Source of the DNA: Thiobacter sp. AK1
Lineage (GTDB): Bacteria; Pseudomonadota; Gammaproteobacteria; Burkholderiales; Thiobacteraceae
Direction: 5' to 3'
Assembly (NCBI RefSeq): GCF_039822265.1
Contig: NZ_JBAJEX010000001.1
Location: forward strand, 434,001 to 498,000
Length of the DNA stretch: 64,000 bases
Shown: one piece after another, positions 1 to 64,000 of the stretch
Position numbering within the stretch: position 1 is the stretch's first letter
Layout of the letters: each line of letters opens with the position of its first letter
Notes under the pieces: generated by a model
What the model was told of the DNA's origin: nothing
The model's database searches: none
What the model saw: only the letters and a program-made list of their open reading frames with translations
Program-made: the position numbers and the translations under genes

Positions 1-1649
1 TGTCCATGCTCCATGTGAGCAAGACCGTGCCGCCCAAGCGGCAGATCATCAAGGACATCTCCCTCTCCTTCTTCCCGGGCGCCAAGATCGGGCTATTGGG
101 GCTCAACGGCGCCGGCAAATCCACAGTGCTGCGCATCATGGCCGGAGTGGACAAGGAATACGAGGGCGAGGTGCAGTGGCAGCCTGGCATTTCCATCGGT
201 TATCTGCCCCAAGAACCTCAACTCGACCCGGAAAAGACCGTGCGTGAGGAGGTGGAAGCGGGTCTGGGTCCGGTGCTGGAAGCGCGCCGTAAGCTGGATG
301 AGATCTACGCCGCGTACGCAGAGCCGGATGCAGACTTCGAAAAGCTCGCCGAGGAACAGGCCAAATACGAGGCCATTCTCGCCGCCGCTGGCGCGGACCT
401 GGAAAACCAGTTGGACATCGCTGCCGATGCCCTGCGCCTTCCGCCCTGGGAGGCGAAGATCGCCCATTTGTCCGGGGGTGAGAAGCGGCGCGTGGCGCTG
501 TGCAAGCTGCTATTGTCCAAGCCCGATATGCTGCTACTGGACGAGCCCACCAACCACCTGGACGCGGAATCGGTGGAGTGGCTGGAGCAGTATCTCGTGC
601 GCTTTCCAGGCACCGTGGTGGCAGTGACCCATGACCGCTATTTCCTAGACAACGCCGCCGAGTGGATCCTGGAACTGGACCGTGGTCAGGGCATTCCCTG
701 GAAGGGTAACTACTCGTCCTGGCTGGAACAGAAAGAGCAGCGTCTTGAACAGGAGCAAAAGCAAATCGATGCCCACATGAAGGCCATGAAACAAGAGCTG
801 GAATGGGTGCGCAGCAATCCTAAAGCCCGTCAGGCCAAGTCCAAGGCGCGCCTGGCCCGCTTCAACGAGCTCGCTTCGGTGGAATACCAGCGCCGCAACG
901 AAACCCAGGAAATCTTCATTCCGGTGGGCGACCGGCTGGGCGATCAGGTGATCGAATTCCGCAACGTGAGCAAGGGTTATGGAGATCGGCTGCTCATCGA
1001 CAACCTTTCCTTCACCGTGCCACCTGGCGCCATCGTCGGCATCATCGGCCCCAATGGGGCTGGCAAATCCACCTTGTTCCGCATGATCATCGGCAAGGAA
1101 AAGCCGGACGCGGGTGAGATCGTCATTGGTCCAACGGTGAAAATCGCCGCCGTGGATCAAACGCGCGAGGGACTGGAAAACGACAAGACCGTGTTCGAGG
1201 CCATCTCCGGGGGCTCGGACGTGATCACAGTGGGCAAGTACCAGACGCCTGCGCGCGCCTATCTCGGCCGTTTCAACTTCAAGGGTGCCGATCAACAGAA
1301 ACTGGTGGGCAATCTTTCCGGAGGCGAGCGGGGGCGCCTGCATCTGGCCAAGACCTTGATCGCCGGCGGCAACGTGTTGCTGCTGGACGAACCCTCCAAC
1401 GACCTGGACGTGGAAACCTTGCGCGCGCTGGAGGAGGCGCTTCTGGAATTCGCTGGCAGCGTACTAGTGATCTCCCATGACCGATGGTTTCTGGACCGGA
1501 TCGCCACCCACATCCTCGCCTGCGAGGGCGATTCCCAGTGGGTGTTCTTCGCCGGCAACTATCACGAGTACGAGGCCGACAAGAAGCGTCGCCTGGGTGA
1601 GGAAGGGGCGCGGCCCAAGCGCATCCGCTACAAGCCCCTGACGCGCTAA
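1..1649 (+). CDS. ettA: Energy-dependent translational throttle protein EttA (ABC-F), 5' end outside window
   Basis: ABC-F ATPase that binds the ribosomal E site and gates entry into elongation according to ATP/ADP ratio (family knowledge). Two ATP-binding cassettes are visible: Walker A GLNGAGKS, signature LSGGEKRR and Walker B LLLDEPTNHLD, then GPNGAGKS, LSGGERGR and LLLDEPSNDLD, joined by a charged linker typical of the P-site tRNA interaction motif. The C-terminus (PKRIRYKPLTR) matches the family end. The first in-frame ATG at position 6 falls inside the conserved N-terminal strand (SMLHVSKTVPPKRQ), so the real start lies a few codons before the window and the gene is cut by the edge, not truncated. 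About 547 of some 555 residues are present. Confidence 0.95.
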   Translation, partial: SMLHVSKTVPPKRQIIKDISLSFFPGAKIGLLGLNGAGKSTVLRIMAGVDKEYEGEVQWQPGISIGYLPQEPQLDPEKTVREEVEAGLGPVLEARRKLDEIYAAYAEPDADFEKLAEEQAKYEAILAAAGADLENQLDIAADALRLPPWEAKIAHLSGGEKRRVALCKLLLSKPDMLLLDEPTNHLDAESVEWLEQYLVRFPGTVVAVTHDRYFLDNAAEWILELDRGQGIPWKGNYSSWLEQKEQRLEQEQKQIDAHMKAMKQELEWVRSNPKARQAKSKARLARFNELASVEYQRRNETQEIFIPVGDRLGDQVIEFRNVSKGYGDRLLIDNLSFTVPPGAIVGIIGPNGAGKSTLFRMIIGKEKPDAGEIVIGPTVKIAAVDQTREGLENDKTVFEAISGGSDVITVGKYQTPARAYLGRFNFKGADQQKLVGNLSGGERGRLHLAKTLIAGGNVLLLDEPSNDLDVETLRALEEALLEFAGSVLVISHDRWFLDRIATHILACEGDSQWVFFAGNYHEYEADKKRRLGEEGARPKRIRYKPLTR

Positions 1650-1658
1650 CGCACGCCG

Positions 1659-2507
1659 GTGCTGAGTTACCGTCATGCCTTTCACGCAGGCAACCACGCA
1701 GACGTGCTCAAGCACGTGGTGTTGGTGCAGATCCTGCGTCATCTCGCGCGCAAGGATACGCCCTTCTGGGTAATCGACACCCACGCCGGCGCGGGCCTCT
1801 ACGCCCTGAACAGTGAACCTGCCGTGCGTCTGGCGGAATACCGAGAGGGCATTGGGCGTCTTTGGCAAATGCAGAAGCGACCGGCCGCCGTGGCGGAATA
1901 CGTGGCAGAAGTGCGGGCGGCGAATCCGGATGGCCGCCTCAGGGTCTATCCCGGCTCGCCCTGGCTCGCTTGGCGGGCCCTGCGCGCCAAGGACCGGCTG
2001 CGGCTATTCGAGCTGCACGGCACGGACAGCGCCCTGCTCGTGTCGCACTTGCGGGAAGCTGGCCGTCAGGTAAGCATCACCGCCAGTGACGGCTTCAGTG
2101 GCATGCAGGCACTGCTACCGCCCCCGCCGCGGCGCGGCCTGGTCCTGATCGACCCGGCCTATGAGCGTCGCGAGGAATACGGGCGCGTGGTACAAACGCT
2201 GCGCGAGGGGCTCAAACGCTTCGCCACCGGCATTTACGCCATCTGGTATCCTCGCTTGGCGCGGGTGGAATCCCAGCGCCTGCCGCAGCGCCTCAAAGCT
2301 GCGGCCGGAGGGCGCCCCTGGCTTCACGCGAGCCTCACGGTGTGTGCGCCGCGCGAAGACGGATTCGGCCTGTCTGGTAGCGGCATGTTCGTGGTCAACC
2401 CGCCCTGGACCTTGCGCGCGCCACTCGCTGAGGCCCTGCCTTGGCTTGCCAAGGTGCTGGGCCAGGATGCCACGGCCACCTACGGGCTGGAGGAAACTTC
2501 ATCGTGA
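1659..2507 (+). CDS. rlmJ: 23S rRNA (adenine(2030)-N6)-methyltransferase RlmJ
   Basis: SAM-dependent N6-adenine methyltransferase acting on A2030 of 23S rRNA (family knowledge). The 282-residue product opens with the hallmark SYRHAFHAGNHADVLKH and carries GAGLY early and LIDPAYE in motif IV. The usual motif IV is DPPY; this copy reads DPAY, an unusual substitution next to the catalytic site. The start is GTG, nine bases after ettA. The end overlaps the next gene by four bases (GTGA), so the two are probably co-translated. Length is normal for the family. Confidence 0.93.
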   Translation: MLSYRHAFHAGNHADVLKHVVLVQILRHLARKDTPFWVIDTHAGAGLYALNSEPAVRLAEYREGIGRLWQMQKRPAAVAEYVAEVRAANPDGRLRVYPGSPWLAWRALRAKDRLRLFELHGTDSALLVSHLREAGRQVSITASDGFSGMQALLPPPPRRGLVLIDPAYERREEYGRVVQTLREGLKRFATGIYAIWYPRLARVESQRLPQRLKAAAGGRPWLHASLTVCAPREDGFGLSGSGMFVVNPPWTLRAPLAEALPWLAKVLGQDATATYGLEETSS

Positions 2508-3112
2508 ACCCCGAGGACAACCGTTCCGTTGCGTTCTTCGAGCGCCAGTTCAGGCAACAGGCCGAGAGGGGTGATTACACCCTCAATTCTTTCGAGCAGG
2601 CGGTGCTGCCCTTTCTCACCGGTGAAGTGCTGGACCTGGGCTGTGGGTTGGGAAATCTCAGCCTCGCGGCGGCGGCGCGCGGCTGCCGAGTGCATGCGCT
2701 CGATTTGAGCCCCACCGCAGTCGCGGATCTCGCCCGCCGGGCGACCCAGGCGGGGCTTCCGGTGCAGGTGGAGCAGGCCGATCTGTGCGGCTGGCGCGCC
2801 GAGCGCCGTTATGACTGCGTGGTATGCATTGGGCTGCTGATGTTTTTCGCCCCCGAGCAAGCGACTTTGGCGCTTGAGTCGATCGCCGAAGCGGTGCGTC
2901 CTGGCGGCATCGCCGCCGTGAACGTACTGATCGAAGGGACCACCTTCATGGATATGTTCGATCCCAACCACTACCACCTATTCGGCGAGATGGAGGTGGA
3001 AGCGGCCTTTCCGGGCTGGCATCTCAGATATGCGCGCACCGAGTCCTATCCGGCACCGGGCGGCACCGAGAAGCGCTTCCGCACCGTGGTGATGCGCCGT
3101 CCGGCCCCGTGA
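2504..3112 (+). CDS. Class I SAM-dependent methyltransferase, TehB-like
   Basis: Product of 202 residues with a Rossmann-type SAM-binding motif VLDLGCGLGNLSLAAAARG near residues 43-60, an acidic strand-2 end (ALDLS), and a D-rich segment around QADLCGW. The layout resembles TehB-like and other small class I methyltransferases; substrate is unknown. I place the start at the GTG overlapping the rlmJ stop (GTGA) because GGAGGAA lies about ten bases upstream; a longer reading frame from 2441 runs into rlmJ and has no such site. It is translationally coupled to rlmJ, but no functional link is evident. Confidence 0.8.
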   Translation: MNPEDNRSVAFFERQFRQQAERGDYTLNSFEQAVLPFLTGEVLDLGCGLGNLSLAAAARGCRVHALDLSPTAVADLARRATQAGLPVQVEQADLCGWRAERRYDCVVCIGLLMFFAPEQATLALESIAEAVRPGGIAAVNVLIEGTTFMDMFDPNHYHLFGEMEVEAAFPGWHLRYARTESYPAPGGTEKRFRTVVMRRPAP

Positions 3113-3118
3113 CGAGCT

Positions 3119-3379
3119 TCAGGCACTGGGCGGGGGCTGGCAGCCCCCCGCCTCATCCTTGCGCAGCGTGCTCTGTAGATAGCAGGTCAGGGCACTGGAG
3201 CCGGCCGCAAATAGCCAGAAGACGAAGAAGCCGACGCTGTAAGCGGCCAACCGGTTTTCAAACACAGGCTCACCGCCATAGGCGAGCTCCAGGGGATCGA
3301 AGCTGGAAAACAACACCCCATCCATGGCGATGGCCACCAAAAACGAAGGCCACAGCACCCACATCAGACGTTTGAGCAT
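3119..3379 (-). CDS. Small two-helix membrane protein at the end of the ccoG-fixH operon
   Basis: An 86-residue protein with two likely membrane helices (about residues 5-25 and 44-66) and a Cys/Pro-rich tail (GGCQPPPS). The start is taken at the ATG at 3379 because GGAGGAGAC lies just upstream; the frame stays open further upstream into fixH without a start signal. It sits 25 bases downstream of fixH on the same strand, so it probably belongs to the cbb3 assembly transcript. I do not recognise the family. It could be an accessory assembly or metal-handling membrane protein, but that is inference from position only. Confidence 0.7.
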   Translation of the reverse strand: MLKRLMWVLWPSFLVAIAMDGVLFSSFDPLELAYGGEPVFENRLAAYSVGFFVFWLFAAGSSALTCYLQSTLRKDEAGGCQPPPSA

Positions 3380-3404
3380 GGCGGTCTCCTCCCGGCTTTT
3401 TCGC

Positions 3405-3896
3405 CTATTGTACCGGCGCAAGGCGCGCGGTGCGCTCGCCAGGCTCAATCTCACCTGCGAGCCGCCACTGCCGGCCGGCATCTTCCAGCACCAGTTTCCA
3501 TTTGCCGCCCCCCAGGCCGCGGTAGGGCCCGTCATAACGCCCTCCGCCCTCGCCCCTCAGCATCACGGTCTGATCCCGGCCGGCCCGTGTGGGGTGGAGG
3601 ATGCGTAGCGTAAGCTGCTCCGGCCAAGCGGCGGGATGGCCGGACAATCGTAACGTTACCTTCTCAGCGCCGAACTCGGCTGTACCCGCCAGCCCCGCCG
3701 CCGCAGCGGCCTGGCCCCGCGCCAGCACACGGTTGATGGCGAGTCCCTGCTTGTAATAGTCGTCGTCCACCACGCCGTCGTCGCTTTGCGCGGCGATGCG
3801 CAAGGTGATGAAGCCGGCCACCACCGCGGCGGCCGGAAACAGCATCAGGAACCAGGGCCAGAATTCGCGATACCAGGGGCGAGGCGGCTTGTCCAT
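3405..3896 (-). CDS. fixH: FixH family protein (cbb3 oxidase assembly)
   Basis: A 163-residue FixH/CcoH-type protein. One N-terminal membrane anchor (WPWFLMLFPAAAVVAGFITL, residues 14-33) is followed by the conserved DDDYYKQGLAINRVLAR segment and a beta-rich extracytoplasmic domain. CcoH is needed for assembly or stability of cbb3 oxidase in the inner membrane (family knowledge). It begins eight bases after the ccoG stop, as in ccoGHIS clusters. No ccoI copper ATPase gene follows here, so copper supply must come from elsewhere in the genome. Confidence 0.88.
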   Translation of the reverse strand: MDKPPRPWYREFWPWFLMLFPAAAVVAGFITLRIAAQSDDGVVDDDYYKQGLAINRVLARGQAAAAAGLAGTAEFGAEKVTLRLSGHPAAWPEQLTLRILHPTRAGRDQTVMLRGEGGGRYDGPYRGLGGGKWKLVLEDAGRQWRLAGEIEPGERTARLAPVQ

Positions 3897-3904
3897 GGCG
3901 TGTA

Positions 3905-5320
3905 CTAGCGGGCGAAAAAGGTGGATTTTTGGACGCGTACGACGTGCGGATCTTCCCGTGCCACCAAACGGAATTCCACGCGCGCGGTGCGGCCCGGCAC
4001 CGCCGCAGGATCCGCTTTGACGCGCACCGACACAAGACGGGAGGATAGGGCCGGGACCGCCAGCGGCACCGCGTCCACCTCCACGCGCGCGCCATCGATC
4101 CCGCCCACCGCAAGCTCATAGGTGTGGTCCTCATCGTCCATGTTGATGACGTTGAGGCGATAGCTGTTTTCCACCAGGCCGTCCGCGGTCTCCCGCGCCA
4201 GCGCGTTGCGGTCGCGCATCACATCGAATTGCAGGGGAATACGCAGCGTGAGCGCCCCTAGCCAAAGGCCGATCACGGTGAGCAGAATCACCGTATAGAC
4301 GATGACCCGCGGCCGAAACACATGTTTGACGATGTCCTTGTCGTCATACTTGTGTTTCATCACGTTCTCGGTGGAATACCGGATGAGCCCGCGCGGATAG
4401 CCCATTTTGTCCATCACCTGGTTGCAGCCATCGATGCAGGCACCGCAGCCGATGCACTCATACTGCAGCCCATTGCGAATGTCGATGCCAGTAGGGCACA
4501 CCTGCACGCAGATGCCACAATCCACGCAGTCGCCTAGCCCCTTGGCACGCGGATCTTCTCCCTTGCGGCGCGGCCCACGCGGCTCGCCACGGGTTGTATC
4601 GTAGGTGATGATCAGCGTATCCGGATCGAACATCACCCCCTGGAAGCGCGCATAGGGGCACATGTATTTGCACACCTGCTCGCGCATGAAACCGGCGTTG
4701 CCATAGGTGGCAAAACCGTAGAAAACGATCCAGAAGGTTTCCCACGGTCCCAGATTGAAATGCAGCAACTCCAGGGCTAGCGTCTTGATCGGGGTGAAAT
4801 AGCCGACGAAGGTAAAGCCAGTCCAGAACGCCACCGCGATCCATGCCGCGTGCTTGGCGAACTTGATGGCAAATTTGCGCGCCGACATGGGCTGCTGGTC
4901 CAGCTTCATGCGTTTCGGGCGGTCGCCCTCGATCACGCGCTCGAGCCAGAGAAAGATTTCCGTATAGACCGTCTGCGGACAGGCGTAACCGCACCATAAC
5001 CGCCCGGCCACCGCGGTGAACAGGAACAGGGACAGCGCGGCGATCACCAAGAGCCCCGTCAGGAAGATGAAATCCTGGGGCCAGAGCACCAGCCCGAAGA
5101 TGTAGAACTTGCGGTTGACCAGATCGAACAGGACGGCCTGGCGCCCATTCCACTCGAGCCATGGTAAGCCGTAATAGAGGGCCTGGGTGAAGAAAACGGC
5201 CGCCCAGCGCAGATTGGCGAACAGGCCGGTGACGGCACGCGGATAGATTTTCTGGCGTACCGCGTAGAGCGCCTGCTCCATTTCCTGTTTGGCGGCGGTA
5301 TTGGCTGTGGTTCGGCTCAC
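3905..5320 (-). CDS. ccoG: Cytochrome c oxidase accessory protein CcoG (FixG/RdxA)
   Basis: Membrane iron-sulfur protein of 471 residues, involved in copper reduction and delivery during cbb3 assembly (family knowledge). Visible parts are an N-terminal membrane region with CGYACPQT (about residue 110), a two-cluster ferredoxin segment (DCVDCGICVQVCP and ECIGCGACIDGC, about 255-300), another membrane helix, and a C-terminal Ig-like FixG domain. I choose the GTG at 5320, preceded by AAGGAAAGG. Upstream in-frame ATGs at 5371 and 5350 lie inside a terminator hairpin and are rejected. The gene is therefore separated from ccoNOQP by a terminator and may have partly independent or attenuated expression. 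Confidence 0.95.
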   Translation of the reverse strand: MSRTTANTAAKQEMEQALYAVRQKIYPRAVTGLFANLRWAAVFFTQALYYGLPWLEWNGRQAVLFDLVNRKFYIFGLVLWPQDFIFLTGLLVIAALSLFLFTAVAGRLWCGYACPQTVYTEIFLWLERVIEGDRPKRMKLDQQPMSARKFAIKFAKHAAWIAVAFWTGFTFVGYFTPIKTLALELLHFNLGPWETFWIVFYGFATYGNAGFMREQVCKYMCPYARFQGVMFDPDTLIITYDTTRGEPRGPRRKGEDPRAKGLGDCVDCGICVQVCPTGIDIRNGLQYECIGCGACIDGCNQVMDKMGYPRGLIRYSTENVMKHKYDDKDIVKHVFRPRVIVYTVILLTVIGLWLGALTLRIPLQFDVMRDRNALARETADGLVENSYRLNVINMDDEDHTYELAVGGIDGARVEVDAVPLAVPALSSRLVSVRVKADPAAVPGRTARVEFRLVAREDPHVVRVQKSTFFAR

Positions 5321-5334
5321 GTCCTTTCCTTCAC

Positions 5335-5369
5335 AAAAAAGCCGCGGCATGTAGTGACGCCGCGGCTTC
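5335..5369 (-). terminator. Rho-independent terminator between ccoP and ccoG
   Basis: Reading the minus strand, GCCGCGGC, a ten-base loop and a second GCCGCGGC form a perfect stem, extended by AA/TT pairs and followed by TTTTTT. It lies just after the ccoP stop and before the ccoG start, so it should end or attenuate the ccoSNOQP transcript. Confidence 0.88.
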
Positions 5370-5384
5370 ATTATCGGCAGTCAA

Positions 5385-6290
5385 TCAGTGTTTGGACAGT
5401 CCGTATACGTAAGCTGCCAGCAAATGGATCTTGGCCTCGGATAGTTTATCTTTCTGGGCGGGCATCAGCCCGCTACGACCCTTGGTGATGGTCTCAATGA
5501 TGGCGGCCTCGCTGCCCCCATACAGCCAGACGTTGTCCGTGAGATTGGGCGCGCCGATGGCCTGGTTACCCTTGCCATCTGGACCATGGCAGGCCGCGCA
5601 GACGGTGGTGAACTTCTCCTTGCCTGCAGCGGCGAGCGTGGCATCGTGCGGCCGGCCGGACAGGGAGAGCACGTAGTTGGCCACCTCCTTCGCGCCCTGC
5701 TCACCGCCCACCGCTGCGATCATGGGCGGCATCACGCCGTTGCGACCTTCGGTGATGGTGGTTTTGATGGTCTGGGGATCCCCACCATAGAGCCAATCGT
5801 TGTCGGTGAGATCGGGGAAACCCCGTGCGCCGCGCGCATCCGAGCCATGGCACTGGGAGCAGTAAGTCAAGAACAGCCGCTGCCCCATCTGCCGCGCTTC
5901 GGGATCCGCCGCTACCGCCTTGAGATCCTCTTGCAGGTACTTGTTGAAAATGGGTCCGTAAGTGGCTTCGGCCCGGGCCATCTCCTCCTCGTACTGGCCC
6001 CGCGAGGACCAGTTGCCCATGCCGTTGAACACGCCGAGCCCAGGATAGTAGGCGAGATAGCCCAGGGCGAAGATCACCGTGAGGTAGAACAGCCAGGCCC
6101 ACCACCGTGGCAGCGGGTTGTTGTACTCGGCCAGGTCCTCGTCCCACACGTGGCCGGTGGTGGCCGCCTTTTCCCCAGGGGCGAGCCGCCGGATGCTCAT
6201 GGCCTTGAGGAAGACCGCGCAACCGATCACGCTGGCCAGGGTGATGACGGCGATATAGGGTCCCCAGAAACCACTAATGAAATCTGCCAT
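5385..6290 (-). CDS. ccoP: cbb3-type cytochrome c oxidase subunit III (CcoP, dihaem)
   Basis: Dihaem cytochrome c subunit of 301 residues that feeds electrons to CcoO/CcoN. It has an N-terminal membrane helix (about 10-28), a second helix near WWAWLFYLTVIFALGYLAYY (about 64-83), and two haem c sites, YCSQCHG (about 142) and VCAACHG (about 228). Both have GVMPPM/GLMPAQ-type methionine ligand segments. GGAGAACG precedes the ATG. It follows ccoQ by 18 bases in a ccoNOQP operon. Length is typical. Confidence 0.97.
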   Translation of the reverse strand: MADFISGFWGPYIAVITLASVIGCAVFLKAMSIRRLAPGEKAATTGHVWDEDLAEYNNPLPRWWAWLFYLTVIFALGYLAYYPGLGVFNGMGNWSSRGQYEEEMARAEATYGPIFNKYLQEDLKAVAADPEARQMGQRLFLTYCSQCHGSDARGARGFPDLTDNDWLYGGDPQTIKTTITEGRNGVMPPMIAAVGGEQGAKEVANYVLSLSGRPHDATLAAAGKEKFTTVCAACHGPDGKGNQAIGAPNLTDNVWLYGGSEAAIIETITKGRSGLMPAQKDKLSEAKIHLLAAYVYGLSKH

Positions 6291-6308
6291 TTTCGTTCTC
6301 CTCGCTTC

Positions 6309-6491
6309 TTAGCGGCGTACCGCCGGGCGGTTTTTAACGAACTCGTCTTCCTCGTCGAACACCAGGCGGGCGGCCTCGTCGAAGGCAGCCTTCCTGCGGC
6401 TGCTCCAGGCCCACAGGACGATGCCCACGAAGGTCAACAGGGAGACGACGGTCATGAGGCTGCGCAGATCGTTGAGATCCATAATGCTCAC
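6309..6491 (-). CDS. ccoQ: cbb3-type oxidase subunit CcoQ
   Basis: A 60-residue single-helix protein: helix at about residues 10-28 ([19 protein letters not shown]), then basic RR and acidic FDEEDEF segments. CcoQ stabilises the core cbb3 complex (family knowledge). Its ATG overlaps the ccoO stop by four bases (ATGA), so translation is coupled. Identification rests on size, topology and position between ccoO and ccoP. Confidence 0.93.
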
Positions 6492-7102
6492 CTCGAGGTC
6501 TTGAGGGCGGTGCCCAAGCTCTGTAGATAGGCGATCAGAGCGTCCTCCTCGGTCTTGCCAGCCACCGCCTCTTTAGCGCCGGCGATGTCGGCATCCGTGT
6601 AAGGCACGCCCACCAGACGCAGGCCCTGCATATGCTTGGCGATGGTCTCGCCATCCACCATCGCATTTTGCAGCCATGGATAAGCCGGCATGTTGGACTC
6701 GGGGACGACGTCACGGGGCATGCGCAGGTGGGCCCGGTGCCAGTCGTCGGAGTAGCGTCCACCCACCCGGGCCAGATCAGGCCCCGTGCGCTTGGAACCC
6801 CACTGGAAGGGGTGGTCATAGACAAACTCCCCGGCAACCGAATAGTGCCCGTAGCGCTCGGTCTCGGCGCGGAAGGGACGGATCATCTGCGAATGGCAGA
6901 CATAGCAACCCTCGCGCTGATACACGTCTCGCCCAGCTAGCTGCAGCGCTGTATAGGGCTTGAGCCCTGCCACCGGCTCGGTGGTGGATTTCTGGAAGAA
7001 CAGTGGAACGATTTCCACCAACCCACCCACGCTCACCACCAGCAGGATGAGCACCATCATAATGCCGATATTCTTTTCGACGATTTCGTGTGTCGTACTC
7101 AT
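6488..7102 (-). CDS. ccoO: cbb3-type cytochrome c oxidase subunit II (CcoO, monohaem)
   Basis: Monohaem cytochrome c subunit of 204 residues. An N-terminal membrane anchor (about 12-32) is followed by the haem site [13 protein letters not shown] (about 72) and a likely methionine ligand in [11 protein letters not shown] take the ATG at 7102 with GGGAG eight bases upstream; the frame is open further upstream but those codons have no signal. It ends overlapping ccoQ by four bases. Confidence 0.96.
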
Positions 7103-7121
7103 CTCATTCTCCCTCTCGCAA

Positions 7122-8537
7122 TCAGGCGTGGGCCGGCGCCGGAATGGGGGCATCCACGGCTTTCTGGCCGGCGATGGTCTTGACCACGTTGTAGGCCATG
7201 ATCAGCATGCCGACGAAGAACAGCACCCCGCCCAGCAGACGGATCATGTAGTAGGGATACATGGCCTTCACCACCTCGGCAAAGCTGTACTTGAGCGTGC
7301 CGTCCACGTTGAAGTCACGCCACATCAGGCCCTGCATCACACCGGCGATCCACATGGCGGCGATGTAGAGCACGACACCGATGGTAGCCACCCAGAAGTG
7401 CACGGTGATCAGCCGCGTGCTGTACATCTCGGTCCGACCGAACAGACGCGGAATCAGATAGTAAAGCGAGCCAATGGACACCATGGCCACCCAGCCCAGC
7501 GCGCCGCTGTGCACGTGACCGATGGTCCAGTCGGTGTAATGAGACAGGGCGTTCACCGTCTTGATGGACATCATCGGTCCTTCGAAGGTGGACATGCCGT
7601 AGAAGGACAGCGAGGTGATCAGGAACTTCAGAATGGGATCGGTACGCAGCTTATGCCACGCGCCCGACAACGTCATGATGCCGTTGATCATGCCACCCCA
7701 GGAGGGGGCCAGCAGGATCAGCGAGAACAGCATACCCAGGCTCTGCGCCCAGTCCGGCAGGGCAGTGTAGTGCAGATGGTGCGGACCCGCCCACATGTAG
7801 GTGAAGATCAAAGCCCAGAAATGCACCACCGACAACCGGTAGGAATACACCGGTCGCTGCGCCTGCTTGGGCACGAAGTAATACATCATGCCCAGGAAGC
7901 CCGCGGTGAGGAAGAAGCCGACCGCGTTGTGGCCATACCACCACTGGATCATCGCATCCTGCACGCCGGCATAGGCCGAATAGGATTTCATCGGCCCCAC
8001 TGGTATCTCGATGTTGTTGACAATGTGCAGCAGCGCGATGGTGATGATGAAGGCGCCGAAGAACCAGTTAGCCACGTAGATATGCGGCGTGCGACGCTTG
8101 GCGATGGTACCGAAGAAGACGATGGCGTAGGCCACCCACACCACGGCGATCAGGATGTCGATGGGCCATTCCAGCTCTGCGTACTCCTTGGACGTGGTGT
8201 AACCCAGGGGCAGCGTGATCGCCGCCAGCAGGATGATGAGCTGCCAGCCCCAGAAGGTGAACGCCGCAAGCCCGTCCGAGAACAGGCGCACATGGCAGGT
8301 GCGCTGCACCACGTAATAAGACGTGGCAAACAGGGCGGAGCCACCGAAGGCGAAGATGACCGCGTTGGTATGCAATGGTCGCAGACGCCCGTAACTCAAC
8401 CAAGGGATGCCGTAAGTCATGTCCGGCCAGATGAGCTGGGCGGCGATGAACACCCCCACCAGCATGCCGACGATGCCCCAGACCACCGTCATCAAGGCGA
8501 ATTGCCGGACCACCTTGTAGTTGTATGTGGCTTCCAT
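7122..8537 (-). CDS. ccoN: cbb3-type cytochrome c oxidase subunit I (CcoN)
   Basis: Catalytic haem-copper subunit of 471 residues and about 12 membrane helices, reducing O2 with high affinity. Ligand motifs are visible: low-spin haem His in [20 protein letters not shown] and GPHHLHYT for CuB, and [10 protein letters not shown] for the haem irons. Start: the ATG at 8537 has AGGAGAG eight bases upstream, whereas the GTG at 8543 directly abuts that site. CcoN is followed by ccoO, Q and P on the same strand, so the operon supports microaerobic respiration. Confidence 0.97.
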
Positions 8538-8612
8538 GCGCACCTCTCCTTTTGTTGTCAGGTCATACCGTGCAAGCGGCGGCCTGCCACCGCCTGCGCG
8601 CTATGGCCTTGT

Positions 8613-8789
8613 TCAGTGGTTGGCAGACGGCGGGATCGCCGGGGGTGGCGTGTCGTCGTCCATCACCACGCGATAGGCCGGTCCTTCCAGGTCCTCGAAC
8701 TGCCCTGCTTTGACCGCCCACCAGAAAGTGACGCCCACCACGAGCACCAGCACCAGACTCAGCGGGATCAGCAGGTAAAGAATCTCCAC
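8613..8789 (-). CDS. ccoS: cbb3 oxidase maturation protein CcoS
   Basis: A 58-residue protein read from a GTG at 8789 (MEILYLLIPLSLVLVLVV...). It has one membrane helix followed by FWWAVKAGQFEDLEGPAYRV, the conserved CcoS signature (W-A-V-x-x-G-Q-F-E-D-L-E-G-P). CcoS is required for cofactor insertion into cbb3 oxidase (family knowledge). AGGAA lies upstream of the GTG. It is the first gene of the cco operon, about 75 bases before ccoN; in many bacteria it instead ends ccoGHIS. It is short and GTG-started, so automatic callers may miss it. Confidence 0.9.
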   Translation of the reverse strand: MEILYLLIPLSLVLVLVVGVTFWWAVKAGQFEDLEGPAYRVVMDDDTPPPAIPPSANH

Positions 8790-8829
8790 AACCGGTTCCT
8801 AACGGGATAATCGTATCTTCTTTTCGTGA

Positions 8830-8858
8830 ATATTAGGCAATGTGGCGGAATGTCGCAA
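8830..8858 (-). promoter_or_regulatory. Probable sigma70 promoter of the ccoSNOQP operon
   Basis: On the minus strand TTGCGA (8858-8853), a 17-base spacer and TAATAT (8835-8830) give near-consensus -35 and -10 boxes about 40 bases upstream of ccoS. I see no TTGAT-N4-ATCAA Fnr/Anr box near it, although such control is usual for cbb3 genes. Confidence 0.6.
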
Positions 8859-9397
8859 GGCCTTTTATCTATAGCACCGATTTTGTCCTAGCAAAGCGAT
8901 CGGGTTTTCTGGCGCGACGAATACGTAGCCAGGCCGCTGAAAAACGCCAGTAGGATGGCCGGATGCTAGGCGCAGGGCGTTTAGCGACCGGTGCCTAGCG
9001 GGTGGCTAGGTGAGTAAGGGAAAAAGAAGTTTCGGCGTAGGCTGACCTCGGCGCCGCCCGGTTAGGCGAAGCGGCCGAAGCGAACACCAGTAAATGCCGC
9101 AGATGGCCCACCGTTGGAAGTCGCCGCTAAGGCGCTTCCCCAGAGCGGCACGAAATCTGTGGGAGGGGCTCGTGGGAGCGAGCTCGAGCCGCGACACGAC
9201 CGCTGCCGTCCTTGCAGCGTCATTTCCGAGCTAGGCGGGAAGTAGGGCCGGGTGGCCATGACCGTCCGTGGGTCTAAAATTTCGGCGCTCGCTGCGCGCG
9301 GCGGCATTGACGTGTCCGGGTCGCCTACGGCGTCCGCAAAGAGGACAGGGGTGTTGGCCCCGCGCGGCGCGGGTGGCCTACCAACAAACGGAGGCGA
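8859..9397. other. Gene-free stretch upstream of aat with short hairpins
   Basis: I find no supported gene here. The stretch contains an inverted pair GCTAGGC (8965-8971) and GCCTAGC (8993-8999), and a REP-like segment near 9157-9205 with GTGGGAGCGAGCTCGAGCC around a palindromic GCTCGAGC. A GC-rich hairpin ends in GCGCGGGTGGCCT (9367-9379), a 13-mer repeated at 36611-36623. No old transposase reading frame is recognisable. Confidence 0.5.
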
Positions 9398-9402
9398 ATG
9401 TT

Positions 9403-9456
9403 ATGTACAGCGCCGTTAACGGGGCGTACGTCGGTCTAATGGGTAATCTGGGATGA
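9403..9456 (+). CDS. Possible 17-residue leader peptide coupled to aat
   Basis: A short frame [17 protein letters not shown] starts at the ATG at 9403. A GGAGG site (9390-9394) lies upstream, though slightly closer to an alternative ATG at 9398. Its stop overlaps the aat ATG (ATGA), which is the arrangement of translational coupling. No homology can be claimed, and it may be chance; the coupling geometry and the presence of a ribosome site are the only support. Confidence 0.3.
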
Positions 9457-10169
9457 TTACTTGGCTCAAGAAGGACATGCCGTTTCCACCGGTGAGCACC
9501 GCCCTGCGCGACCCCAACGGTCTGCTCGCCGCCGGCGCGGATCTCAGCCCCGAGCGCCTGCTCGCCGCCTACACCCACGGCATCTTCCCCTGGTTCAATC
9601 CAGGCGAGCCTATCCTTTGGTGGAGCCCAGACCCGCGTATGGTGCTATTTCCAGATGAACTGCGTGTGACACGTTCCCTCGCCAAGGTGCTGCGCAACCG
9701 GCCCTACGAGATCCGCTTCGACACGGCTTTTACTCAGGTCATAAAAGCCTGTGCTGCACCGCGTCCGGGTCAGGCCGCCACCTGGATCGGGCCTGCGATG
9801 ATCGAGGCTTACACGCGCCTAAATCACCTGGGTTATGCCCATTCGGTGGAGACGTGGATCGACGGTGTGCTGGCCGGTGGGCTCTATGGCGTGGCCATCG
9901 GTGGGGTGTTCTATGGCGAATCCATGTTCCATCGCGTGCGCGACGCCTCTAAGATCGCTTTCGTGCATCTGGTCTGGCATCTGAAGCACTGGGGTTTCGG
10001 TCTCATCGATTGCCAGATGAAGACGGCGCATCTGGCCTCCTTCGGCGCGCGCGAGATCCCGCGCGCCGAGTTCGTGCGGCTGGTGCGCAAGCTGATAGAA
10101 TCCCCCCATCACCCCGGTCCCTGGCGGCCGGAGGTCACCTGGAAGGATGCAGCCAGTCTCCGATGCTGA
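9453..10169 (+). CDS. aat: Leucyl/phenylalanyl-tRNA-protein transferase
   Basis: Attaches Leu or Phe from tRNA to N-terminal Arg/Lys, marking proteins for ClpS/ClpAP degradation in the cytoplasm. The 238-residue product has the family hallmarks: FPPVSTAL and [25 protein letters not shown] near the N-terminus, [10 protein letters not shown], and the [11 protein letters not shown] and [15 protein letters not shown] motifs. Length matches the usual 230-240. Its end overlaps bpt by seven bases in another frame, the common aat-bpt pairing of N-degron enzymes. Confidence 0.97.
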
Positions 10170-10882
10170 ATGACTTTCCCGCCCACAAGCTCCAGTTCTA
10201 CCTAACCTCGCCCTACCCCTGCAGCTATCTACCAGACCGGGTGGCGCGGTCCCAAGTGGCCACGCCCAGCCAGCTCATCACCACACCCCTCTATAGCCGG
10301 CTCATCCATCTCGGCTTTCGCCGCAGCGGGACCTATGTCTATCGGCCCCTGTGCGACCGCTGCCGGGCCTGTGTGCCGGTGCGGGTGCGCGTCATGGAAT
10401 TCACGCCCAACCGCGCGCAGCGCCGTGCCTGGATACGCCATGGTGGACTGTCCGTGCGCATGACGCCGCTATCCTACGAGGATGAACATTTCGCCCTCTA
10501 TCGACGCTACCAGGCCCGGCGCCATCCCGGTGGCGGTATGGATCACGACAACAGCCACCAGTACCGCCAGTTTTTGCTGGAAAGCGGTGTCAGCACCACG
10601 CTGGTGGAATTTCGCGAGCAGGGCGTGCTGCGCATGGTGAGCATCGTGGACGAGGTGGCAGACGGGTTATCGGCGGTCTACACGTTCTACGATCCCGACG
10701 TGCCACGGGCCAGTTTCGGCACCTACAACATCCTCTGGCAGATCGAGACCTGTCGCCAGCGCGGACTGCCCTATCTGTACCTCGGCTACTGGATCGCACA
10801 CAGCGACAAGATGGCCTACAAGATCCGCTTCCGCCCCCTTGAAGGCTTGGTGGACAGCACCTGGCGCCTGTTGGAGACCTGA
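10163..10882 (+). CDS. bpt: Aspartate/glutamate leucyltransferase (Bpt)
   Basis: Second N-degron transferase, adding Leu to N-terminal Asp or Glu (family knowledge). The 239-residue protein has the N-terminal Cys cluster typical of Ate1/Bpt (CSYLPDR and [12 protein letters not shown]), the [16 protein letters not shown] segment and the C-terminal [13 protein letters not shown] motif. The start is the ATG at 10163, giving the canonical [15 protein letters not shown] opening; a longer frame exists but lies wholly inside aat. It ends with a one-base overlap (TGATG) with the next gene. Confidence 0.95.
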
Positions 10883-11694
10883 TGTCGCTACGCCTTGCGG
10901 CGGCGTGTCTGGCCGCCAGCCTGCTCAACCTGGGCTGCGCCACGCAGCCTCTGCGCTCGCCGGTTTCCTTCGCGGTGCTGGAAGATGAGCCCCGTGTGCG
11001 CTTCGAACCTGGCGCAGAAGCCTATGCGCGCCAGGTCGCAGCGCTGCTGCCCCAGGCGGTGGCACAGGTGGAAGCGGCCCACTACCTGCCCTTCGCCGAT
11101 CTAGTCATGGTGCACGTGTGTGGCAGCGAAACCTGCTTCGCTGCCCATGTCACCAGCCGCAACGTGAGTGGCGCCACCGTCCCGGACAATCAGGTCTTTC
11201 TCGCGCCACGTCTGTTCGATCGCGAGACACAGCGGCTATCCATGATCCTCGCCCACGAGCTCTCCCACCTGCATCTGGGCCAGCGTCTTGGCCACTACAC
11301 CCACGAGGTGCCGGTTTGGTTTCACGAGGGACTGGCCGCCTTGGCCTCCGGCGGTGGTGGTGCGGATTACGCGAGCGAGGCAGAGGCACGCGCGGCATTC
11401 GCGGCCGGCCGGGCCTTTTCACCCGCCACCCTGGACACGCCGGATCACCGCCACCGCGCCGAGGACTGGGGGCTTTCGCCCCATCTCTTCTACCGTCAGG
11501 CCATGATGTTCCTCCAATACCTGAAGCAGGAAAGCGAGACGCGCTTTCGCGAGTTCCTGTTGCGCGTGCAAGACGGCGAAAATTTTACCGAGGCCTTCGG
11601 CCGCACCTACAATAGGTCCCTGCTCGAGGCCGGGCAGCGTTTCCTCGAAGCCGTCGTGCCTGTGGCAGCGGCGCCTGCCCCGCCCACCGACTGA
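10882..11694 (+). CDS. Putative lipoprotein metallopeptidase (HExxH)
   Basis: Product of 270 residues with a lipoprotein signal (lipobox LNLGC, Cys about residue 19). A zinc protease core is visible: HELSH in [14 protein letters not shown] (about residue 125), followed 20 residues later by WFHEGLAAL, which could supply the third ligand, as in gluzincin-type MA peptidases. A helical tail follows. It should act at the outer or inner membrane facing the periplasm. It overlaps bpt by one base. Substrate unknown. Both histidines and the catalytic Glu are present, so activity is plausible. Confidence 0.75.
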
Positions 11695-11710
11695 AAACCG
11701 GGAGCCCCCC

Positions 11711-12505
11711 ATGCAGCAGTATCTCGACCTCATGCGCCACGTGCTCGAACACGGGCACCGCAAAAACGATCGCACCGGCACCGGCACCCTGTCGGTGTTT
11801 GGCTACCAGATGCGGTTCGATCTCAGCCGTGGCTTTCCCCTCCTGACCACCAAGAAGGTGCACTTGCGCTCCATCATCCACGAGCTGCTGTGGTTCCTGA
11901 AGGGGGACACCAACATCAAGTATCTGCACGACAACGGCGTCACCATCTGGGACGAGTGGGCGGACGAACAGGGCGATCTCGGCCCCATCTACGGTTATCA
12001 GTGGCGCTCTTGGCCCACCGCGGACGGTCGCCACATCGACCAGATCAGCCAGGTGATCGAAGAAATCCGCAGCAACCCGGATTCGCGCCGGCTGATCGTG
12101 TCGGCCTGGAATGTGGGCGAGCTGCACAAGATGCGCTTACCACCCTGTCATGCCTTCTTCCAGTTCTACGTGGCGGAGGGCAAACTGTCCTGCCAGCTCT
12201 ACCAACGCAGCGCCGACATTTTCCTGGGCGTGCCCTTCAACATCGCGTCTTACGCCCTGCTCACCATGATGGTGGCCCAGGTATGCGATCTCGTGCCGGG
12301 CGAATTCGTGCACACCCTGGGTGATGCCCACCTCTACCTCAACCATTTGGAGCAAGCACGGGAGCAGCTGTCGCGCACACCGCGCCCGCTGCCCACCATG
12401 AAGCTCAACCCCGCGGTGAAGGACATCTTCGCTTTCCGCTACGAGGATTTCACTCTCGAAGGTTACGATCCCCACCCGCCGATCAAGGCCCCCGTCGCTG
12501 TCTGA
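11711..12505 (+). CDS. thyA: Thymidylate synthase
   Basis: Converts dUMP to dTMP using methylenetetrahydrofolate. The 264-residue length equals the E. coli enzyme, and the nucleophile Cys falls at residue 146 in [12 protein letters not shown]. Other hallmarks: [56 protein letters not shown] and [18 protein letters not shown] at the C-terminus. It is followed after 18 bases by folA, which recycles the dihydrofolate it makes, so the two form a working pair. Confidence 0.98.
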
Positions 12506-12523
12506 ACGCCACAGGAGCACCCC

Positions 12524-13027
12524 ATGCCCGCCAACACACCCCGCGTGTCCATCATTGCCGCCATGGCGGCCAACCGCGTCATCGGCAAGGGCAACCGCCT
12601 GCCCTGGCACCTGCCGGAGGACCTGCAGCATTTCAAGACCCTCACCATGGGCCACCACATCGTCATGGGCCGCAAAACCTACGACTCCATCGGCAGGCCG
12701 CTGCCGGGCCGGACTACGGTGATCGTCACCCGACGGCCGGACTACGCCGCGCCCGACTGCATCGCCGTCAATTCCATCGACGCCGCCTTGAGTGTCTGCC
12801 ATGGCGATGCAGAGGTATTCTTCGTGGGCGGGGCGGAAATCTACGCACAAGTGCTGCCCATCGCCGACCGCCTGTATCTCACGGAAATCAAGCGCGACTT
12901 TGCAGGCGATGCGCGCTTCCCCTCGTTCGATTCAGCCGACTGGCAGGAGGTCTCGCGGGAACGCCATGTCAAAGAAAACGGCGAACCCTTTGAGTACCAT
13001 TTCGTGATTTATGACCGCAAACGCTGA
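12524..13027 (+). CDS. folA: Dihydrofolate reductase
   Basis: NADPH-dependent reduction of dihydrofolate. The 167-residue protein shows the family signature VIGKGNRLPWHLPEDLQHFK near residues 18-37, MGRKTYDSIGRPLPGRTTVIVTR with NADPH contacts, and FVGGAEIYAQVLP. It lies directly downstream of thyA. Nothing unusual is visible. Confidence 0.97.
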   Translation: MPANTPRVSIIAAMAANRVIGKGNRLPWHLPEDLQHFKTLTMGHHIVMGRKTYDSIGRPLPGRTTVIVTRRPDYAAPDCIAVNSIDAALSVCHGDAEVFFVGGAEIYAQVLPIADRLYLTEIKRDFAGDARFPSFDSADWQEVSRERHVKENGEPFEYHFVIYDRKR

Positions 13028-13059
13028 AGGCAGCCGAAACCATAGCGAAAGGAGACATC

Positions 13060-13881
13060 ATGTTATCGAGACTGCGTCTATTTACCGCCACTTGCTTTCT
13101 GCTCCTGGTCCAAGCCGCATTCGCGGCGGGCCAGACGGAGCTCGTCTGGTATGGTCATGCCGCCTTCAAGCTGAAAACGCCGGGCGGCAAGATCCTGCTC
13201 ATCGACCCTTGGATCACCAATCCCGCAAACAAGAACGGCAAGGAGGACCTGGCCAAGCTCGACAAGGCGGACCTGATTCTGATCAGCCATGGTCATTTCG
13301 ACCACGTGGGCAATGCCGTGGAGATTGCGAAGAAAACCGGTGCGCGGCTGGTTTCTACCTTCGACCTGGGGCGCGCCCTCGTGCAATATGGCGGCTATCC
13401 AAAAGACCAGATGGGTTTCGACACCCAAGGCAACTTTGGTGGCACCCTCACCCTGCTTGATGGCGAAGTGAAGATCACCTTCATTCCCGCCGTGCACAGC
13501 TCCACGGTGATGGCGCCGGAGGGGAGCCCCGACAAGGACATCCACGATGGTGGCCATCCCGGTGGCTTTCTCATCGCCGTCAAGGGCGGCCCAACCCTCT
13601 ACCACACGGGGGACACCGACGTCTTCTCGGACATGGCCCTGATCAGCCGCTTCGCCAAGGTGGACCTGATGCTCGCCTGCATCGGCGGCCATTTCACCAT
13701 GGATCCAGAGCGCGCTGCCCATGCCGTGCGCCTAGTGGGGCCCACGACCGTGATCCCCATGCACTACGGGACCTTCCCCGTGCTCGCCGGCACGCCCGAG
13801 CGCTTGGCCGCAGCCCTCAAGCGCCAGGGCTCGAAAGCCCGGGTGGAAGTGTTGACACCGGGTCAGACACTGCGCTTCTAA
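13060..13881 (+). CDS. Exported metallo-beta-lactamase-fold hydrolase (UPF0173/UlaG-like)
   Basis: Product of 273 residues with a Sec signal peptide (LFTATCFLLLVQAAFAAG, cleavage near residue 22). The mature part is a metallo-beta-lactamase domain of the UPF0173 type: WYGHAAFKLKT, DPWITNP, SHGHFDHVGN (HxHxDH), a later AVHSS, HTGDTD, and a distal His in IPMHYGTFP. Cytoplasmic relatives usually lack a signal peptide, so export is worth noting. AAGGAGAC precedes the ATG. The substrate is unknown; two metal ions in the periplasm are inferred. Confidence 0.85.
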   Translation: MLSRLRLFTATCFLLLVQAAFAAGQTELVWYGHAAFKLKTPGGKILLIDPWITNPANKNGKEDLAKLDKADLILISHGHFDHVGNAVEIAKKTGARLVSTFDLGRALVQYGGYPKDQMGFDTQGNFGGTLTLLDGEVKITFIPAVHSSTVMAPEGSPDKDIHDGGHPGGFLIAVKGGPTLYHTGDTDVFSDMALISRFAKVDLMLACIGGHFTMDPERAAHAVRLVGPTTVIPMHYGTFPVLAGTPERLAAALKRQGSKARVEVLTPGQTLRF

Positions 13882-14040
13882 GCCAGACGCCCTGGACTGG
13901 CGCGACCGGACCGCGGCCGAGATGCCCGTCGCGCCGCCCAGGGATGCCATTGAACTTGACGTGAGTGCGCGACACCCTTCCCTCGCGAGGATGGGGCATA
14001 GGCACGGCAATGAAACAGTCGGGATTCCCGCTTGCCCAGG

Positions 14041-14195
14041 CTTATTGAGCGTTACGTAAGTCGTTGACAGGCTGCGTAAGTCAAACGTCATTCCCGCGAA
14101 AGCGGGAATCCAGGGTCTTCCTCGCCATGTTTCTGGGTCCCCGCTTTCGCGGGGACGACACAAAGGTGTCACCTAATTACGTAATGCTTAATAGG
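14041..14195. repeat. Near-palindromic 155-bp element (MITE- or REP-pair-like)
   Basis: Two outer arms, 14043-14069 and 14167-14193, match as inverted repeats at 22 of 27 positions. Inside them lie two inverted copies of a common intergenic motif, TTCCCGCGAAAGCGGGAA (14091-14108) and CCCCGCTTTCGCGGGG (14139-14154), each itself palindromic and with matching GTCAT/GTCGT and CCAG flanks. The whole can fold back on itself. No target duplication is obvious. Confidence 0.7.
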
Positions 14196-14352
14196 ATGAA
14201 ATGGCGGCAGTCGGCATGTCGCGCCTAAAGCCCCTGCTGCAGATCTTCCCCATCAGGCTGGGGAGGCGCTTGCGAGGCGATCGTCGTCGGCCATTCGGCC
14301 AAAAGCAGCACAGGCCAGAGAGGGCCCGATCCAAAGAGGCGCATGGCTCAAG

Positions 14353-14370
14353 TGCCCGCGTGCGCGGGCA
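14353..14370. repeat. Perfect 8-2-8 GC-rich palindrome
   Basis: TGCCCGCG, TG, CGCGGGCA. Similar CCCGCG/CGCGGG hairpins occur at about 9354-9378 and 36600-36619 in other gene-free gaps, suggesting a small REP-like family. Confidence 0.5.
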
Positions 14371-14473
14371 TAAGGGTCTGCGCGCAACCTCACCTGGTTG
14401 TGTCAGTCTCCATAGTCGTGCGGAGCACCGGACAAGCCGCTTTACGGCAAGCCTCGCGTGGACGGGTGAGGCG

Positions 14474-14911
14474 TCAGGCTTGCATTTGGCGCAGCAAGGC
14501 ATCGATCTCGGCTTCCGCCTCGAGCCAATCCTCTAGCGCGCTGCCACCAACGAAACCCCGGCGTTCGGCGCGAAAGTAGGCCGCATCGCAGATCATGCGG
14601 TATCGCTGCTCCGGTGTGACCACGTCCAGCCTGGTCACCGGCGTCTGGGACGGCACCGCTTCCCCATTGACCTGGGGCGCTAGGGCTTTGCGAGGCGACG
14701 CCGTGGCGTGGCCCGCCGCCTTGGCGCGGGGCGAGGTTTTGGCGGTCTTCTTCCCGGCGGATTTCGCCGGTGCCGTGGCGGGAGACTTGGCAGAGGACTT
14801 TGGCGCGGCCACCTTGCTCTTGGCGCTCTTGTCGGACTTGGCTGCTGCTACGGAAGGAGAGGCGCTCGCAGCCTTCGCGGTGGCCGTGGGCTTGCCAGAG
14901 GAGTGAGTCAT
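14474..14911 (-). CDS. DUF2934 protein with Lys/Ala-rich N-terminal tail
   Basis: A 145-residue protein. Residues 1 to about 90 are a low-complexity Ala/Lys/Ser/Pro tail resembling bacterial histone H1-like or AlgP-type tails. Residues about 98-140 form a DUF2934 domain (YRMICDAAYFRAERRGFVG...LEDWLEAEAEID). GGAGG lies upstream of the ATG. The basic tail suggests nucleic-acid or polyanion binding, but this is inference; DUF2934 has no established function. It stands alone, 266 bases downstream of tldD. Confidence 0.8.
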   Translation of the reverse strand: MTHSSGKPTATAKAASASPSVAAAKSDKSAKSKVAAPKSSAKSPATAPAKSAGKKTAKTSPRAKAAGHATASPRKALAPQVNGEAVPSQTPVTRLDVVTPEQRYRMICDAAYFRAERRGFVGGSALEDWLEAEAEIDALLRQMQA

Positions 14912-15177
14912 CGGTTACCTCCAATTTAACAGCGTAGCGAAATACAGACTATAGCACGGCCCCATGACATTAACATGACCGTTGCGGACGTGCTGGGCGA
15001 TTGCGGCGCAAGAAGCGTACCAGGGTATGGCCCACCCCTTACGCGCGAAGAGCGCGGATATTAGACAGGCGGTGATGGCAAAGTGCCATCGTCCGCACCA
15101 TTGTAGGACGCAGCCCGTGGCGCCCTCCCCGCGCTGGTGCAGGCGGTGGGCGGGCTGCGCGCCGCTGGGGGCGGATG

Positions 15178-16659
15178 TCAGAGCGTTCCGCCCACGGTGA
15201 GGCCGTCGATGCGCAGGGTGGGCTGGCCCACCCCCACCGGCACGCTTTGGCCTTCCTTGCCGCAGGTGCCCACGCCGGGATCGAGTTCGAGATCGTTGCC
15301 GATCATGGACACCCGAGTGAGCACGTCCGGCCCGTTGCCGATCAGGGTCGCGCCCTTCACGGGATAGGTGATGCGGCCATTCTCGATCATGTAAGCCTCA
15401 GCGGCAGAGAACACGAACTTGCCGCTGGTGATGTCCACCTGGCCGCCACCAAAATTCACAGCGTACAGGCCGTGTTGCACGGAACGAATGATTTCTTCCG
15501 GATCCTTGTCCCCAGCCAGCATGTAGGTGTTGGTCATGCGAGGCATGGGAATGTGGGCGAAGGACTCCCGCCGGCCATTGCCGGTGACGGGCATGCCCAT
15601 CAGGCGCGCATTGAGACTGTCCTGCATGTAGCCCTTGAGGATGCCGTTTTCGATGAGCACGGTGCACTCGGTGGGGTTGCCTTCGTCGTCCACGTTGAGG
15701 GAACCGCGGCGGCGCGCCAGGGTGCCGTCGTCCACTACGGTGACACCGGGGGCAGCCACCCGCTCGCCGATGCGGCCGGCGAAGGCCGAGCTGCCCTTGC
15801 GATTAAAGTCGCCTTCCAGCCCATGGCCAATGGCCTCGTGTAGCAGAATCCCGGGCCAGCCGGGTCCCAGCACCACCGTCATGGTGCCCGCGGGCGCTGG
15901 ACGGGCATCGAGATTGGTGATGGCCTGGTGCACCGCCTGGCGCGCGTAGCGTGCCAAGACCTCCTCCGTGAAGTAGCCATAGTCGAAGCGCCCACCGCCG
16001 CCGGCGCTGCCTTGCTCGCGCCGCCCATGGGCCTCGGCGATGACCTGCAGTGATAGCCGCACCAGGGGCCGCACGTCGGCCGCCAGCAGGCCATCGGAGC
16101 GGGCAATCAGCACCACCTCGTATTCGCCCGCGAGGCTGGCCATCACCTGGGTGATGCGCGGATCACAAGCCTTTGCCATGCGTTCCAGCTTCTCCAGCAA
16201 GGCCACCTTGTGCCCATCGCTGAGGCTGGCGATGGGATCCTCGGGCAGATAAAGTGCCGGTCGCAGCTGTTGCGGGCGGCCATGACTCAAGGCCGGCACC
16301 TGCACCCGCGCCTGGCGGCCGGCGCGGGCAATGGCGCGCGTGGCGGCCGCGGCCCGTTGCAAGGCTTCCAGGTTGATGTCGTCGCTGTAGGCGAACGCAG
16401 TCTTGTCCCCGTGCACGGCGCGCACGCCCACGCCCTGGTCGATGCTAAAACTGCCGGCCTTCACCTTGCCTTCTTCCAGTTGCCAACCCTCACTGCGGCT
16501 CACCTGGAAATAGAGATCGGCGAAATCCACGCCGCGCTGCAGGATGCCATCCAGCACGCCCTGCAGCGCACCTCGCTCCACGCCAAAGGGCGCGAGCAGG
16601 CTGGCTTCAGCGGTGCCGAGCAAGGTTTCCTGGGGTATCACTGGGGTTGGTGTGCTCAT
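15178..16659 (-). CDS. tldD: Metalloprotease TldD
   Basis: Subunit of the TldD/TldE zinc protease that degrades unfolded peptides and matures microcin/CcdA-type substrates (family knowledge). The 493-residue product has the catalytic HEAIGHGLEGD motif (HExxxH, about residue 270) and typical blocks: FADLYFQ, SFSIDQGVGVRAVHGDKTAFAYSD and NTYMLAGDKDPEEII. Length is normal. The partner tldE (pmbA) is not in this window. It starts seven bases after the nitrilase gene, in a four-gene minus-strand run with yhdP, an order common in proteobacteria. Confidence 0.96.
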   Translation of the reverse strand: MSTPTPVIPQETLLGTAEASLLAPFGVERGALQGVLDGILQRGVDFADLYFQVSRSEGWQLEEGKVKAGSFSIDQGVGVRAVHGDKTAFAYSDDINLEALQRAAAATRAIARAGRQARVQVPALSHGRPQQLRPALYLPEDPIASLSDGHKVALLEKLERMAKACDPRITQVMASLAGEYEVVLIARSDGLLAADVRPLVRLSLQVIAEAHGRREQGSAGGGGRFDYGYFTEEVLARYARQAVHQAITNLDARPAPAGTMTVVLGPGWPGILLHEAIGHGLEGDFNRKGSSAFAGRIGERVAAPGVTVVDDGTLARRRGSLNVDDEGNPTECTVLIENGILKGYMQDSLNARLMGMPVTGNGRRESFAHIPMPRMTNTYMLAGDKDPEEIIRSVQHGLYAVNFGGGQVDITSGKFVFSAAEAYMIENGRITYPVKGATLIGNGPDVLTRVSMIGNDLELDPGVGTCGKEGQSVPVGVGQPTLRIDGLTVGGTL

Positions 16660-16666
16660 GGGGTCC

Positions 16667-17554
16667 TCAACACTTGTGCAAGGTGCGATGCTTGAGCGCG
16701 GGCAGACTGTTACGCAGGCTCTTCTGGTAACTGGGGTTGACGCCGGCGATCACAACCCCTGAGCCGCGCGGCAGCCGGTCCAGGATGACGCCCCAGGGGT
16801 CAACGATCATGCTGTTGCCGTGGGTCTCCCGCCCCGACAGGTGGTAGCCCCCCTGGGCCGGTGCGAGTACGTAGGCCAGATTCTCGATGGCACGCGCACG
16901 GATCAGGGTCTCCCAATGGGCTTTGCCCGTGGTCTCGGTGAAAGCGGAGGGCACCACGATGATGTCCACCTCGCCCATGGCCCGGTAGAGCTCAGGAAAA
17001 CGCAGGTCATAGCAGATGGAAAGCCCCAGCCGACCAAAGGGCGTGTCCACCGTCACCACCTCCCTGCCGGGTTCAATGGTCTGGTCCTCGTGATAGTGCT
17101 CGTTGCCCAGATCCAGATTGAAGAGGTGAATCTTGTCGTAGCGGGCCACCTGACGGCCCTTGTCGTCGTAGACCAGGCAGCTATTCCTCACCTTGGTCTT
17201 GACCCTGGCCTCCAGGGGAATGGAGCCGCCCACCAGCCAGATCTTATGCTTCTTCGCCTGGCTGGCGAGAAATTTCTGGATCGGCCCGCGACCTTCCACC
17301 TCGCGCACCTCCACCTTGTCCGTATCCTTGAGCCCCATGATGGGAAAATATTCCGGCAGGGCCACTAGACGCGCGCCCTGCCCCACCGCCATTTCGATGA
17401 GGCGTTCCGCCTCGGCGAGATTGGCCGATACACTGGGGCCGGAGGCCATCTGGATGGCGGCGATCTTGAAAATGCCGGGCTGGGGCTTGCTCTTGGCGTA
17501 GGTGGTACGGGTCTTGCGTTTGGCGAAACCAGAGGTGGTCTTGGCTGCGGTCAT
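16667..17554 (-). CDS. Carbon-nitrogen hydrolase, Nit1-like (deaminated glutathione amidase type)
   Basis: Nitrilase-superfamily amidase of 295 residues with the full Glu-Lys-Cys triad: Glu in LPEYF, Lys in YDKIHLFN, Cys in ICYDLRFPE. The segment QGGYHLSGRETHGNSMIVDPWG is characteristic of Nit1/YafV-like enzymes that clear deaminated glutathione; that substrate is inferred. An N-terminal extension of about 28 residues rich in Lys, Arg and Thr precedes the first strand (FKIAAIQM). No internal start replaces it, and the ATG overlaps the upstream stop (ATGA), so the extension appears real. Confidence 0.9.
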   Translation of the reverse strand: MTAAKTTSGFAKRKTRTTYAKSKPQPGIFKIAAIQMASGPSVSANLAEAERLIEMAVGQGARLVALPEYFPIMGLKDTDKVEVREVEGRGPIQKFLASQAKKHKIWLVGGSIPLEARVKTKVRNSCLVYDDKGRQVARYDKIHLFNLDLGNEHYHEDQTIEPGREVVTVDTPFGRLGLSICYDLRFPELYRAMGEVDIIVVPSAFTETTGKAHWETLIRARAIENLAYVLAPAQGGYHLSGRETHGNSMIVDPWGVILDRLPRGSGVVIAGVNPSYQKSLRNSLPALKHRTLHKC

Positions 17555-17895
17555 TGCGGAGCTTTCGCTGGGTTCGATGAGGTGACTTCGATGCGCAAGG
17601 GGCGGCCGCTGGAACCGTCCGCCAAGAGCTGGATGACGTCGGCCTCGATGCCTAGAGCGATCAACCAGCCGCGCAGTTCCTCGGCCTGGGCGGAGGCTTC
17701 GTCATTCCGCCCGTGATGCAGGATGAGCTGTGCGCCGGGGTGATCCAAAAAACGATGCACCGCCTGGGCGATGGCCGGCTCGGCGATGATGGCAGGCCCA
17801 CTGCGCGGTGCGAGCCAGAAGCTTTCTGGCACGGTGAAATCCTGTCCCGCCGCGGCCCAGGGCAGCAGGACGAATAGCCCCAGAATCCACCTCAT
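17551..17895 (-). CDS. Small secreted protein between yhdP and the nitrilase gene
   Basis: A 114-residue protein with a cleavable signal peptide (WILGLFVLLPWAAAGQ) and a short globular domain containing LILHHGRNDEASAQAEELRGWLIALGIEADVIQL. That pattern resembles periplasmic domains that search for self-ordered repeats (OmpA-like or SPOR-like helices), but I do not recognise a family. Both ends overlap neighbours by four bases (ATGA), so it is firmly embedded in the yhdP-nitrilase-tldD operon. Confidence 0.75.
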   Translation of the reverse strand: MRWILGLFVLLPWAAAGQDFTVPESFWLAPRSGPAIIAEPAIAQAVHRFLDHPGAQLILHHGRNDEASAQAEELRGWLIALGIEADVIQLLADGSSGRPLRIEVTSSNPAKAPQ

Positions 17896-20800
17896 GGGCG
17901 GGCCTCGCCACCCACGGCTTCTTTCGCTGGCACTTGTCCTAGCTTCACCACCTGGGGGTCGTCCCAGGTGCCGCTGACCTGGTATTCGTAGGCAATCAAC
18001 TGTCCCACTGGATCCTTGAGGAGTTTTTGCAAAAGCAGCGCGGTCACCCCGACCACGGGGCCGCCGAGAAAGGCTCCCGCCACCGCCACGCCCTCGCCCA
18101 GGGAGGGGACGATGCGGATACGCAGGTTCTGGGTCTCCCGCACGAGATCGGTGCTGCCGGAGATGGTCACCAGGGCAGCCGGCCCCTGCATCACGAAATC
18201 TTGGGTCGTGAGCACGCCGTCGCTGATGCTGCTCGTGCCAGCAATGTTATCAAACGCGAACCCCTCGCTGAACACATCGCGAAAATCCAGCGTGAGACGA
18301 CGCGGCAGCGACTGGAGGCTCAAAAGCCCCAATAGCTTGCCCAGTCCCGGTTCGATCTTGAGGAATTGACCGCTGTGGGCCTCCAGCTTCAGCGTGCCGG
18401 AAAGCGTGGCGAGATTGAAGGAAGCCGGTCCGCCGCGCCAGGCGAGCTCACCTTTGACGCGCGCCGTGCCGCGGCGGATGCGGTCCGGATGCCCCATGCG
18501 GGCGAGCAGGCGGCCCACGTCCTTTACCTCCAGCTCCATGCCAAGCCGGGTGGCGGGCTGGGCAAGCCAGCTCTGCCAGCTGCCGGTGCCGCCAAGCACT
18601 GCATCCGAATTGGCCAGCCTGAATTTCTCGATGCGCCAGTCCTGGCCCCGCTTGACGGCCTCAAGCTCGAGCCGGCCGAGCTCGAGGTGGGCGAGGTTGA
18701 GCTCTTCCACCACCACGTCCAGCCCTGGCAGATCCACGTCGCGACCGCCGGCCGGCGCGACGCGCCGCTCCGGCAGGGGATCCGGCACCACCAGACGCTT
18801 GAGCCGGGCCATCAGCCGCCCGCCATCATGACTGCGCCAAGAGGCCGCGCCCTCCAGCTCGTCGCCATCTACCGTCGCCTGCCACTGGCTACCCTGGCTC
18901 CAAGCGTTCAGATGCACGCGTTTGAAGCGCCGGCCGAGAAAATCCAGGGCCGCTACCCGCAAATGCACCCCAGCCAGGGGTAGCGCATCGCCGCTAGCGC
19001 CGTCCAGCGCCGCCCGCCAGGCGTCCACATCCAGCGCTGGCAGCTCACCGTCCACCCACACGCCTGGGTGCACCGGCGCCGGTGCCGCTCTCCCACCCAG
19101 CCGCACGGTGCCTTTCAGCACGCGCATCTCACCGTCCTCCAGCCGGCGCACCACCTGGGCCGAAACCACCTGGTCGAGCACAAGGCTAAGGGCATCCTGC
19201 TTAGCATCGAGCGCCCGCCGCTCGATCCGTAGAGGCAAGGCCTCGGCTGCCCGCTTGGATAAGGGTGCAGGCAGGGCGCACTCCAGCCCCACCAGATCGG
19301 AGGCGAGGTTGAGATTGGCCAGATGGTCGCGCAGCGCAAGACTCAGGCTCCAACCCGTGCCACCCTGTACGGCGGTATCCAGGGGAGCGGGGAGGAAGGC
19401 TCGCACACCGTCCGCCGTGAGGCGGCCGCTGGCCGTTACGCGCAGAGTGCCATCCCCCAGGGTCGTCAGGCTCAGACTCGCCGGTCCCCCCAGCGTCTCC
19501 AGGGTGAGCCGAGGGGCGGTGAGACTTTTCTCGGTAAAATCCAGGCGACCGTTGAGTTGGCGGAACAGGGGAAGCTCGGGCGATAACCGCAGCGTGTTGT
19601 TGAAAAACTGGTAGTTGCCAGTTAACCGCAGACGCTGACTGGCGCGCAGGGGCAGCGTAAGACGCAGCGCAAGTCGCCCGCCCCCCTCGGCGCTGGCATG
19701 GTCCAGGAAGTGATCCATCCATGCCGCTAGGGGGCTTTCCTGGATGAACCGCAACACATCCGCGGTGGCGCCCTCCGCTTCACCCTCCAGTTGCAGGATT
19801 TCCTCTGGTGCTGACAGATCGGGGATCACCGCCTTGACGCGGGGTAGGCGCACGTTGGAAATCAGCGCCTGGCTTGCCACCATCTCCATGTGGCTGCCCC
19901 GGAATTCCAGGCTGCCGCTGATGTTCTCCGCTTGTGGCCAGCCTGGCGCGTAAGCGAGCCGCACCCCCTGCGCGCGCCCGGTGACCTGAAATAGGCCGTC
20001 GCCCTCGCCGGCAAAGGGAAACTTCGCCAGATCCCCCCGGATGCGCATTTTGACGTCCGAGAGCTGGCCCGCCAGCAGGGCATCCCGCAACCAGTCGTGG
20101 GTATCCTGCCCCACCACGCGGGGCAGGTAGAGATGCACGGCGCGAGCGTTGGCACGGGTCAGTCCGCCCGTGAGGTCCACCCACCCCGGGCCGTCCGGAA
20201 CCGACTCGTAGCTGCCGCTCACGGCGCCTGCGGCATCCGCGTTGGCGAATGCGGCACGCGACAGCGCAAGATGGATACGGCCATCACGCACGCGCCAGCT
20301 CGCTGCGGCCTCCAGCGTGTCGAAACCCACCGGATTGCGCATCACCAAGGGCAAGTGGAAGGCGCTGTTGCGCCCGGTGATCTGCAAGGTGCCGCCCTTC
20401 TCATCCACGTCCAAGCTGCCCGTGAGATTGGAAAAGCCGGGCAGCTTGCGCCAAGGCTCTATCCCCAGCTCGCTGAAACTCGCCTTGGCGCTATAACGGG
20501 CCGGTGCTTCGAGCGGTCCCTCCCAGGTCAGGGTAAGCTGGCGCAAGAGGCCCCGCGGGGCCACCTCTTCCAGTGTAGCCCGCTGGGTGGCGCTCAAGGG
20601 CAGGTGCATGGCGAGCCCGCGCAGCGGCTCTAGCGCCACACCCTCCGCCTGCAGTCGCCCCTTTTCCGGTTGCCGACCCCGCGCCGCTTCGTAGCGCAGC
20701 GATAGGCTGGCCGCGGGCAAACGCAAGCCGGGCCCCTCGGCGGCCAGCCCACGCGCCTGCAATTCGAAACCAGCCACCAGGTCCCGCCAAACGATACGCC

Positions 20801-21710
20801 CCCGCAGACTAGCGAGATCCAGCTCCGGTAGCGCCTGCGCCAGGCGCGTGCGCACCGCGCCTAAGTGCAGATCCGCAGTCACGCCCGTGATGCGGCCGTG
20901 GTCGATGTCGATCCACGCCTGCACGCCGCCTTTGCCCTCCCGCACGGGATAGGGAAACGTCAGCCAATGCGCCCAGGCCGCAAGGTCGGTAGCCGGCACT
21001 CGGGCGTAGAGCGTACCCCGCCAGGCCGTGAGATCGTCGAAGGATCGACCGCGCAGATCGCCGCGCAGATCGAGCTGGGAAGCAAGCGACGCCGGCGGAC
21101 GCGCCACCAGGCCGAAGCGATGGCGCGCCAGTAGCGGCTCGTTGTCTAGCCTTAGGCCCACGTCTTCGAATACCAAAGGCGGCGCGTCCCGCAGTCGATC
21201 CTCCCATTCGATGCGGGCGTGCCGAATGCGGATCTCGCCCTGGCGCAGGATCCAGTCGGCGAGCCCCGCGCGGGCCCCGGGACGGTTCACGGGAATCCCC
21301 GAGACGTAGATCAGCCCGTCGGGTTCGCGCCGGATGGTGAGGCTGGGCGCATCGAGTTCGAGACGTTTGAGTCGCAATTCCCCTGCGAGCAACGTCTGCC
21401 AGGAAAGCTGGGTGTCCACCCGCTCCAGGGTCAGGGCAGGTTTGCCTTGGACATCCAACACCGTCACGCCCAGGAGGGTGAGGCGGGGCCAAAGGCCTTG
21501 CCAGTCTCCCTCGAGGCCCGAGATGCGGATGGGCTGGCCGGCCGCGCGGGACAGGGCGCCGGCGAGATCTTCCCGGTAGCGGCCCAGATCCGGCAGCACC
21601 CAGTAGCGCAGCGCCAGCACCATGCCGGCAGCCAGCACGGTGACGAGCAGCCCCGCCGCCACAAGAAGCCGCCAGGCCCAGCCCGCTGCTTTGATGGAAA
21701 AGGCCTTCAT
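17892..21710 (-). CDS. yhdP: YhdP family AsmA-like lipid-transport protein
   Basis: A large 1272-residue protein with one N-terminal membrane helix (about 12-35) and a long beta-rich periplasmic body: DUF3971 at the start (RYREDLAGALSRAAGQPIRISGLEGDWQGLWP) and an AsmA-like C-terminus (FVMQGPAALVTISGSTDLVRETQNLRIRIVPSLGEGVAVAG). YhdP, with TamB and YdbH, forms bridges moving phospholipid to the outer membrane (family knowledge). Length matches E. coli YhdP (about 1266). It heads a four-gene operon with four-base overlaps and lies 81 bases downstream of acs. Confidence 0.93.
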   Translation of the reverse strand: MKAFSIKAAGWAWRLLVAAGLLVTVLAAGMVLALRYWVLPDLGRYREDLAGALSRAAGQPIRISGLEGDWQGLWPRLTLLGVTVLDVQGKPALTLERVDTQLSWQTLLAGELRLKRLELDAPSLTIRREPDGLIYVSGIPVNRPGARAGLADWILRQGEIRIRHARIEWEDRLRDAPPLVFEDVGLRLDNEPLLARHRFGLVARPPASLASQLDLRGDLRGRSFDDLTAWRGTLYARVPATDLAAWAHWLTFPYPVREGKGGVQAWIDIDHGRITGVTADLHLGAVRTRLAQALPELDLASLRGRIVWRDLVAGFELQARGLAAEGPGLRLPAASLSLRYEAARGRQPEKGRLQAEGVALEPLRGLAMHLPLSATQRATLEEVAPRGLLRQLTLTWEGPLEAPARYSAKASFSELGIEPWRKLPGFSNLTGSLDVDEKGGTLQITGRNSAFHLPLVMRNPVGFDTLEAAASWRVRDGRIHLALSRAAFANADAAGAVSGSYESVPDGPGWVDLTGGLTRANARAVHLYLPRVVGQDTHDWLRDALLAGQLSDVKMRIRGDLAKFPFAGEGDGLFQVTGRAQGVRLAYAPGWPQAENISGSLEFRGSHMEMVASQALISNVRLPRVKAVIPDLSAPEEILQLEGEAEGATADVLRFIQESPLAAWMDHFLDHASAEGGGRLALRLTLPLRASQRLRLTGNYQFFNNTLRLSPELPLFRQLNGRLDFTEKSLTAPRLTLETLGGPASLSLTTLGDGTLRVTASGRLTADGVRAFLPAPLDTAVQGGTGWSLSLALRDHLANLNLASDLVGLECALPAPLSKRAAEALPLRIERRALDAKQDALSLVLDQVVSAQVVRRLEDGEMRVLKGTVRLGGRAAPAPVHPGVWVDGELPALDVDAWRAALDGASGDALPLAGVHLRVAALDFLGRRFKRVHLNAWSQGSQWQATVDGDELEGAASWRSHDGGRLMARLKRLVVPDPLPERRVAPAGGRDVDLPGLDVVVEELNLAHLELGRLELEAVKRGQDWRIEKFRLANSDAVLGGTGSWQSWLAQPATRLGMELEVKDVGRLLARMGHPDRIRRGTARVKGELAWRGGPASFNLATLSGTLKLEAHSGQFLKIEPGLGKLLGLLSLQSLPRRLTLDFRDVFSEGFAFDNIAGTSSISDGVLTTQDFVMQGPAALVTISGSTDLVRETQNLRIRIVPSLGEGVAVAGAFLGGPVVGVTALLLQKLLKDPVGQLIAYEYQVSGTWDDPQVVKLGQVPAKEAVGGEARP

Positions 21711-21791
21711 GTTCGGTCAGGCCCGCGGGGCGACCGCACCTGGCGGGACGTCAGTGTCCTTCTCGCAGTAAGTGGCGGATGGTAAAAAGCA

Positions 21792-23759
21792 TCACACCAC
21801 TTCCCTAAGCTGATCGAGAATCGCGGGATTTTCCAGGGTGGAGACATCCTGAGTGATTTCCTCGCCCTTCGCGATGGCGCGCAGGAGTCGGCGCATGATC
21901 TTGCCGGAGCGGGTCTTGGGAAGGTTATCGCCGAAGCGGATCTCGTCTGGTTTGGCAATGGGCCCGATTTCCTTGCCGACCCATTCCCGCAATTCGGCCA
22001 CGATCTGCTTTGCCTCCTCGCCCGCGGGCCGCGCACCCCGCAGCACCACGAAGGCGACGATGGCCTCGCCCTTGATCTCGTGAGGCTTACCCACCACTGC
22101 CGCCTCCGCCACCAGCGGATGAGCCACCAGGGCCGATTCGATTTCCATGGTGCCGAGGCGATGGCCGGAGACGTTGAGGACGTCGTCGATACGGCCCATG
22201 ATCCAGAAGTAGCCGTCCTGGTCGCGGTGGGCCGAGTCGCCTGCCAGATAGTACTTGCCGCCGGCGATGTCCTCTGGGAAATAGGCTTTCTTGAAGCGTG
22301 CCGGGTCGCCCCACAAGGTGCGCAGCTGCGACGGGAAGGGACGCTTGATCACGAGGAAACCGCCCTGCCCCTGGGGCACGGCGTGACCGTGCTCATCTAC
22401 GATGTCGGCAGCAATCCCTGGCAAAGGCAGGGTGCAAGAGCCGGGCTTGGTGGGAATGGCGCCCGGCAGGGGCGCGATCATGTTGGAGCCAGTCTCCGTC
22501 TGCCACCAGGTGTCCACGATGGGACAGCGCGACTGCCCCACGACTTCGTGGTACCACATCCACGCCTCCGGGTTGATGGGCTCGCCCACCGTGCCCAGCA
22601 GGCGCAGGCTGGACAGGTCGTACTGCTTGGGCAGATCGGCGCCCAGCTTGATCAGCGAACGGATGGCGGTGGGAGCGGTATAGAAAGTCGTCACCTTGTG
22701 CTTCTGGATCAGCTCCCAGAAGCGGCCGGGATGGGGATGGGTGGGCACGCCCTCGAACACGAGGATGGTGGCACCCAGAGCCAAGGGGCCGTAGGCGACA
22801 TAGGTGTGTCCCGTGATCCAGCCCACATCGGCGGTGCACCAGTAGATATCGCTGTCCTTGTAGTCGAACACCCACAGCATGGACAGGATCGCGCCCAAGA
22901 GATAGCCGCCGGCGGCATGCTGCACGCCCTTGGGCTTGCCGGTGGAGCCAGAGGTGTAGAGGATGAACAGGGGATCCTCGGCATTCACCCACACCGGCTC
23001 GCAGCTTTCCGGCTGGCCTTCGATAAGCGCATGCCACCAGACATCGCGCGCGCCATTCCAAGCGATGGCATTGCCGGTCCGGCGCAACACGACCACTTTT
23101 TCAACCGTATCGCAGCCACCCAAGCCGAGGGCCTCGTCCACGGCATCCTTGAGCCGCACCGCCTTGCCGCCGCGCAGACCCTCGTCGGCGGTGACGATCA
23201 CTTTGGCGCCGGCATCGATCACCCGCTCGTGCAAACTCTTCGCGGAGAAGCCCCCAAACACCACGGAATGAATGGCCCCGATGCGGGCGCAGGCCTGCAT
23301 GGCGATCACCGCCTGCGGACCCATGGGCATGTAAATGACCACCCGATCCCCCTTGGCCACCCCCAGGGATTTCAAACCGTTGGCGAAGCGGCACACCTCG
23401 ACGTAGAGCTCGCGGTAGGTGAGGCGGCTCACCTGGCCATCGTCGGTTTCGAAAATGATCGCGGTTTTCTCGCCTCGGCTCGCGAGATGCCGATCCAGGC
23501 AGTTGTAGGAAACGTTGAGCTCGCCATCGTCGAACCAGCGAAAGAAGGGCGCGTTGCTCTCATCCAGCACGCGGGTGAAAGGCTTGTGCCAGCTCACGTA
23601 TTCCCGCGCCCGCCTCGCCCAGAATTCCTGGTAATCCTGCTCCGCTTCTCGGCACAGGGCCTGATAGGCCTCCATGCCCGAAACATTGGCCTGCTTGACG
23701 AAGGCCTCGCTGGGTTGGAAAACACGGGTTTCCGTCAGCACGGATTCAATGGTGGCCAT
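21792..23759 (-). CDS. acs: Acetyl-coenzyme A synthetase
   Basis: AMP-forming enzyme converting acetate and CoA to acetyl-CoA. The 655-residue length fits the family. Visible: the P-loop-like [22 protein letters not shown], and the C-terminal [11 protein letters not shown] whose Lys (about residue 620) is the acetylation-controlled catalytic residue. I place the start at the ATG at 23759 behind GGAGGAAGCC; a longer frame has no ribosome site. It is divergent from glnE over a short shared region. Confidence 0.97.
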
Positions 23760-23836
23760 GGCTTCCTCCAGTGGATTCTTGGTTGGGATCGAGGTGGGGT
23801 AGGATGGCACCTATCTTACCAAAAGCCCCAAGCCGC

Positions 23837-26533
23837 ATGCCCATGGATCTCGCGCCCGACCTCGCCCGCGCCCTTGCCCATTCCCGCTACGCCCAGCGGC
23901 TGCTCGCAGCCGAGCCACGCCTCGCCGATGCCCTGGCCGCGGGGCTGAACCAGCCATTTGGCCGCGAAGCAATGATCGCCTTGCTCGCCGAGCGAAAGCT
24001 TGCCGACGAGGCAAGCCTCAAGGCGGCCCTGCGCGCCCTGCGCAAGCAGGTCTATCTGCGTCTGATCGCACGGGATCTCTTGGGGCTCGCAAGCCTGGAA
24101 GAAGTCATGTCCACCGTGACCACCCTGGCCGAGGTATGCATCACCCATGCGGCAGAACACCTGGATGCATGGCTTGCCGGCATCCACGGCGAGCCCATCG
24201 GCAGCGAGTCCGGCGTGCGCCAGACGCTCATCGTGGTGGCCATGGGCAAGCTCGGCGGCGGCGAGCTCAACGTCTCCTCGGACGTGGATCTGGTCTACGT
24301 CTACCCAGAGGACGGCAACACCCGCGGGCCGCGCCGCGTTTCCAATCACGAATACTTCACACGTTTAGGCCAGAAACTGAGCCAAGCTTTATCCGACCTC
24401 ACGCCGGAAGGCTACGTGTTCCGGGTGGACACCCGCCTTCGTCCCTGGGGCGAGTCCGGCCCACTGGTGACCAGTCTGGCGGCGCTGGAAGCCTACTTCC
24501 TCGCCCACGGCAGGGAATGGGAACGCTACGCCTGGCTCAAGGCGCGCCCGCTCACCGGCGACGAGACGCAACTCATGGCCTTGGTGCACCCCTTCGTGTA
24601 CCGCAAGTATCTCGACTACGATGCCATCGCCGCGCTCCGTGGCCTGCATGCCCAGATCCGGCGCGAGGTGGTGCGCCGGGATCTCGCCGATAACATCAAG
24701 CTGGGGCCCGGCGGCATCCGCGAGATCGAATTCGTCGCCCAGGTGTTCCAGTTGATCCGCGGCGGCAAGGACCCGCTGCTCAAGGTACGCGCCACGCGTA
24801 CCGCGCTGGAACTTTTGCGCACGCGCCGCCTGCTACCGGACGAAACCGTAGACGACTTGCAGGCGGCCTACGCCTTCCTGCGCCGGCTGGAACACCGCCT
24901 GCAGTACCTGGACGATGCCCAGACCCATATGCTGCCGGCAAGCGAGGAGGATCGTCAGCTCATCGCCGAGACCATGGACTGCGCGGACTGGGCGCAACTG
25001 CTAACACGCCTCGATGCCCATCGCGCCCGCGTGGAGGCGTGCTTTCAGGCGGTGTTCGCCGAGGAAAGCAGGCAGGCAACACAGGAGGCCGCCCTCTGGG
25101 CCGCCGAGACAACGCGTGACGAGGCCATCGCGCAGCTTGCCGAGCTCGGTTTCAAACAGCCCGAAGCCGTGTGGGAAGCGTTGCAGCGGCTGCGCAGCAG
25201 CGCTCGCTACCAGAGTCTGCCCGAGGCCAGCCGCGCCCGCTTCGACCGCCTGGTGCCCATGATGCTGCGCGCCGCCGCCGGCTTTCCCGATCCCGAGGCC
25301 ACGCTCGCCCGCATGCTCACGCTCCTGGAAACCATCGCCCGCCGCAGAGCCTACCTCGCCCTGCTGGTGGAATATCCGGCGTCGCTCACCCAGCTTGCAC
25401 GGGTGTGTAGCGCCAGTCCCTGGGCGGCGGACTATCTCACCCGCCACCCGGTACTGCTGGACGAACTGCTGGACCCCGCGCAACTACTGGAGGAACCGGA
25501 CTGGCGCGCGCTGGCAGATGCTCTGCGCGCGGAGCTGGGCGAAGGCGTGGACCCCGAGCGTCAGATGGACGTGCTGCGTCACTTCAAGCACGCCTGGACC
25601 TTCCGCATTCTGGCGCGCGACCTGGAAGGCCGGCTACCCATCGAAAAACTGGCCGACGAACTCACCGCCCTGGCCGATCTCTTGCTCGCCGAAGTGTTGC
25701 GCCTGTGTTGGCTCGGCCTGCCGCGTCGGCACCGGGAGGATGCGCGCTTTGCCATCATCGGTTACGGCAAGCTGGGGGGCCGGGAAATGGGCTATGCCTC
25801 CGATCTGGACATCGTCTTCCTCTACGACGATCCCGCGCAAGCCGCGCAGGAAACCTACAGCCGCCTGGCGGCGCGCATCAACACTTGGCTCACCACCCTC
25901 ACTCCGGCCGGCGTGCTCTACGAGACCGACCTGCGTTTGCGCCCGGACGGCGCATCTGGCCTTTTGGTGAGCGCAATCGATGCCTTCCGCGACTATCAAG
26001 AGCATCACGCCTGGACCTGGGAGCATCAAGCCCTGACACGGGCCCGCTACGTGGCCGGCGATCCCGCCGTGGGTGCTCGTTTCGAAGCCATTCGCCGCGA
26101 TATCCTGTGTCGGCGCCGCGACCTGGCGAAGCTGCGCGAGGATGTACTTGCCATGCGCGACAAAATGCTCAAGGCCCACCCCAACGACTCGGGGTTATTC
26201 GACCTCAAGCACGATCCAGGCGGTCTCATCGACGTGGAATTCATGGTGCAGTTTCTGATCCTCGCCCATGCCCATCGCCATGGGGCACTCGCCGACAACG
26301 TGGGCAACCTGGCGTTGCTAAAGCGCGCCGCCGATGCCGGACTCATCGCCGCCGACGCCGCACGGCAGGTGCAGACGGCCTACCGCACCTATCGCCGACT
26401 GCAGCACAACCTGCGCATGAAGGGCGCCAGCCGTGCGCGCGTGCCTCTGGCGCAAGTGGCAGAACACGTGCAGGCGGTGACCGCGCTGTGGCGGGCGCTT
26501 TTCGGCGCGCCGCCGGCAAATCCGCTAAAATGA
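23837..26533 (+). CDS. glnE: Bifunctional glutamine synthetase adenylyltransferase/removase
   Basis: Adds and removes AMP on glutamine synthetase under PII control. Two nucleotidyltransferase domains are visible: GKLGGGELNVSSDVDLVYVY (about residue 136, removase) and GKLGGREMGYASDLDIVFLY (about 641, transferase), each followed by a helical domain. The start is uncertain: ATG at 23837, ATG at 23843 (MDLAPDLARAL) or ATG at 23804. I prefer 23837 because the ATG at 23804 coincides with a possible -10 box (TAGGAT). At 898 residues it is slightly shorter than the E. coli protein (946). Confidence 0.93.
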   Translation: MPMDLAPDLARALAHSRYAQRLLAAEPRLADALAAGLNQPFGREAMIALLAERKLADEASLKAALRALRKQVYLRLIARDLLGLASLEEVMSTVTTLAEVCITHAAEHLDAWLAGIHGEPIGSESGVRQTLIVVAMGKLGGGELNVSSDVDLVYVYPEDGNTRGPRRVSNHEYFTRLGQKLSQALSDLTPEGYVFRVDTRLRPWGESGPLVTSLAALEAYFLAHGREWERYAWLKARPLTGDETQLMALVHPFVYRKYLDYDAIAALRGLHAQIRREVVRRDLADNIKLGPGGIREIEFVAQVFQLIRGGKDPLLKVRATRTALELLRTRRLLPDETVDDLQAAYAFLRRLEHRLQYLDDAQTHMLPASEEDRQLIAETMDCADWAQLLTRLDAHRARVEACFQAVFAEESRQATQEAALWAAETTRDEAIAQLAELGFKQPEAVWEALQRLRSSARYQSLPEASRARFDRLVPMMLRAAAGFPDPEATLARMLTLLETIARRRAYLALLVEYPASLTQLARVCSASPWAADYLTRHPVLLDELLDPAQLLEEPDWRALADALRAELGEGVDPERQMDVLRHFKHAWTFRILARDLEGRLPIEKLADELTALADLLLAEVLRLCWLGLPRRHREDARFAIIGYGKLGGREMGYASDLDIVFLYDDPAQAAQETYSRLAARINTWLTTLTPAGVLYETDLRLRPDGASGLLVSAIDAFRDYQEHHAWTWEHQALTRARYVAGDPAVGARFEAIRRDILCRRRDLAKLREDVLAMRDKMLKAHPNDSGLFDLKHDPGGLIDVEFMVQFLILAHAHRHGALADNVGNLALLKRAADAGLIAADAARQVQTAYRTYRRLQHNLRMKGASRARVPLAQVAEHVQAVTALWRALFGAPPANPLK

Positions 26534-26564
26534 CCGTTTTTGACCGGTTTCAGGAGTACACAAG

Positions 26565-27485
26565 ATGTCGATGGCGGACCGCGACGGGTTCATCTGGTAC
26601 GACGGCAAGCTGGTGCCATGGCGCGAGGCCACCACCCACGTCCTCACCCATACCCTCCACTACGGCATGGGCGTGTTCGAGGGCGTGCGCGCCTACAAGA
26701 CCGACCGCGGCACGGCCATCTTCCGGCTCAAGGAACACACAGATCGCCTGTTCCGCTCCGCCCACATCCTGGGTATGAAGCTGCCGTTCGACAAGAACAC
26801 CCTCGTAGAGGCGCAGCTCGCCGCGGTGCGGGAAAACGGGCTGGATGCCGCCTACATTCGCCCCATGGCCTTCTACGGCGCGGAGGCCATGGGAATTTCC
26901 GCCAAGAACCTGTCGGTGCACGTGATCGTGGCCGCCTGGAAATGGGGCGCCTATCTGGGCCAGGAGGCGCTGGAAAAAGGCATCCGCGTCAAGACTTCGT
27001 CCTTTGCACGCCACCACGTGAACATCACCATGTGCAAGGCCAAGGCCAACGGCAACTACATGAATTCCATACTCGCTCACAAGGAAGCCGAGCAGGACGG
27101 CTACGACGAGGCCTTGCTGCTGGACGTGGACGGCTTCGTGGCAGAAGGCTCGGGAGAAAATATCTTCATCGTCAGAAACGGCAAGCTCTACACACCCGAT
27201 CTCACCTCCGCGCTGGAGGGGATCACGCGCGACACGATCATTCAGCTCGCGGTAGAAATCGGCGTGCCGGTGATCGAAAAGCGCATCACGCGCGACGAAG
27301 TCTATGCCGCCGACGAGGCCTTCTTCACCGGCACCGCGGCGGAAGTCACACCCATTCGTGAACTCGACAACCGCGTGATCGGCGCAGGCCGCCGCGGCCC
27401 CATCACCACCCAGTTGCAGACCCTGTTCTTCGACTGTGTGACGGGACGTCATCCCCAGCACCAGGAGTGGCTGACTTATGTCTGA
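26565..27485 (+). CDS. ilvE: Branched-chain-amino-acid aminotransferase
   Basis: PLP-dependent fold-type IV enzyme completing Leu, Ile and Val synthesis. The 306-residue protein carries the PLP Lys at residue 160 in CKAKANGNY, GMGVFEGVRAYKT near the N-terminus, SGENIFIVRNGKLYTPD, and the FFTGTAAEVTPI cofactor-phosphate loop. AGGAG precedes the ATG. Its last codons overlap the downstream zinc-finger gene by eight bases, part of the glnE-ilvE-zinc finger-waaF order common in betaproteobacteria. Confidence 0.97.
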   Translation: MSMADRDGFIWYDGKLVPWREATTHVLTHTLHYGMGVFEGVRAYKTDRGTAIFRLKEHTDRLFRSAHILGMKLPFDKNTLVEAQLAAVRENGLDAAYIRPMAFYGAEAMGISAKNLSVHVIVAAWKWGAYLGQEALEKGIRVKTSSFARHHVNITMCKAKANGNYMNSILAHKEAEQDGYDEALLLDVDGFVAEGSGENIFIVRNGKLYTPDLTSALEGITRDTIIQLAVEIGVPVIEKRITRDEVYAADEAFFTGTAAEVTPIRELDNRVIGAGRRGPITTQLQTLFFDCVTGRHPQHQEWLTYV

Positions 27486-27696
27486 CCCCACGCCCACGGC
27501 CGAGCAAGATCTGGCGACCCGCCGCTACGTGGAAGTCACGGCAGACGACTTGCCGCTTGCCTGTCCCACCGACGCGGTGGCCCTTTGGAACGCCCATCCG
27601 CGCGTCTTCCTGCCCATTGAGGACAGCGGCGAGGCCCGTTGTCCCTATTGCGGCACCCTCTACCGCCTGCGCGGCAGACCGAGTCATCACGCGTAA
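27478..27696 (+). CDS. Zinc-finger (CHCC) domain protein
   Basis: A 72-residue protein with a CHCC zinc-binding pattern: Cys in LACPTDAVALWNAHPRVFLP, His in NAHPRVF, and the pair in ARCPYCGTLYRLRG. This is the NDUFS6-like zf-CHCC domain found in a small gene between ilvE and waaF in betaproteobacteria. The start is the ATG inside the end of ilvE (eight-base overlap), suggesting coupling. Function is unknown; a link with complex I is not supported here. Confidence 0.85.
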   Translation: MSDPTPTAEQDLATRRYVEVTADDLPLACPTDAVALWNAHPRVFLPIEDSGEARCPYCGTLYRLRGRPSHHA

Positions 27697-27698
27697 GC

Positions 27699-28739
27699 GT
27701 GCCGCGCATTCTGATCATCGCGCCCGCCTGGGTGGGCGACACAGTCATGGCCCAGCCACTTCTCATGCGGCTGAAGGCTCGCAGCCCGCAAACGCGCATC
27801 GAGGTTTTGGCGGCCGCCTGGGTGGCACCCATCCTCGCGCGTATGCCCGAGGTAGACGCGACCCTCGACAATCCCTTTGGCCACGGCGAACTCAAGCTCG
27901 CCCAACGGCTACGCCTGGCACGTAGCCTGAAAAGCCGTGGTTACGACCAGGCCATCGTGCTGCCCAATTCCCTGAAGTCCGCCTTGGTGCCCTTCTTCGC
28001 CGGCATTCCCCGGCGCACGGGCTTCGTCGGCGAGGGGCGCTTCGGTCTTCTCAATGATCTGCGCCGACTGGATGCGGCGGCCCATCCCTTACTGGCAGAG
28101 CGCTTCGCCCTGCTGGCCGAGCCGCCGGGCGCGGCACTGTCCCGTCCCCTGCCCATGCCGCGGCTGACGGTGGACCAAGCGCGCGCCCAGGCCACGCTCG
28201 CCCGTCTGGGATTGCGTGACGATGCCGAACCCATCGCCTTCTGCCCAGGCGCGGAATACGGGCCTGCGAAGCGCTGGCCGGCACACCATTTCGCGCGGCT
28301 TGCCCATCTCCTCACCGCTAAGGGGCATGCCGTCTGGCTGCTGGGCTCGCCGCGCGATGCGCACCTCGGCGCGGCCATCGCCGCAGCGAGCACCGCGCGC
28401 AACCTGTGTGGCAAGACCACCCTGGACGAAGCCGTGGATCTCTTGGCCCATGCCCGCGCCGTGGTCAGCAACGACTCGGGGCTTATGCACGTGGCCGCCG
28501 CCGTGGGAACCCCCCTGGTGGCCCTCTACGGCTCTTCCAGCCCCGGTTTCACCCCGCCCCTGTCGCCAGCCGCGCGCATCCTCAGCCTCGGCCTTGCGTG
28601 TAGCCCCTGCTTCGAGCGCGCCTGCCCGCTAGGGCATCTCGACTGTCTGGAAAAGCTCGTCCCAGAAGCGGTGCAGGAAGCGCTCACCACCCTGCTCGCC
28701 CGGCCCCGCGACACTCGACCGGGACCGGCTGGGGCATGA
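27699..28739 (+). CDS. waaF: ADP-heptose:LPS heptosyltransferase II
   Basis: Adds the second heptose to the LPS inner core at the cytoplasmic face. The 346-residue GT9 protein opens with PRILIIAPAWVGDTVMAQPLL, and has CPGAEYGPAKRWPAHHFARLA, the NDSGLMHVAAAVGTPLVALYGSSSP nucleotide-sugar motif and the Cys-rich CSPCFERACPLGHLDC tail typical of WaaF. The start is the GTG at 27699, three bases after the zinc-finger stop; upstream in-frame codons overlap that gene and are not conserved-looking. Confidence 0.93.
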   Translation: MPRILIIAPAWVGDTVMAQPLLMRLKARSPQTRIEVLAAAWVAPILARMPEVDATLDNPFGHGELKLAQRLRLARSLKSRGYDQAIVLPNSLKSALVPFFAGIPRRTGFVGEGRFGLLNDLRRLDAAAHPLLAERFALLAEPPGAALSRPLPMPRLTVDQARAQATLARLGLRDDAEPIAFCPGAEYGPAKRWPAHHFARLAHLLTAKGHAVWLLGSPRDAHLGAAIAAASTARNLCGKTTLDEAVDLLAHARAVVSNDSGLMHVAAAVGTPLVALYGSSSPGFTPPLSPAARILSLGLACSPCFERACPLGHLDCLEKLVPEAVQEALTTLLARPRDTRPGPAGA

Positions 28740-28784
28740 CGGTCCAGCGGCACGCCAGCCAAAGCCGGGACGAAACACAAAGTA

Positions 28785-28812
28785 GCGCCAAGCGATAATG
28801 TTCGCTGGGCGC
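28785..28812. terminator. Possible bidirectional hairpin between convergent waaF and hemN
   Basis: GCGCC-AAGCGA and TTCGCT-GGGCGC pair around a five-base loop. There is no T-run, so termination activity is uncertain; position between convergent gene ends is the main support. Confidence 0.3.
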
Positions 28813-28814
28813 GA

Positions 28815-30182
28815 TCAAACCGTGCGTGAGTAACGCGGCTGCGCTAGCGGTTGCTTTAGGTAAGCGTCGAAGCACATGGCGATGTTGCGCAGGAAAATGC
28901 GCCCCAGTTCGGTAACCCGGATCATGTCGGAGGTCAACTCCACCAATCCGTCTGCGGCGAGCTTGGACAACTCCTGCAGACTGTCGGCGAAATAGGCATC
29001 GAAGTCGATGCCCCATTGTTCCGCTAGGGCCGACCGATCGAGCGCCAGATCGCACATCAGGGAGAGGATGGCGTCGCGCCGGATGCGGTCATCGCGCGTG
29101 ACACGCACGCCCCGTTCGACGGCAAGCCGCCCCGCCTCGATGCGCGCCTGGTAGTCCACCAAACGCTTGCAATTCTGCACATAGACTTCCTCGGTCTGGC
29201 TGATGGCCGACACGCCGAAGGCATAGATGTCGCAATCCTTGTGCGTGGTATAGCCCTGGAAATTCCGGTGCAGCGTATGCGTTGCCTGCGCCTTCACCAG
29301 CTCATCGCCTGGCCGGGCGAAGTGGTCCATGCCGATATAGACGTAACCGGCCGCCGTGAGCCGCTCCAGCATGAGCTGCTGCAAGCGGATGCGGGTGGGG
29401 AAGTCCGGCAAATCGGCCTCGCTGATGAGTTTCTGGTGCTTTTTGAGCCAAGGCACGTGGGCATAGCTGAACACTGCGAGCCGGTCGGGGCCCATGTCGA
29501 TCACCTTGTCCAAGGTGGCGGCGAAGCTCTCCACGGTTTGGTGCGGCAGGCCCACCATCAGGTCCATGTTGATGCTGGCGAATCCTGCCTCGCGCATCCA
29601 GCCATAGACTTCGCGCACCAGGGCTTCCGGCTGCACGCGATTGACTGCACGCTGCACGCGTTCGTCGAGATCCTGCACCCCCAGGCTTAGGCGGTTGAAC
29701 CCGGCCTCGCGCAGGGCCGTCACGTGGTCCCGCGTGAGCTCGCGCGGATCCACCTCGCAACCGGCCTCTACCTCCTCGGCGAAGCGGAATCGGCTGCGCA
29801 GATGCGCCGCGAGGCGGCGGATGTCGTCGGGGTGCAGATAGGTGGGCGTGCCGCCCCCCCAGTGCAGCTGCTCCACCTGGCGTGTGGGCGAAAGCAGCGT
29901 CGCCACCCGGTCCACTTCCTGCTCCAGCACGTCCAGGTAGCGCGACGCCTTGGCGTAATCATGGGTGGCCACCATGTTGCAGCCGCAGTAGTAACACAGC
30001 GTGTCGCAGAACGGGATGTGAATGTAGAGGGACAGGCCACGGCCGTCGTCGCGGGTGCGGGCGATTTCTTCGCGCCATTCCCTTTCCCCAAACGCCTCCG
30101 TAAAATAGGGCGCCGTCGGATACGAGGTATAGCGGGGCCCGGGCTTGCTGTATTTCTCGAGCAGGGAAGGCGCAATGCGCAT
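28815..30182 (-). CDS. hemN: Oxygen-independent coproporphyrinogen III oxidase HemN
   Basis: Radical-SAM decarboxylase making protoporphyrinogen IX without oxygen. The CxxxCxxC cluster motif is in IPFCDTLCYYCGCN (about residue 52), with the preceding KYSKPGPRYTSYPTAP of true HemN and the WGGGTPTYL, GFNRLSLGVQD and GLPHQT blocks. I choose the ATG at 30182 (455 residues, E. coli 457). The upstream ATG at 30212 lies directly after a TATAAT box, so it is probably not transcribed. The anaerobic enzyme fits the microaerobic cbb3 lifestyle. Confidence 0.94.
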   Translation of the reverse strand: MRIAPSLLEKYSKPGPRYTSYPTAPYFTEAFGEREWREEIARTRDDGRGLSLYIHIPFCDTLCYYCGCNMVATHDYAKASRYLDVLEQEVDRVATLLSPTRQVEQLHWGGGTPTYLHPDDIRRLAAHLRSRFRFAEEVEAGCEVDPRELTRDHVTALREAGFNRLSLGVQDLDERVQRAVNRVQPEALVREVYGWMREAGFASINMDLMVGLPHQTVESFAATLDKVIDMGPDRLAVFSYAHVPWLKKHQKLISEADLPDFPTRIRLQQLMLERLTAAGYVYIGMDHFARPGDELVKAQATHTLHRNFQGYTTHKDCDIYAFGVSAISQTEEVYVQNCKRLVDYQARIEAGRLAVERGVRVTRDDRIRRDAILSLMCDLALDRSALAEQWGIDFDAYFADSLQELSKLAADGLVELTSDMIRVTELGRIFLRNIAMCFDAYLKQPLAQPRYSRTV

Positions 30183-30214
30183 GGTTTCGTTTGCCAAACA
30201 GGATGCCGTCATCC

Positions 30215-30243
30215 ATTATAGCGGAATGGTGAGGGCCGCCCAA
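30215..30243 (-). promoter_or_regulatory. Probable sigma70 promoter of hemN
   Basis: On the minus strand TTGGGC (30243-30238), 17 bases, then a perfect TATAAT (30220-30215). Transcription would begin near 30208, which argues for the hemN start at 30182. It overlaps the start codon of the divergent NTF2-like gene. Confidence 0.6.
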
Positions 30244-30662
30244 TGACCACCCGTTTCCCCTCACCGGAGGACGCCGAGGCCGCTTTCTACCGCGCCTTCG
30301 AACGAAACGATCTGGATGCCATGCTGGCGGTCTGGGATGAAGCGGAAGACGTGATCTGCGTGCATCCCATGGGCAGTCCGCTCAAAGGGGTACGCGCCGT
30401 GGCCCAGAGTTGGCAGGAAATCCTGGGCGCGCAAGTGGCGATGCGTTTCGGTATCGAGCCCATTCAGATCACCCGCCAGCAGGGTCTTGCCATCCACATC
30501 GTCAAGGAACACATCATGGTACCGGATGGCAAGCCGGTGGCGCCCATGAGTGCCACCAACGTCTATCGTGAGACCCCGGCGGGCTGGCGCATGATCCTGC
30601 ACCACGCTTCGCCGGCGCCGGGCGTGCTGTCCGGCCCGCACGTCGGTCGTGCCCTGCACTGA
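30243..30662 (+). CDS. NTF2-like (SnoaL-type) protein
   Basis: A 139-residue cone-fold protein: EAAFYRAFERNDLDAMLAVWDEAEDVICVHPMGSPLKGVRAVAQSW is the typical first half of YybH/SnoaL_3 proteins, and TNVYRETPAGWRMILHHASP the last strands. The family ranges from isomerases to binding proteins; no catalytic assignment is possible. It overlaps the hydrolase gene downstream by one base (TGATG), so the two are co-translated. Confidence 0.8.
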   Translation: MTTRFPSPEDAEAAFYRAFERNDLDAMLAVWDEAEDVICVHPMGSPLKGVRAVAQSWQEILGAQVAMRFGIEPIQITRQQGLAIHIVKEHIMVPDGKPVAPMSATNVYRETPAGWRMILHHASPAPGVLSGPHVGRALH

Positions 30663-31702
30663 TGCCAGGCCACCTCCAACCCTCCACCTATCGCGCCCCA
30701 CGCTGGCTCCCTGGGGGCCATGCCCAGACCCTCTATGCCGCGTTATGGGCGCGGGTGCCCCACATCCCCTACCGTCGCGAACGCTGGATCCTGCCGGACG
30801 GTGATTTCCTCGATCTGGACTGGGTGGATGGCTCTCCGGGAGCGCCGCTGGTGGTGCTCTTCCACGGCCTGGAAGGCAACTCGCGCGGCCACTACGCACG
30901 CGCCCTGATGCAAGCCGTGCGCCGGCGCGGCTGGCGCGGTGTGGTGCCCCATTTCCGCGGCTGCAGCGGTGAGCCCAACCGTCTCGCGCGCGCCTACCAC
31001 TCCGGCGACTCCGCCGAGATCGACCTCATCCTGCGTCGCTTCCGTGCCGAATTTCCTGGGCGGGCACTGTTCGCGGTGGGCGTCTCCCTGGGCGGCAACG
31101 CCCTGCTCAAATGGCTCGGCCAATGGGGAGCGGAATGTTTGTCCATCCTCCACGCCGCCGCGGCCGTTTCGGCACCCATGGATCTCGTGGCCGCGGGGCG
31201 CGCGTTGGATCGCGGTTTCAATCGGCACACCTACGTGCGCCATTTCCTGTCCACCCTGCGCCCCAAGGCCCTGGAGAAGATTGCGCGCCACCGTCTGCCC
31301 GTGAGTCCGCAGGCGATACGGGCCGCCGCCACTCTCTACCGCTTCGATGATTTGTTCACGGCGCCGCTGCACGGTTTCCGCGACGCAATGGATTACTGGC
31401 GCCGGGCATCGAGCAAGCCCTGGCTCAATTCCATTTCCGTGCCCACGCTCATCCTCAACGCGCAAAACGACCCTTTCCTGCCAGCATCGGCCCTGCCTAC
31501 GCCAGAGCAGGTGAGTGCGGCGGTAACCCTGGAATTCCCGGCCGCAGGCGGTCACGCGGGCTTCGTCGCTGGCCCCTTTCCCGGCAACCTCGACTGGCTG
31601 CCGCAGCGGCTCATTGACTACTTCGCGGCTCACCTTGCGCAGCCGACGCTAGCCCCCTTGCCGCCGAATCGTCATAATGCTCCTGCATCTTGTGCAGTCT
31701 GA
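30662..31702 (+). CDS. YheT-type alpha/beta hydrolase
   Basis: A 346-residue alpha/beta hydrolase of the YheT/ABHD1-3 group: LPGGHAQTLYAAL near the N-terminus, VLFHGLEGNSRGHYARAL (oxyanion region), VVPHFRGCSGEPN, nucleophile elbow GVSLGGN, acid residue near LNAQNDPFLP and His in GGHAGFV. It is a putative esterase with unknown substrate. Its stop is 11 bases before the phosphohexomutase start. Confidence 0.9.
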   Translation: MPGHLQPSTYRAPRWLPGGHAQTLYAALWARVPHIPYRRERWILPDGDFLDLDWVDGSPGAPLVVLFHGLEGNSRGHYARALMQAVRRRGWRGVVPHFRGCSGEPNRLARAYHSGDSAEIDLILRRFRAEFPGRALFAVGVSLGGNALLKWLGQWGAECLSILHAAAAVSAPMDLVAAGRALDRGFNRHTYVRHFLSTLRPKALEKIARHRLPVSPQAIRAAATLYRFDDLFTAPLHGFRDAMDYWRRASSKPWLNSISVPTLILNAQNDPFLPASALPTPEQVSAAVTLEFPAAGGHAGFVAGPFPGNLDWLPQRLIDYFAAHLAQPTLAPLPPNRHNAPASCAV

Positions 31703-31713
31703 ACGGAGCCTCC

Positions 31714-33090
31714 ATGCAGAATCTCCCTCCAGAAATCTTCAAGGCCTACGACATCCGCGGCATCGTCGGCAAGACCTTCACGCCGGAAATCGTCGAGGCC
31801 ATCGGCCAGGCCATCGGTTCGGAGGCGCAGGCCCGTGGCCAGCGGGCCATCGTCATTGGCCGGGATGGCCGCCTGTCGGGTCCGGTGCTCAGCGAAGCGC
31901 TGGCGCGCGGCATCCGCAAGGCGGGCATCGACGTCATCGACATTGGCATGGTGGCCACGCCGATGACTTATTTCGCCGCCTTCGAGCTGCGCACCCATTC
32001 CGCCGTGATGGTCACGGGCAGCCACAATCCGCCGGACTACAACGGACTGAAGATGGTATTGGGCGGCGAAACACTGTCCGGCGAGGCGATCCAGGCGCTG
32101 CGCCAGCGGCTGCTCGATGGCGCGCTCAGCCACGGCGAAGGCAGCTATCGGCAGGAGGAGATCGCGCAGCGCTACATCGAGCGCATCGTCTCCGACGTGA
32201 AGCTTGCCCGCCCCATGAAGATCGTCATCGACTGCGGCAACGGCGTGGCCGGCGCCTATGCGCCGCGTCTGTACCGGCGTTTAGGCTGCGCAGTGACGGA
32301 ACTCTACTGCGAGGTGGATGGCACCTTCCCCCATCATCATCCGGATCCCTCGCAGCCAAAAAACCTGCAGGATCTCATCGCCCACCTCAAGGCAGGTGAG
32401 GGAGAAATCGGCTTGGCCTTCGACGGCGACGGTGACCGCCTGGGCGTGGTCACCCGCGATGGCCAGATCATCTACCCCGACCGGCAGCTAATGCTGTTCG
32501 CCGATGACGTGCTGGCCCGCAACCCCGGTGCCAAGATCATTTTCGACGTGAAGTCCACCCGCAAGCTGTTCGATTGGATCCGCGCCCGCGGCGGTGAACC
32601 CATCCTGTGGAAGACTGGCCATTCCTTCATCAAAGCGAAGATGAAGGAAACCGGCGCCCTGCTCGCGGGCGAGATGAGCGGCCACATTTTCTTCAAGGAG
32701 CGCTGGTACGGCTTCGACGATGGCCTGTATGCGGGCTGCCGGCTGCTGGAATACCTATCGCGCCAACCCGACGTGACCGCCACCCTACACAGCCTACCGG
32801 ACACAGTGAATACGCCCGAGCTCAACATCAAGATGGCCGAGGGCGAGCACTATGCGCTGATGGAGAAACTCAAGACCACGGCGCGCTTTCCCACTGCCAA
32901 GGAGATCATCACCCTGGATGGGCTGCGCGTGGAATACGAAGACGGCTTCGGACTCGCGCGGCCTTCCAACACCACGCCGGTGATCGTGCTGCGCTTCGAG
33001 GCAGACAATCCGGCGGCGCTTGAGCGCATCCAAGCAGACTTCCGGCGCGTACTGCGGGAAGCCGCGCCGGATCTGCCGTTGCCTTTCTGA
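31714..33090 (+). CDS. Phosphomannomutase/phosphoglucomutase (AlgC-like)
   Basis: Alpha-D-phosphohexomutase interconverting hexose 1- and 6-phosphates for LPS and exopolysaccharide precursors. The 458-residue product starts MQNLPPEIFKAYDIRGIVG, has the phosphoserine loop TGSHNPPDYNG (Ser about 103), the Mg-binding FDGDGDRLG (about 235) and the sugar-binding GEMSGHIFF. I take the ATG at 31714 behind GGAGCC; an earlier in-frame start overlaps yheT and lacks a site. Bifunctional PMM/PGM specificity is inferred from resemblance to AlgC. Confidence 0.92.
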   Translation: MQNLPPEIFKAYDIRGIVGKTFTPEIVEAIGQAIGSEAQARGQRAIVIGRDGRLSGPVLSEALARGIRKAGIDVIDIGMVATPMTYFAAFELRTHSAVMVTGSHNPPDYNGLKMVLGGETLSGEAIQALRQRLLDGALSHGEGSYRQEEIAQRYIERIVSDVKLARPMKIVIDCGNGVAGAYAPRLYRRLGCAVTELYCEVDGTFPHHHPDPSQPKNLQDLIAHLKAGEGEIGLAFDGDGDRLGVVTRDGQIIYPDRQLMLFADDVLARNPGAKIIFDVKSTRKLFDWIRARGGEPILWKTGHSFIKAKMKETGALLAGEMSGHIFFKERWYGFDDGLYAGCRLLEYLSRQPDVTATLHSLPDTVNTPELNIKMAEGEHYALMEKLKTTARFPTAKEIITLDGLRVEYEDGFGLARPSNTTPVIVLRFEADNPAALERIQADFRRVLREAAPDLPLPF

Positions 33091-33097
33091 AGCAGAC

Positions 33098-33325
33098 TCA
33101 GTCCAGCCCGCCCACCACGTCCGCACGGCGCGCGGCGTAGGCCATGTCCCGCTCCGGCGGCGCCAGATCCACGTCCAGGCTGGCCGCCACCTGGTCGCGC
33201 TGCCGACGGTCGCGCTGCCACCAGTAGGCCCAGTTGCGGCTACGCTCGGTTTCGATCCTGGGATCCTCGCGCAGGGTACGGATGAGAATATCCGCTTCGG
33301 ATTCGTAAGGGTTGGCCTTGCTCAT
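33098..33325 (-). CDS. DUF3460-like small protein
   Basis: A 75-residue soluble protein, YESEADILIRTLREDPRIETERSRNWAYWWQRDR..., with the Y-E-S-D/E start, Pro-x-I/L-E-x-E segment and Trp-rich WAYWW of the betaproteobacterial DUF3460 family. The assignment is by pattern memory and moderate. GGGAGAACC precedes the ATG. It is convergent with the phosphohexomutase gene, seven bases apart. Confidence 0.65.
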   Translation of the reverse strand: MSKANPYESEADILIRTLREDPRIETERSRNWAYWWQRDRRQRDQVAASLDVDLAPPERDMAYAARRADVVGGLD

Positions 33326-33560
33326 GCTGGTTCTCCCTGTGAGGGGCCAACCTTAGCGAAAACTCCGCGCGGCGACAACCGGCCGGGTCAGGCCCGCCAG
33401 GAACGGTTTGGGCGTGTGCCGCACTGGCCAAAGCCCCCCCACAGAGTCTTTCCCCTCAGGCTCGTGGACGGCGCTTTAGCGGCGATCCTCACCGCGCGGC
33501 GTGTCCCGTAGCTTTGCAAATCCCGATAAAATGGCGACCACCTTCATCCCGGACGCCCGC

Positions 33561-34610
33561 ATGTTCTATTGTCTCGCCCGCCCGCTTTTGTTTGCTCTCG
33601 ATCCGGAAACCGCCCATGAACTGACGATTCAGGGCTTAAGTCGCGCTGATGGTCTGCTGAGCTGGGTCATGCCGCAGCGACCCTGTGCAGCGCGCCGGGT
33701 GATGGGTATCGAGTTCCCCAATCCGCTGGGGCTGGCCGCGGGGCTGGACAAAAACGGCGAGGCAATCGCTGGTCTGGCTGCGCTAGGCTTCGGCTTCATC
33801 GAGATCGGTACCGTAACGCCGCGACCGCAGGCGGGCAACCCGCGCCCCCGCCTGTTCCGCATCCCAGAGGCGCAGGCCATCATCAACCGCATGGGTTTCA
33901 ACAACCAGGGCGTGGATGCGCTGATCGAGAACGTCAAGCACGCGCGTTTCCGCGGCGTGCTCGGGATCAACATCGGCAAGAATTTCGACACCCCGATGGA
34001 ACGCGCGGCGGACGATTATCTCCTCTGTCTGCGCAAGGTCTATGCCCACGCCAGCTATGTCACGGTCAACGTTTCCTCCCCCAACACGCGCAACCTGCGC
34101 GAGTTGCAAGAAAGCGAGGCACTCGACGCGCTGCTCATACGCCTGAAAACGGAACAGGCGCGGCTCGCCGATGAACACGGCCGCTACGTGCCGCTGGTGA
34201 TCAAGATCGCGCCGGATCTGACACCAGAACAGCTGGTGGCCATTGCCGACCGCCTGCTCGCCCACCGCATCGACGGCGTGATCGCCACCAACACGACCGT
34301 AAGCCGCGAAGGCGTGTCCCATCTACCCCACGGGCAAGAAAGCGGTGGCCTCTCGGGTGCCCCCCTGCGTGAGAAATCCACTGCGGTGATCCGGGCCCTC
34401 TACGCCCAACTGCAAGACGCCGTGCCCATCATCGGTGTCGGCGGCATCATGAACGGTGCGGACGCGCTGGAAAAGATCGAGGCCGGCGCCAGTTTGGTGC
34501 AGGTCTATACCGGCCTCGTTTATCGTGGACCCGATCTGATCCGCGAAGTGCTGAAAACGCTTTGCGCACCGCCACCCAACCGGAGGCGCGATGACCCATT
34601 CCTCTCGTGA
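33561..34610 (+). CDS. pyrD: Dihydroorotate dehydrogenase (quinone)
   Basis: Class 2 membrane-associated FMN enzyme of pyrimidine synthesis, passing electrons to quinone. The 349-residue protein starts with the amphipathic helix [21 protein letters not shown], then [43 protein letters not shown] (catalytic Ser) and [19 protein letters not shown]. An upstream ATG at 33531 overlaps a GATAAAAT promoter-like box and would add non-family residues, so I prefer 33561. It overlaps kup by 20 bases. Confidence 0.95.
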
Positions 34611-36468
34611 AGCCAGCACCGCCAGCCTCGCGCTGGGAGCGATTGGCGTGGTGTTCGGCGACATCGGCACCAGTCCGCTCTACACCATGAAGGAGGTGTT
34701 CGCAGGTCACCATCCCCTGGTGCCCTCCGAAGCGAACGTACTTGGAGTCCTCTCGCTGGTGTTCTGGGCCCTCACCATCGTAGTATCCATCAAGTACGTG
34801 GCCTTCATCATGCGCGCCGATAACAATGGCGAAGGCGGCATCATGGCGCTCATCGCCATGGTGCAGCGGGCCGTGCCAGCGACGACGCGCCTTGGCTGGC
34901 TGCTCGTCGCGCTGGGCATCTTCGGCGCTTCCTTGTTCTACGGCGACAGCATCATCACGCCAGCCATCTCGGTGCTGTCCGCCGTGGAAGGCCTGCAGGT
35001 AGCCACTCCTGCCATGCGCCCCTTGGTGGAACCCATCGCGCTGATCGTGCTCATCTTTTTGTTTGCCATCCAACGCCGTGGCACCCATCACGTGGGACGG
35101 TTTTTCGGGCCTGTCATGGCCCTGTGGTTTATCACGCTGGCCGTGCTGGGTATAGCCAACATCCTGACGGTGCCCAAGGTGCTGACGGCGCTCAATCCCA
35201 TCCATGCCCTGGACTTCTTTGTCCAGCATCAGGGTTACGCCTTTCTCACCCTAGGCGCCGTGGTACTTGCCGTCACGGGCGCCGAGGCCCTCTATGCCGA
35301 CATGGGCCATTTCGGACGGTTTCCCATCCGTCTGGCCTGGTTCGGCCTGGTGCTGCCAGCGCTGCTGCTCAATTATTTCGGCCAGGGGGCGCTGCTCATC
35401 CGCGACCCGGAAGCGATCCGCAATCCCTTCTATCTGCAGGCGCCGGACTGGGCCCTCTATCCCCTGATCGGCCTGGCCACCGCCGCCACCATCATCGCGT
35501 CCCAGGCCGTGATCACGGGTGCCTTTTCCGTCACCCGGCAGGCGATCCAACTGGGCTATCTGCCGCGCATGCAGACCGTGCATACGTCCGAGCACGCCAT
35601 CGGCCAGATCTACATCCCTTTCACCAACTGGGCCATGCTCATTGGCATCGTGGTGCTGGTGCTCATGTTCGGCTCCTCCAGCAACCTGGCCGCGGCCTAT
35701 GGCATTGCGGTTACCGGCACCATGCTGATCGACACCATTCTCGGTTTCGTCGTGGTCATCACTCTCTGGCGCTGGAACCGCTGGCTGGCGGTGGCAGGAC
35801 TGCTGGTCTTCCTTAGCGTGGATGTGGGCTTCTTTGCCGCCACTTCCCTCAAGATCGTGGAGGGTGGCTGGTTCCCGCTGATGGTGGGCGTGATGGTATT
35901 CACCCTGCTATCCACCTGGAAACGGGGACGCCAGCTTTTGCTCAGTCGTCTGCAGTCCGGCGCAATCGCCCTACGGCCATTCATCGAGGGACTGGTGGCC
36001 CATCCGCCGGTGCGGGTGCCGGGCACCGCGGTGTTCCTCACCGCCAGCAAAGATGGCGTGCCCCACGCCCTGCTCCACAACCTGGCGCACAACAAGGTGC
36101 TGCACGAGCGCGTGGTATTTCTCACTGTGACCACGGAAAACCACCCCTACGTGCCGCCCGAAAAACGGGTGGAAATCGAAGATCTGGGCCACGATTTCTA
36201 TCGGCTGGTGATTCACTACGGCTTCAAGGACGAGCCCGACATTCCCGCCGCACTGGCACTCTGTGCGGACAAGGGGCTCAAATTCGAGATGATGGAGACT
36301 TCCTTCTTCCTTTCGCGGGAAACCATCATCGCTACGGCTATGCCCGGCATGGCGCCCTGGCGCGAACAGTTGTTCATCCACATGGCGCGCAACGCGGAAA
36401 GTGCCATGGCGTTTTTCCGCATTCCCACCAACCGTGTGATCGAACTCGGCTCGCAGGTGGAAATTTGA
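34591..36468 (+). CDS. kup: Potassium uptake protein Kup
   Basis: Proton-coupled K+ importer of 625 residues (E. coli 622) with about 12 membrane helices and a cytoplasmic C-terminal domain. Hallmarks: [49 protein letters not shown] and [19 protein letters not shown]. It starts within the last codons of pyrD in another frame, so translation may be coupled. Confidence 0.95.
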
Positions 36469-36731
36469 GCCCGGATGATCCATTAGGGCGCGGCATAGGG
36501 ATGGTTCCAGGCGCGCCTGGGTTGCCTAAGACGCTCGCAGGCCAGGTTACACACCTGGCCGGAAAATCGATCCCAAGCCCGGCCGCATGGGGCCGCCCAC
36601 ACCCGCGTAGGCGCGGGTGGCCTCTCGAAAAACGGTGAAGGATGGCGATTGCTGCGCAGTTCATCGGGCGCGCGCCGGTCTGATGGAGAATCTAGGTTGA
36701 AGGCTGCGAGCCACGGGACAAGGAGCAAGGC
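36469..36731. other. Intergenic region with several hairpins between kup and ald
   Basis: No gene seen. It contains a perfect palindrome CCAGGCGCGCCTGG (36507-36520), GGCCAGGT-TACAC-ACCTGGCC (36540-36560), and CACCCGCG-TAGG-CGCGGGTG (36600-36619). None is followed by a T-run. The first or second may still terminate kup transcription; the third belongs to the CCCGCG/CGCGGG hairpin group seen at 14353-14370. Confidence 0.5.
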
Positions 36732-37844
36732 ATGCGCATCGGTATTCCCAAGGAGATCAAAGACCACGAGTACCGGGTAGGCGCCACACCCGCCGGCGTG
36801 CATGTGCTGGTTGCAGCGGGTCATGAGGTGTGGGTGGAAAGCGGGGCCGGCGAGCACATCGGCTTCAGCGATGAAAAGTACCGCGCCGCCGGCGCCCGCA
36901 TCGCCGCCACGGCGCAGGATGTCTACCGCTGCCCGCTGGTGGTCAAGGTAAAGGAGCCGCAGCCAAGCGAAATCCCCCTCCTGTGGGAAGGCCAGGTGGT
37001 GTTCTGCTATTTCCATCTGGCTGCCTCGCGGGAACTGGCGCAGGCGCTGCTTGCCCGCAAGATCATCGCCATCGCCTACGAGACCGTGACCGATGAGCAG
37101 GGCGCCTTGCCGCTGCTCATTCCCATGTCTGAGATCGCGGGGCGCATCGCGGTGCACGTGGGTGCCAACTGCCTGCACTTGGCCAACGGGGGTAGTGGAG
37201 TGCTACTGGGAGGGGTGCCCGGCGTGTCACCGGGCAAGGTTCTGGTGATCGGCGCCGGCACCGTGGGCACCCAGGCCGCACGCATGGCCCTGGGCCTGGG
37301 CGCGGACGTCACCATCCTGGACGTAAACCTCCCCCGTCTGCGTCACTTGGACGATTTATTCGGGCCACAGCTGAAGACCCGATATTCGGAAGCCCATGCC
37401 ATTGCCGAGCTGGCCACCGAAGCCGATCTGGTAGTGGGTTCCGTGTACATTCCAGGGAAGCGCGCCCCCAAGCTGATCAGCCATGACACGGTGCGGCACA
37501 TGAAACGTGGTTCGGTACTCGTGGATGTCGCGATCGACCAGGGTGGCTGCGCGGAAACCTCGCGCCCCACCACCCACACCCACCCCACCTATATCCATGA
37601 CGGCGTGGTGCACTACTGCGTGGCCAACATGCCAGCCGCTACTGCGCGGACTTCCACCCAGGCATTGACCAACGCCACCCTGCCCTACACCCTGCTGCTT
37701 GCCGCCGATCCCCTGAGTGCGCTCAAGTCGCGCCGCGATCTGCGCGCCGGGCTGCAACTTTACCTGGGACACGTCACCCACCGCGCGGTGGCGGAAGACC
37801 TGGGGCTGCCCTTCACCGAGCCGGAACAAGCCCTCGCCACCTGA
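36732..37844 (+). CDS. ald: Alanine dehydrogenase
   Basis: NAD-dependent interconversion of L-alanine with pyruvate and ammonia. The 370-residue protein begins MRIGIPKEIKDHEYRVGATP and shows VKVKEPQ, AYETV, the AMSEIAG-like MSEIAGR, the NAD fold VIGAGTVGTQAARMALGLGADVTILD, and VDVAIDQGGCAETSRPT with HYCVANMPAATARTST. Length is standard. AGGAG lies upstream. It appears to stand alone ahead of the rnf promoter. Confidence 0.96.
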   Translation: MRIGIPKEIKDHEYRVGATPAGVHVLVAAGHEVWVESGAGEHIGFSDEKYRAAGARIAATAQDVYRCPLVVKVKEPQPSEIPLLWEGQVVFCYFHLAASRELAQALLARKIIAIAYETVTDEQGALPLLIPMSEIAGRIAVHVGANCLHLANGGSGVLLGGVPGVSPGKVLVIGAGTVGTQAARMALGLGADVTILDVNLPRLRHLDDLFGPQLKTRYSEAHAIAELATEADLVVGSVYIPGKRAPKLISHDTVRHMKRGSVLVDVAIDQGGCAETSRPTTHTHPTYIHDGVVHYCVANMPAATARTSTQALTNATLPYTLLLAADPLSALKSRRDLRAGLQLYLGHVTHRAVAEDLGLPFTEPEQALAT

Positions 37845-37881
37845 ACGGCGCATGCGGGCGAAAACCCGCCCCGGCTCAGGG

Positions 37882-37910
37882 TTGCGTGGCCGCACCTAAA
37901 AGCGGATAAT
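37882..37910 (+). promoter_or_regulatory. Probable sigma70 promoter of the rnf operon
   Basis: TTGCGT (37882-37887), a 17-base spacer, then GATAAT (37905-37910), with the expected start near 37917, about 20 bases before the rnfA GTG. Confidence 0.6.
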
Positions 37911-37936
37911 TTGGTCGCTTTTTCGCGGCCGCCATC

Positions 37937-38512
37937 GTGGAAACTTATTTCCTCATCCTCATCAGCACGGTGTTCGTCAACAACATCGTGCTGGTCAAGA
38001 TCCTCGGGCTGTGTCCCTTCATGGGCGTGTCAAAGAAGCTGGAGCCGGCCATCGGCATGGGACTGGCCACCACCTTCGTGCTCACCGTCGCCTCCGGCGC
38101 CAGCTATCTCATCAATGAGTACCTGCTGGGTACCGATCTGTTTTACCTTCGCACGCTCTCCTTCATCGTCGTGATTGCCGCCATCGTGCAGCTGACGGAA
38201 ATGTTTCTGCACAAGATGTTTCCGTTGCTCTACCAGGTGCTGGGCATCTACCTACCGTTGATCACCACCAATTGCGCCGTGCTCGGTATTCCACTGCTCA
38301 ACGTGCAGGAGAAGCATGATTTCGTGGAATCCCTGTTCTTTGGCCTGGGTGGGGCGCTGGGCTTTTCCATGATCCTGATCGTGTTCGGCGCCATGCGCGA
38401 GCGGCTGGAAGGCGCGGATGTCCCCGCACCATTCCGTGGCAGCGCCATCGCCATGGTTACGGCGGGTTTCATGAGTCTGGCCTTCATGGGCTTCGCCGGA
38501 CTGGTCAAATGA
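37937..38512 (+). CDS. rnfA: Rnf electron transport complex subunit A
   Basis: Integral membrane subunit of 191 residues with six helices, part of the Rnf/Rsx complex that couples ferredoxin-NAD electron transfer to ion pumping or drives SoxR reduction. Hallmarks: [20 protein letters not shown] and [13 protein letters not shown], the half-helix motifs holding the membrane iron-sulfur centre shared with RnfE. The start is a GTG giving the canonical [15 protein letters not shown] opening. First gene of rnfABCDGE. Confidence 0.97.
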
Positions 38513-38588
38513 GCGTGCAAGGCCTGCGTGAAGTGGCCACTGCTCTTTGCTTCGAGCACCGCGGTAGCTGAGATACCGGAGCGAGGCC

Positions 38589-39137
38589 ATGCTTTCTGCG
38601 CTGCTCGTCATGGCTGGCCTCGCAACTGGGCTGGGTCTCGCGTTGGGCTACGTGGCGGTGCGTTTCAGGGTCGAATCCAGTCCGCTAGTGGACAAGATCG
38701 ATGCCATCCTGCCCCAGACCCAGTGCGGCCAGTGCGGCTATCCCGGCTGCCGTCCCTATGCCGAGGCCATCGCCAAGGGCGAGGCAGACATCAATCAGTG
38801 TCCGCCGGGCGGCGAAGAAGGGATCCGCAAGCTGGCGGAGCTATTGGGGGTGGAGCCCAAGCCCTTGAACACCGCCCACGGCGTCGAGAAACCCAAGTCG
38901 GTGGCCGTGATCGACGAAAACTTGTGCATCGGCTGTACCCTGTGCATTCAGGCCTGCCCGGTGGATGCCATCGTCGGCGCCGCCAAGCAGATGCATACCG
39001 TGATCGCCTCCGAATGCACCGGTTGTGAGTTGTGCGTGGCGCCCTGTCCCGTGGATTGCATTCACATGGTGCCCATCCAGGAAGACATTTCCACCTGGAA
39101 GTGGAAATACCCGGTCATTCCCCTCAAGGCCGCCTGA
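38589..39137 (+). CDS. rnfB: Rnf complex iron-sulfur subunit B
   Basis: A 182-residue electron-transfer subunit: N-terminal membrane helix, a four-Cys cluster segment ([17 protein letters not shown]...QCPPGG), and an 8Fe ferredoxin domain ([16 protein letters not shown] and [16 protein letters not shown]). It takes electrons from ferredoxin. It is 76 bases downstream of rnfA and four bases before rnfC. Confidence 0.97.
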
Positions 39138-39141
39138 AACC

Positions 39142-40779
39142 ATGCGTAGGCTTTACGGCTTTCCCGGCGGTGTGCATCCGCCCGAGCACAAGACCGAATC
39201 CAGCGGCCGTCCCATCGCGCCGGCGCCGCTGCCGGCACGCCTAGTGGTGCCCCTACTCCAGCACATCGGCAATCCCGCCAAACCCGTGGTGCAGCCTGGG
39301 CAGAAGGTGCTCAAGGGTGAGCTAATCGGCAAGGCAGACGGCTACATTTCGGTGAGCGTGCATGCGCCCACCTCGGGCACGGTGCGGGCGGTTGAGCCCC
39401 ATCCGGTGCCCCATCCCTCCGGCCTGCCGGCTTTGTGTGTGGTGATCGAGGCCGACGGCGAAGAGAGGTGGGTGGAAAAAACGCCCATCGATTATCTCCA
39501 TCTCGATCCGAGCGAGGTACGCAACCGCTTGCGCGACATGGGGCTGGCCGGTCTGGGCGGCGCCGTGTTTCCCACCTACGTCAAACTCAATCCGATCCCC
39601 GAGCGCAGCGTTCCCACCCTGGTGCTCAACGGCTGCGAGTGCGAGCCCTGGATCACCTGCGACGACCGTCTGATGCAGGAACGCGCCCCCAGCATCGTCG
39701 CGGGGGCGCGGATCATGCGCCATCTGCTGGATGCGCGAGAAGTCATCGTCGCCATTGAGGACAACAAGGCGGAGGCCATCGCCGCCATGCGCGAAGCCTG
39801 CCGGGACACTGATTTCGAAGTGGTCGTGGTACCCACCCTCTATCCGTCTGGCAGCGGCAAGCAGCTCATCCAACTGCTCACCGGGCGGGAAGTCCCCAGC
39901 GGCGGCCGCTCCACCGACGTGGGCGTGCAAGTCTTCAACGTGGGGACCGCCCACGCGCTGGACCGTGCAGTAAACCACGGGGAACCGCTGATCTCCCGCA
40001 TCGTCACCGTTACCGGCAACGTGCGCCGGCCGCAGAATTTCGAAGCGCCCCTCGGCATGCCCCTGGCAGAACTCGTCACGCTGGCGGGTACCCCGCGGGA
40101 AGACACCACCGGCTACATCATGGGTGGCCCGATGATGGGCTTCGATCTGAACTCGGATCAGGTCCCGGTGGTGAAGGCCATGAACTGCGTGATCGCCCGT
40201 TCGGAACGGCTGTTTCCGCCTTTACCCTTGCCCTTGCCCTGCATCCGCTGCACGCGCTGTGCCCAGGTCTGCCCCGTACGGCTGCAACCCCAGGATCTCT
40301 ACTGGTTCGCCCGTGCCAAGAATTTCGGCAAAGCCCAGGAGCACAATCTGTTCGATTGCATCGAGTGTGGCTGCTGCGCCTACGTCTGCCCCAGCCACAT
40401 TCCGCTGGTGGACTATTACCGTTTCGCCAAGAGTGAGATCTGGGCGCGGGAACGGGAAAAGAAGGCAGCAGACCGGGCGCGCGAACGCCACGAATTCCGC
40501 TTGCAGCGTCTGGAGCGGGAAAAGAAGGAACGCGCGGAAAAGCTGGCCCAGAAAGCCGTCGCCTCGAAGGACACTGCCGCCATGCCCAATCCCGATGCGC
40601 AGGCCAAGCGCGCCGCCATCCAGGCCGCGATCGAGCGGGCCCGCGCCAAGCAGGCGGGTATCGAGCCACGCAACGTGTCGCAACTGCCGCCGGACAAGCT
40701 GAAGGAAATCCAGGAAATCGAAGCACGGCGTGCCAAACTGCGGGAGGCCATGCAAAAGCAACCCGGGGACACACCATGA
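39142..40779 (+). CDS. rnfC: Rnf complex subunit C
   Basis: Peripheral flavin/iron-sulfur subunit of 545 residues that handles NAD(H). Visible: N-terminal FPGGVHPPEHK, the NuoF-like GLAGLGGAVFPTYVKL and NGCECEPWITCDDRLM blocks, two 4Fe-4S motifs CIRCTRCAQVCP (about 366) and CIECGCCAYVCP (about 404), then a highly charged Lys/Glu/Arg/Ala coiled-coil tail of some 120 residues. The start is the ATG at 39142; the longer frame from 39025 overlaps rnfB. The charged tail is typical of gammaproteobacterial RsxC too, though its length varies widely. Confidence 0.96.
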   Translation: MRRLYGFPGGVHPPEHKTESSGRPIAPAPLPARLVVPLLQHIGNPAKPVVQPGQKVLKGELIGKADGYISVSVHAPTSGTVRAVEPHPVPHPSGLPALCVVIEADGEERWVEKTPIDYLHLDPSEVRNRLRDMGLAGLGGAVFPTYVKLNPIPERSVPTLVLNGCECEPWITCDDRLMQERAPSIVAGARIMRHLLDAREVIVAIEDNKAEAIAAMREACRDTDFEVVVVPTLYPSGSGKQLIQLLTGREVPSGGRSTDVGVQVFNVGTAHALDRAVNHGEPLISRIVTVTGNVRRPQNFEAPLGMPLAELVTLAGTPREDTTGYIMGGPMMGFDLNSDQVPVVKAMNCVIARSERLFPPLPLPLPCIRCTRCAQVCPVRLQPQDLYWFARAKNFGKAQEHNLFDCIECGCCAYVCPSHIPLVDYYRFAKSEIWAREREKKAADRARERHEFRLQRLEREKKERAEKLAQKAVASKDTAAMPNPDAQAKRAAIQAAIERARAKQAGIEPRNVSQLPPDKLKEIQEIEARRAKLREAMQKQPGDTP

Positions 40780-41804
40780 CCTACGTGGCACAACCCGCAA
40801 GCGTCGGCATGATCATGGGCAAGGTACTGCTAGCGCTGGGCCTTGGCATTGCCGCCTACGTGATCTATTTCGGCCCCGCCATCCTGGTGAGTCTCACGCT
40901 CGCCTCCCTCGCTGCCCTCGCCTGCGAGGCGCTAGTCCTGCGCCTGCGTGGCTACGTAATCGCGCCCTTCTTGAAGGATGGCAGCGCCCTGGTCACGGCG
41001 TGGCTATTGGCGCTTTCCATGCCGCCGCTTGCGCCGTGGTGGCTGGTGGTGGCTGGCACCGCCTTCGCCATCGTGGTGGCCAAGCATCTCTACGGAGGAC
41101 TGGGGAACAACCTGTTTAATCCCGCCATGGCGGGCTACGTCCTGCTCTTGGTGTCCTTTCCTTCCCACATGACCCAGTGGCCGGCGGCGGAGATGCTGGC
41201 CCACGCCCACCTCTCCCTGCTCGACGCCGCGATCTACATTTTCACGGGCCATTTGCCCGCGGGCGTCACGCTCGATGCCATCACCATGGCCACGCCCCTG
41301 GACATGCTGAAGACCCAACTCAAACTCGGACATACGGTCAACGAAGTCACCCGCGCGCCCCTCTACGGCTACCTCGGAGGGCGCGGCAGTGAAGTCATCG
41401 CCGCTGCCTGGCTCGTTGGCGGACTTATCCTCCTCAAGCAGCGGGTGATCACCTGGCACGTGCCCGTGGCCATGCTGGCCGCCCTATTCGCCGCCGCCCT
41501 GTGGTTCCACGTGTACGACCCCGATCGTTACGTGGCACCCTGGTTTCATCTGGCCACGGGGGGTGCCATGCTGGGCGCCTTCTTCATCGCCACCGATCCC
41601 GTCACAGGCCCCACGACCCCCATGGGCAAGTTGATCTTCGGCGCCGCCATCGGTCTGCTCGTCTATCTCATTCGCACCTTCGGTGGCTATCCGGACGGCG
41701 TCGCCTTCGCGGTACTCATCATGAACATGGCCGTGCCTCTGATCGACCTCTACACCCAACCGCGGGTCATTGGGCACGACTCCAAGAAGTCCGACCGGTC
41801 ATGA
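40776..41804 (+). CDS. rnfD: Rnf complex subunit D
   Basis: Membrane flavoprotein of 342 residues with about nine helices, homologous to NqrB. The covalent FMN threonine lies in DAITMATPLD (S/T-x-A-T context), and GGLGNNLFNPAMAGYV and DPVTGPTTPMGKLIFG are family blocks. It overlaps rnfC by four bases and rnfG by four bases, so translation is coupled. Confidence 0.96.
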   Translation: MTYVAQPASVGMIMGKVLLALGLGIAAYVIYFGPAILVSLTLASLAALACEALVLRLRGYVIAPFLKDGSALVTAWLLALSMPPLAPWWLVVAGTAFAIVVAKHLYGGLGNNLFNPAMAGYVLLLVSFPSHMTQWPAAEMLAHAHLSLLDAAIYIFTGHLPAGVTLDAITMATPLDMLKTQLKLGHTVNEVTRAPLYGYLGGRGSEVIAAAWLVGGLILLKQRVITWHVPVAMLAALFAAALWFHVYDPDRYVAPWFHLATGGAMLGAFFIATDPVTGPTTPMGKLIFGAAIGLLVYLIRTFGGYPDGVAFAVLIMNMAVPLIDLYTQPRVIGHDSKKSDRS

Positions 41805-42448
41805 ATCCCGCCCTCGCCAATTCCGTGCGCACGGCGCTCATCCTGCTCGCCTTCACGCTGTTGGGCACGGCTATGCTGGCTTATACCTTTCAGCTTACGC
41901 GCGACATCATCGCCGCCAGCGAGGAACGGGAAAAACTCGCCCTCATCAGCCAAGTCTTGCCGCCGACGCTGTTCGACAACGATATCCTTACAGACACCAT
42001 CAAGCTGCCACCGACAGAAGCCTTGGGAACCATCGAACCTTCGCTGGTGTACCGAGCCACCCTACACGGCCAGCCCGCCGCCTTGGTGTTCGAGGCCGTG
42101 GCACCGGATGGCTACGCGGGTCGCATCTACTTGCTGGTAGCGGTGAAGGCCAACGGGGAACTGGCTGGCGTGCGCGTGGTATCGCATAATGAGACACCGG
42201 GGCTTGGCGACTACATCGACATCGCCAAAAGCCCTTGGATCCGTGTCTTCGAGGGTAAATCTTTGGCCAACGTCCGGCCCAACGGCTGGAAGGTCAAGAA
42301 AGACGGTGGCGATTTCCCCTACGTGAGCGGGGCGACCATCACGCCCCGCGCCGTCATCAAGGCGGTCCACGGGGTATTGATGTATTTCGAGAAAGAAGGC
42401 GGCCCCCTTTTCGCGCGCCCCGCCGCCTGGCAGGAGCAGCACAAATGA
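41801..42448 (+). CDS. rnfG: Rnf complex subunit G
   Basis: A 215-residue subunit with one N-terminal helix and a periplasmic FMN domain. FMN attaches to the Thr in [24 protein letters not shown] is the other conserved block. The ATG at 41801 overlaps the rnfD stop (ATGA); longer in-frame readings lie inside rnfD. It overlaps rnfE by four bases. Confidence 0.96.
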
Positions 42449-43125
42449 GCGAAATGTCATATCGCGAAATAGCCTACAACGGCGTTTGGAAACAGAACAC
42501 CGGGCTGGTGCAGCTACTGGGCATGTGCCCCTTGCTGGCGATTAGCACCAGCTTCGTCAATGCCGTTAGCCTTGGTCTGGCGACGGTGGCCGTGATGGCC
42601 CTGTCCAACGCCTCCATCTCCCTCATTCGCAACGTGGTGCCCAAGGAAATCCGCATCGCCGTGTTCATCCTAATCATCGCCGCGCTGGTGACCACGGTAC
42701 AGCTGCTCATGAATGCCTTCGTCCATCCGCTCTACCTAGTATTGGGCATCTTCATCCCCTTGATCACGACCAACTGCATCGTGCTCGCCCGCTGTGAGGC
42801 CTTCGCTTCCAAGAACCGCGTCTTGCCTTCCGTTTTTGATGGCCTGATGATGGGCCTCGGCCTGACTGCCGTTTTAGCCGTGCTGGGCGCCATGCGAGAA
42901 ATCATCGGCAAGGGCACGCTGTTCTCGGGCCTTGACATGGTGTTCGGGCCCGCAGCGAAAGAATGGGTGCTCCACGTCCTCCCCACCGGCTATCCAGGCG
43001 TGCTGGTGGCCGTTTTGCCACCCGGTGCCTTCATCGGTCTAGGCTGTCTGATCGCCTTGAAGAACTGGCGCGATGCGCGCGCCGCCCAGCAGCGCGCGGC
43101 TCCGGCCGCGCTCAAGAGCGCATGA
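42445..43125 (+). CDS. rnfE: Rnf complex subunit E
   Basis: A 226-residue membrane protein with six helices, paralogous to RnfA. Hallmarks: [23 protein letters not shown] and [20 protein letters not shown], with the Cys residues that bind the shared membrane cluster. Overlaps rnfG and nth by four bases each, completing rnfABCDGE-nth, the same order as E. coli rsxABCDGE-nth. Confidence 0.97.
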
Positions 43126-43760
43126 ACGCGCGAAAGCGTCGGGAAATCTTCGAGCGGTTGCGCGCCTTCAACCCCCATCCCGCCACCGAGCTGGAATACC
43201 GCACGCCCTTCGAGCTGCTGATCGCGGTGATTCTCTCCGCCCAGGCCACGGACCGCAGCGTCAACCTCGCCACGCGCAAATTGTTCGCCAAGGCCAACAC
43301 ACCAGAGGGGATCCTGGCCCTGGGGGAGGAGGGATTGATTCCCTACATCCGCAGCATCGGCCTGTATCCCAGCAAGGCCAAGCACATCATCGCCACCTGC
43401 CGCATCTTGGTGGAACACTATGGCGGCCAGGTGCCCGCCACGCGCGAGGCGCTGGAGAAGCTACCTGGGGTGGGCCGCAAGACGGCCAACGTGGTGCTCA
43501 ATACCGCCTTCGGCCAGCCCACCATCGCGGTGGACACGCATATTTTCCGCGTCGCCAACCGCACGGGCCTTGCGCCCGGCAAGACGCCGCTGGAAGTGGA
43601 GCGCAAGCTGCTAAAATTCGTACCAGACGAATTCAAGCACGATGCGCATCACTGGTTGATCCTGCATGGACGCTATGTGTGCACCGCGCGCAAGCCAAAA
43701 TGCCCCGAGTGCCTGATTTTCGACCTGTGCGAGTATCGGCACAAAACAGCCGCGCCATGA
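43122..43760 (+). CDS. nth: Endonuclease III
   Basis: DNA glycosylase/AP lyase removing oxidised pyrimidines. The 212-residue protein (E. coli 211) has the helix-hairpin-helix [12 protein letters not shown] with the catalytic Lys, the catalytic Asp in [11 protein letters not shown], and the C-x6-C-x2-C-x5-C 4Fe-4S loop [17 protein letters not shown]. The ATG at 43122 overlaps rnfE (ATGA). Coupling of nth to Rnf/Rsx is widespread and may serve redox maintenance of its cluster, though that is conjecture. Confidence 0.97.
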
Positions 43761-43769
43761 GGGGACAGC

Positions 43770-44861
43770 ATGTCCATCGCCACCGCCCTCGCCACCGGGC
43801 GCACCGCCCGTGAAGACCTCGCCTACGAGGCGGTGGCCGGCGCCATGGTGCGCGCGGGCCTGGCCCACGCCAATAGCGTGCTGCTTTTTCTCACCCCGGA
43901 ATTCGCGCCCGACCCGCAACCCGCTCTGCGCGCCGCCTCCCGCGCCGCCAACTGCACCCAGGTGGTGGGATGTTCCGCGGCAGGCATTTTCACCGAACAG
44001 GAATGGGTGCTCGACGCACCAGCCGCTGCCGCCATGGTGTTCGGCGGCCGCGTGTCCCTGATGCCCCGCCATGGCGAAGCCCCAGACGAACTGATCCTGG
44101 CGCTGGCCGCGCCCAATGCCATCAACATAAGTTGGCTGCGGGCGCCCGGCCGGCGCTTCGGGGGCGTGTCCGGTGATGCCACCGGCCAAGGCCCCTTCAA
44201 GGTGTGGTGCGGGGGGCGGGTAGCGGTCAATGGGCGCTGCGAGACCGTCCTACGTGGGGCGCGCGGCGCGGTGGGCGTCTCCCAGGGCGTGCGACCCCTG
44301 TCGCCACCCCTGGAAATCACCCAGGTAAGTGGCTACGACGTGATCAGCCTGGGCAGCCAGCCTTCCCTCAACAGCCTGGCGCGCGAGCTGCCGCTGGAGG
44401 TGCGCGAGCTGGATCGCCTGCCCTTGCATCTCATCCTCGCTGGCGTGATCTTCGGTGATCCAGACACCGCCATCCAGGAGGGACGTTACCGGCTGGCACC
44501 CGTGATCGCCGCCAACAGCGACGACCGCTCGGTGACACTCTCCGCGCGTCTTACGCCGGGCGAGCGTCTGTTCTGGGCCCTGCGGCAACCGCTGGCGGCG
44601 GAACGCGACATGCGCCTCACCTTGGAACGGGTGCGACAAGAGTTGTCGAGCGAGCCCGACTTCGGCCTGTTCTTTCCCTGCATGGGCCGCGGGCCCTATT
44701 TCTACGGCGGCATCGATCGTGATCTGGAATTGATCAAAGGACGCTTCCCAGGACTGCCCTTGATCGGCTTCTACGGCAACGGCGAGATCGCGCCCCTGGA
44801 TGGGCGTAACGAGCTTTTCCAGTACTCGGGCGTGTTGGGGCTGTTTTGCATCGATGTTTGA
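43770..44861 (+). CDS. FIST-domain sensory protein
   Basis: A 363-residue protein made of FIST_N (about 25-215; VVGCSAAGIF, AAMVFGG) and FIST_C (about 220-355; FFPCMGRGPYFYGG, PLIGFYGNGEIAPL, YSGVLGLFCI). FIST domains are thought to sense small ligands such as amino acids upstream of signalling proteins (family knowledge). No kinase or chemoreceptor gene is adjacent. GAGGGGAC precedes the ATG. Its last codons overlap the DUF1841 gene by eight bases, so they are co-translated. Confidence 0.88.
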   Translation: MSIATALATGRTAREDLAYEAVAGAMVRAGLAHANSVLLFLTPEFAPDPQPALRAASRAANCTQVVGCSAAGIFTEQEWVLDAPAAAAMVFGGRVSLMPRHGEAPDELILALAAPNAINISWLRAPGRRFGGVSGDATGQGPFKVWCGGRVAVNGRCETVLRGARGAVGVSQGVRPLSPPLEITQVSGYDVISLGSQPSLNSLARELPLEVRELDRLPLHLILAGVIFGDPDTAIQEGRYRLAPVIAANSDDRSVTLSARLTPGERLFWALRQPLAAERDMRLTLERVRQELSSEPDFGLFFPCMGRGPYFYGGIDRDLELIKGRFPGLPLIGFYGNGEIAPLDGRNELFQYSGVLGLFCIDV

Positions 44862-45285
44862 TCCCGACCGGGAACAGGTGCGCCGGTTCTACTGCGAAAC
44901 CTGGCGCAAATATCGCGACCGCGAGCCGCTGCAAGGCAGCGAAACGCTGGCCATCGAGGTGATCCTGCTCCATCCCGAGTACCACGGCGTGCTTGCGCAA
45001 CCCGAGCGCTACGTGGATCGCGACTACCCCCCGGAGATGGGTGCCGTCAATCCCTTCCTACACCTGAGCGTGCACCTGGCCATCCTGGAGCAGCTCTCCA
45101 TCGACCAACCGGCTGGCATTCGCAGTCGTTACCAGAAACTTTTGGCGAGCGGCCTCGATGCCCACGACGCCCAGCATGCGCTGGGGGAATGTCTGATGGA
45201 GATGATCTGGCAGGCCCAGCATCACCACACCCCGCCCGACGCCGCCGTCTATCTCCGCTGTCTGGACGACAAACTGGGCGCGTGA
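44854..45285 (+). CDS. DUF1841 family protein
   Basis: A 143-residue soluble protein, MFDPDREQVRRFYCETWRKY..., with AIEVILLHPEYH, NPFLHLSVHLAILEQLSIDQPAGIR and ECLMEMIWQAQ, the DUF1841 blocks of beta- and gammaproteobacteria. Function unknown; the repeated His residues (HPEYH, LHLSVHLA, QHHH) suggest metal binding but this is unproven. The start overlaps the FIST gene; the longer frame from 44800 is inside it. A terminator begins at its stop codon. Confidence 0.9.
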   Translation: MFDPDREQVRRFYCETWRKYRDREPLQGSETLAIEVILLHPEYHGVLAQPERYVDRDYPPEMGAVNPFLHLSVHLAILEQLSIDQPAGIRSRYQKLLASGLDAHDAQHALGECLMEMIWQAQHHHTPPDAAVYLRCLDDKLGA

Positions 45286-45311
45286 AAAAACCCGGCAGCG
45301 CCGGGTTTTTT
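45285..45311. terminator. Bidirectional Rho-independent terminator
   Basis: AAAAAACCCGGC-AGC-GCCGGGTTTTTT, a perfect stem with A- and T-runs on both sides, between the DUF1841 gene (+) and the convergent cytochrome gene (-). Confidence 0.93.
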
Positions 45312-45332
45312 CTGGTTCAGGCCAAGCACGCA

Positions 45333-45656
45333 TCAGCGCTTATATTTGAGACCAGACTGGCTGGCAAAATAGGCCGCCAGATCGGCGATGTCTTGATCGG
45401 AGAGGTTGGCGGCCTGGCCATTCATGATGGCGTTGACACGGCTCTTGTCGCGATAGGCCTTGAGGGCGTGCTCCAGGTAGTCATCGTTCTGGCCGGCGAG
45501 CTTGGGAAACGCGGGGGTCGGGCTGTTGCCATCGGCCCCATGGCAGGAGGCACAGACGGTGCTCTTGGCCTTGCCAGCGGCGGCATTGCCGGCGGCGGCA
45601 GCGGGCAGCGCCACCAGGGCGAGGATCGCGGTGGCGAGGAAGATACGCGTGTTCAT
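45333..45656 (-). CDS. Periplasmic monohaem cytochrome c (class I)
   Basis: A 107-residue protein with a signal peptide (IFLATAILALVALPAAAAG) and one haem site, VCASCHGADGN. FPKLAGQNDDYLEHALKAY, the likely Met ligand near INAIMNGQAANLSDQDIADLAAYFAS complete a c4/c5-like fold. I use the ATG at 45656 because the ribosome site GGGATGGA suits it better than the upstream ATG. A probable electron carrier, perhaps toward cbb3 oxidase. It sits 15 bases after a paralogous cytochrome gene. Confidence 0.9.
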   Translation of the reverse strand: MNTRIFLATAILALVALPAAAAGNAAAGKAKSTVCASCHGADGNSPTPAFPKLAGQNDDYLEHALKAYRDKSRVNAIMNGQAANLSDQDIADLAAYFASQSGLKYKR

Positions 45657-45671
45657 GTTTTCCATCCCTTC

Positions 45672-45995
45672 TTACTTGGCGTCGGAATAGTAGGCGGCGA
45701 GATCGGCCATGTCCTGATCGGAGAGACTGCCGGCGATCGCGCGCATGGTGGCGTGCTTGCGCTCGCCCGCCTTGTAGGCCTTGAGCGCAGCGATGATGTA
45801 TTCCGCGTGCTGGCCGCCGATCTTCGGCACCCGATAGGTGTCGGGATAGACGCTGCGATAGCCCTCGATGCCGTGGCATCCGGCGCACATGGAGCTTTTG
45901 TTCTTGCCCGCGGCGGCATTCCCCTCCGCCAGGGCACTGCCGCTCGCAGCGGCCGTCAGCATCACGAGCAGGCTGGCTAGGACGTGTTTGCTCAT
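45672..45995 (-). CDS. Periplasmic monohaem cytochrome c (class I), paralogue
   Basis: A 107-residue protein: signal peptide (LASLLVMLTAAASGSALAEG), haem site MCAGCHGIEGY, VPKIGGQHAEYIIAALKAYKAGERKHATM with the likely Met ligand, and the shared ending SLSDQDMADLAAYYS. The insertion YRSVYPDTYRVPKIGG distinguishes it from the neighbour. AGGAAA precedes the ATG. The two probably arose by duplication and are co-transcribed, divergent from the first SulP gene. They might accept electrons from sulfur oxidation, which is inference only. Confidence 0.9.
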   Translation of the reverse strand: MSKHVLASLLVMLTAAASGSALAEGNAAAGKNKSSMCAGCHGIEGYRSVYPDTYRVPKIGGQHAEYIIAALKAYKAGERKHATMRAIAGSLSDQDMADLAAYYSDAK

Positions 45996-46163
45996 TTTCC
46001 TCACTCTTTCGGGTGGTTTGTGAAAGCTTCAAAACCGGACGGACCGCGCTCTGCTTTGATGTGTGACGGGCACCCCCCCGCGCGCGGCCAAAACGAATTG
46101 GGCGTTATTCTATGCGTAGGCAGCAGCGCCCCGCAACCGGCATGCATTTGCCGCTGGCGCGTA

Positions 46164-46185
46164 AATATTAGATACTCCTAATGTT
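46164..46185. promoter_or_regulatory. AT-rich imperfect palindrome in the cytochrome/SulP divergent region
   Basis: AATATTAG-ATACTC-CTAATGTT, arms matching at 7 of 8 positions, stands out in GC-rich DNA about 24 bases before the SulP start. Position and AT content suggest an operator; the binding protein is unknown. Confidence 0.4.
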
Positions 46186-46208
46186 TTTGCCCACTCGACG
46201 AGATTTTC

Positions 46209-48014
46209 ATGAGTCTTGCCTCCCGTTTTTCCGACACCTTGGCCTGCAATTTGTGGATCTACCGCATCCTGCCCTTTTTGCGCTGGTGGCCGCGGGTGAA
46301 CCGGCAGACGCTGCGATCGGATGCCATCGCCGGTCTCACCGGCGCGCTCATCGTCCTGCCCCAGGGAGTCGCCTTCGCCACCATCGCCGGCCTGCCGCCC
46401 CAGTACGGCCTGTACGCCGCCATGGTGCCCGCCGTCATCGCCGCCCTGTTCGGCTCCAGCTGGCACCTGGTCTCCGGCCCCACCACCGCCATCTCCATCG
46501 CGGTGTTCGCCTCCGTCGCCCCCCACGCCACCCCAGGCAGCCCCGAGTTCATCAAACTGGTCCTCACCCTCACCTTCCTGGTGGGCGTGTTCGAACTCCT
46601 CCTCGGCCTCGCCCGCATGGGCACCCTGGTCAACTTCATCTCCCACACCGTGGTCATCGGCTTCACCGCCGGTGCTGCCGTGCTCATCGCCGGCAGCCAG
46701 ATCAAACACTTTTTCGGGCTGGAAATGGCGCGCGGGCTGCCGTTGCATGAAATCCTCTACCACCTCGTCTTGAAACTGGACCAGATCAACCCCTACGTCA
46801 CCGCCGTCGGCTTGATCACCCTGCTCTCGGGCATCCTGGTCAAACGCTACCTGCCGCGCTTTCCCTACATGATCGGTGCGATGATCGTGGGTTCGCTGGC
46901 GGCGTTCGTCCTCAACCACCATTTCGGCACCCTGCACACGGGAATCCGCACCGTGGGGGCCCTGCCCGCGGGGCTACCACCTCTGTCGATGCCGGATTTC
47001 TCCTTCAAGGCGCTCCATGACATGTTGTTTCCGGCGCTGGTGGTGACCATGCTGGCGCTCACCGAGGCCGTGTCCATTTCCCGCGCCATCGCCGCCAAGT
47101 CCGAGCAGCGCATCGATGGCAACCAGGAATTCATCGGTCAGGGCCTGTCCAACATCCTAGGTAGCTTCTTCTCCAGCTACGCCTCTTCCGGCTCCTTCAA
47201 TCGCAGCGGCGTCAACTACGCCTCTGGCGCCCAGACCCCCCTGGCCGCCGTGTTCGCTTCCCTCGCCCTGGTGCTGATCCTGCTTCTGGTCGCACCGCTG
47301 GCTGCCTACCTGCCCACCGCCGCCATGGCCGGCATCTTGTTCCTGGTGGCTTGGGGCCTGATCGATTTCCATCACATCGGCGCCATCTGGAAGATGAGCC
47401 GCAGTGAATCCCTAGTGCTCTGGGTGACCTTGATCGGCACCCTGATCAACCTGGAGAAGGGCATCTTCTTCGGCGTGCTGCTTTCCCTCATGTTCTACCT
47501 CTACCGCACCTCGCGCCCCCAGGTGCAGGCGGTGGTACCAGATCCGGAGCCGGGCAGCTATCACTACATCGACGCCACTGGCCGCCGCGAGTGTCCGCAA
47601 CTCAAGATGCTGCGAATCAACGGCTCCATCTTCTTTGGGGCGGTAGACCACGTGCAATCGCACTTGCACCAGGTGGACGCGGACAATCCCCAAGCCAAGC
47701 ACGTGCTGATCGTGGCCTCTGGCATCAACTTCGTGGACATCGCCGGGGCGGAAATGCTGGTGCAGGAAGCCAAGCGCCGCCGCCGCATGGGGGGCGGTCT
47801 GTATTTCTACCGCGTCAAGGAAAGCGCCTGCGAGATGCTGCGGCGCGGCAGCTATGCCGAGGAAATCGGCAAGGAAAACATTTTCCCGGCCAAGAGCCGG
47901 CCCATCGAGGCCATCTATCCCAAGCTGGACGCAGACGTCTGCGCGCGCTGCACAGCGCGCATCTTCCCCGAGTGCCAAGAGCAGCTGCCGGATGGACGGA
48001 GGCGAACAGACTAA
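46209..48014 (+). CDS. SulP family anion transporter with STAS domain and Cys tail (copy 1)
   Basis: A 601-residue SulP permease: membrane domain with PQGVAFATIAGLPPQYGLYAAMVP (the SulP signature) and GSFFSSYASSGSFNRSGVNYASGAQTPLAAVFASL, then a STAS domain from about residue 447 (INGSIFFGAVDHVQ, GINFVDIAGAEML). Members carry sulfate, bicarbonate or other anions, often with Na+ or H+. After the STAS domain comes an unusual tail with C578-x2-C581-x7-C589, shared with copy 2. Large blocks are nearly identical at DNA level to the copy at 51626. The nearby carbonic anhydrase gene makes bicarbonate a candidate substrate; sulfate is equally possible. Confidence 0.92.
   Translation: MSLASRFSDTLACNLWIYRILPFLRWWPRVNRQTLRSDAIAGLTGALIVLPQGVAFATIAGLPPQYGLYAAMVPAVIAALFGSSWHLVSGPTTAISIAVFASVAPHATPGSPEFIKLVLTLTFLVGVFELLLGLARMGTLVNFISHTVVIGFTAGAAVLIAGSQIKHFFGLEMARGLPLHEILYHLVLKLDQINPYVTAVGLITLLSGILVKRYLPRFPYMIGAMIVGSLAAFVLNHHFGTLHTGIRTVGALPAGLPPLSMPDFSFKALHDMLFPALVVTMLALTEAVSISRAIAAKSEQRIDGNQEFIGQGLSNILGSFFSSYASSGSFNRSGVNYASGAQTPLAAVFASLALVLILLLVAPLAAYLPTAAMAGILFLVAWGLIDFHHIGAIWKMSRSESLVLWVTLIGTLINLEKGIFFGVLLSLMFYLYRTSRPQVQAVVPDPEPGSYHYIDATGRRECPQLKMLRINGSIFFGAVDHVQSHLHQVDADNPQAKHVLIVASGINFVDIAGAEMLVQEAKRRRRMGGGLYFYRVKESACEMLRRGSYAEEIGKENIFPAKSRPIEAIYPKLDADVCARCTARIFPECQEQLPDGRRRTD
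46259..46705 (+). repeat. Gene-conversion block A, SulP copy 1
   Basis: 447 bases matching 51649-52095 at all but two positions (46351 region CCCAGGGAGTC against CACAGGGGGTC), offset exactly 5390. Identity stops abruptly after the codons for GSQIK. Confidence 0.9.
47028..47377 (+). repeat. Gene-conversion block C, SulP copy 1
   Basis: About 350 bases matching 52418-52767 with three mismatches; a smaller perfect block B (58 bases) lies at 46818-46875 and 52208-52265. DNA between the blocks is clearly diverged. Confidence 0.9.
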
Positions 48015-48020
48015 GTGTAT

Positions 48021-48077
48021 TTGCCCTAGCGCCCGAAAACGCTACAATTTGACGTTTTCTTGACGTTCGTTTTCGGG
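48021..48077 (+). promoter_or_regulatory. Promoter with CGTTTTC inverted and direct repeats
   Basis: A possible promoter, TTGCCC (48021-48026), 16 bases, TACAAT (48043-48048), lies within a 10-bp perfect inverted repeat CCCGAAAACG (48032-48041) and CGTTTTCGGG (48068-48077). A further CGTTTTC occurs at 48053-48059, and TTGACGTT is repeated nearby. The three half-sites around the -10 box look like an operator. Confidence 0.5.
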
Positions 48078-48085
48078 AGCCCATC

Positions 48086-48418
48086 ATGGCGGAAACCCCC
48101 ACGCGCTGGGGCAAAACCCTGTTCTGGGGTCTGCTCGTGGCCCTGCTCTACTGGGGCCTGTTCCATTATCAGGACGCCATCGTGCGTCTCGCCCACACCA
48201 CCACCCAATCCTGTCTGGTGGTGGAAGACGGCAAAGAAGTCTATTACCACAAGCCCACCGCGGAAGCTTGCGCGGCGAAAGGCGGCATCCTGATCGAAGG
48301 CAACCGGTTAAACGTGCTCGTGCCCATCGTGGTCGCCTTCGTCATGTCCTATGCCCATGGGGCTTTCACCGGCATGTTCTGGGATTCCCTGGGACTTAAG
48401 GCCGCCAAAAAGAAATGA
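48086..48418 (+). CDS. Small two-helix membrane protein paired with a TSUP permease
   Basis: A 110-residue protein with helices at about 11-28 and 76-97 and a central extracytoplasmic loop carrying two Cys residues (C43 and C62), which could form a disulfide. The sequence QSCLVVEDGKEVYYHKPTAEACAAKGG is not one I recognise. It is 16 bases upstream of the TSUP gene, so it is probably a partner or regulator of that permease. GGGAGCCC precedes the ATG. Confidence 0.75.
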   Translation: MAETPTRWGKTLFWGLLVALLYWGLFHYQDAIVRLAHTTTQSCLVVEDGKEVYYHKPTAEACAAKGGILIEGNRLNVLVPIVVAFVMSYAHGAFTGMFWDSLGLKAAKKK

Positions 48419-48434
48419 CAGGGAGCAAAGCGCG

Positions 48435-49511
48435 ATGGAATTGATCCAGTTCATCGAACTCGACCTCACCGGCGCGATCCTCCTCATTCTCATTGGTTTC
48501 GTGGGAGGCATGGTGTCCGGCTTCATCGGGTCCGGTGGCGCTTTCGTCCTCACACCGGCCATGATGACCCTGGGCGCGCCCGGCATCGTAGCAGTCGCCT
48601 CCAATATCTGCCACAAGTTTCCCAAGGCGCTGGTGGGCGCCATCAAGCGCCACAAATATGGCCAGGTGGACGTGAAGCTGGGTCTGGTAATGGGCGTGTT
48701 CGCGGAGCTGGGCATGCTCTACGGCAAGCACGTAATGACCGGCATCAAAGACCGTTTCGGTGCGGTGGGCACGGATCTCTACGTGTCAGCCATTTTCGTG
48801 GTGGTGCTAGCCATCGTCGGGAGCTTCGTCTATCGCGACTATCGCAAGCTCAAGAGCCATCCCCATGGTGAGGAGCATCGTTTGACTCGGCTGGCGAAAT
48901 GGGTGCAGTCGGTGCACATTCCCGGCACCATGATCTATTTCCCGGGTGCCAAGGCAAAGATCTCTTTCCTGTTCGTCGCCCCCATGGGCTTCGCCACCGG
49001 CATGCTGGCCTCCACCATTGCCGTCGGCGGTTTCATCGGCGTGCCCGCCATGATCTACATCTTCGGCGTGCCCGCCCTGATGGCCTCGGCCACCGAGCTG
49101 GTCATCGCCTTCGTCATGGGGCTGGGCGGTACCATCTTCTACGGTCTCGAAGGGATGGTGGATCTGCGCCTGGCCATGCTGATCCTGCTGGGTTCCCTGT
49201 TCGGCATACAGCTGGGTGCCATCGGCACCACTTACGTGAAAGACTACCAGGTCAAGCTCACCATGGCGGTGATCATGCTCACCGTGCTGTTTAGTCGCCT
49301 GTTCTACATTCCAGGCTATCTGTCCAAGCTCAAACTGATCGAGCCCCTGCCGGAAACCACGGTAAAGACGCTCAAGGTAGCGGGCGATGGTGTGCTCGCG
49401 CTGGCGCTGCTACTGGGGGCGATCACGGTGCTCACCGCCTTGCTCCGGGGCATCGCCGAACATCGCCGCCAGCACGAGGTGCTGAGCGAAAACCAAGGCA
49501 TTGCTCAGTAG
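48435..49511 (+). CDS. TSUP (TauE/SafE) family permease
   Basis: A 358-residue membrane protein with about eight helices and the duplicated TSUP core: FVGGMVSGFIGSGGAFVLTPAMM in the first half and ASTIAVGGFIGVPAMIYIFGVPALMASATELVIAF in the second, separated by a cytoplasmic loop with RKLKSHPHGEEHRL. Members export sulfite, sulfoacetate or related organosulfonates, or import such anions. The ATG at 48435 follows GGGAGCAAAG; the longer frame overlaps the previous gene. It is followed by a terminator, so the pair forms a two-gene unit. Confidence 0.9.
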   Translation: MELIQFIELDLTGAILLILIGFVGGMVSGFIGSGGAFVLTPAMMTLGAPGIVAVASNICHKFPKALVGAIKRHKYGQVDVKLGLVMGVFAELGMLYGKHVMTGIKDRFGAVGTDLYVSAIFVVVLAIVGSFVYRDYRKLKSHPHGEEHRLTRLAKWVQSVHIPGTMIYFPGAKAKISFLFVAPMGFATGMLASTIAVGGFIGVPAMIYIFGVPALMASATELVIAFVMGLGGTIFYGLEGMVDLRLAMLILLGSLFGIQLGAIGTTYVKDYQVKLTMAVIMLTVLFSRLFYIPGYLSKLKLIEPLPETTVKTLKVAGDGVLALALLLGAITVLTALLRGIAEHRRQHEVLSENQGIAQ

Positions 49512-49533
49512 CGCCTGCCGGTGGCCGGTGTGC

Positions 49534-49564
49534 AAAGGCAGCCCGGGGCTGCCTTTGTTTTTTT
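49534..49564 (+). terminator. Rho-independent terminator after the TSUP gene
   Basis: AAAGGCAGCC-CGG-GGCTGCCTTT followed by GTTTTTTT. It ends the small membrane protein/TSUP transcript just before the response regulator gene. Confidence 0.9.
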
Positions 49565-49585
49565 CTAGCGCTAGAATCACCGCTC

Positions 49586-50278
49586 ATGCGCATCCTCATC
49601 ATCGAAGACAATCCGGATCTCGCCGCCAACCTGGTGGAGTACCTAGCGGAGCGAGGCCACGCTGCGGACGTGGCGCAGGATGGCATCACTGGGCTGCATC
49701 TGGCCACGGTCAACGACTACGATGCCATCGTGCTGGACTTGATGCTGCCTGGCATGGATGGCATCACGCTTTGCCGCAAGCTGCGCGAGGAGGCGCACAA
49801 GACTACCCCGGTGCTCATCGTCACCGCCCGTGACGCGCTGGACGACAAGATCGTCGGCCTCGAATCCGGCGCCGACGATTACGTGGTGAAACCCTTTGCC
49901 TTGCGCGAGGTGGAAGCGCGCTTGAAGGCCTTGGCACGACGTGCCCAGAGCCAGGGATTGCAAGCACAGCTGCAGGTGGGCGACTTACGCTTCGATACCG
50001 ACACCCTGAGGATCACCCGTGGCGCGCGGCTGATTCACCTTCCGCCCATTCCCCTACGCCTGCTGGAAACGCTAATGCGCCATTCGCCGCGAGTGCTAAG
50101 CCGTGGTGAGCTGGAGCATGCGGTATGGGGTGATACGCCGCCCGACAGCGACGCCCTGCGCGCCCACATGCATCTTTTGCGCCGCGCCATCGACGCGCCG
50201 GGCGAAGCGCCGCTCATCCACACCGTGCGCGGGCTGGGCTATCAGCTCGCAGAAGTCGATGCTGCGGCGGCCCCGTAG
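49586..50278 (+). CDS. OmpR-family response regulator (PmrA/QseB-like)
   Basis: A 230-residue regulator: receiver domain with phospho-acceptor D51 in VLDLMLPGMDG, acidic pocket IIEDN, switch Thr in TARDA and Lys in DDYVVKPF; winged-helix domain about 130-225 (LLETLMRHSPRVLSRGELEHAVWGD and THTVRGLGYQL-type ending). It overlaps the kinase gene by 20 bases. Four 11-bp-spaced half-sites downstream of the kinase gene fit the PmrA/QseB recognition pattern, so it probably controls the second SulP gene. Confidence 0.93.
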   Translation: MRILIIEDNPDLAANLVEYLAERGHAADVAQDGITGLHLATVNDYDAIVLDLMLPGMDGITLCRKLREEAHKTTPVLIVTARDALDDKIVGLESGADDYVVKPFALREVEARLKALARRAQSQGLQAQLQVGDLRFDTDTLRITRGARLIHLPPIPLRLLETLMRHSPRVLSRGELEHAVWGDTPPDSDALRAHMHLLRRAIDAPGEAPLIHTVRGLGYQLAEVDAAAAP

Positions 50279-51542
50279 CCTGCGGCTGCGGGTCGCGTTC
50301 GCCTTTGCCTGGTTCGGTGCGCTAATCAGCCTCTTGCTCGCCACCGGCCTATACCTCTCGGCGCGCGATCTCGGCACGCGGCTGATGGACGAGACCCTGC
50401 AGGCTGAGCTGGAAGACTACCTCGCCCGCCGCGCGCGCAATCCCCATTCCCTGCCTCCCCACACCCTGATGCTGCAAGGCTACGTGATCGGCCCCGGCTC
50501 AGAAACGGACGCGCCGGAGGCATTGCGGCGCCTGCCGCCAGGCCGGCACGAGCTGCTTCTTCAGGGCCGCCCCTACCGCGTCGCCGTCGCGCAACGCGCG
50601 GGCGTACGCTACGTCATGCTATTCGACGCAACGCCCCACATCGAGCGAGAACGCCGCTTCCTGCTGGTGCTCAGTGCGGCCGTGTTGATCATGACCCTGG
50701 TCTCCGCTGCGGGCGGCTACTGGCTCGCGGGGAGCGTGGTGGCACCGGTCACTCGGCTGGCGCGGGAGATTTCCGGCGCCGCGCCAGAAGCTGAGGCGCC
50801 AGCGTTGGCCAGTCATTTCGGCGAGGACGAGCTGGGGGAGATGGCACGCGCCTTCGATGGCTACATCGCGCGCTTGCGTGCTTTCATCGACCGGGAACGG
50901 GCCTTCACCGCCGACGTCAGCCACGAGCTGCGCACACCGTTGGCAGTGATCCAGGGCGCAGCGGAAGTGCTGGCGGACGACCCGGCTCTGAACGAACGCC
51001 AGCAGTCGCGCATCGAACGCATCGCCCGCGCCAGCCGGGACATGGTGGAGCTGATCACGGCGCTGCTGCTTTTGGCGCGCGAGGAAACGGCGCGCGCCCA
51101 GCCCGACGAGCAGTGCTCGGTGAAAGAAGTTCTGCTGGAATGCGTGGAGCGTCACCGCCATCTCATCGAGGGCCGCCCGGCGCGCCTGGAACTCGACGTC
51201 GCGGCCGAGCCCCTCCTGCCGGCAGAACGCACCCTGCTCGCCATCGTCATCGGCAACCTGGTGCGCAATGCCTTTGCCTACACCGAACAGGGACGTGTGG
51301 AAGTCCAGCTTCTCGCCGATCGCCTGGTGGTGCGGGACACCGGCATCGGCATCAAGGCGGATGAGCTGGCGCGGGTGTTTCAGCGCTACTACCGGGGATC
51401 AGCCAGCACTGGGGCCGGCATCGGCCTGTCGCTGGTAAAACGCATCTGCGACCGCTACGGGTGGCAGGTGCGAATCGACAGCCGGGAAGGCGAAGGCACC
51501 ACCGCTCAACTGGTGTTCGGGGGCCTTGCCGAGCATTCTTAA
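50259..51542 (+). CDS. Sensor histidine kinase
   Basis: A 427-residue kinase: helix about 10-32, a short periplasmic sensor (about 35-130), second helix about 132-155, HAMP, HisKA with phospho-acceptor H222 in ADVSHELRTPLAVI, and HATPase with N box GNLVRNAFAY, VRDTGIGI and GAGIGLSLVKRI. The sensor region is small and has no recognised fold. The start is the ATG at 50259 within the end of the regulator gene; longer frames lie inside that gene. Its stop codon overlaps the first half-site of the predicted operator. Confidence 0.92.
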   Translation: MLRRPRSLRLRVAFAFAWFGALISLLLATGLYLSARDLGTRLMDETLQAELEDYLARRARNPHSLPPHTLMLQGYVIGPGSETDAPEALRRLPPGRHELLLQGRPYRVAVAQRAGVRYVMLFDATPHIERERRFLLVLSAAVLIMTLVSAAGGYWLAGSVVAPVTRLAREISGAAPEAEAPALASHFGEDELGEMARAFDGYIARLRAFIDRERAFTADVSHELRTPLAVIQGAAEVLADDPALNERQQSRIERIARASRDMVELITALLLLAREETARAQPDEQCSVKEVLLECVERHRHLIEGRPARLELDVAAEPLLPAERTLLAIVIGNLVRNAFAYTEQGRVEVQLLADRLVVRDTGIGIKADELARVFQRYYRGSASTGAGIGLSLVKRICDRYGWQVRIDSREGEGTTAQLVFGGLAEHS

Positions 51543-51576
51543 CGCTTTCTTGATGCTTGTTTGACCAGGGTTTGAC
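51538..51576 (+). promoter_or_regulatory. Four 11-bp-spaced half-sites, predicted response-regulator operator
   Basis: CTTAAC (51538), CTTGAT (51549), TTTGAC (51560) and TTTGAC (51571) recur at exactly 11-bp intervals. OmpR-family regulators bind direct repeats with one-helical-turn spacing, and PmrA/QseB boxes are CTTAAn-N5-CTTAAn. The array lies 50-90 bases before the second SulP start. Confidence 0.6.
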
Positions 51577-51625
51577 GGGCGGCCGGCTAGCATCAACTGT
51601 CTTTCCCACCGACCACGCGCCTGTC

Positions 51626-53422
51626 ATGCACGATTACACCGCCACGCTCTACCGCATCCTGCCCTTTTTGCGCTGGTGGCCGCGGGTGAACCGGCAGACG
51701 CTGCGATCGGATGCCATCGCCGGTCTCACCGGCGCGCTCATCGTCCTGCCACAGGGGGTCGCCTTCGCCACCATCGCCGGCCTGCCGCCCCAGTACGGCC
51801 TGTACGCCGCCATGGTGCCCGCCGTCATCGCCGCCCTGTTCGGCTCCAGCTGGCACCTGGTCTCCGGCCCCACCACCGCCATCTCCATCGCGGTGTTCGC
51901 CTCCGTCGCCCCCCACGCCACCCCAGGCAGCCCCGAGTTCATCAAACTGGTCCTCACCCTCACCTTCCTGGTGGGCGTGTTCGAACTCCTCCTCGGCCTC
52001 GCCCGCATGGGCACCCTGGTCAACTTCATCTCCCACACCGTGGTCATCGGCTTCACCGCCGGTGCTGCCGTGCTCATCGCCGGCAGCCAGATCAAGAACT
52101 TCTTCGGGCTGCCCATTCCCCGTGGCACGCCCTTCCACGAAACCATTCATCAACTATTCCTGCATCTGGGCGAAATCAACCCCTTTGTGACGACAGTGGC
52201 GATGGTGACCCTGCTCTCGGGCATCCTGGTCAAACGCTACCTGCCGCGCTTTCCCTACATGATCGCGGCCATGCTGGTGGGGAGCGTGTTTGCCGTCTGG
52301 CTCAATGGCATGCTGGGCGCAGAAGTCACCCACATCAAGACCGTCGGCGCCTTGCCCGCGGGGCTGCCGCCCCTCTCGCTTCCCGACCTCAGCCCGCAGG
52401 CTTTGCGCAACATGTTCTTTCCGGCGCTGGTCGTGACCATGCTGGCGCTCACCGAGGCCGTGTCCATTTCCCGCGCCATCGCCGCCAAGTCCGAGCAGCG
52501 CATCGATGGCAACCAGGAATTCATCGGTCAGGGCCTGTCCAACATCCTAGGTAGCTTCTTCTCCAGCTACGCCTCTTCGGGCTCCTTCAATCGCAGCGGC
52601 GTCAACTACGCCTCCGGCGCCCAGACCCCCCTGGCCGCCGTGTTCGCTTCCCTCGCCCTGGTGCTGATCCTGCTTCTGGTCGCACCGCTGGCTGCCTACC
52701 TGCCCACCGCCGCCATGGCCGGCATCTTGTTCCTGGTGGCTTGGGGCCTGATCGATTTCCATCACATTCACGCCGTGATGAAGGCCAGCCGCGTGGAAAG
52801 CCTGATTCTCTGGGCGACCCTGATTGGCACGCTGATCGATTTGGAAAAAGGCATCTTCGTCGGCATCATCCTGTCTTTGGGCGCCTACCTGTACCGCACC
52901 TCGCGCCCGGGCATCCAGCCCGTGGTACCGGATGACCAACCGGGCAGCTACCACTACATTGACGCAGCCGGGCGCCCGGAGTGTCCCCAGGTGAAACTGC
53001 TGCGGGTCAACGGCTCGATTTTCTTCGGCGCCGTCAACCACGTGCAGCAGCAGTTGCAGCAGGTGGACGAGATCAACCCGCAGGCACGGCATCTGGTGAT
53101 TCTCGCCTCCGGCATCAACTTCGTAGACATCGCTGGCGCCGAGATGCTGGCCCAGGAAGCCCGGCGGCGCAGGAAGATGGGAGGCGGTCTCTACTTCTAC
53201 CGGATCAAGGATAGTGTGCGGGAAATGCTGGCCAAGGGCGGGTGGCTAGACGAAATCGGCGAGGACAATCTGTTCCCGGCTCGCGCCGACCCCATGCAGC
53301 GCATCTATCCTTTGCTCGATGCCGGGATCTGCGCCTGCTGCGACAAGCGCATCTTCGAAGTCTGCAGAGCCACCAGCGCCACCGAGCTGACGCGGCCCAC
53401 GCTGCGCCGCGCCGCGGGATGA
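51626..53422 (+). CDS. SulP family anion transporter with STAS domain and Cys tail (copy 2)
   Basis: A 598-residue paralogue of the gene at 46209: the same SulP membrane domain, STAS domain (GINFVDIAGAEML) and C-terminal Cys tail (C569-x2-C572-x7-C580, plus C571). The ATG at 51626 gives MHDYTATLYRILPFLRW; the longer frame overlaps the operator array. Divergence from copy 1 is confined to parts of the membrane domain (after GSQIKNFFG, and before FFPALVVTM) and the C-terminal third, which may tune substrate or regulation. It overlaps the universal stress protein gene by four bases. Confidence 0.92.
   Translation: MHDYTATLYRILPFLRWWPRVNRQTLRSDAIAGLTGALIVLPQGVAFATIAGLPPQYGLYAAMVPAVIAALFGSSWHLVSGPTTAISIAVFASVAPHATPGSPEFIKLVLTLTFLVGVFELLLGLARMGTLVNFISHTVVIGFTAGAAVLIAGSQIKNFFGLPIPRGTPFHETIHQLFLHLGEINPFVTTVAMVTLLSGILVKRYLPRFPYMIAAMLVGSVFAVWLNGMLGAEVTHIKTVGALPAGLPPLSLPDLSPQALRNMFFPALVVTMLALTEAVSISRAIAAKSEQRIDGNQEFIGQGLSNILGSFFSSYASSGSFNRSGVNYASGAQTPLAAVFASLALVLILLLVAPLAAYLPTAAMAGILFLVAWGLIDFHHIHAVMKASRVESLILWATLIGTLIDLEKGIFVGIILSLGAYLYRTSRPGIQPVVPDDQPGSYHYIDAAGRPECPQVKLLRVNGSIFFGAVNHVQQQLQQVDEINPQARHLVILASGINFVDIAGAEMLAQEARRRRKMGGGLYFYRIKDSVREMLAKGGWLDEIGEDNLFPARADPMQRIYPLLDAGICACCDKRIFEVCRATSATELTRPTLRRAAG
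51649..52095 (+). repeat. Gene-conversion block A, SulP copy 2
   Basis: Partner of 46259-46705, two mismatches in 447 bases. Confidence 0.9.
52418..52767 (+). repeat. Gene-conversion block C, SulP copy 2
   Basis: Partner of 47028-47377, three mismatches in about 350 bases. Confidence 0.9.
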
Positions 53423-53886
53423 GCATGCAGGCCTATCGACGCATCCTCGCCTTTATCGAACTCACGCCGGAAGGAGAACAAGTGGCGCGCCGCGCCGCGG
53501 CCTTGGCCCAGGCCACCGGGGCGCGCCTGGCACTCGCCACCGTGGTCGACACGACCGGCGAGGAAACCACCCTGGCACCCGTGCTCACCCCAGGCCAGGC
53601 CCGCGCGGCACTGGCGGCGACGTTGGAACACCGGCTCGCCCTTCTCGCTACGCGGATCGGCGCGCAAAAGGCCGAGTCGCTCGCTCTCGCCGGCCCACTT
53701 GGTACCATGATCGAAGAACTGCTGCAACGGTGGCAGCCGGAACTGGTGCTGGCGGCTGCCCACCAGACTTTCGGCCTTAACCGGCGTAGCCAGCGCGGTC
53801 CATCCTACGACCTGCTGCTGGTGCAGCTTCCGCCGCCTGCCACCTTTACTGGCCGTCTGGTACGGGCGCTCGTCGCCGCATTCTGA
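53419..53886 (+). CDS. Universal stress protein domain protein
   Basis: A 155-residue UspA-like protein: YRRILAFIELTPEGEQVARRAAALAQATGARLALATVVD forms the first half of the alpha/beta fold and PELVLAAAHQTFGLNRR...SYDLLLVQLP the second. The usual ATP-binding G-x2-G-x9-G-S/T loop is not recognisable, so it may not bind ATP. The start is the ATG overlapping the SulP stop (ATGA). Coupling to SulP suggests it regulates the transporter. Confidence 0.82.
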   Translation: MSMQAYRRILAFIELTPEGEQVARRAAALAQATGARLALATVVDTTGEETTLAPVLTPGQARAALAATLEHRLALLATRIGAQKAESLALAGPLGTMIEELLQRWQPELVLAAAHQTFGLNRRSQRGPSYDLLLVQLPPPATFTGRLVRALVAAF

Positions 53887-53887
53887 T

Positions 53888-53915
53888 TTGCCAGCTACCC
53901 CTCTACGGTTAAAAT
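53888..53915 (+). promoter_or_regulatory. Possible promoter of the carbonic anhydrase gene
   Basis: TTGCCA (53888-53893), 16 bases, TAAAAT (53910-53915), about 30 bases before the start codon. Confidence 0.45.
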
Positions 53916-53945
53916 AGCGCGTTCTTCTCGATCTTCCCCTCAACC

Positions 53946-54506
53946 ATGATCCGCAAGAATCCCCGCGGCGACCTACCGGTCGTCGCTGCCTCTGCCTTCG
54001 TCGATCCCACCGCCATCCTGTGTGGCAAGGTGTTCGTCGGCGAGAATGTGTTCATCGGCCCCTACGCCGTGATCCGTGCTGACGAGGTGAACGAAGAGGG
54101 TGACATGGAGCCCATTATCATCGGTGCCAACTCCAACATCCAGGACGGTGTGGTCATCCACTGCAAAGCTGGCGGTGGCGTCATCATCGGCGAAGGCACC
54201 TCCATCGCCCACCGTTCCATCGTGCACGGCCCCTGCCGGGTGGGCAACAATGTGTTCATCGGTTTCAACTCGGTGCTGTTCAACTGCAGCGTGGGTGACG
54301 GCTCCGTGGTACGCCACAACTCCGTGGTAGAAAACTGCAGCGTGCCGCCCGGCTTCTACATTCCCTCCACCGTCAACATCCATTCCGATGCCGAGCTCGC
54401 CCGCATCGAACGGGTAAGCCCCGACGTGGCCGGCTTCTCGGAATCGGTCGCCGAAGCCAACCGCGAGCTGGTCAAAGGCTACAACCGCATCCGCAACGAG
54501 TTCTGA
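53946..54506 (+). CDS. Gamma-class carbonic anhydrase (left-handed beta-helix)
   Basis: A 186-residue hexapeptide-repeat protein with a C-terminal helix. The zinc/iron ligands of the Cam family are in place: H72 (VVIHCK), H89 and H94 (SIAHRSIVHGP, the five-residue spacing of the archaeal enzyme), plus R45 (VIRADEV) and Q66. It lacks the acidic loop of Cam and so resembles the CamH subclass. It should hydrate CO2, and with the two SulP transporters upstream it suggests inorganic carbon handling. CamH activity varies, so catalysis is inferred. Confidence 0.85.
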   Translation: MIRKNPRGDLPVVAASAFVDPTAILCGKVFVGENVFIGPYAVIRADEVNEEGDMEPIIIGANSNIQDGVVIHCKAGGGVIIGEGTSIAHRSIVHGPCRVGNNVFIGFNSVLFNCSVGDGSVVRHNSVVENCSVPPGFYIPSTVNIHSDAELARIERVSPDVAGFSESVAEANRELVKGYNRIRNEF

Positions 54507-54514
54507 GCGGGCTT

Positions 54515-54706
54515 TTAGCTCCGGCCGCTGCCGCGGATCAGCCATTCCGGCAGCTTGCGGTCGCCTGCGTGATCGATGATGTACTGCCGGATCAGACGCC
54601 GTACCACCTGGGACGGTGTGAGATCCTGCTGGGCGCAGATTTCCTCGAATAGCTTCTTCTTGCGGGGATCGATCAGGATAGTGAGGCGGGCAGTGCGCTG
54701 TTCCAT
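54515..54706 (-). CDS. Ribbon-helix-helix (CopG-like) regulator
   Basis: A 63-residue protein, ARLTILIDPRKKKLFEEICAQQDLTPSQVVRRLIRQYIIDH: a beta strand and two helices of the ribbon-helix-helix DNA-binding fold, with a basic strand for major-groove contact. It is divergent from the hydrogenase-like operon, and a perfect 19-bp palindrome lies between them, so it probably regulates itself and that operon. No toxin or antitoxin partner is adjacent. No strong ribosome site is visible. Confidence 0.8.
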   Translation of the reverse strand: MEQRTARLTILIDPRKKKLFEEICAQQDLTPSQVVRRLIRQYIIDHAGDRKLPEWLIRGSGRS

Positions 54707-54736
54707 GGCGAATCTTGAAAGACGGGACCTGCCCAG

Positions 54737-54755
54737 ATGTTAATACAATTAACAT
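54737..54755. promoter_or_regulatory. Perfect 19-bp palindrome, predicted operator
   Basis: ATGTTAAT-ACA-ATTAACAT, perfect on both arms, with another TTAACA half-site at 54771-54776. It ends at the -35 box of the hyf-like promoter and lies 31 bases before the ribbon-helix-helix gene start, so it fits an operator for that regulator. Confidence 0.7.
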
Positions 54756-54783
54756 TGAAGCCGCAACCGCTTAACACTAGAAT
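54755..54783 (+). promoter_or_regulatory. Probable sigma70 promoter of the hydrogenase-related operon
   Basis: TTGAAG (54755-54760), 17 bases, TAGAAT (54778-54783), with a start expected near 54790, 22 bases before the first gene. The palindrome 54737-54755 touches the -35 box. Confidence 0.65.
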
Positions 54784-54811
54784 CAGCGCACCACATTCCC
54801 GATGATGGCCC

Positions 54812-56803
54812 ATGGCACCCACAGACCCCGCATTGCCCCTAGAGCTGGCCTGGGGCTGTACCCTTGCCTGGGTCGCGCTGGGCGTGCTGCAACTGTTCAC
54901 CGGCGCGCGCTCCCTCTACTACGCGGCCTCGGCGCTGGTGGGGCTCGCGCTGGCGGGTATCGCCCTCGCTGCCCTCGGCAAGCCTGCCCAGGCCATGATC
55001 GTACCGCTGGGGCTGCCCGATCTACCCTTGCACCTCCGGCTCGATGCCCTGTCCGTCGTCTTCCTCACGGTGCAGGGCCTTGCGGCCTGCGGCATAAGCC
55101 TGCACGCCGCCGGTTACTTCCGTAGCCTCGACCCTGCGACCGCACGCACCGTAGGTCTCTGGTACAACCTGTTTCTGGCAGGCATGGCGCTGGTGGTGCT
55201 GACAGATGATGCCTACGCCTTCATGGTGGCCTGGGAGCTGATGGCGCTGGCATCCTACTTCCTGGTCACCACCGACCACGCGGTAGAGGAGATCCGGCAC
55301 GCCGGCTTTCTTTATCTGCTCATGGCACACGTGGGTGCCGTGGCTTTGCTGTTGGCCTTCGGCGTGATCCAGGGAGGTCAGGGCGCCTACACCTTCGATG
55401 TGATGCGCGCAGCCACACCGTCTCCGTTCTGGGCGGCGGTCGCGTTCCTGCTGGCCGTGTTCGGCTTCGGCGCCAAGGCTGGGTTGGTGCCGCTGCACGT
55501 GTGGCTGCCGGAGGCGCATCCCGCCGCGCCTTCACCGGTGTCCGCACTGATGTCGGGGGTAATGCTGAAGACCGCCATCTATGGGCTGTTGCGCGTCACC
55601 CTAGATCTACTGCCCAGCCAACCCGCTTGGTGGGGCACCCTACTCATCCTGCTGGGACTCGTCTCCACCCTCTACGGCGTGATCTTCGCCGCCGTGCAAT
55701 CCGACATCAAACGGCTCCTCGCCTGGTCCTCCATCGAAAACATCGGCATCATCGTCACCGGGATTGGGCTGGCTCTGGTGTTCCGCGCGGAAAGCAAGGC
55801 AGGCATTGCTGCGCTGGCGCTGACCGCCGCGCTTTATCACGTGCTCAACCACGCCCTAATGAAGGGTCTTTTGTTCCTGGGTACCGGCTCCGTGCTGCAC
55901 GCCACGGGCACGCGTCTGATGGGCGGCCTGGGTGGCCTGATCCGCGCCATGCCGTGGACGGCGACCTTGATGCTGATTGGCGTGTTCGCCATCGCCGGCC
56001 TGCCACCTTTGAATGGTTTCGTCTCGGAGTGGCTGCTGCTGCAAGCCTTTCTCTTCACGCCCGGACTGGCGCAGCCCTATCTGAATATGATCATCCCAGT
56101 GGCCGCGGCTGCGGTGGCACTGGCAGCGGCACTCGCGGCCTATGTCATGGTCAAGCTCTACGGGGTGACGTTCCTCGGCCAGCCACGCAGCGCGGAACTC
56201 GCCCACGCCCACGAGGCAGGCTGGCCGGAGCGGCTGGGCATGCTCTGGCTCGCGGCAGGTTGTGTCGTCCTGGGCCTGGTCCCGATGGCTGCCCTTATGC
56301 TCGTTGCGCCAGCCAGCCAGCTTTTGCTCGGCGCCGCGCTGCCCGTGCAAAGCGGCCTTCTGCTCGCACCCCTGGGCGCCGAGCGCGCGAGCTTCGCACC
56401 CGGCGTCCTGCTGGCCGTGCTCCTATTCATGCTGCTTGCCACGCTGCTCTGGGTGCGCCTCGCCTATCACAGTCGCGTGCGTCATGCCGCGGCCTGGGAT
56501 TGCGGTTATCCGGAACAGGACGGGCGCATGCAGGATACCGCGGAAGGCTTTGGGCAACCTATCCGTCACGTGTTCGACGCCTTCATGAAAGTCGAACGCG
56601 AAATGCCCGATGCTTTTGACCCTAAGCCGCGCTACCGTGGCGCGACACGGGATCGGCTGTGGATCCTCCTGTATACGCCGCTGGCGCGTCTCGTGGCTTG
56701 GCTGGCGGAACAGGCGGCGCGCGCGCAGCACGGACGCATCCAGTGGTACCTGTTCTACAGCTTCGCGACCCTGACCTTCCTGTTGTTCTTCGTAAGCCGC
56801 TAG
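54812..56803 (+). CDS. hyfB: HyfB/NuoL-like ion-translocating membrane subunit
   Basis: A 663-residue antiporter-type subunit with about 14-16 helices: DALSVVFLTVQGLAACG, WELMALASYFLVTTDH, GFGAKAGLVPLHVWLPEAHPAAPSPVSALMSG (the NuoL/M/N proton-channel core with its Lys), LAWSSIENIGIIVTG and ALMKGLLFLGTGSVLHATG. The C-terminus continues with a HyfB-like region (DCGYPEQDGRMQDTAEGFGQPIRHVF) that matches hydrogenase-4/Ehr proteins and not complex I NuoL. Followed four bases later by hyfC. Confidence 0.9.
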   Translation: MAPTDPALPLELAWGCTLAWVALGVLQLFTGARSLYYAASALVGLALAGIALAALGKPAQAMIVPLGLPDLPLHLRLDALSVVFLTVQGLAACGISLHAAGYFRSLDPATARTVGLWYNLFLAGMALVVLTDDAYAFMVAWELMALASYFLVTTDHAVEEIRHAGFLYLLMAHVGAVALLLAFGVIQGGQGAYTFDVMRAATPSPFWAAVAFLLAVFGFGAKAGLVPLHVWLPEAHPAAPSPVSALMSGVMLKTAIYGLLRVTLDLLPSQPAWWGTLLILLGLVSTLYGVIFAAVQSDIKRLLAWSSIENIGIIVTGIGLALVFRAESKAGIAALALTAALYHVLNHALMKGLLFLGTGSVLHATGTRLMGGLGGLIRAMPWTATLMLIGVFAIAGLPPLNGFVSEWLLLQAFLFTPGLAQPYLNMIIPVAAAAVALAAALAAYVMVKLYGVTFLGQPRSAELAHAHEAGWPERLGMLWLAAGCVVLGLVPMAALMLVAPASQLLLGAALPVQSGLLLAPLGAERASFAPGVLLAVLLFMLLATLLWVRLAYHSRVRHAAAWDCGYPEQDGRMQDTAEGFGQPIRHVFDAFMKVEREMPDAFDPKPRYRGATRDRLWILLYTPLARLVAWLAEQAARAQHGRIQWYLFYSFATLTFLLFFVSR

Positions 56804-56807
56804 CACC

Positions 56808-57752
56808 ATGGAAAGCGGAATCGCCTTGCAACTAGCCCAAACCCTACTCGCGGTACTGGCCGCGCCCTTGCTCATGGGTTGGGTCAATGCATGCCGTGCC
56901 TGGCTGTCCAACCGCAGCGCGCCTTCGCTGCTCATGCCTTATCGCCAGCTGCGTCGGTTGTTCCACAAGGACGTAGTGCTCGCCAACCAGGCCTCGCCGC
57001 TGTTCCGTCTGGCGCCCTATGCCATCTTCGCCTGCATGGTGTTGGCAGCGGGCATCGTGCCCACCCTAATGAACGATCTGCCCTTCTCCCCGGCCGCGGA
57101 TGCCATCGCCCTAGTAGGACTGTTCGCCATGGCACGCATGTTCCAAACGCTCGCGGCAATGGACGTGGGCACCGCGTTCGGCACCCTGGGTGCGCGCCGG
57201 GAAATGTTCGTGGCGTTTTTGGCGGAACCCGCCCTGCTCATGGTGTTCTTCACTGCCAGCCTGATCGCCCGATCCACGGCTCTGCCCACCATCGTGGACG
57301 TATTCGCCCACCAGCGGTTCGCCATCTATCCCAGCCTGGCCTTCGCCGCGGTGGCTTTCTGGATGGTCTCCACAGCGGAGAATGCGCGCATTCCGGTGGA
57401 CAATCCCACCACCCATCTGGAACTCACCATGATCCACGAGGCCATGATCCTGGAGTATTCCGGCCGGCATCTCGCCCTCATCGAATGGGCGGTGGCGCTC
57501 AAACTGTTCACCTATTCGGCACTAGGCATCGCCTTGTTTCTGCCTTGGGGAATTGCGCCCGTGGGCGATTGGACGGGCCTGCCACTGGCCTTGGCCGCCC
57601 TGACACTGAAACTGGCCATGGGTGGTTTTACGCTGGCAGTTTTGGAAACGCTCAACGCCAAGATGCGGCTGTTCCGGGTGCCGGAGTTTTTGGGCACGGC
57701 TTTTCTGCTCGCGGTGTTGGGCATGCTGGTGCATTTCCTGCTGGAGGTGTGA
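56808..57752 (+). CDS. hyfC: HyfC/HycD/NuoH-like membrane subunit
   Basis: A 314-residue protein with eight helices, linking the hydrophilic arm to the ion-pumping arm. Family blocks: PYRQLRRLFHKDVV, MARMFQTLAAMDVGTAFGTLGARREMFVAFLAEPAL, and the NuoH-type acidic loop ENARIPVDNPTTHLELTMIHEAMILEYSG. Its last base overlaps hyfE (TGATG). Confidence 0.9.
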   Translation: MESGIALQLAQTLLAVLAAPLLMGWVNACRAWLSNRSAPSLLMPYRQLRRLFHKDVVLANQASPLFRLAPYAIFACMVLAAGIVPTLMNDLPFSPAADAIALVGLFAMARMFQTLAAMDVGTAFGTLGARREMFVAFLAEPALLMVFFTASLIARSTALPTIVDVFAHQRFAIYPSLAFAAVAFWMVSTAENARIPVDNPTTHLELTMIHEAMILEYSGRHLALIEWAVALKLFTYSALGIALFLPWGIAPVGDWTGLPLALAALTLKLAMGGFTLAVLETLNAKMRLFRVPEFLGTAFLLAVLGMLVHFLLEV

Positions 57753-58414
57753 TGACGCTGCCGCTGCCTTTGCAACTCACCAATCTGCTCGCCGCCATCT
57801 TGCTCCTGATCGCCTTTGCCCTGCTGTCCCAGCGGCGCATCATCGGCCTCATCACGCTGTTCGCATGGCAGGGTCTAGCCCTCGCTTTATCCACCACCCT
57901 GGTCGCCTTGCATACGAAGCAGCCCCACCTGCTCGCCTCGGCGGGCCTCACCCTGGTGCTCAAGGTGGGTCTTCTGCCTTGGATCTTTTTCCGTCTGGTG
58001 CGCCGGCTCGACATCGAACGCGACGTTGAGCCCATCATCAACATTCCCACCACCATGCTGATCGGCATCGTGCTGGTGATATTTGCCTTCAATCTGGCAC
58101 AACCCATTTCCGCCCTGGCCGGAACCGTCACGCGCTCCAATTTGGGTATCGCCATGGCCGTCGTGCTGCTGTCTTTCCTGATGATGATCAGCCGGCGCCA
58201 GGCCATTGCCCAGGTGATCGGTTTCCTGGCCATGGAGAACGGCCTGTTCTTCGCCGCCACCAGCGCCACCTATGGCATGCCTCTAGTGGTGGAGCTGGGC
58301 ATCGCCCTTGATGTGCTGGTGGGCGTATTCGTGCTGGTGATTTTCTTCTTCCAGATCCGGGAGACCTTCGAATCCCTGGACCTGCGTCATCTGGAAAGAT
58401 TGAAGGAACACTGA
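57752..58414 (+). CDS. hyfE: HyfE-like membrane subunit (NuoK-like)
   Basis: A 220-residue protein with six or seven helices: QRRIIGLITLFAWQGLALALS, TLVLKVGLLPWIFFRLVRRL, and a NuoK-like part with AQVIGFLAMENGLFFAATSATYGMPLVVELGIALDVLVGVFVLVIFFFQI. The ATG at 57752 overlaps the hyfC stop. HyfE is a hallmark of hydrogenase-4/Ehr operons and is not found in complex I, which separates this cluster from a nuo operon. It ends one base before hyfF. Confidence 0.88.
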   Translation: MTLPLPLQLTNLLAAILLLIAFALLSQRRIIGLITLFAWQGLALALSTTLVALHTKQPHLLASAGLTLVLKVGLLPWIFFRLVRRLDIERDVEPIINIPTTMLIGIVLVIFAFNLAQPISALAGTVTRSNLGIAMAVVLLSFLMMISRRQAIAQVIGFLAMENGLFFAATSATYGMPLVVELGIALDVLVGVFVLVIFFFQIRETFESLDLRHLERLKEH

Positions 58415-58415
58415 C

Positions 58416-59867
58416 ATGAACCTGGCCTGGGTGCTTGTCTTGCCGCTGTTGGGGGGCCTCGTGCTTACCCTGGTGGGACACCGCCGCATCGCGCCGACAG
58501 TGAATGTCGCCTTCGCTCTCGCTACCTTCCTTGCTACCCTGGCACTGGCGCATGACGTGGCCCGCCATGGCCCGTTCACCCTCGCCCACGACTGGTTCTT
58601 CATCGACCCCTTCAATGTGTTTCTGGTCGCCCTCACCGCTTTTGTCGGCTTCACCACGGCAGTGTTCTCGCGGCCTTACATGCGCATCGAGGAAGACCAT
58701 GGCCGTGTGGCCTCCGCACGGCTACGGATGTACCACGGGAGCTACCAAATCTTCCTGGCCATGATGCTGCTCGCACTTACGACCAATAACATGGGCATCC
58801 TCTGGGTGGCAATGGAAGGCGCTACGCTCGCAACGGTGCTGCTGGTGTCCCTCTACCGTACGCCGGCATCCCTGGAAGCCGCCTGGAAATACTTCATTCT
58901 CTGTGGTGTGGGGATCGCCCAGGCATTGTTCGGCACCATCCTGCTCTATTTCGCCGCGGAGCGCGTGCTAGGCGAAGGCGGCACCGCCCTGTTGTGGACC
59001 CACCTGGACGCCGTCAAGGCCCAGCTCGAACCCGTTGTGTTGCAGCTCGCCTTCATTTTTCTTCTGGTGGGATACGGCACCAAGGTCGGACTGGTGCCAC
59101 TGCATAGCTGGCTGCCGGACGCGCATGCCGAGGGCCCGACACCGGTATCGGCGGTGTTGTCTGGCCTGCTACTCAACGTGGCCCTGTACGCAGTGGTGCG
59201 TGGCAAGGTGCTGGTGGACGGTGCACTCCACTCCGATCTCGCCGGCAATCTGATGATGGGCTTTGGTGTTGCCAGCGTAGTGTTTGCCGCCCTACTGCTC
59301 CGACGCCAGCTGGACGTAAAGCGCATGTTCGCTTATTCCTCCATCGAGCACATGGGGCTGATCACCTTCGCCTTCGGCATGGGTGGCATCACCGCCAGCT
59401 TCGCCGGGTTGCTGCACATGACCATGCACTCCCTCACCAAATCGGCGATCTTCTTCGCCGTAGGTCACGCCACCCAGAAGGCCGGCACCCAGGTGATGGA
59501 TGATATCCGCGGGCTGATCCGCTCCAACCCCACCATTGGTTGGGGGCTGCTACTCGGCACCGTGGCCATCCTCGGCGTGCCACCCTTCGGGGTGTTCGCC
59601 AGCGAGTTTCTCATCATCACCACGGCCATGCATGACCACCCGTGGGCCACGCCGTTCCTGATCACGGGCCTGGGGATCGCCTTTGCCGCGATTTTCGGGC
59701 GCGTACAGCCGATGGTGTTCGGAAAGGCGGAGCTACCCTACCTGCCTCATCAGCCGGCATTGCTGCCCGTGTTCCTGCACCTCGCGCTGGTCTTCGTTTT
59801 GGGCCTGTACATTCCGGATTTCCTGGCGAACTGGTACCGCCAGGCGGCGCGTCTGCTCGGAGCGTGA
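58416..59867 (+). CDS. hyfF: HyfF/NuoN-like ion-translocating membrane subunit
   Basis: A 483-residue second antiporter-type subunit, about 14 helices: FFIDPFNVFLVALTAFVGFTTAVFS, WVAMEGATLATVLLVSLYRT, YGTKVGLVPLHSWLPDAHAEGPTPVSAVLSGLLLN (channel core) and FAYSSIEHMGLITFAFGMGG. Two such antiporter subunits (HyfB, HyfF) imply two proton or sodium pathways in the complex. Confidence 0.92.
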   Translation: MNLAWVLVLPLLGGLVLTLVGHRRIAPTVNVAFALATFLATLALAHDVARHGPFTLAHDWFFIDPFNVFLVALTAFVGFTTAVFSRPYMRIEEDHGRVASARLRMYHGSYQIFLAMMLLALTTNNMGILWVAMEGATLATVLLVSLYRTPASLEAAWKYFILCGVGIAQALFGTILLYFAAERVLGEGGTALLWTHLDAVKAQLEPVVLQLAFIFLLVGYGTKVGLVPLHSWLPDAHAEGPTPVSAVLSGLLLNVALYAVVRGKVLVDGALHSDLAGNLMMGFGVASVVFAALLLRRQLDVKRMFAYSSIEHMGLITFAFGMGGITASFAGLLHMTMHSLTKSAIFFAVGHATQKAGTQVMDDIRGLIRSNPTIGWGLLLGTVAILGVPPFGVFASEFLIITTAMHDHPWATPFLITGLGIAFAAIFGRVQPMVFGKAELPYLPHQPALLPVFLHLALVFVLGLYIPDFLANWYRQAARLLGA

Positions 59868-59870
59868 TCC

Positions 59871-61409
59871 ATGCCGCACCAGATCGACCTCACCCCGCTT
59901 GCGCCCCACGGCGGTGGCCCCATCTGGCAGTTCGCGCTCGGACGCACCCGCCTCACCGCCTTCGCTCGCGGTATCCAGGAGGAAGGCGGTCAGCTGCTGG
60001 CCCTCTGGGGCGCCGACGATCGGCACCTCGGCGGCACATTCACCCTGCACACCGCCTATCTCTCGGTGCTGGGTCTAATCTGGGCGAAGACACCGCTGGA
60101 AGCGCACGCGCCGAGTTATCCGGACATCGCCCATATCTTTCCCCAGGCCGGACGCATGCAGCGCGCCACCCGCGATCTACTAGGCCTGATCGCGGAGAAT
60201 GCCGACGACACGCGCAAATGGCTGCGCCATGCCGTCTGGAGCGATGGACAGTTCCCCTTGCGCCGCGATTTCGAGCTTGCCCAACCCGAAGCGGCAGACG
60301 CCTATCCCTTCGTGCGTGTCGAGGGTCAGGGGGTGCACGAAATCCCGGTGGGGCCCATTCACGCCGGCGTGATCGAGCCGGGTCATTTCCGCTTCTCCGT
60401 GATCGGTGACCGGGTGCTGCGCATGGAGACGCGCCTGGGTTATACGCACAAGGGCATTGAGAAACGCTTCGAAGGACTGGATGTTTCAAGCGGGGCACGT
60501 TTGGCAGGTCGTGTCTGTGGCGACAGCCACAGTGCCTTCACCTGGGCCTTCTGCATGGCAGTGGAAACCGCGCTGGAAACCACGCCACCTCCCCGCGCCC
60601 AGTGGCTGCGTGCCTTGTTCCTGGAGATCGAGCGCCTGATCAACCATCTGGGCGATTTAGGCTATCTCGGCAACGACGTGGCGCTCGGCTTCGGCTTCAA
60701 CCAGTTCTGGCGCATCAAGGAAACTTGGCTACGGGCTTGCCGGGAATGGTTTGGCCATCGTTACCTGTTCGATTGCATCGTGCCAGGCGGTGTGGCCCGC
60801 GATCTCACGGCGAGCGCGGCGGCGGAAGTCGTACGTCTGGTGCGCGAAACGCGCGAGCAAGTGCGTCCCTTGATCGAACTCTACGAAGAACATGCGGGCG
60901 TACAGGACCGCTTCACCGGCACCGGCATCGTCACGCCGGCGCTCGCTGCCCGGCTCGGACTGACTGGGCTCGCAGGACGCGCAAGCAGTCAGGCCTGGGA
61001 TGCCCGCGTGCAGTTTCCCTGGCCGCCCTACCAAGAGCTGGACGTGCAAATGGCACTGGAACGCAGCGGCGATGTCGCCGCCCGGGCCCGGGTACGTGCC
61101 GCCGAGACGCTGGAGTCCCTGCGTCTACTTAAGACCATTGCAGAGAGCTTGCCGCCCGGCCCGCTGGTACGGGCGCTGCCCACGTCCGCCCGAGTATGCG
61201 AAGCGCTCGGCTGGGTGGAAGGCTGGCGCGGACCAGTGATCGTGCATGTCCGGCTGCAGGCGGACGGTCGCCTGGACCGGGTGCACCCCCACGATCCCTC
61301 CTGGCAAAACTGGCCGTTGCTGGAACTGGCGGTGCTGGGCAATATCGTGCCCGACTTCCCACTCATCAACAAATCCTTCAACCTATCCTACAGCGGAGCG
61401 GACTTGTAG
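59871..61409 (+). CDS. hyfG: HyfG/HycE/NuoCD-like large subunit lacking the NiFe cysteine set
   Basis: A 512-residue fusion: an N-terminal NuoC-like domain (about 1-140; YLSVLGLIWAKTPLEAHAPSYPDIAHIFPQAGRMQRATRDLLG) and a NuoD/hydrogenase large-subunit domain (about 150-512; MPVGPIHAG-type block, HFRFSVIGDRVLRMETRLGYTHKGIEKRFEGL). In true group 4 hydrogenases four cysteines hold NiFe. Here the first motif reads RVCGDSHSAF, with C216 kept but the second Cys lost, apparently by a short deletion. The C-terminus is NKSFNLSYSGADL, with neither Cys of DPCxxC. It therefore cannot hold a normal NiFe site and groups with Ehr complexes. Confidence 0.88.
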   Translation: MPHQIDLTPLAPHGGGPIWQFALGRTRLTAFARGIQEEGGQLLALWGADDRHLGGTFTLHTAYLSVLGLIWAKTPLEAHAPSYPDIAHIFPQAGRMQRATRDLLGLIAENADDTRKWLRHAVWSDGQFPLRRDFELAQPEAADAYPFVRVEGQGVHEIPVGPIHAGVIEPGHFRFSVIGDRVLRMETRLGYTHKGIEKRFEGLDVSSGARLAGRVCGDSHSAFTWAFCMAVETALETTPPPRAQWLRALFLEIERLINHLGDLGYLGNDVALGFGFNQFWRIKETWLRACREWFGHRYLFDCIVPGGVARDLTASAAAEVVRLVRETREQVRPLIELYEEHAGVQDRFTGTGIVTPALAARLGLTGLAGRASSQAWDARVQFPWPPYQELDVQMALERSGDVAARARVRAAETLESLRLLKTIAESLPPGPLVRALPTSARVCEALGWVEGWRGPVIVHVRLQADGRLDRVHPHDPSWQNWPLLELAVLGNIVPDFPLINKSFNLSYSGADL

Positions 61410-61955
61410 ATGCCTGCCCGGATCATTTTGCGCCAACTCTTCAAGACCGGCATTATTTCTGAGCCGCCTCCGGCCCCCGATCCCACACTCGCCGTAAACG
61501 CACACGCCCTCAACGAGGAAATCCTCAGGATCTTTGGGCGCGCCGTCGGAGTGCGCCACGTGGATGCCGGTTCCTGCAATGCTTGTGAGCTGGAAATCCA
61601 CGCCATGAATGGGCCCCACTACAACATCGAGGGTGCGGGCGTGAAATTCGTTGCCAGTCCGCGTCATGCGGATGTGCTACTGGTAACCGGGCCGGTGTCC
61701 GCCCATCTGGCAACGGCGTTGCGTCGCACCTTCGAGGCCACGCCGGATCCGAAATGGGTGGTGGCCGTGGGCGATTGCGCCGCCACCGGTGGACCATTCG
61801 GCGAATCCTATGCCTGTCGCGGGCGCGTCGCCAACGTGATTCCGGTGGACGTGGTGGTACCAGGCTGTCCGCCCGAGCCGAAGCGCATCCTGGCGGGCAT
61901 CCTTACCGCCGTACGCACAGCCCCGGCGCACCGACAAGCCCCAGCTAGCCCCTAA
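61410..61955 (+). CDS. hyfI: HyfI/NuoB-like iron-sulfur subunit
   Basis: A 181-residue small subunit: RHVDAGSCNACELEIHAMNGPHYN carries the C-x2-C of group 4 small subunits, then VVAVGDCAATGGPFG and VVVPGCPPEPKRILAGIL provide the other two ligands, so the proximal 4Fe-4S cluster is complete. It is the only iron-sulfur subunit in this operon; no HyfA, HyfH or NuoI-like ferredoxin is present. Starts directly after the hyfG stop (ATG at 61410). Confidence 0.92.
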   Translation: MPARIILRQLFKTGIISEPPPAPDPTLAVNAHALNEEILRIFGRAVGVRHVDAGSCNACELEIHAMNGPHYNIEGAGVKFVASPRHADVLLVTGPVSAHLATALRRTFEATPDPKWVVAVGDCAATGGPFGESYACRGRVANVIPVDVVVPGCPPEPKRILAGILTAVRTAPAHRQAPASP

Positions 61956-62009
61956 AGTCGCCGTTTTGGTGGCCGTAAATCCAAACAGGCCAGCCAGGAA
62001 ACGAGCGCC

Positions 62010-62327
62010 ATGGACCATCCCGACGACTATCTCATCATCTCCAGCCTGCAAGAAGACGGCAAGAGGCTGCGCCCGGGCGACTGGGTGGAACGCATTTCCT
62101 CCGCCTTGGCGAACTTCGACGAACATCGCCGGCTGCACTATTCGACCAGCGTCCACCCCTGCATCATCGAGGGGGAAAAGTGTCTCGTCGTGGCGCGCGG
62201 CCTGGAAACGGCTGATCCCGCTGCTTATGCCTTCGTGATGGAATTCGCCCGCGCCAACCGGCTGCGCATCCTCGCCGATCGGCGCAGCGGTGCCCGCGCC
62301 CTCCCCCTGCCAGCCGGCAACCCTTGA
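62010..62327 (+). CDS. DUF3579 family protein
   Basis: A 105-residue soluble protein: DYLIISSLQEDGKRLRPGDWVERISSAL, YSTSVHPCIIEGEKCLVVARGLETADPAAYAFVMEFARANRLRI. This is the DUF3579 pattern of betaproteobacteria. Function unknown. It has no obvious tie to its neighbours. Confidence 0.85.
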   Translation: MDHPDDYLIISSLQEDGKRLRPGDWVERISSALANFDEHRRLHYSTSVHPCIIEGEKCLVVARGLETADPAAYAFVMEFARANRLRILADRRSGARALPLPAGNP

Positions 62328-62404
62328 CAGCGCCACCAGGGACGGTTCCACCAGGGCGGGGCCCTGTGGGAGAATCGGGAGCATTTCATCCACAGGACAA
62401 GCCC

Positions 62405-62953
62405 ATGGGCCATCGCCTGAGCCGCATCATTACTCGCACCGGAGACGACGGGACCACCGGCCTCGGTGACGGCAGCCGTCTGCCCAAGCACGCGCCGCGC
62501 ATCGCCACCCTTGGGGACATCGACGAACTCAACAGCGTGCTCGGCCTGCTTCTGGCGGAGCCGCTCTTGCCGGAGCCGTTTCGGGCGCTTGTGGTGCGCA
62601 TCCAGCACGAGCTGTTCGAGCTCGGGGGGGAGCTGTCCGTTCCGGGTATCACACGGGTAAGCGATGCCATGGTGATGGCCCTTGAGCAGGATGTGGAGGC
62701 GCTCAATGCGCCCCTGCCTCCCCTACGCGAGTTCATCCTGCCCGGCGGCAGCCACGCGGCCGCAGTCTGTCATCTGGCACGCGCAGTGTGCCGGCGCGCG
62801 GAACGCGGTCTGGTGGCGCTTGCGAGTGAGGACACCGTCTCACCCGCTGCCCTGCGTTATCTCAACCGGTTGTCCGACCTGTTGTTCGTGCTCGCGCGGG
62901 CCATCAACCGCAGCCTGGACATGCCGGACGTGCTATGGCAGCCCCGCGGCTGA
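62405..62953 (+). CDS. PduO-type cob(I)alamin adenosyltransferase
   Basis: A 182-residue ATP:cob(I)alamin adenosyltransferase forming adenosylcobalamin. The ATP-binding start RIITRTGDDGTTGLGDGSRLPKHAPRI, the LGDIDELNSVLG block, FILPGGSHAAAVCHLARAVCRRAER and the ending YLNRLSDLLFVLARAINR are diagnostic. The ATG at 62405 is taken; a longer frame from 62324 overlaps the previous gene. Confidence 0.95.
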   Translation: MGHRLSRIITRTGDDGTTGLGDGSRLPKHAPRIATLGDIDELNSVLGLLLAEPLLPEPFRALVVRIQHELFELGGELSVPGITRVSDAMVMALEQDVEALNAPLPPLREFILPGGSHAAAVCHLARAVCRRAERGLVALASEDTVSPAALRYLNRLSDLLFVLARAINRSLDMPDVLWQPRG

Positions 62954-62956
62954 GTG

Positions 62957-64000
62957 CTACCACGGGGCTTCTTGTTCCGGGGTCGCGGAAATACGGTGGA
63001 TCGACAAATCCGCGCCAGTGAATTCCGCTTCCTGATCCAGCCGGATACCCACGGTCGCCCGTAGGGCGCCGTATACCAGGAGGCCACCGGCCAAGGCGAT
63101 GACCGCGCCCAGCAGGGTCCCCACCGCCTGGGCTGACAGGCTCACGCCGCCCAGGCCACCCAGTGCCTCGCGTCCGAAAATGCCTGCGGCAATGCCCCCC
63201 CAGGTGCCGCACAGACCATGCAGTGGCCATACGCCCAGCACGTCGTCGATCTTCCATTTGTTCTGGGTGAGCGTGAACATCCACACAAAGAGGCCGCCGG
63301 CCACGCCGCCGGTCACCAGGGCGCCGACGGGGTGCATGATGTCGGAGCCCGCGCAGACGGCCACCAGTCCTGCGAGAGGACCGTTGTGCACGAAGCCCGG
63401 GTCGTTGCGTCCGGCGAGCAGGGCCACCAGAGTGCCGCCCACCATGGCCATCAGGGAGTTCACCGCCACCAGGCCGCTAATCTTGTCCAGGCTCTGAGCC
63501 GACATCACATTGAAACCAAACCAGCCCACAATCAGGATCCACGCCCCCAGGGCGAGAAAGGGAATGCTAGACGGCGGGTGGGCGCTGACCATTCCATCCT
63601 TGCGATAGCGCCCGCGTCGTGCACCCAGCATCAACACCGCCGCCAGCGCGATCCAGCCCCCCACGGCATGCACCACCACCGAGCCGGCGAAGTCGTGGAA
63701 CTCTGCACCAAAGGTGGCGGCAAGCCAGCTCTGTACGCCCAGGCGATGATTCCACGCGATACCCTCGAACAGCGGATAGAGGACGGCCACGATCACGAAG
63801 GTAGCGGCAAGCTGGGGATAGAAACGCGCCCGCTCGGCAATGCCGCCAGAAACGATAGCAGGAATCGCCGCAGCAAAGGTCAGGAGGAAGAAAAACTTAA
63901 CCAACTCGTAGCCATTGCGCTCGGCGAGGGCCCCCGCGCCGGCGAGGAACTGGGTGCCATAGGCCACCCCATGGCCGATGAAGAAGTAGGCTACGGTGGA
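62957..64000 (-). CDS. amtB: Ammonium transporter, 5' end outside window
   Basis: AmtB/Rh-type ammonia channel, cut by the window end. The visible 347 codons begin within AYFFIGHGVAYGTQF and run to the stop at 62957. The pore histidines are present in SVVVHAVGGW and WPLHGLCGTWGG, and FNVMSAQSLDKISGLVAVNSLMAM and SDIMHPVGALVTGG fit the family. No glnK is adjacent in the visible part. It is convergent with the adenosyltransferase gene, three bases apart. Confidence 0.92.
   Translation of the reverse strand, partial: STVAYFFIGHGVAYGTQFLAGAGALAERNGYELVKFFFLLTFAAAIPAIVSGGIAERARFYPQLAATFVIVAVLYPLFEGIAWNHRLGVQSWLAATFGAEFHDFAGSVVVHAVGGWIALAAVLMLGARRGRYRKDGMVSAHPPSSIPFLALGAWILIVGWFGFNVMSAQSLDKISGLVAVNSLMAMVGGTLVALLAGRNDPGFVHNGPLAGLVAVCAGSDIMHPVGALVTGGVAGGLFVWMFTLTQNKWKIDDVLGVWPLHGLCGTWGGIAAGIFGREALGGLGGVSLSAQAVGTLLGAVIALAGGLLVYGALRATVGIRLDQEAEFTGADLSIHRISATPEQEAPW

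Follow-up and report, generated by a model that had tools for sequence, protein, structure and literature searches.

The six genes at positions 54812-61955 (+ strand) of the window, by which we mean the whole 64-kb stretch of DNA analysed here, form an intact and widely conserved operon related to respiratory complex I and formate hydrogenlyase. Since the NiFe site is replaced by other conserved residues, the encoded complex is probably a membrane ion pump rather than a hydrogenase. Our best explanation, to which we assign a probability of roughly 0.4, is that it passes electrons reversibly between a soluble low-potential carrier and a substrate in the membrane and couples this transfer to ion transport. 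Within this reading, we hold the family assignment and the ion pumping with high confidence, and the pairing of a soluble low-potential carrier with a membrane substrate tentatively.

All six open reading frames lie on the same strand and are tightly packed, with gaps of 4, 2, 1, 3 and 0 bases along the order hyfBCEFGI. The hyfB-like antiporter-type subunit (54812..56803, +, 663 aa) matches Proton_antipo_M and the NCBIfam model 'hydrogenase 4 subunit B' (836.5 bits, cut-off 667), and is followed by a hyfC/NuoH-like membrane subunit of the NADHdh family (56808..57752, +, 314 aa; 33% identical to E. coli HyfC over 243 residues). The next gene (57755..58414, +, 219 aa; start picked inside a longer listed frame) encodes a hyfE-like membrane subunit that is 27% identical to E. 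coli HyfE, has no match in a Pfam search and scores 89.9 bits against the NCBIfam hydrogenase 4 membrane subunit, under the cut-off of 136. The hyfF-like antiporter-type subunit (58416..59867, +, 483 aa) passes 'hydrogenase 4 subunit F' with 841 bits (cut-off 543). The hyfG/hyqG gene (59871..61409, +, 512 aa) encodes the large subunit, a fusion of NuoC-type and NuoD-type domains (Pfam) without a NiFe site, and the hyfI/NuoB-like gene (61410..61955, +, 181 aa; Oxidored_q6) a subunit with four cysteines of one [4Fe-4S] cluster. Identities to E. coli K-12 over the aligned parts are 37% for HyfB, 41% for HyfF and 39% for HyfI. These open frames and matches bear out the preliminary description, which had proposed an intact operon resembling hyfB, C, E, F, G and I without a ferredoxin subunit: by Pfam, none of the six proteins is of the HyfA, HyfH or NuoI type, and the NADH module is likewise absent from the operon. 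Furthermore, the grouping is not a matter of chance, since hyfF and hyfI lie in the same locus in 75 and 74, respectively, of the 80 named relatives found with HyfG (the top 80 of at least 569), many of whose contigs end early.

In the alignment with HycE, the window's HyfG reads RVCGDS at the first ligand motif, where HycE has RVCGIC, and NLSYSG at the second, where HycE has DPCYSC. As previously described, C216 is kept and the other three NiFe-binding cysteines are absent. The same account spoke of a site that had been lost, and here only the absence in the window stands, not a loss in this lineage: not one of the 115 rows in the HyfG alignment, made up of the window and 114 fetched loci, has the full set of four cysteines, neither second-motif position is a cysteine in any of the 113 rows with letters there, and eight more distant paralogues that we inspected also lack the ligands. 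Nor is C216 a meaningful remnant, as its column holds Cys in 8 and Ser in 97 of the 115 rows. All 113 rows that have an intact end closed by a stop codon, and hence a C-terminus that can be judged (L109, at a contig end, and L081, with a broken frame, were left out), stop at the same residue, which corresponds to the end of the second NiFe motif of HycE. E. coli HycE continues for 32 residues beyond this point; NuoCD also stops there. The maturation of NiFe large subunits includes cleavage at a C-terminal site.

HyfG is nevertheless strongly conserved. Allowing up to three gaps, 46 columns of the 115 rows hold one residue only, and of 69 near-invariant positions 42 are common to HycE/HyfG of E. 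coli and 23 are family-specific. Glu169, Arg214 and Asp218 are invariant. Judged from the alignment, Glu169, Arg214 and Arg453 are retained, together with a C-terminus at the second motif, and the former NiFe pocket is rebuilt with the conserved polar residues Asp218, Asn500, Lys501, Asp262 and Asp269; homology suggests that these residues share one pocket. A structure prediction of HyfG alone yielded the overall fold, with 7z0s_E as its best match (TM 0.86) and pLDDT below 50 for pocket residues 144-194 and 488-512. In line with this, a profile of 18 family members scored highest against HycE of formate hydrogenlyase (7z0s, 345 bits), compared with ~182 bits for complex I and 150 bits for MBS/Mbx (6u8y). 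In the HyfG tree, for which a midpoint root was used and a long-branch warning applies, the family is grouped (100), with NiFe-less paralogues adjoining (89) and HycE/HyfG outside; homologues from Rhizobium, Azospirillum and Ciceribacter plasmids fall inside it, as do bins labelled Nitrospirae. The records carry the labels Pseudomonadota, Nitrospirota, Acidobacteriota and Desulfobacterales and are mostly metagenome bins. Two pairs (L016/L092 and L017/L096) are identical over their last 350 residues, so the 115 rows are not as many independent genomes, and the 80 named loci, being the best-scoring ones, lean towards the window's own branch.

The remaining redox and membrane parts are equally well preserved, again as first described. 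The HyfI cluster residues Cys56, Cys59 and Cys123 are present in all 107 rows and Cys153 in 106, with one gap. Glu144, Lys234 and Glu407 (E. coli NuoM numbering) are kept in 57/57 homologues of HyfB and 69/69 homologues of HyfF, the two antiporter-type subunits; Lys265 is kept in 52/57 of the former and is Asn in all 69 of the latter, likewise in E. coli HyfF. With the cluster cysteines and, in both antiporter subunits, the main channel residues retained, the operon likely encodes a working redox ion pump, which supports the earlier view of an Ehr-like, NiFe-less and probably ion-pumping complex.

Among named systems, the closest likeness is to hyq of Azorhizobium caulinodans (hyqRBCEFGI), which has been studied genetically and termed an 'endo-hydrogenase' in the excerpts of the papers cited here (PMC3357923, PMC2650096). 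The two operons have six structural genes in common, arranged identically and with no A or D gene (PMC2650096), a NuoC-NuoD-fused large subunit without CxxC motifs and an I subunit with CxxC and two further cysteines (PMC3357923). However, the 'universal' cysteines 258, 491 and 497 of HyqG (PMC3357923) correspond to Gly267, Ile499 and Leu505 in the window, a mapping that goes via a 504-residue Rhizobium protein (Cys259, 491 and 497) rather than the Azorhizobium sequence itself; the first two columns are both Cys in 40/115 rows, and all three in 5/115. Catalysis needing these three cysteines is thus impossible here, which argues against them as a general mechanism. The window also has a small divergent regulator where Azorhizobium has hyqR in the operon, and, whereas Azorhizobium fixes N2, a nifH search of the window's genome at E<=1e-60, in which 8 of 13 candidates were scored, gave no match. 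By gene names alone, hyfBCEFGI of A. ferrooxidans is the same gene set; its catalytic subunit has been classed as non-hydrogenase (PMC7735108), and reverse electron flow or a link to formate has already been proposed for it (PMC2621215). The Ehr complexes of Nitrospira, Geobacter and Riflemargulisbacteria share, as described, a group-4-like large subunit without NiFe ligands and antiporter-like membrane subunits (PMC10284858, PMC7894505, PMC6349859), and the window's operon fits this label, a loose one, by description (PMC6349859). HycE of E. coli formate hydrogenlyase-1 is the closest solved structure and fold; it and HyfG of E. coli hydrogenase-4 differ from the window's protein in having all four NiFe cysteines and a C-terminal extension, and their complexes have further Fe-S subunits. 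MBS/Mbx and complex I belong to the same superfamily and are more distant than HycE; MBS lacks a complete NiFe site. The preliminary description had treated the reaction of such complexes as a blank in the literature. This has to be revised in view of the hyq genetics (PMC3357923, PMC2650096) and the non-hydrogenase call for A. ferrooxidans (PMC7735108), and so, as noted above, does the loss within this lineage; its observations are otherwise confirmed and its interpretation is supported in part. For NiFe-less group-4 relatives, no biochemical demonstration of the reaction was found in the excerpts consulted.

We envisage a six-subunit ion-translocating oxidoreductase of the complex I/group-4 hydrogenase superfamily, in its NiFe-less Hyq/Ehr branch. 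HyfB, HyfC, HyfE and HyfF would make up a membrane arm moving H+ or Na+, as the conserved channel residues suggest, and HyfG and HyfI a cytoplasmic arm with, to judge from the four cysteines, one [4Fe-4S] cluster. As ferredoxin-like, flavin and diaphorase subunits are all missing from the operon, direct docking of a soluble low-potential carrier (ferredoxin or flavodoxin) on HyfI would be the likeliest route. The single cluster would then pass electrons to or from a small substrate, perhaps quinone bound in a non-canonical way, in a cavity formed by HyfG, HyfI and HyfC, with the direction set by conditions, so that energy is either conserved or, in reverse, proton-motive force is used to yield low-potential reductant. 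A bolder version, which we put forward as a rather long shot, is that Hyq/Ehr complexes are reverse electron-transport machines, in which proton- or sodium-motive force would push electrons from the membrane pool to ferredoxin or flavodoxin via one Fe-S cluster and the rebuilt pocket, supplying nitrogenase in diazotrophs and, in organisms that oxidise iron, sulfur or nitrite, carbon fixation or further low-potential reactions. If so, the H2 phenotypes of Azorhizobium hyq would be indirect results of altered electron supply, and a complex that makes low-potential electrons would be a missing link in the reductant supply of many nitrogen fixers and chemolithotrophs. The kind of complex is already known (Hyq/Ehr), and reverse electron flow has been suggested before (PMC2621215); the link to hyq connects a so far unexplained complex with a mutant phenotype already described, and a small set of pocket residues is named as targets for mutation.

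Two genomic leads also emerged, the co-occurrence with nitrogenase, which speaks for our best explanation, and a linkage to SulP genes. The family branch is present in 34 of 274 sampled genomes of the window's class (E<=9e-90), among which co-occurrence was tried for four gene families, namely RuBisCO, HypD, nifH and Fdh-alpha. With nifH set by a curated cut-off (24/274 genomes), it was found in 11/34 genomes with the family and 13/240 without (p=1.8e-5). Counted by taxonomic family (at least 172 family labels), the numbers were 11/27 and 8/~145 (p=6e-6), or 10/27 when both genes were required in one genome (p=6e-5). Against this, the association is not significant in the window's own Ile-type subgroup (2/8, p=0.15), and it could arise from lineage or from a micro-oxic way of life. 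In Azorhizobium, one group's genetics connects the operon to H2 and N2 fixation (PMC3357923, PMC2650096): hyq requires NifA, and hyq deletion strains grow more slowly on N2, and normally with ammonium (PMC2650096).

These same data were taken by their authors as hydrogenase activity in both uptake and evolution of H2, although they report HyqG to lack both CxxC motifs (PMC3357923, PMC2650096), and this counts against our best explanation. On their account, the complex would react with H2 after all, as an H2:quinone oxidoreductase with a non-standard catalytic site. In the excerpts cited, hyq deletion raised H2 release ~15-fold, from 12 to 175, in N2-fixing cultures at 20 uM O2, and lowered it from 61,000 to 14,000 under micro-oxic conditions in strains without HupSL, where a nifK strain with hyq present still gave 56,600, so that this H2 is independent of nitrogenase (PMC3357923); Hyq moreover has the same six subunits (PMC3357923, PMC2650096). 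We consider such a reaction distinctly unlikely for the window's complex, given that no family row has all four NiFe ligands, that a C-terminal extension of the type removed in NiFe maturation is missing, and that neither a purified enzyme nor complementation was found in the excerpts of the Hyq literature. HypD matches are absent from 17 of the 34 family genomes, all 17 at least 93% complete, and HypD shows no significant association (17/34 versus 92/240, p=0.20), so NiFe maturation was rejected as a requirement. Hyp genes are not decisive for the window, because the HypD of its genome is accounted for by a separate large subunit carrying both CxxC motifs. Absence of the ligands might equally be expected of a decaying relic of hydrogenase-4, a reading that is scarcely credible and that we rejected, as all six frames are open and the 46 single-residue HyfG columns persist across records with the taxonomic labels listed above. 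More plausible, if still doubtful, is a conventional quinone reductase, in which reduced ferredoxin is oxidised by the quinone pool in complex I fashion, always conserving energy. The NuoB-, NuoCD-, NuoH- and NuoL/M-like subunits would suit it. However, the head-group residues of complex I, which we take to be Tyr87 and His38 of T. thermophilus, correspond to Gly217 (G in 113, A in 2 of 115 rows) and Ile168 (Ile in 113/113 rows), which counts against an ordinary quinone site, and HyfG is nearer to HycE than to NuoCD in both profile score and fold.

Two further alternatives concern partners outside the operon. That a separate formate dehydrogenase feeds HyfI would accord with FDH-Ehr pairings proposed, in the excerpts cited, for Riflemargulisbacteria, Geobacter and A. 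ferrooxidans (PMC6349859, PMC7894505, PMC2621215) and with a weak co-occurrence of Fdh-alpha above cut-off (14/34 versus 56/240, p=0.035 uncorrected). Yet Fdh-alpha was not matched in the window's genome at E<=1e-100, with 4 of 11 candidates scored, and no formate dehydrogenase is among the 25 commonest neighbour families listed up- and downstream; we rejected it as the partner and regard the reading as very unlikely. It is also unlikely that the operon belongs to an inorganic-carbon uptake module, in which its ion gradient would drive a neighbouring Na+/bicarbonate SulP and a gamma-carbonic anhydrase would interconvert CO2 and bicarbonate. In its favour, 10 of 48 genomes carry a SulP gene no more than about three genes away from the operon, compared with ~0.2 expected (the probability calculated for this treats genomes as independent). 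These cases come from about seven distinct HyfG-tree branches and involve several SulP subfamilies, and the organism's alpha-carboxysome locus includes a SulP of its own next to RuBisCO. In E. coli, inorganic carbon was raised by a SulP from Thiomicrospira pelophila that is linked to carboxysomes, with SulP uptake described as Na+-dependent, although a second SulP gave no rescue in the part of that study cited (PMC12628692). The window's SulP-STAS anion transporter (51557..53422, +; Pfam) passes the general sulP model (390 bits, cut-off 380) and falls far below the BicA model (184 against 880). SulP members also carry sulfate. In addition, 38 of the 48 genomes have no SulP near the operon, and RuBisCO, found in 20/34 family genomes and 122/240 others (p=0.46), shows no association among the 274 genomes, so that autotrophy was rejected as the defining context. 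The associated gamma-carbonic-anhydrase-like protein (53946..54506, +), not a subunit, has gamma carbonic anhydrases and CcmM as its best solved matches and aligns histidines at what we take to be the Zn-ligand positions; however, all NCBIfam matches shown are under their cut-offs, and besides the window only two of the 80 loci have a homologue near the operon, L035 immediately in front of hyfB and L034 ~4.5 kb upstream. The divergent regulator gene, finally, sits between the SulP and carbonic anhydrase genes and hyfB.

With this regulator not counted, the window's SulP is the third gene upstream of the operon. Nine of the 10 upstream SulP matches are in L034, L035, L047, L080 (two), L081, L097, L105 and L112; the tenth was taken as L113, which lies outside the 48 genomes and whose SulP is 91% identical to that of L112. 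For L081, the SulP stretch was used in place of a longer mechanical ORF containing it. The neighbour tallies cover 104/107 upstream and 110/123 downstream ORFs, those left out being mostly very long or very short. A literature search found no paper naming a link between SulP and hydrogenase-4 in its title or abstract.

The regulator-like gene itself (54515..54706, -, 63 aa), divergent from hyfB, encodes a protein that we take to resemble ribbon-helix-helix proteins. By tblastn it is matched in 15 of the 80 related loci; in 12 of them the match lies no further than ~140 bases from where hyfB starts, and two of those 12 matches are on the + strand. A 19-base perfect inverted repeat with 8-base arms and a 3-base spacer (54737..54755) may be an operator: the 15-base core has its only match within the window there and none in 100 shuffles. 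No copy of this repeat turned up in the 15 loci carrying a regulator homologue. A promoter-like site (9 of 12) precedes hyfB (54755..54783, +); the region has two such sites and shuffles give 1.6, so it is no evidence by itself. Elsewhere in the 64-kb window, an Rnf-type operon is also present, which we count in favour of the best explanation.

The six plus-strand genes at 54812-61955 all have open frames and nearly touch one another (gaps of 4, 2, 1, 3 and 0 bases), and matches in Pfam, NCBIfam and the E. coli K-12 proteins mark their products as relatives of HyfB, HyfC/NuoH, HyfE, HyfF, HyfG and HyfI/NuoB, with HyfG a NuoC-NuoD type fusion. This upholds the preliminary description of an intact hyfB, C, E, F, G, I operon with no ferredoxin subunit, as the six genes include neither a HyfA-, HyfH- or NuoI-type ferredoxin gene nor an NADH module. 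The same gene set is described for hyqRBCEFGI of Azorhizobium caulinodans (PMC2650096, PMC3357923).

In an alignment to HycE and HyfG of E. coli, the HyfG of the window has RVCGDS in place of RVCGIC at the first NiFe motif, retaining the first Cys, and NLSYSG in place of DPCYSC at the second, where both Cys are absent, exactly as had been observed. Across 115 HyfG sequences of the family, taken from the window and 114 other loci, position 216 (window numbering) is Ser in 97, Cys in 8, Ala in 8 and Val in 2; position 219 is Ser in 88, Thr in 23, Ala in 2, Asn in 1 and Cys in 1; position 506 is Ser in 97, Ala in 11, Asn in 5 and a gap in 2; position 509 is Gly in 110, Ala in 3 and a gap in 2; and none of the 115 has the complete set of four ligand Cys. 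Furthermore, the C-terminus falls at one common residue in all 113 assessable sequences, the point at which NuoCD also ends, with HycE running 32 residues further. Together, these two features indicate a family without a NiFe site and without a maturation peptide. The proposal that the large subunit ‘has lost’ its NiFe site therefore holds for the absence itself, but a local loss in the window lineage is ruled out by the 115 family sequences lacking the ligand set.

A profile built from 18 family members scored HycE at 345 bits, membrane-bound hydrogenase at 203, complex I at ~182 and MBS at 150. In a midpoint-rooted tree, to which a long-branch warning applies, all 113 family sequences formed one group (support 100), with two groups of other NiFe-less paralogues adjacent (89), and HycE and HyfG fell outside both the family and these paralogues. 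The paralogues, eight in number (loci L119-L126), all have a ...DR C-terminus and retain a Glu aligned to window Glu169. Elsewhere, the window's own genome encodes another large subunit, in which both CxxC motifs are present (L127, C1:188000-202000), adjoined by a maturation-protease-like gene.

Within the family, positions 267 and 499 are both Cys in 40 HyfG sequences (Cys type) and Gly, Ala or Val with Ile in 69 (Ile type), with four mixed and two gapped. The window belongs to a clade of 71 mainly betaproteobacterial sequences (support 97), and since all 42 sequences with Cys499 lie outside it, the change at 267 and 499 may be one event rather than independent covariation. Cys-type members include Rhizobium, Azospirillum and Ciceribacter plasmids, gammaproteobacteria, and bins labelled Nitrospirae and Desulfobacterales. 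Cys 258, 491 and 497 of the 504-residue HyqG have been termed completely conserved (PMC3357923); a 504-residue Rhizobium johnstonii protein has Cys at 259, 491 and 497, aligned to window positions 267, 499 and 505, and by this mapping, made through the Rhizobium protein rather than Azorhizobium HyqG, the window has other residues at each of the three. The window operon, an Ile-type member, belongs to the established Hyq/Ehr complexes. Energy-converting hydrogenase-related (Ehr) complexes without NiFe ligands have been reported from comammox Nitrospira (PMC10284858), in Riflemargulisbacteria (PMC6349859) and in Geobacter, where levels rise with formate (PMC7894505), and hyfBCEFGI of A. ferrooxidans has been classed as non-hydrogenase (PMC7735108) and suggested to work in reverse electron flow or in the oxidation of formate (PMC2621215).

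Of 69 near-invariant HyfG positions (113 sequences), 42 are shared by HycE and E. coli HyfG, including Glu169, Arg214 and Arg453, and 23 are family-specific, including Asp218, which adjoins the former ligand, Asn500 and Lys501, which adjoin the second motif, Asp262, and Asp269, also found in NuoCD. By homology, these residues would line one pocket, and their conservation points to a NiFe pocket rebuilt rather than decayed. Tyr and His, the head-group residues of complex I, are absent, with Gly/Ala and Ile there instead. HycE is the best match (TM 0.86) to an AlphaFold model of HyfG alone, in which residues 144-194 and 488-512 are unreliable. The four cluster Cys reported for the NuoB-like subunit recur across the family (107, 107, 107 and 106 of 107 HyfI sequences, with a single gap). 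Both antiporter-type subunits do remain, as had been claimed, and retain Glu144, Lys234 and Glu407 (NuoM numbering) in 57/57 HyfB and 69/69 HyfF sequences; Lys265 is retained in 52/57 HyfB sequences and is Asn in every HyfF sequence, matching E. coli HyfF. Such conservation of pocket, cluster and channel residues makes it likely, as judged from sequence, that the operon encodes a functional redox ion pump.

We then examined co-occurrence in 274 genomes of the window organism's class, 34 of which carry the family (E<=9e-90). Neither RuBisCO (20/34 versus 122/240, p=0.46) nor HypD (17/34 versus 92/240, p=0.20) was significantly associated with it. Fdh-alpha over its cut-off was weakly associated (14/34 versus 56/240, p=0.035 uncorrected), and nifH gave 11/34 versus 13/240 (odds ratio 8.4, p=1.8e-5). 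The nifH link was present in HypD-positive genomes (9/17 versus 12/92, p=0.0007), in HypD-negative genomes, where numbers are small (2/17 versus 1/148, p=0.03), and in both formate-dehydrogenase strata. It also held per taxonomic family (11/27 versus 8/~145, p=6e-6; p=6e-5 when the two have to occur in a single genome). A link to nif was known from Azorhizobium, where hyq is NifA-dependent and its deletion slows growth on N2 (PMC2650096, PMC3357923), and the association seen here repeats it in a different class. It rests on the Cys type (8/22, p=0.00015), the Ile type giving 2/8 (p=0.15) with four of the 34 genomes untyped; the window's genome gave no nifH match at E<=1e-60 among the 8 of 13 candidates scored. 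Lineage or life style could be the source of the association.

Upstream of the operon lie a SulP transporter gene (51557-53422), genes for a universal stress protein and a gamma-carbonic-anhydrase-like protein, and a divergent 63-residue regulator-like gene adjoined by a perfect 19-base inverted repeat (54737-54755) that occurs once in the window; downstream are DUF3579, cobalamin adenosyltransferase and, reversed, ammonium transporter genes. SulP is the commonest non-hyf neighbour family (10/104 upstream and 1/110 downstream ORFs), found within ~3 genes of the operon in 10/48 genomes, window included, versus ~0.2 expected from the SulP counts of the same genomes. These SulPs represent several subfamilies: a window-like type (66% to L047 and L081), a second type (L034, L035, L038, L080 and L097) and a distant one (L105 and L112). 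Related to the second type (48% to L034) is a 727-residue SulP in the alpha-carboxysome locus of the window's own genome (L132, C10:56000-74000), alongside CsoSCA, BMC proteins, a LysR regulator and CbbL/S/Q. In E. coli, one carboxysome-linked SulP is reported to transport inorganic carbon, a second SulP from the same source organism giving no rescue (PMC12628692). Taken together, these data make a tie to bicarbonate uptake possible, in some lineages rather than the whole family. A further SulP gene (46209-48014) is 82% identical to that at 51557-53422 over 574 residues, with a TauE-type gene and a putative response regulator and sensor kinase between them.

As for mechanism, a soluble low-potential carrier might dock on HyfI, whose single [4Fe-4S] cluster would pass electrons between the carrier and a small substrate within the rebuilt cavity, and ions would move as part of this exchange. 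Electron flow may run the other way, a reading that would accommodate the link to nif as well as the poorer diazotrophic growth of hyq mutants. The Azorhizobium authors infer an H2:quinone oxidoreductase and themselves regard a NiFe site as uncertain, perhaps even unlikely (PMC2650096, PMC3357923). In their mutants, hyq deletion raises H2 release ~15-fold at 20 uM O2, and under micro-oxic conditions, in strains without HupSL, lowers a very high release from 61,000 to 14,000 (PMC3357923); these phenotypes still pose a genuine problem for every interpretation other than a hydrogenase. The preliminary description was accurate in observation and partly right in interpretation; the reaction of the complex can now be approached through the residues named here, a mutant system already in use and two leads from the genome comparisons. 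An Rnf-type operon on the same strand (37937-43125, ~12 kb upstream), encoding two Rnf-Nqr subunits, an RnfB-like ferredoxin, RnfC, an RnfD-like and an FMN-binding subunit, may act as a source or a consumer of low-potential ferredoxin.

Two loci carry hyf-type operons in tandem, both complete in L052 and the first running off the contig end in L049. An operon fragment also occurs in a metagenome bin doubtfully labelled Bordetella parapertussis (L069). Finally, genes of the spermidine-synthase type rank with the most frequent of the remaining hyf neighbours (6 upstream, 4 downstream), one lying directly before hyfB in Paraburkholderia aromaticivorans.
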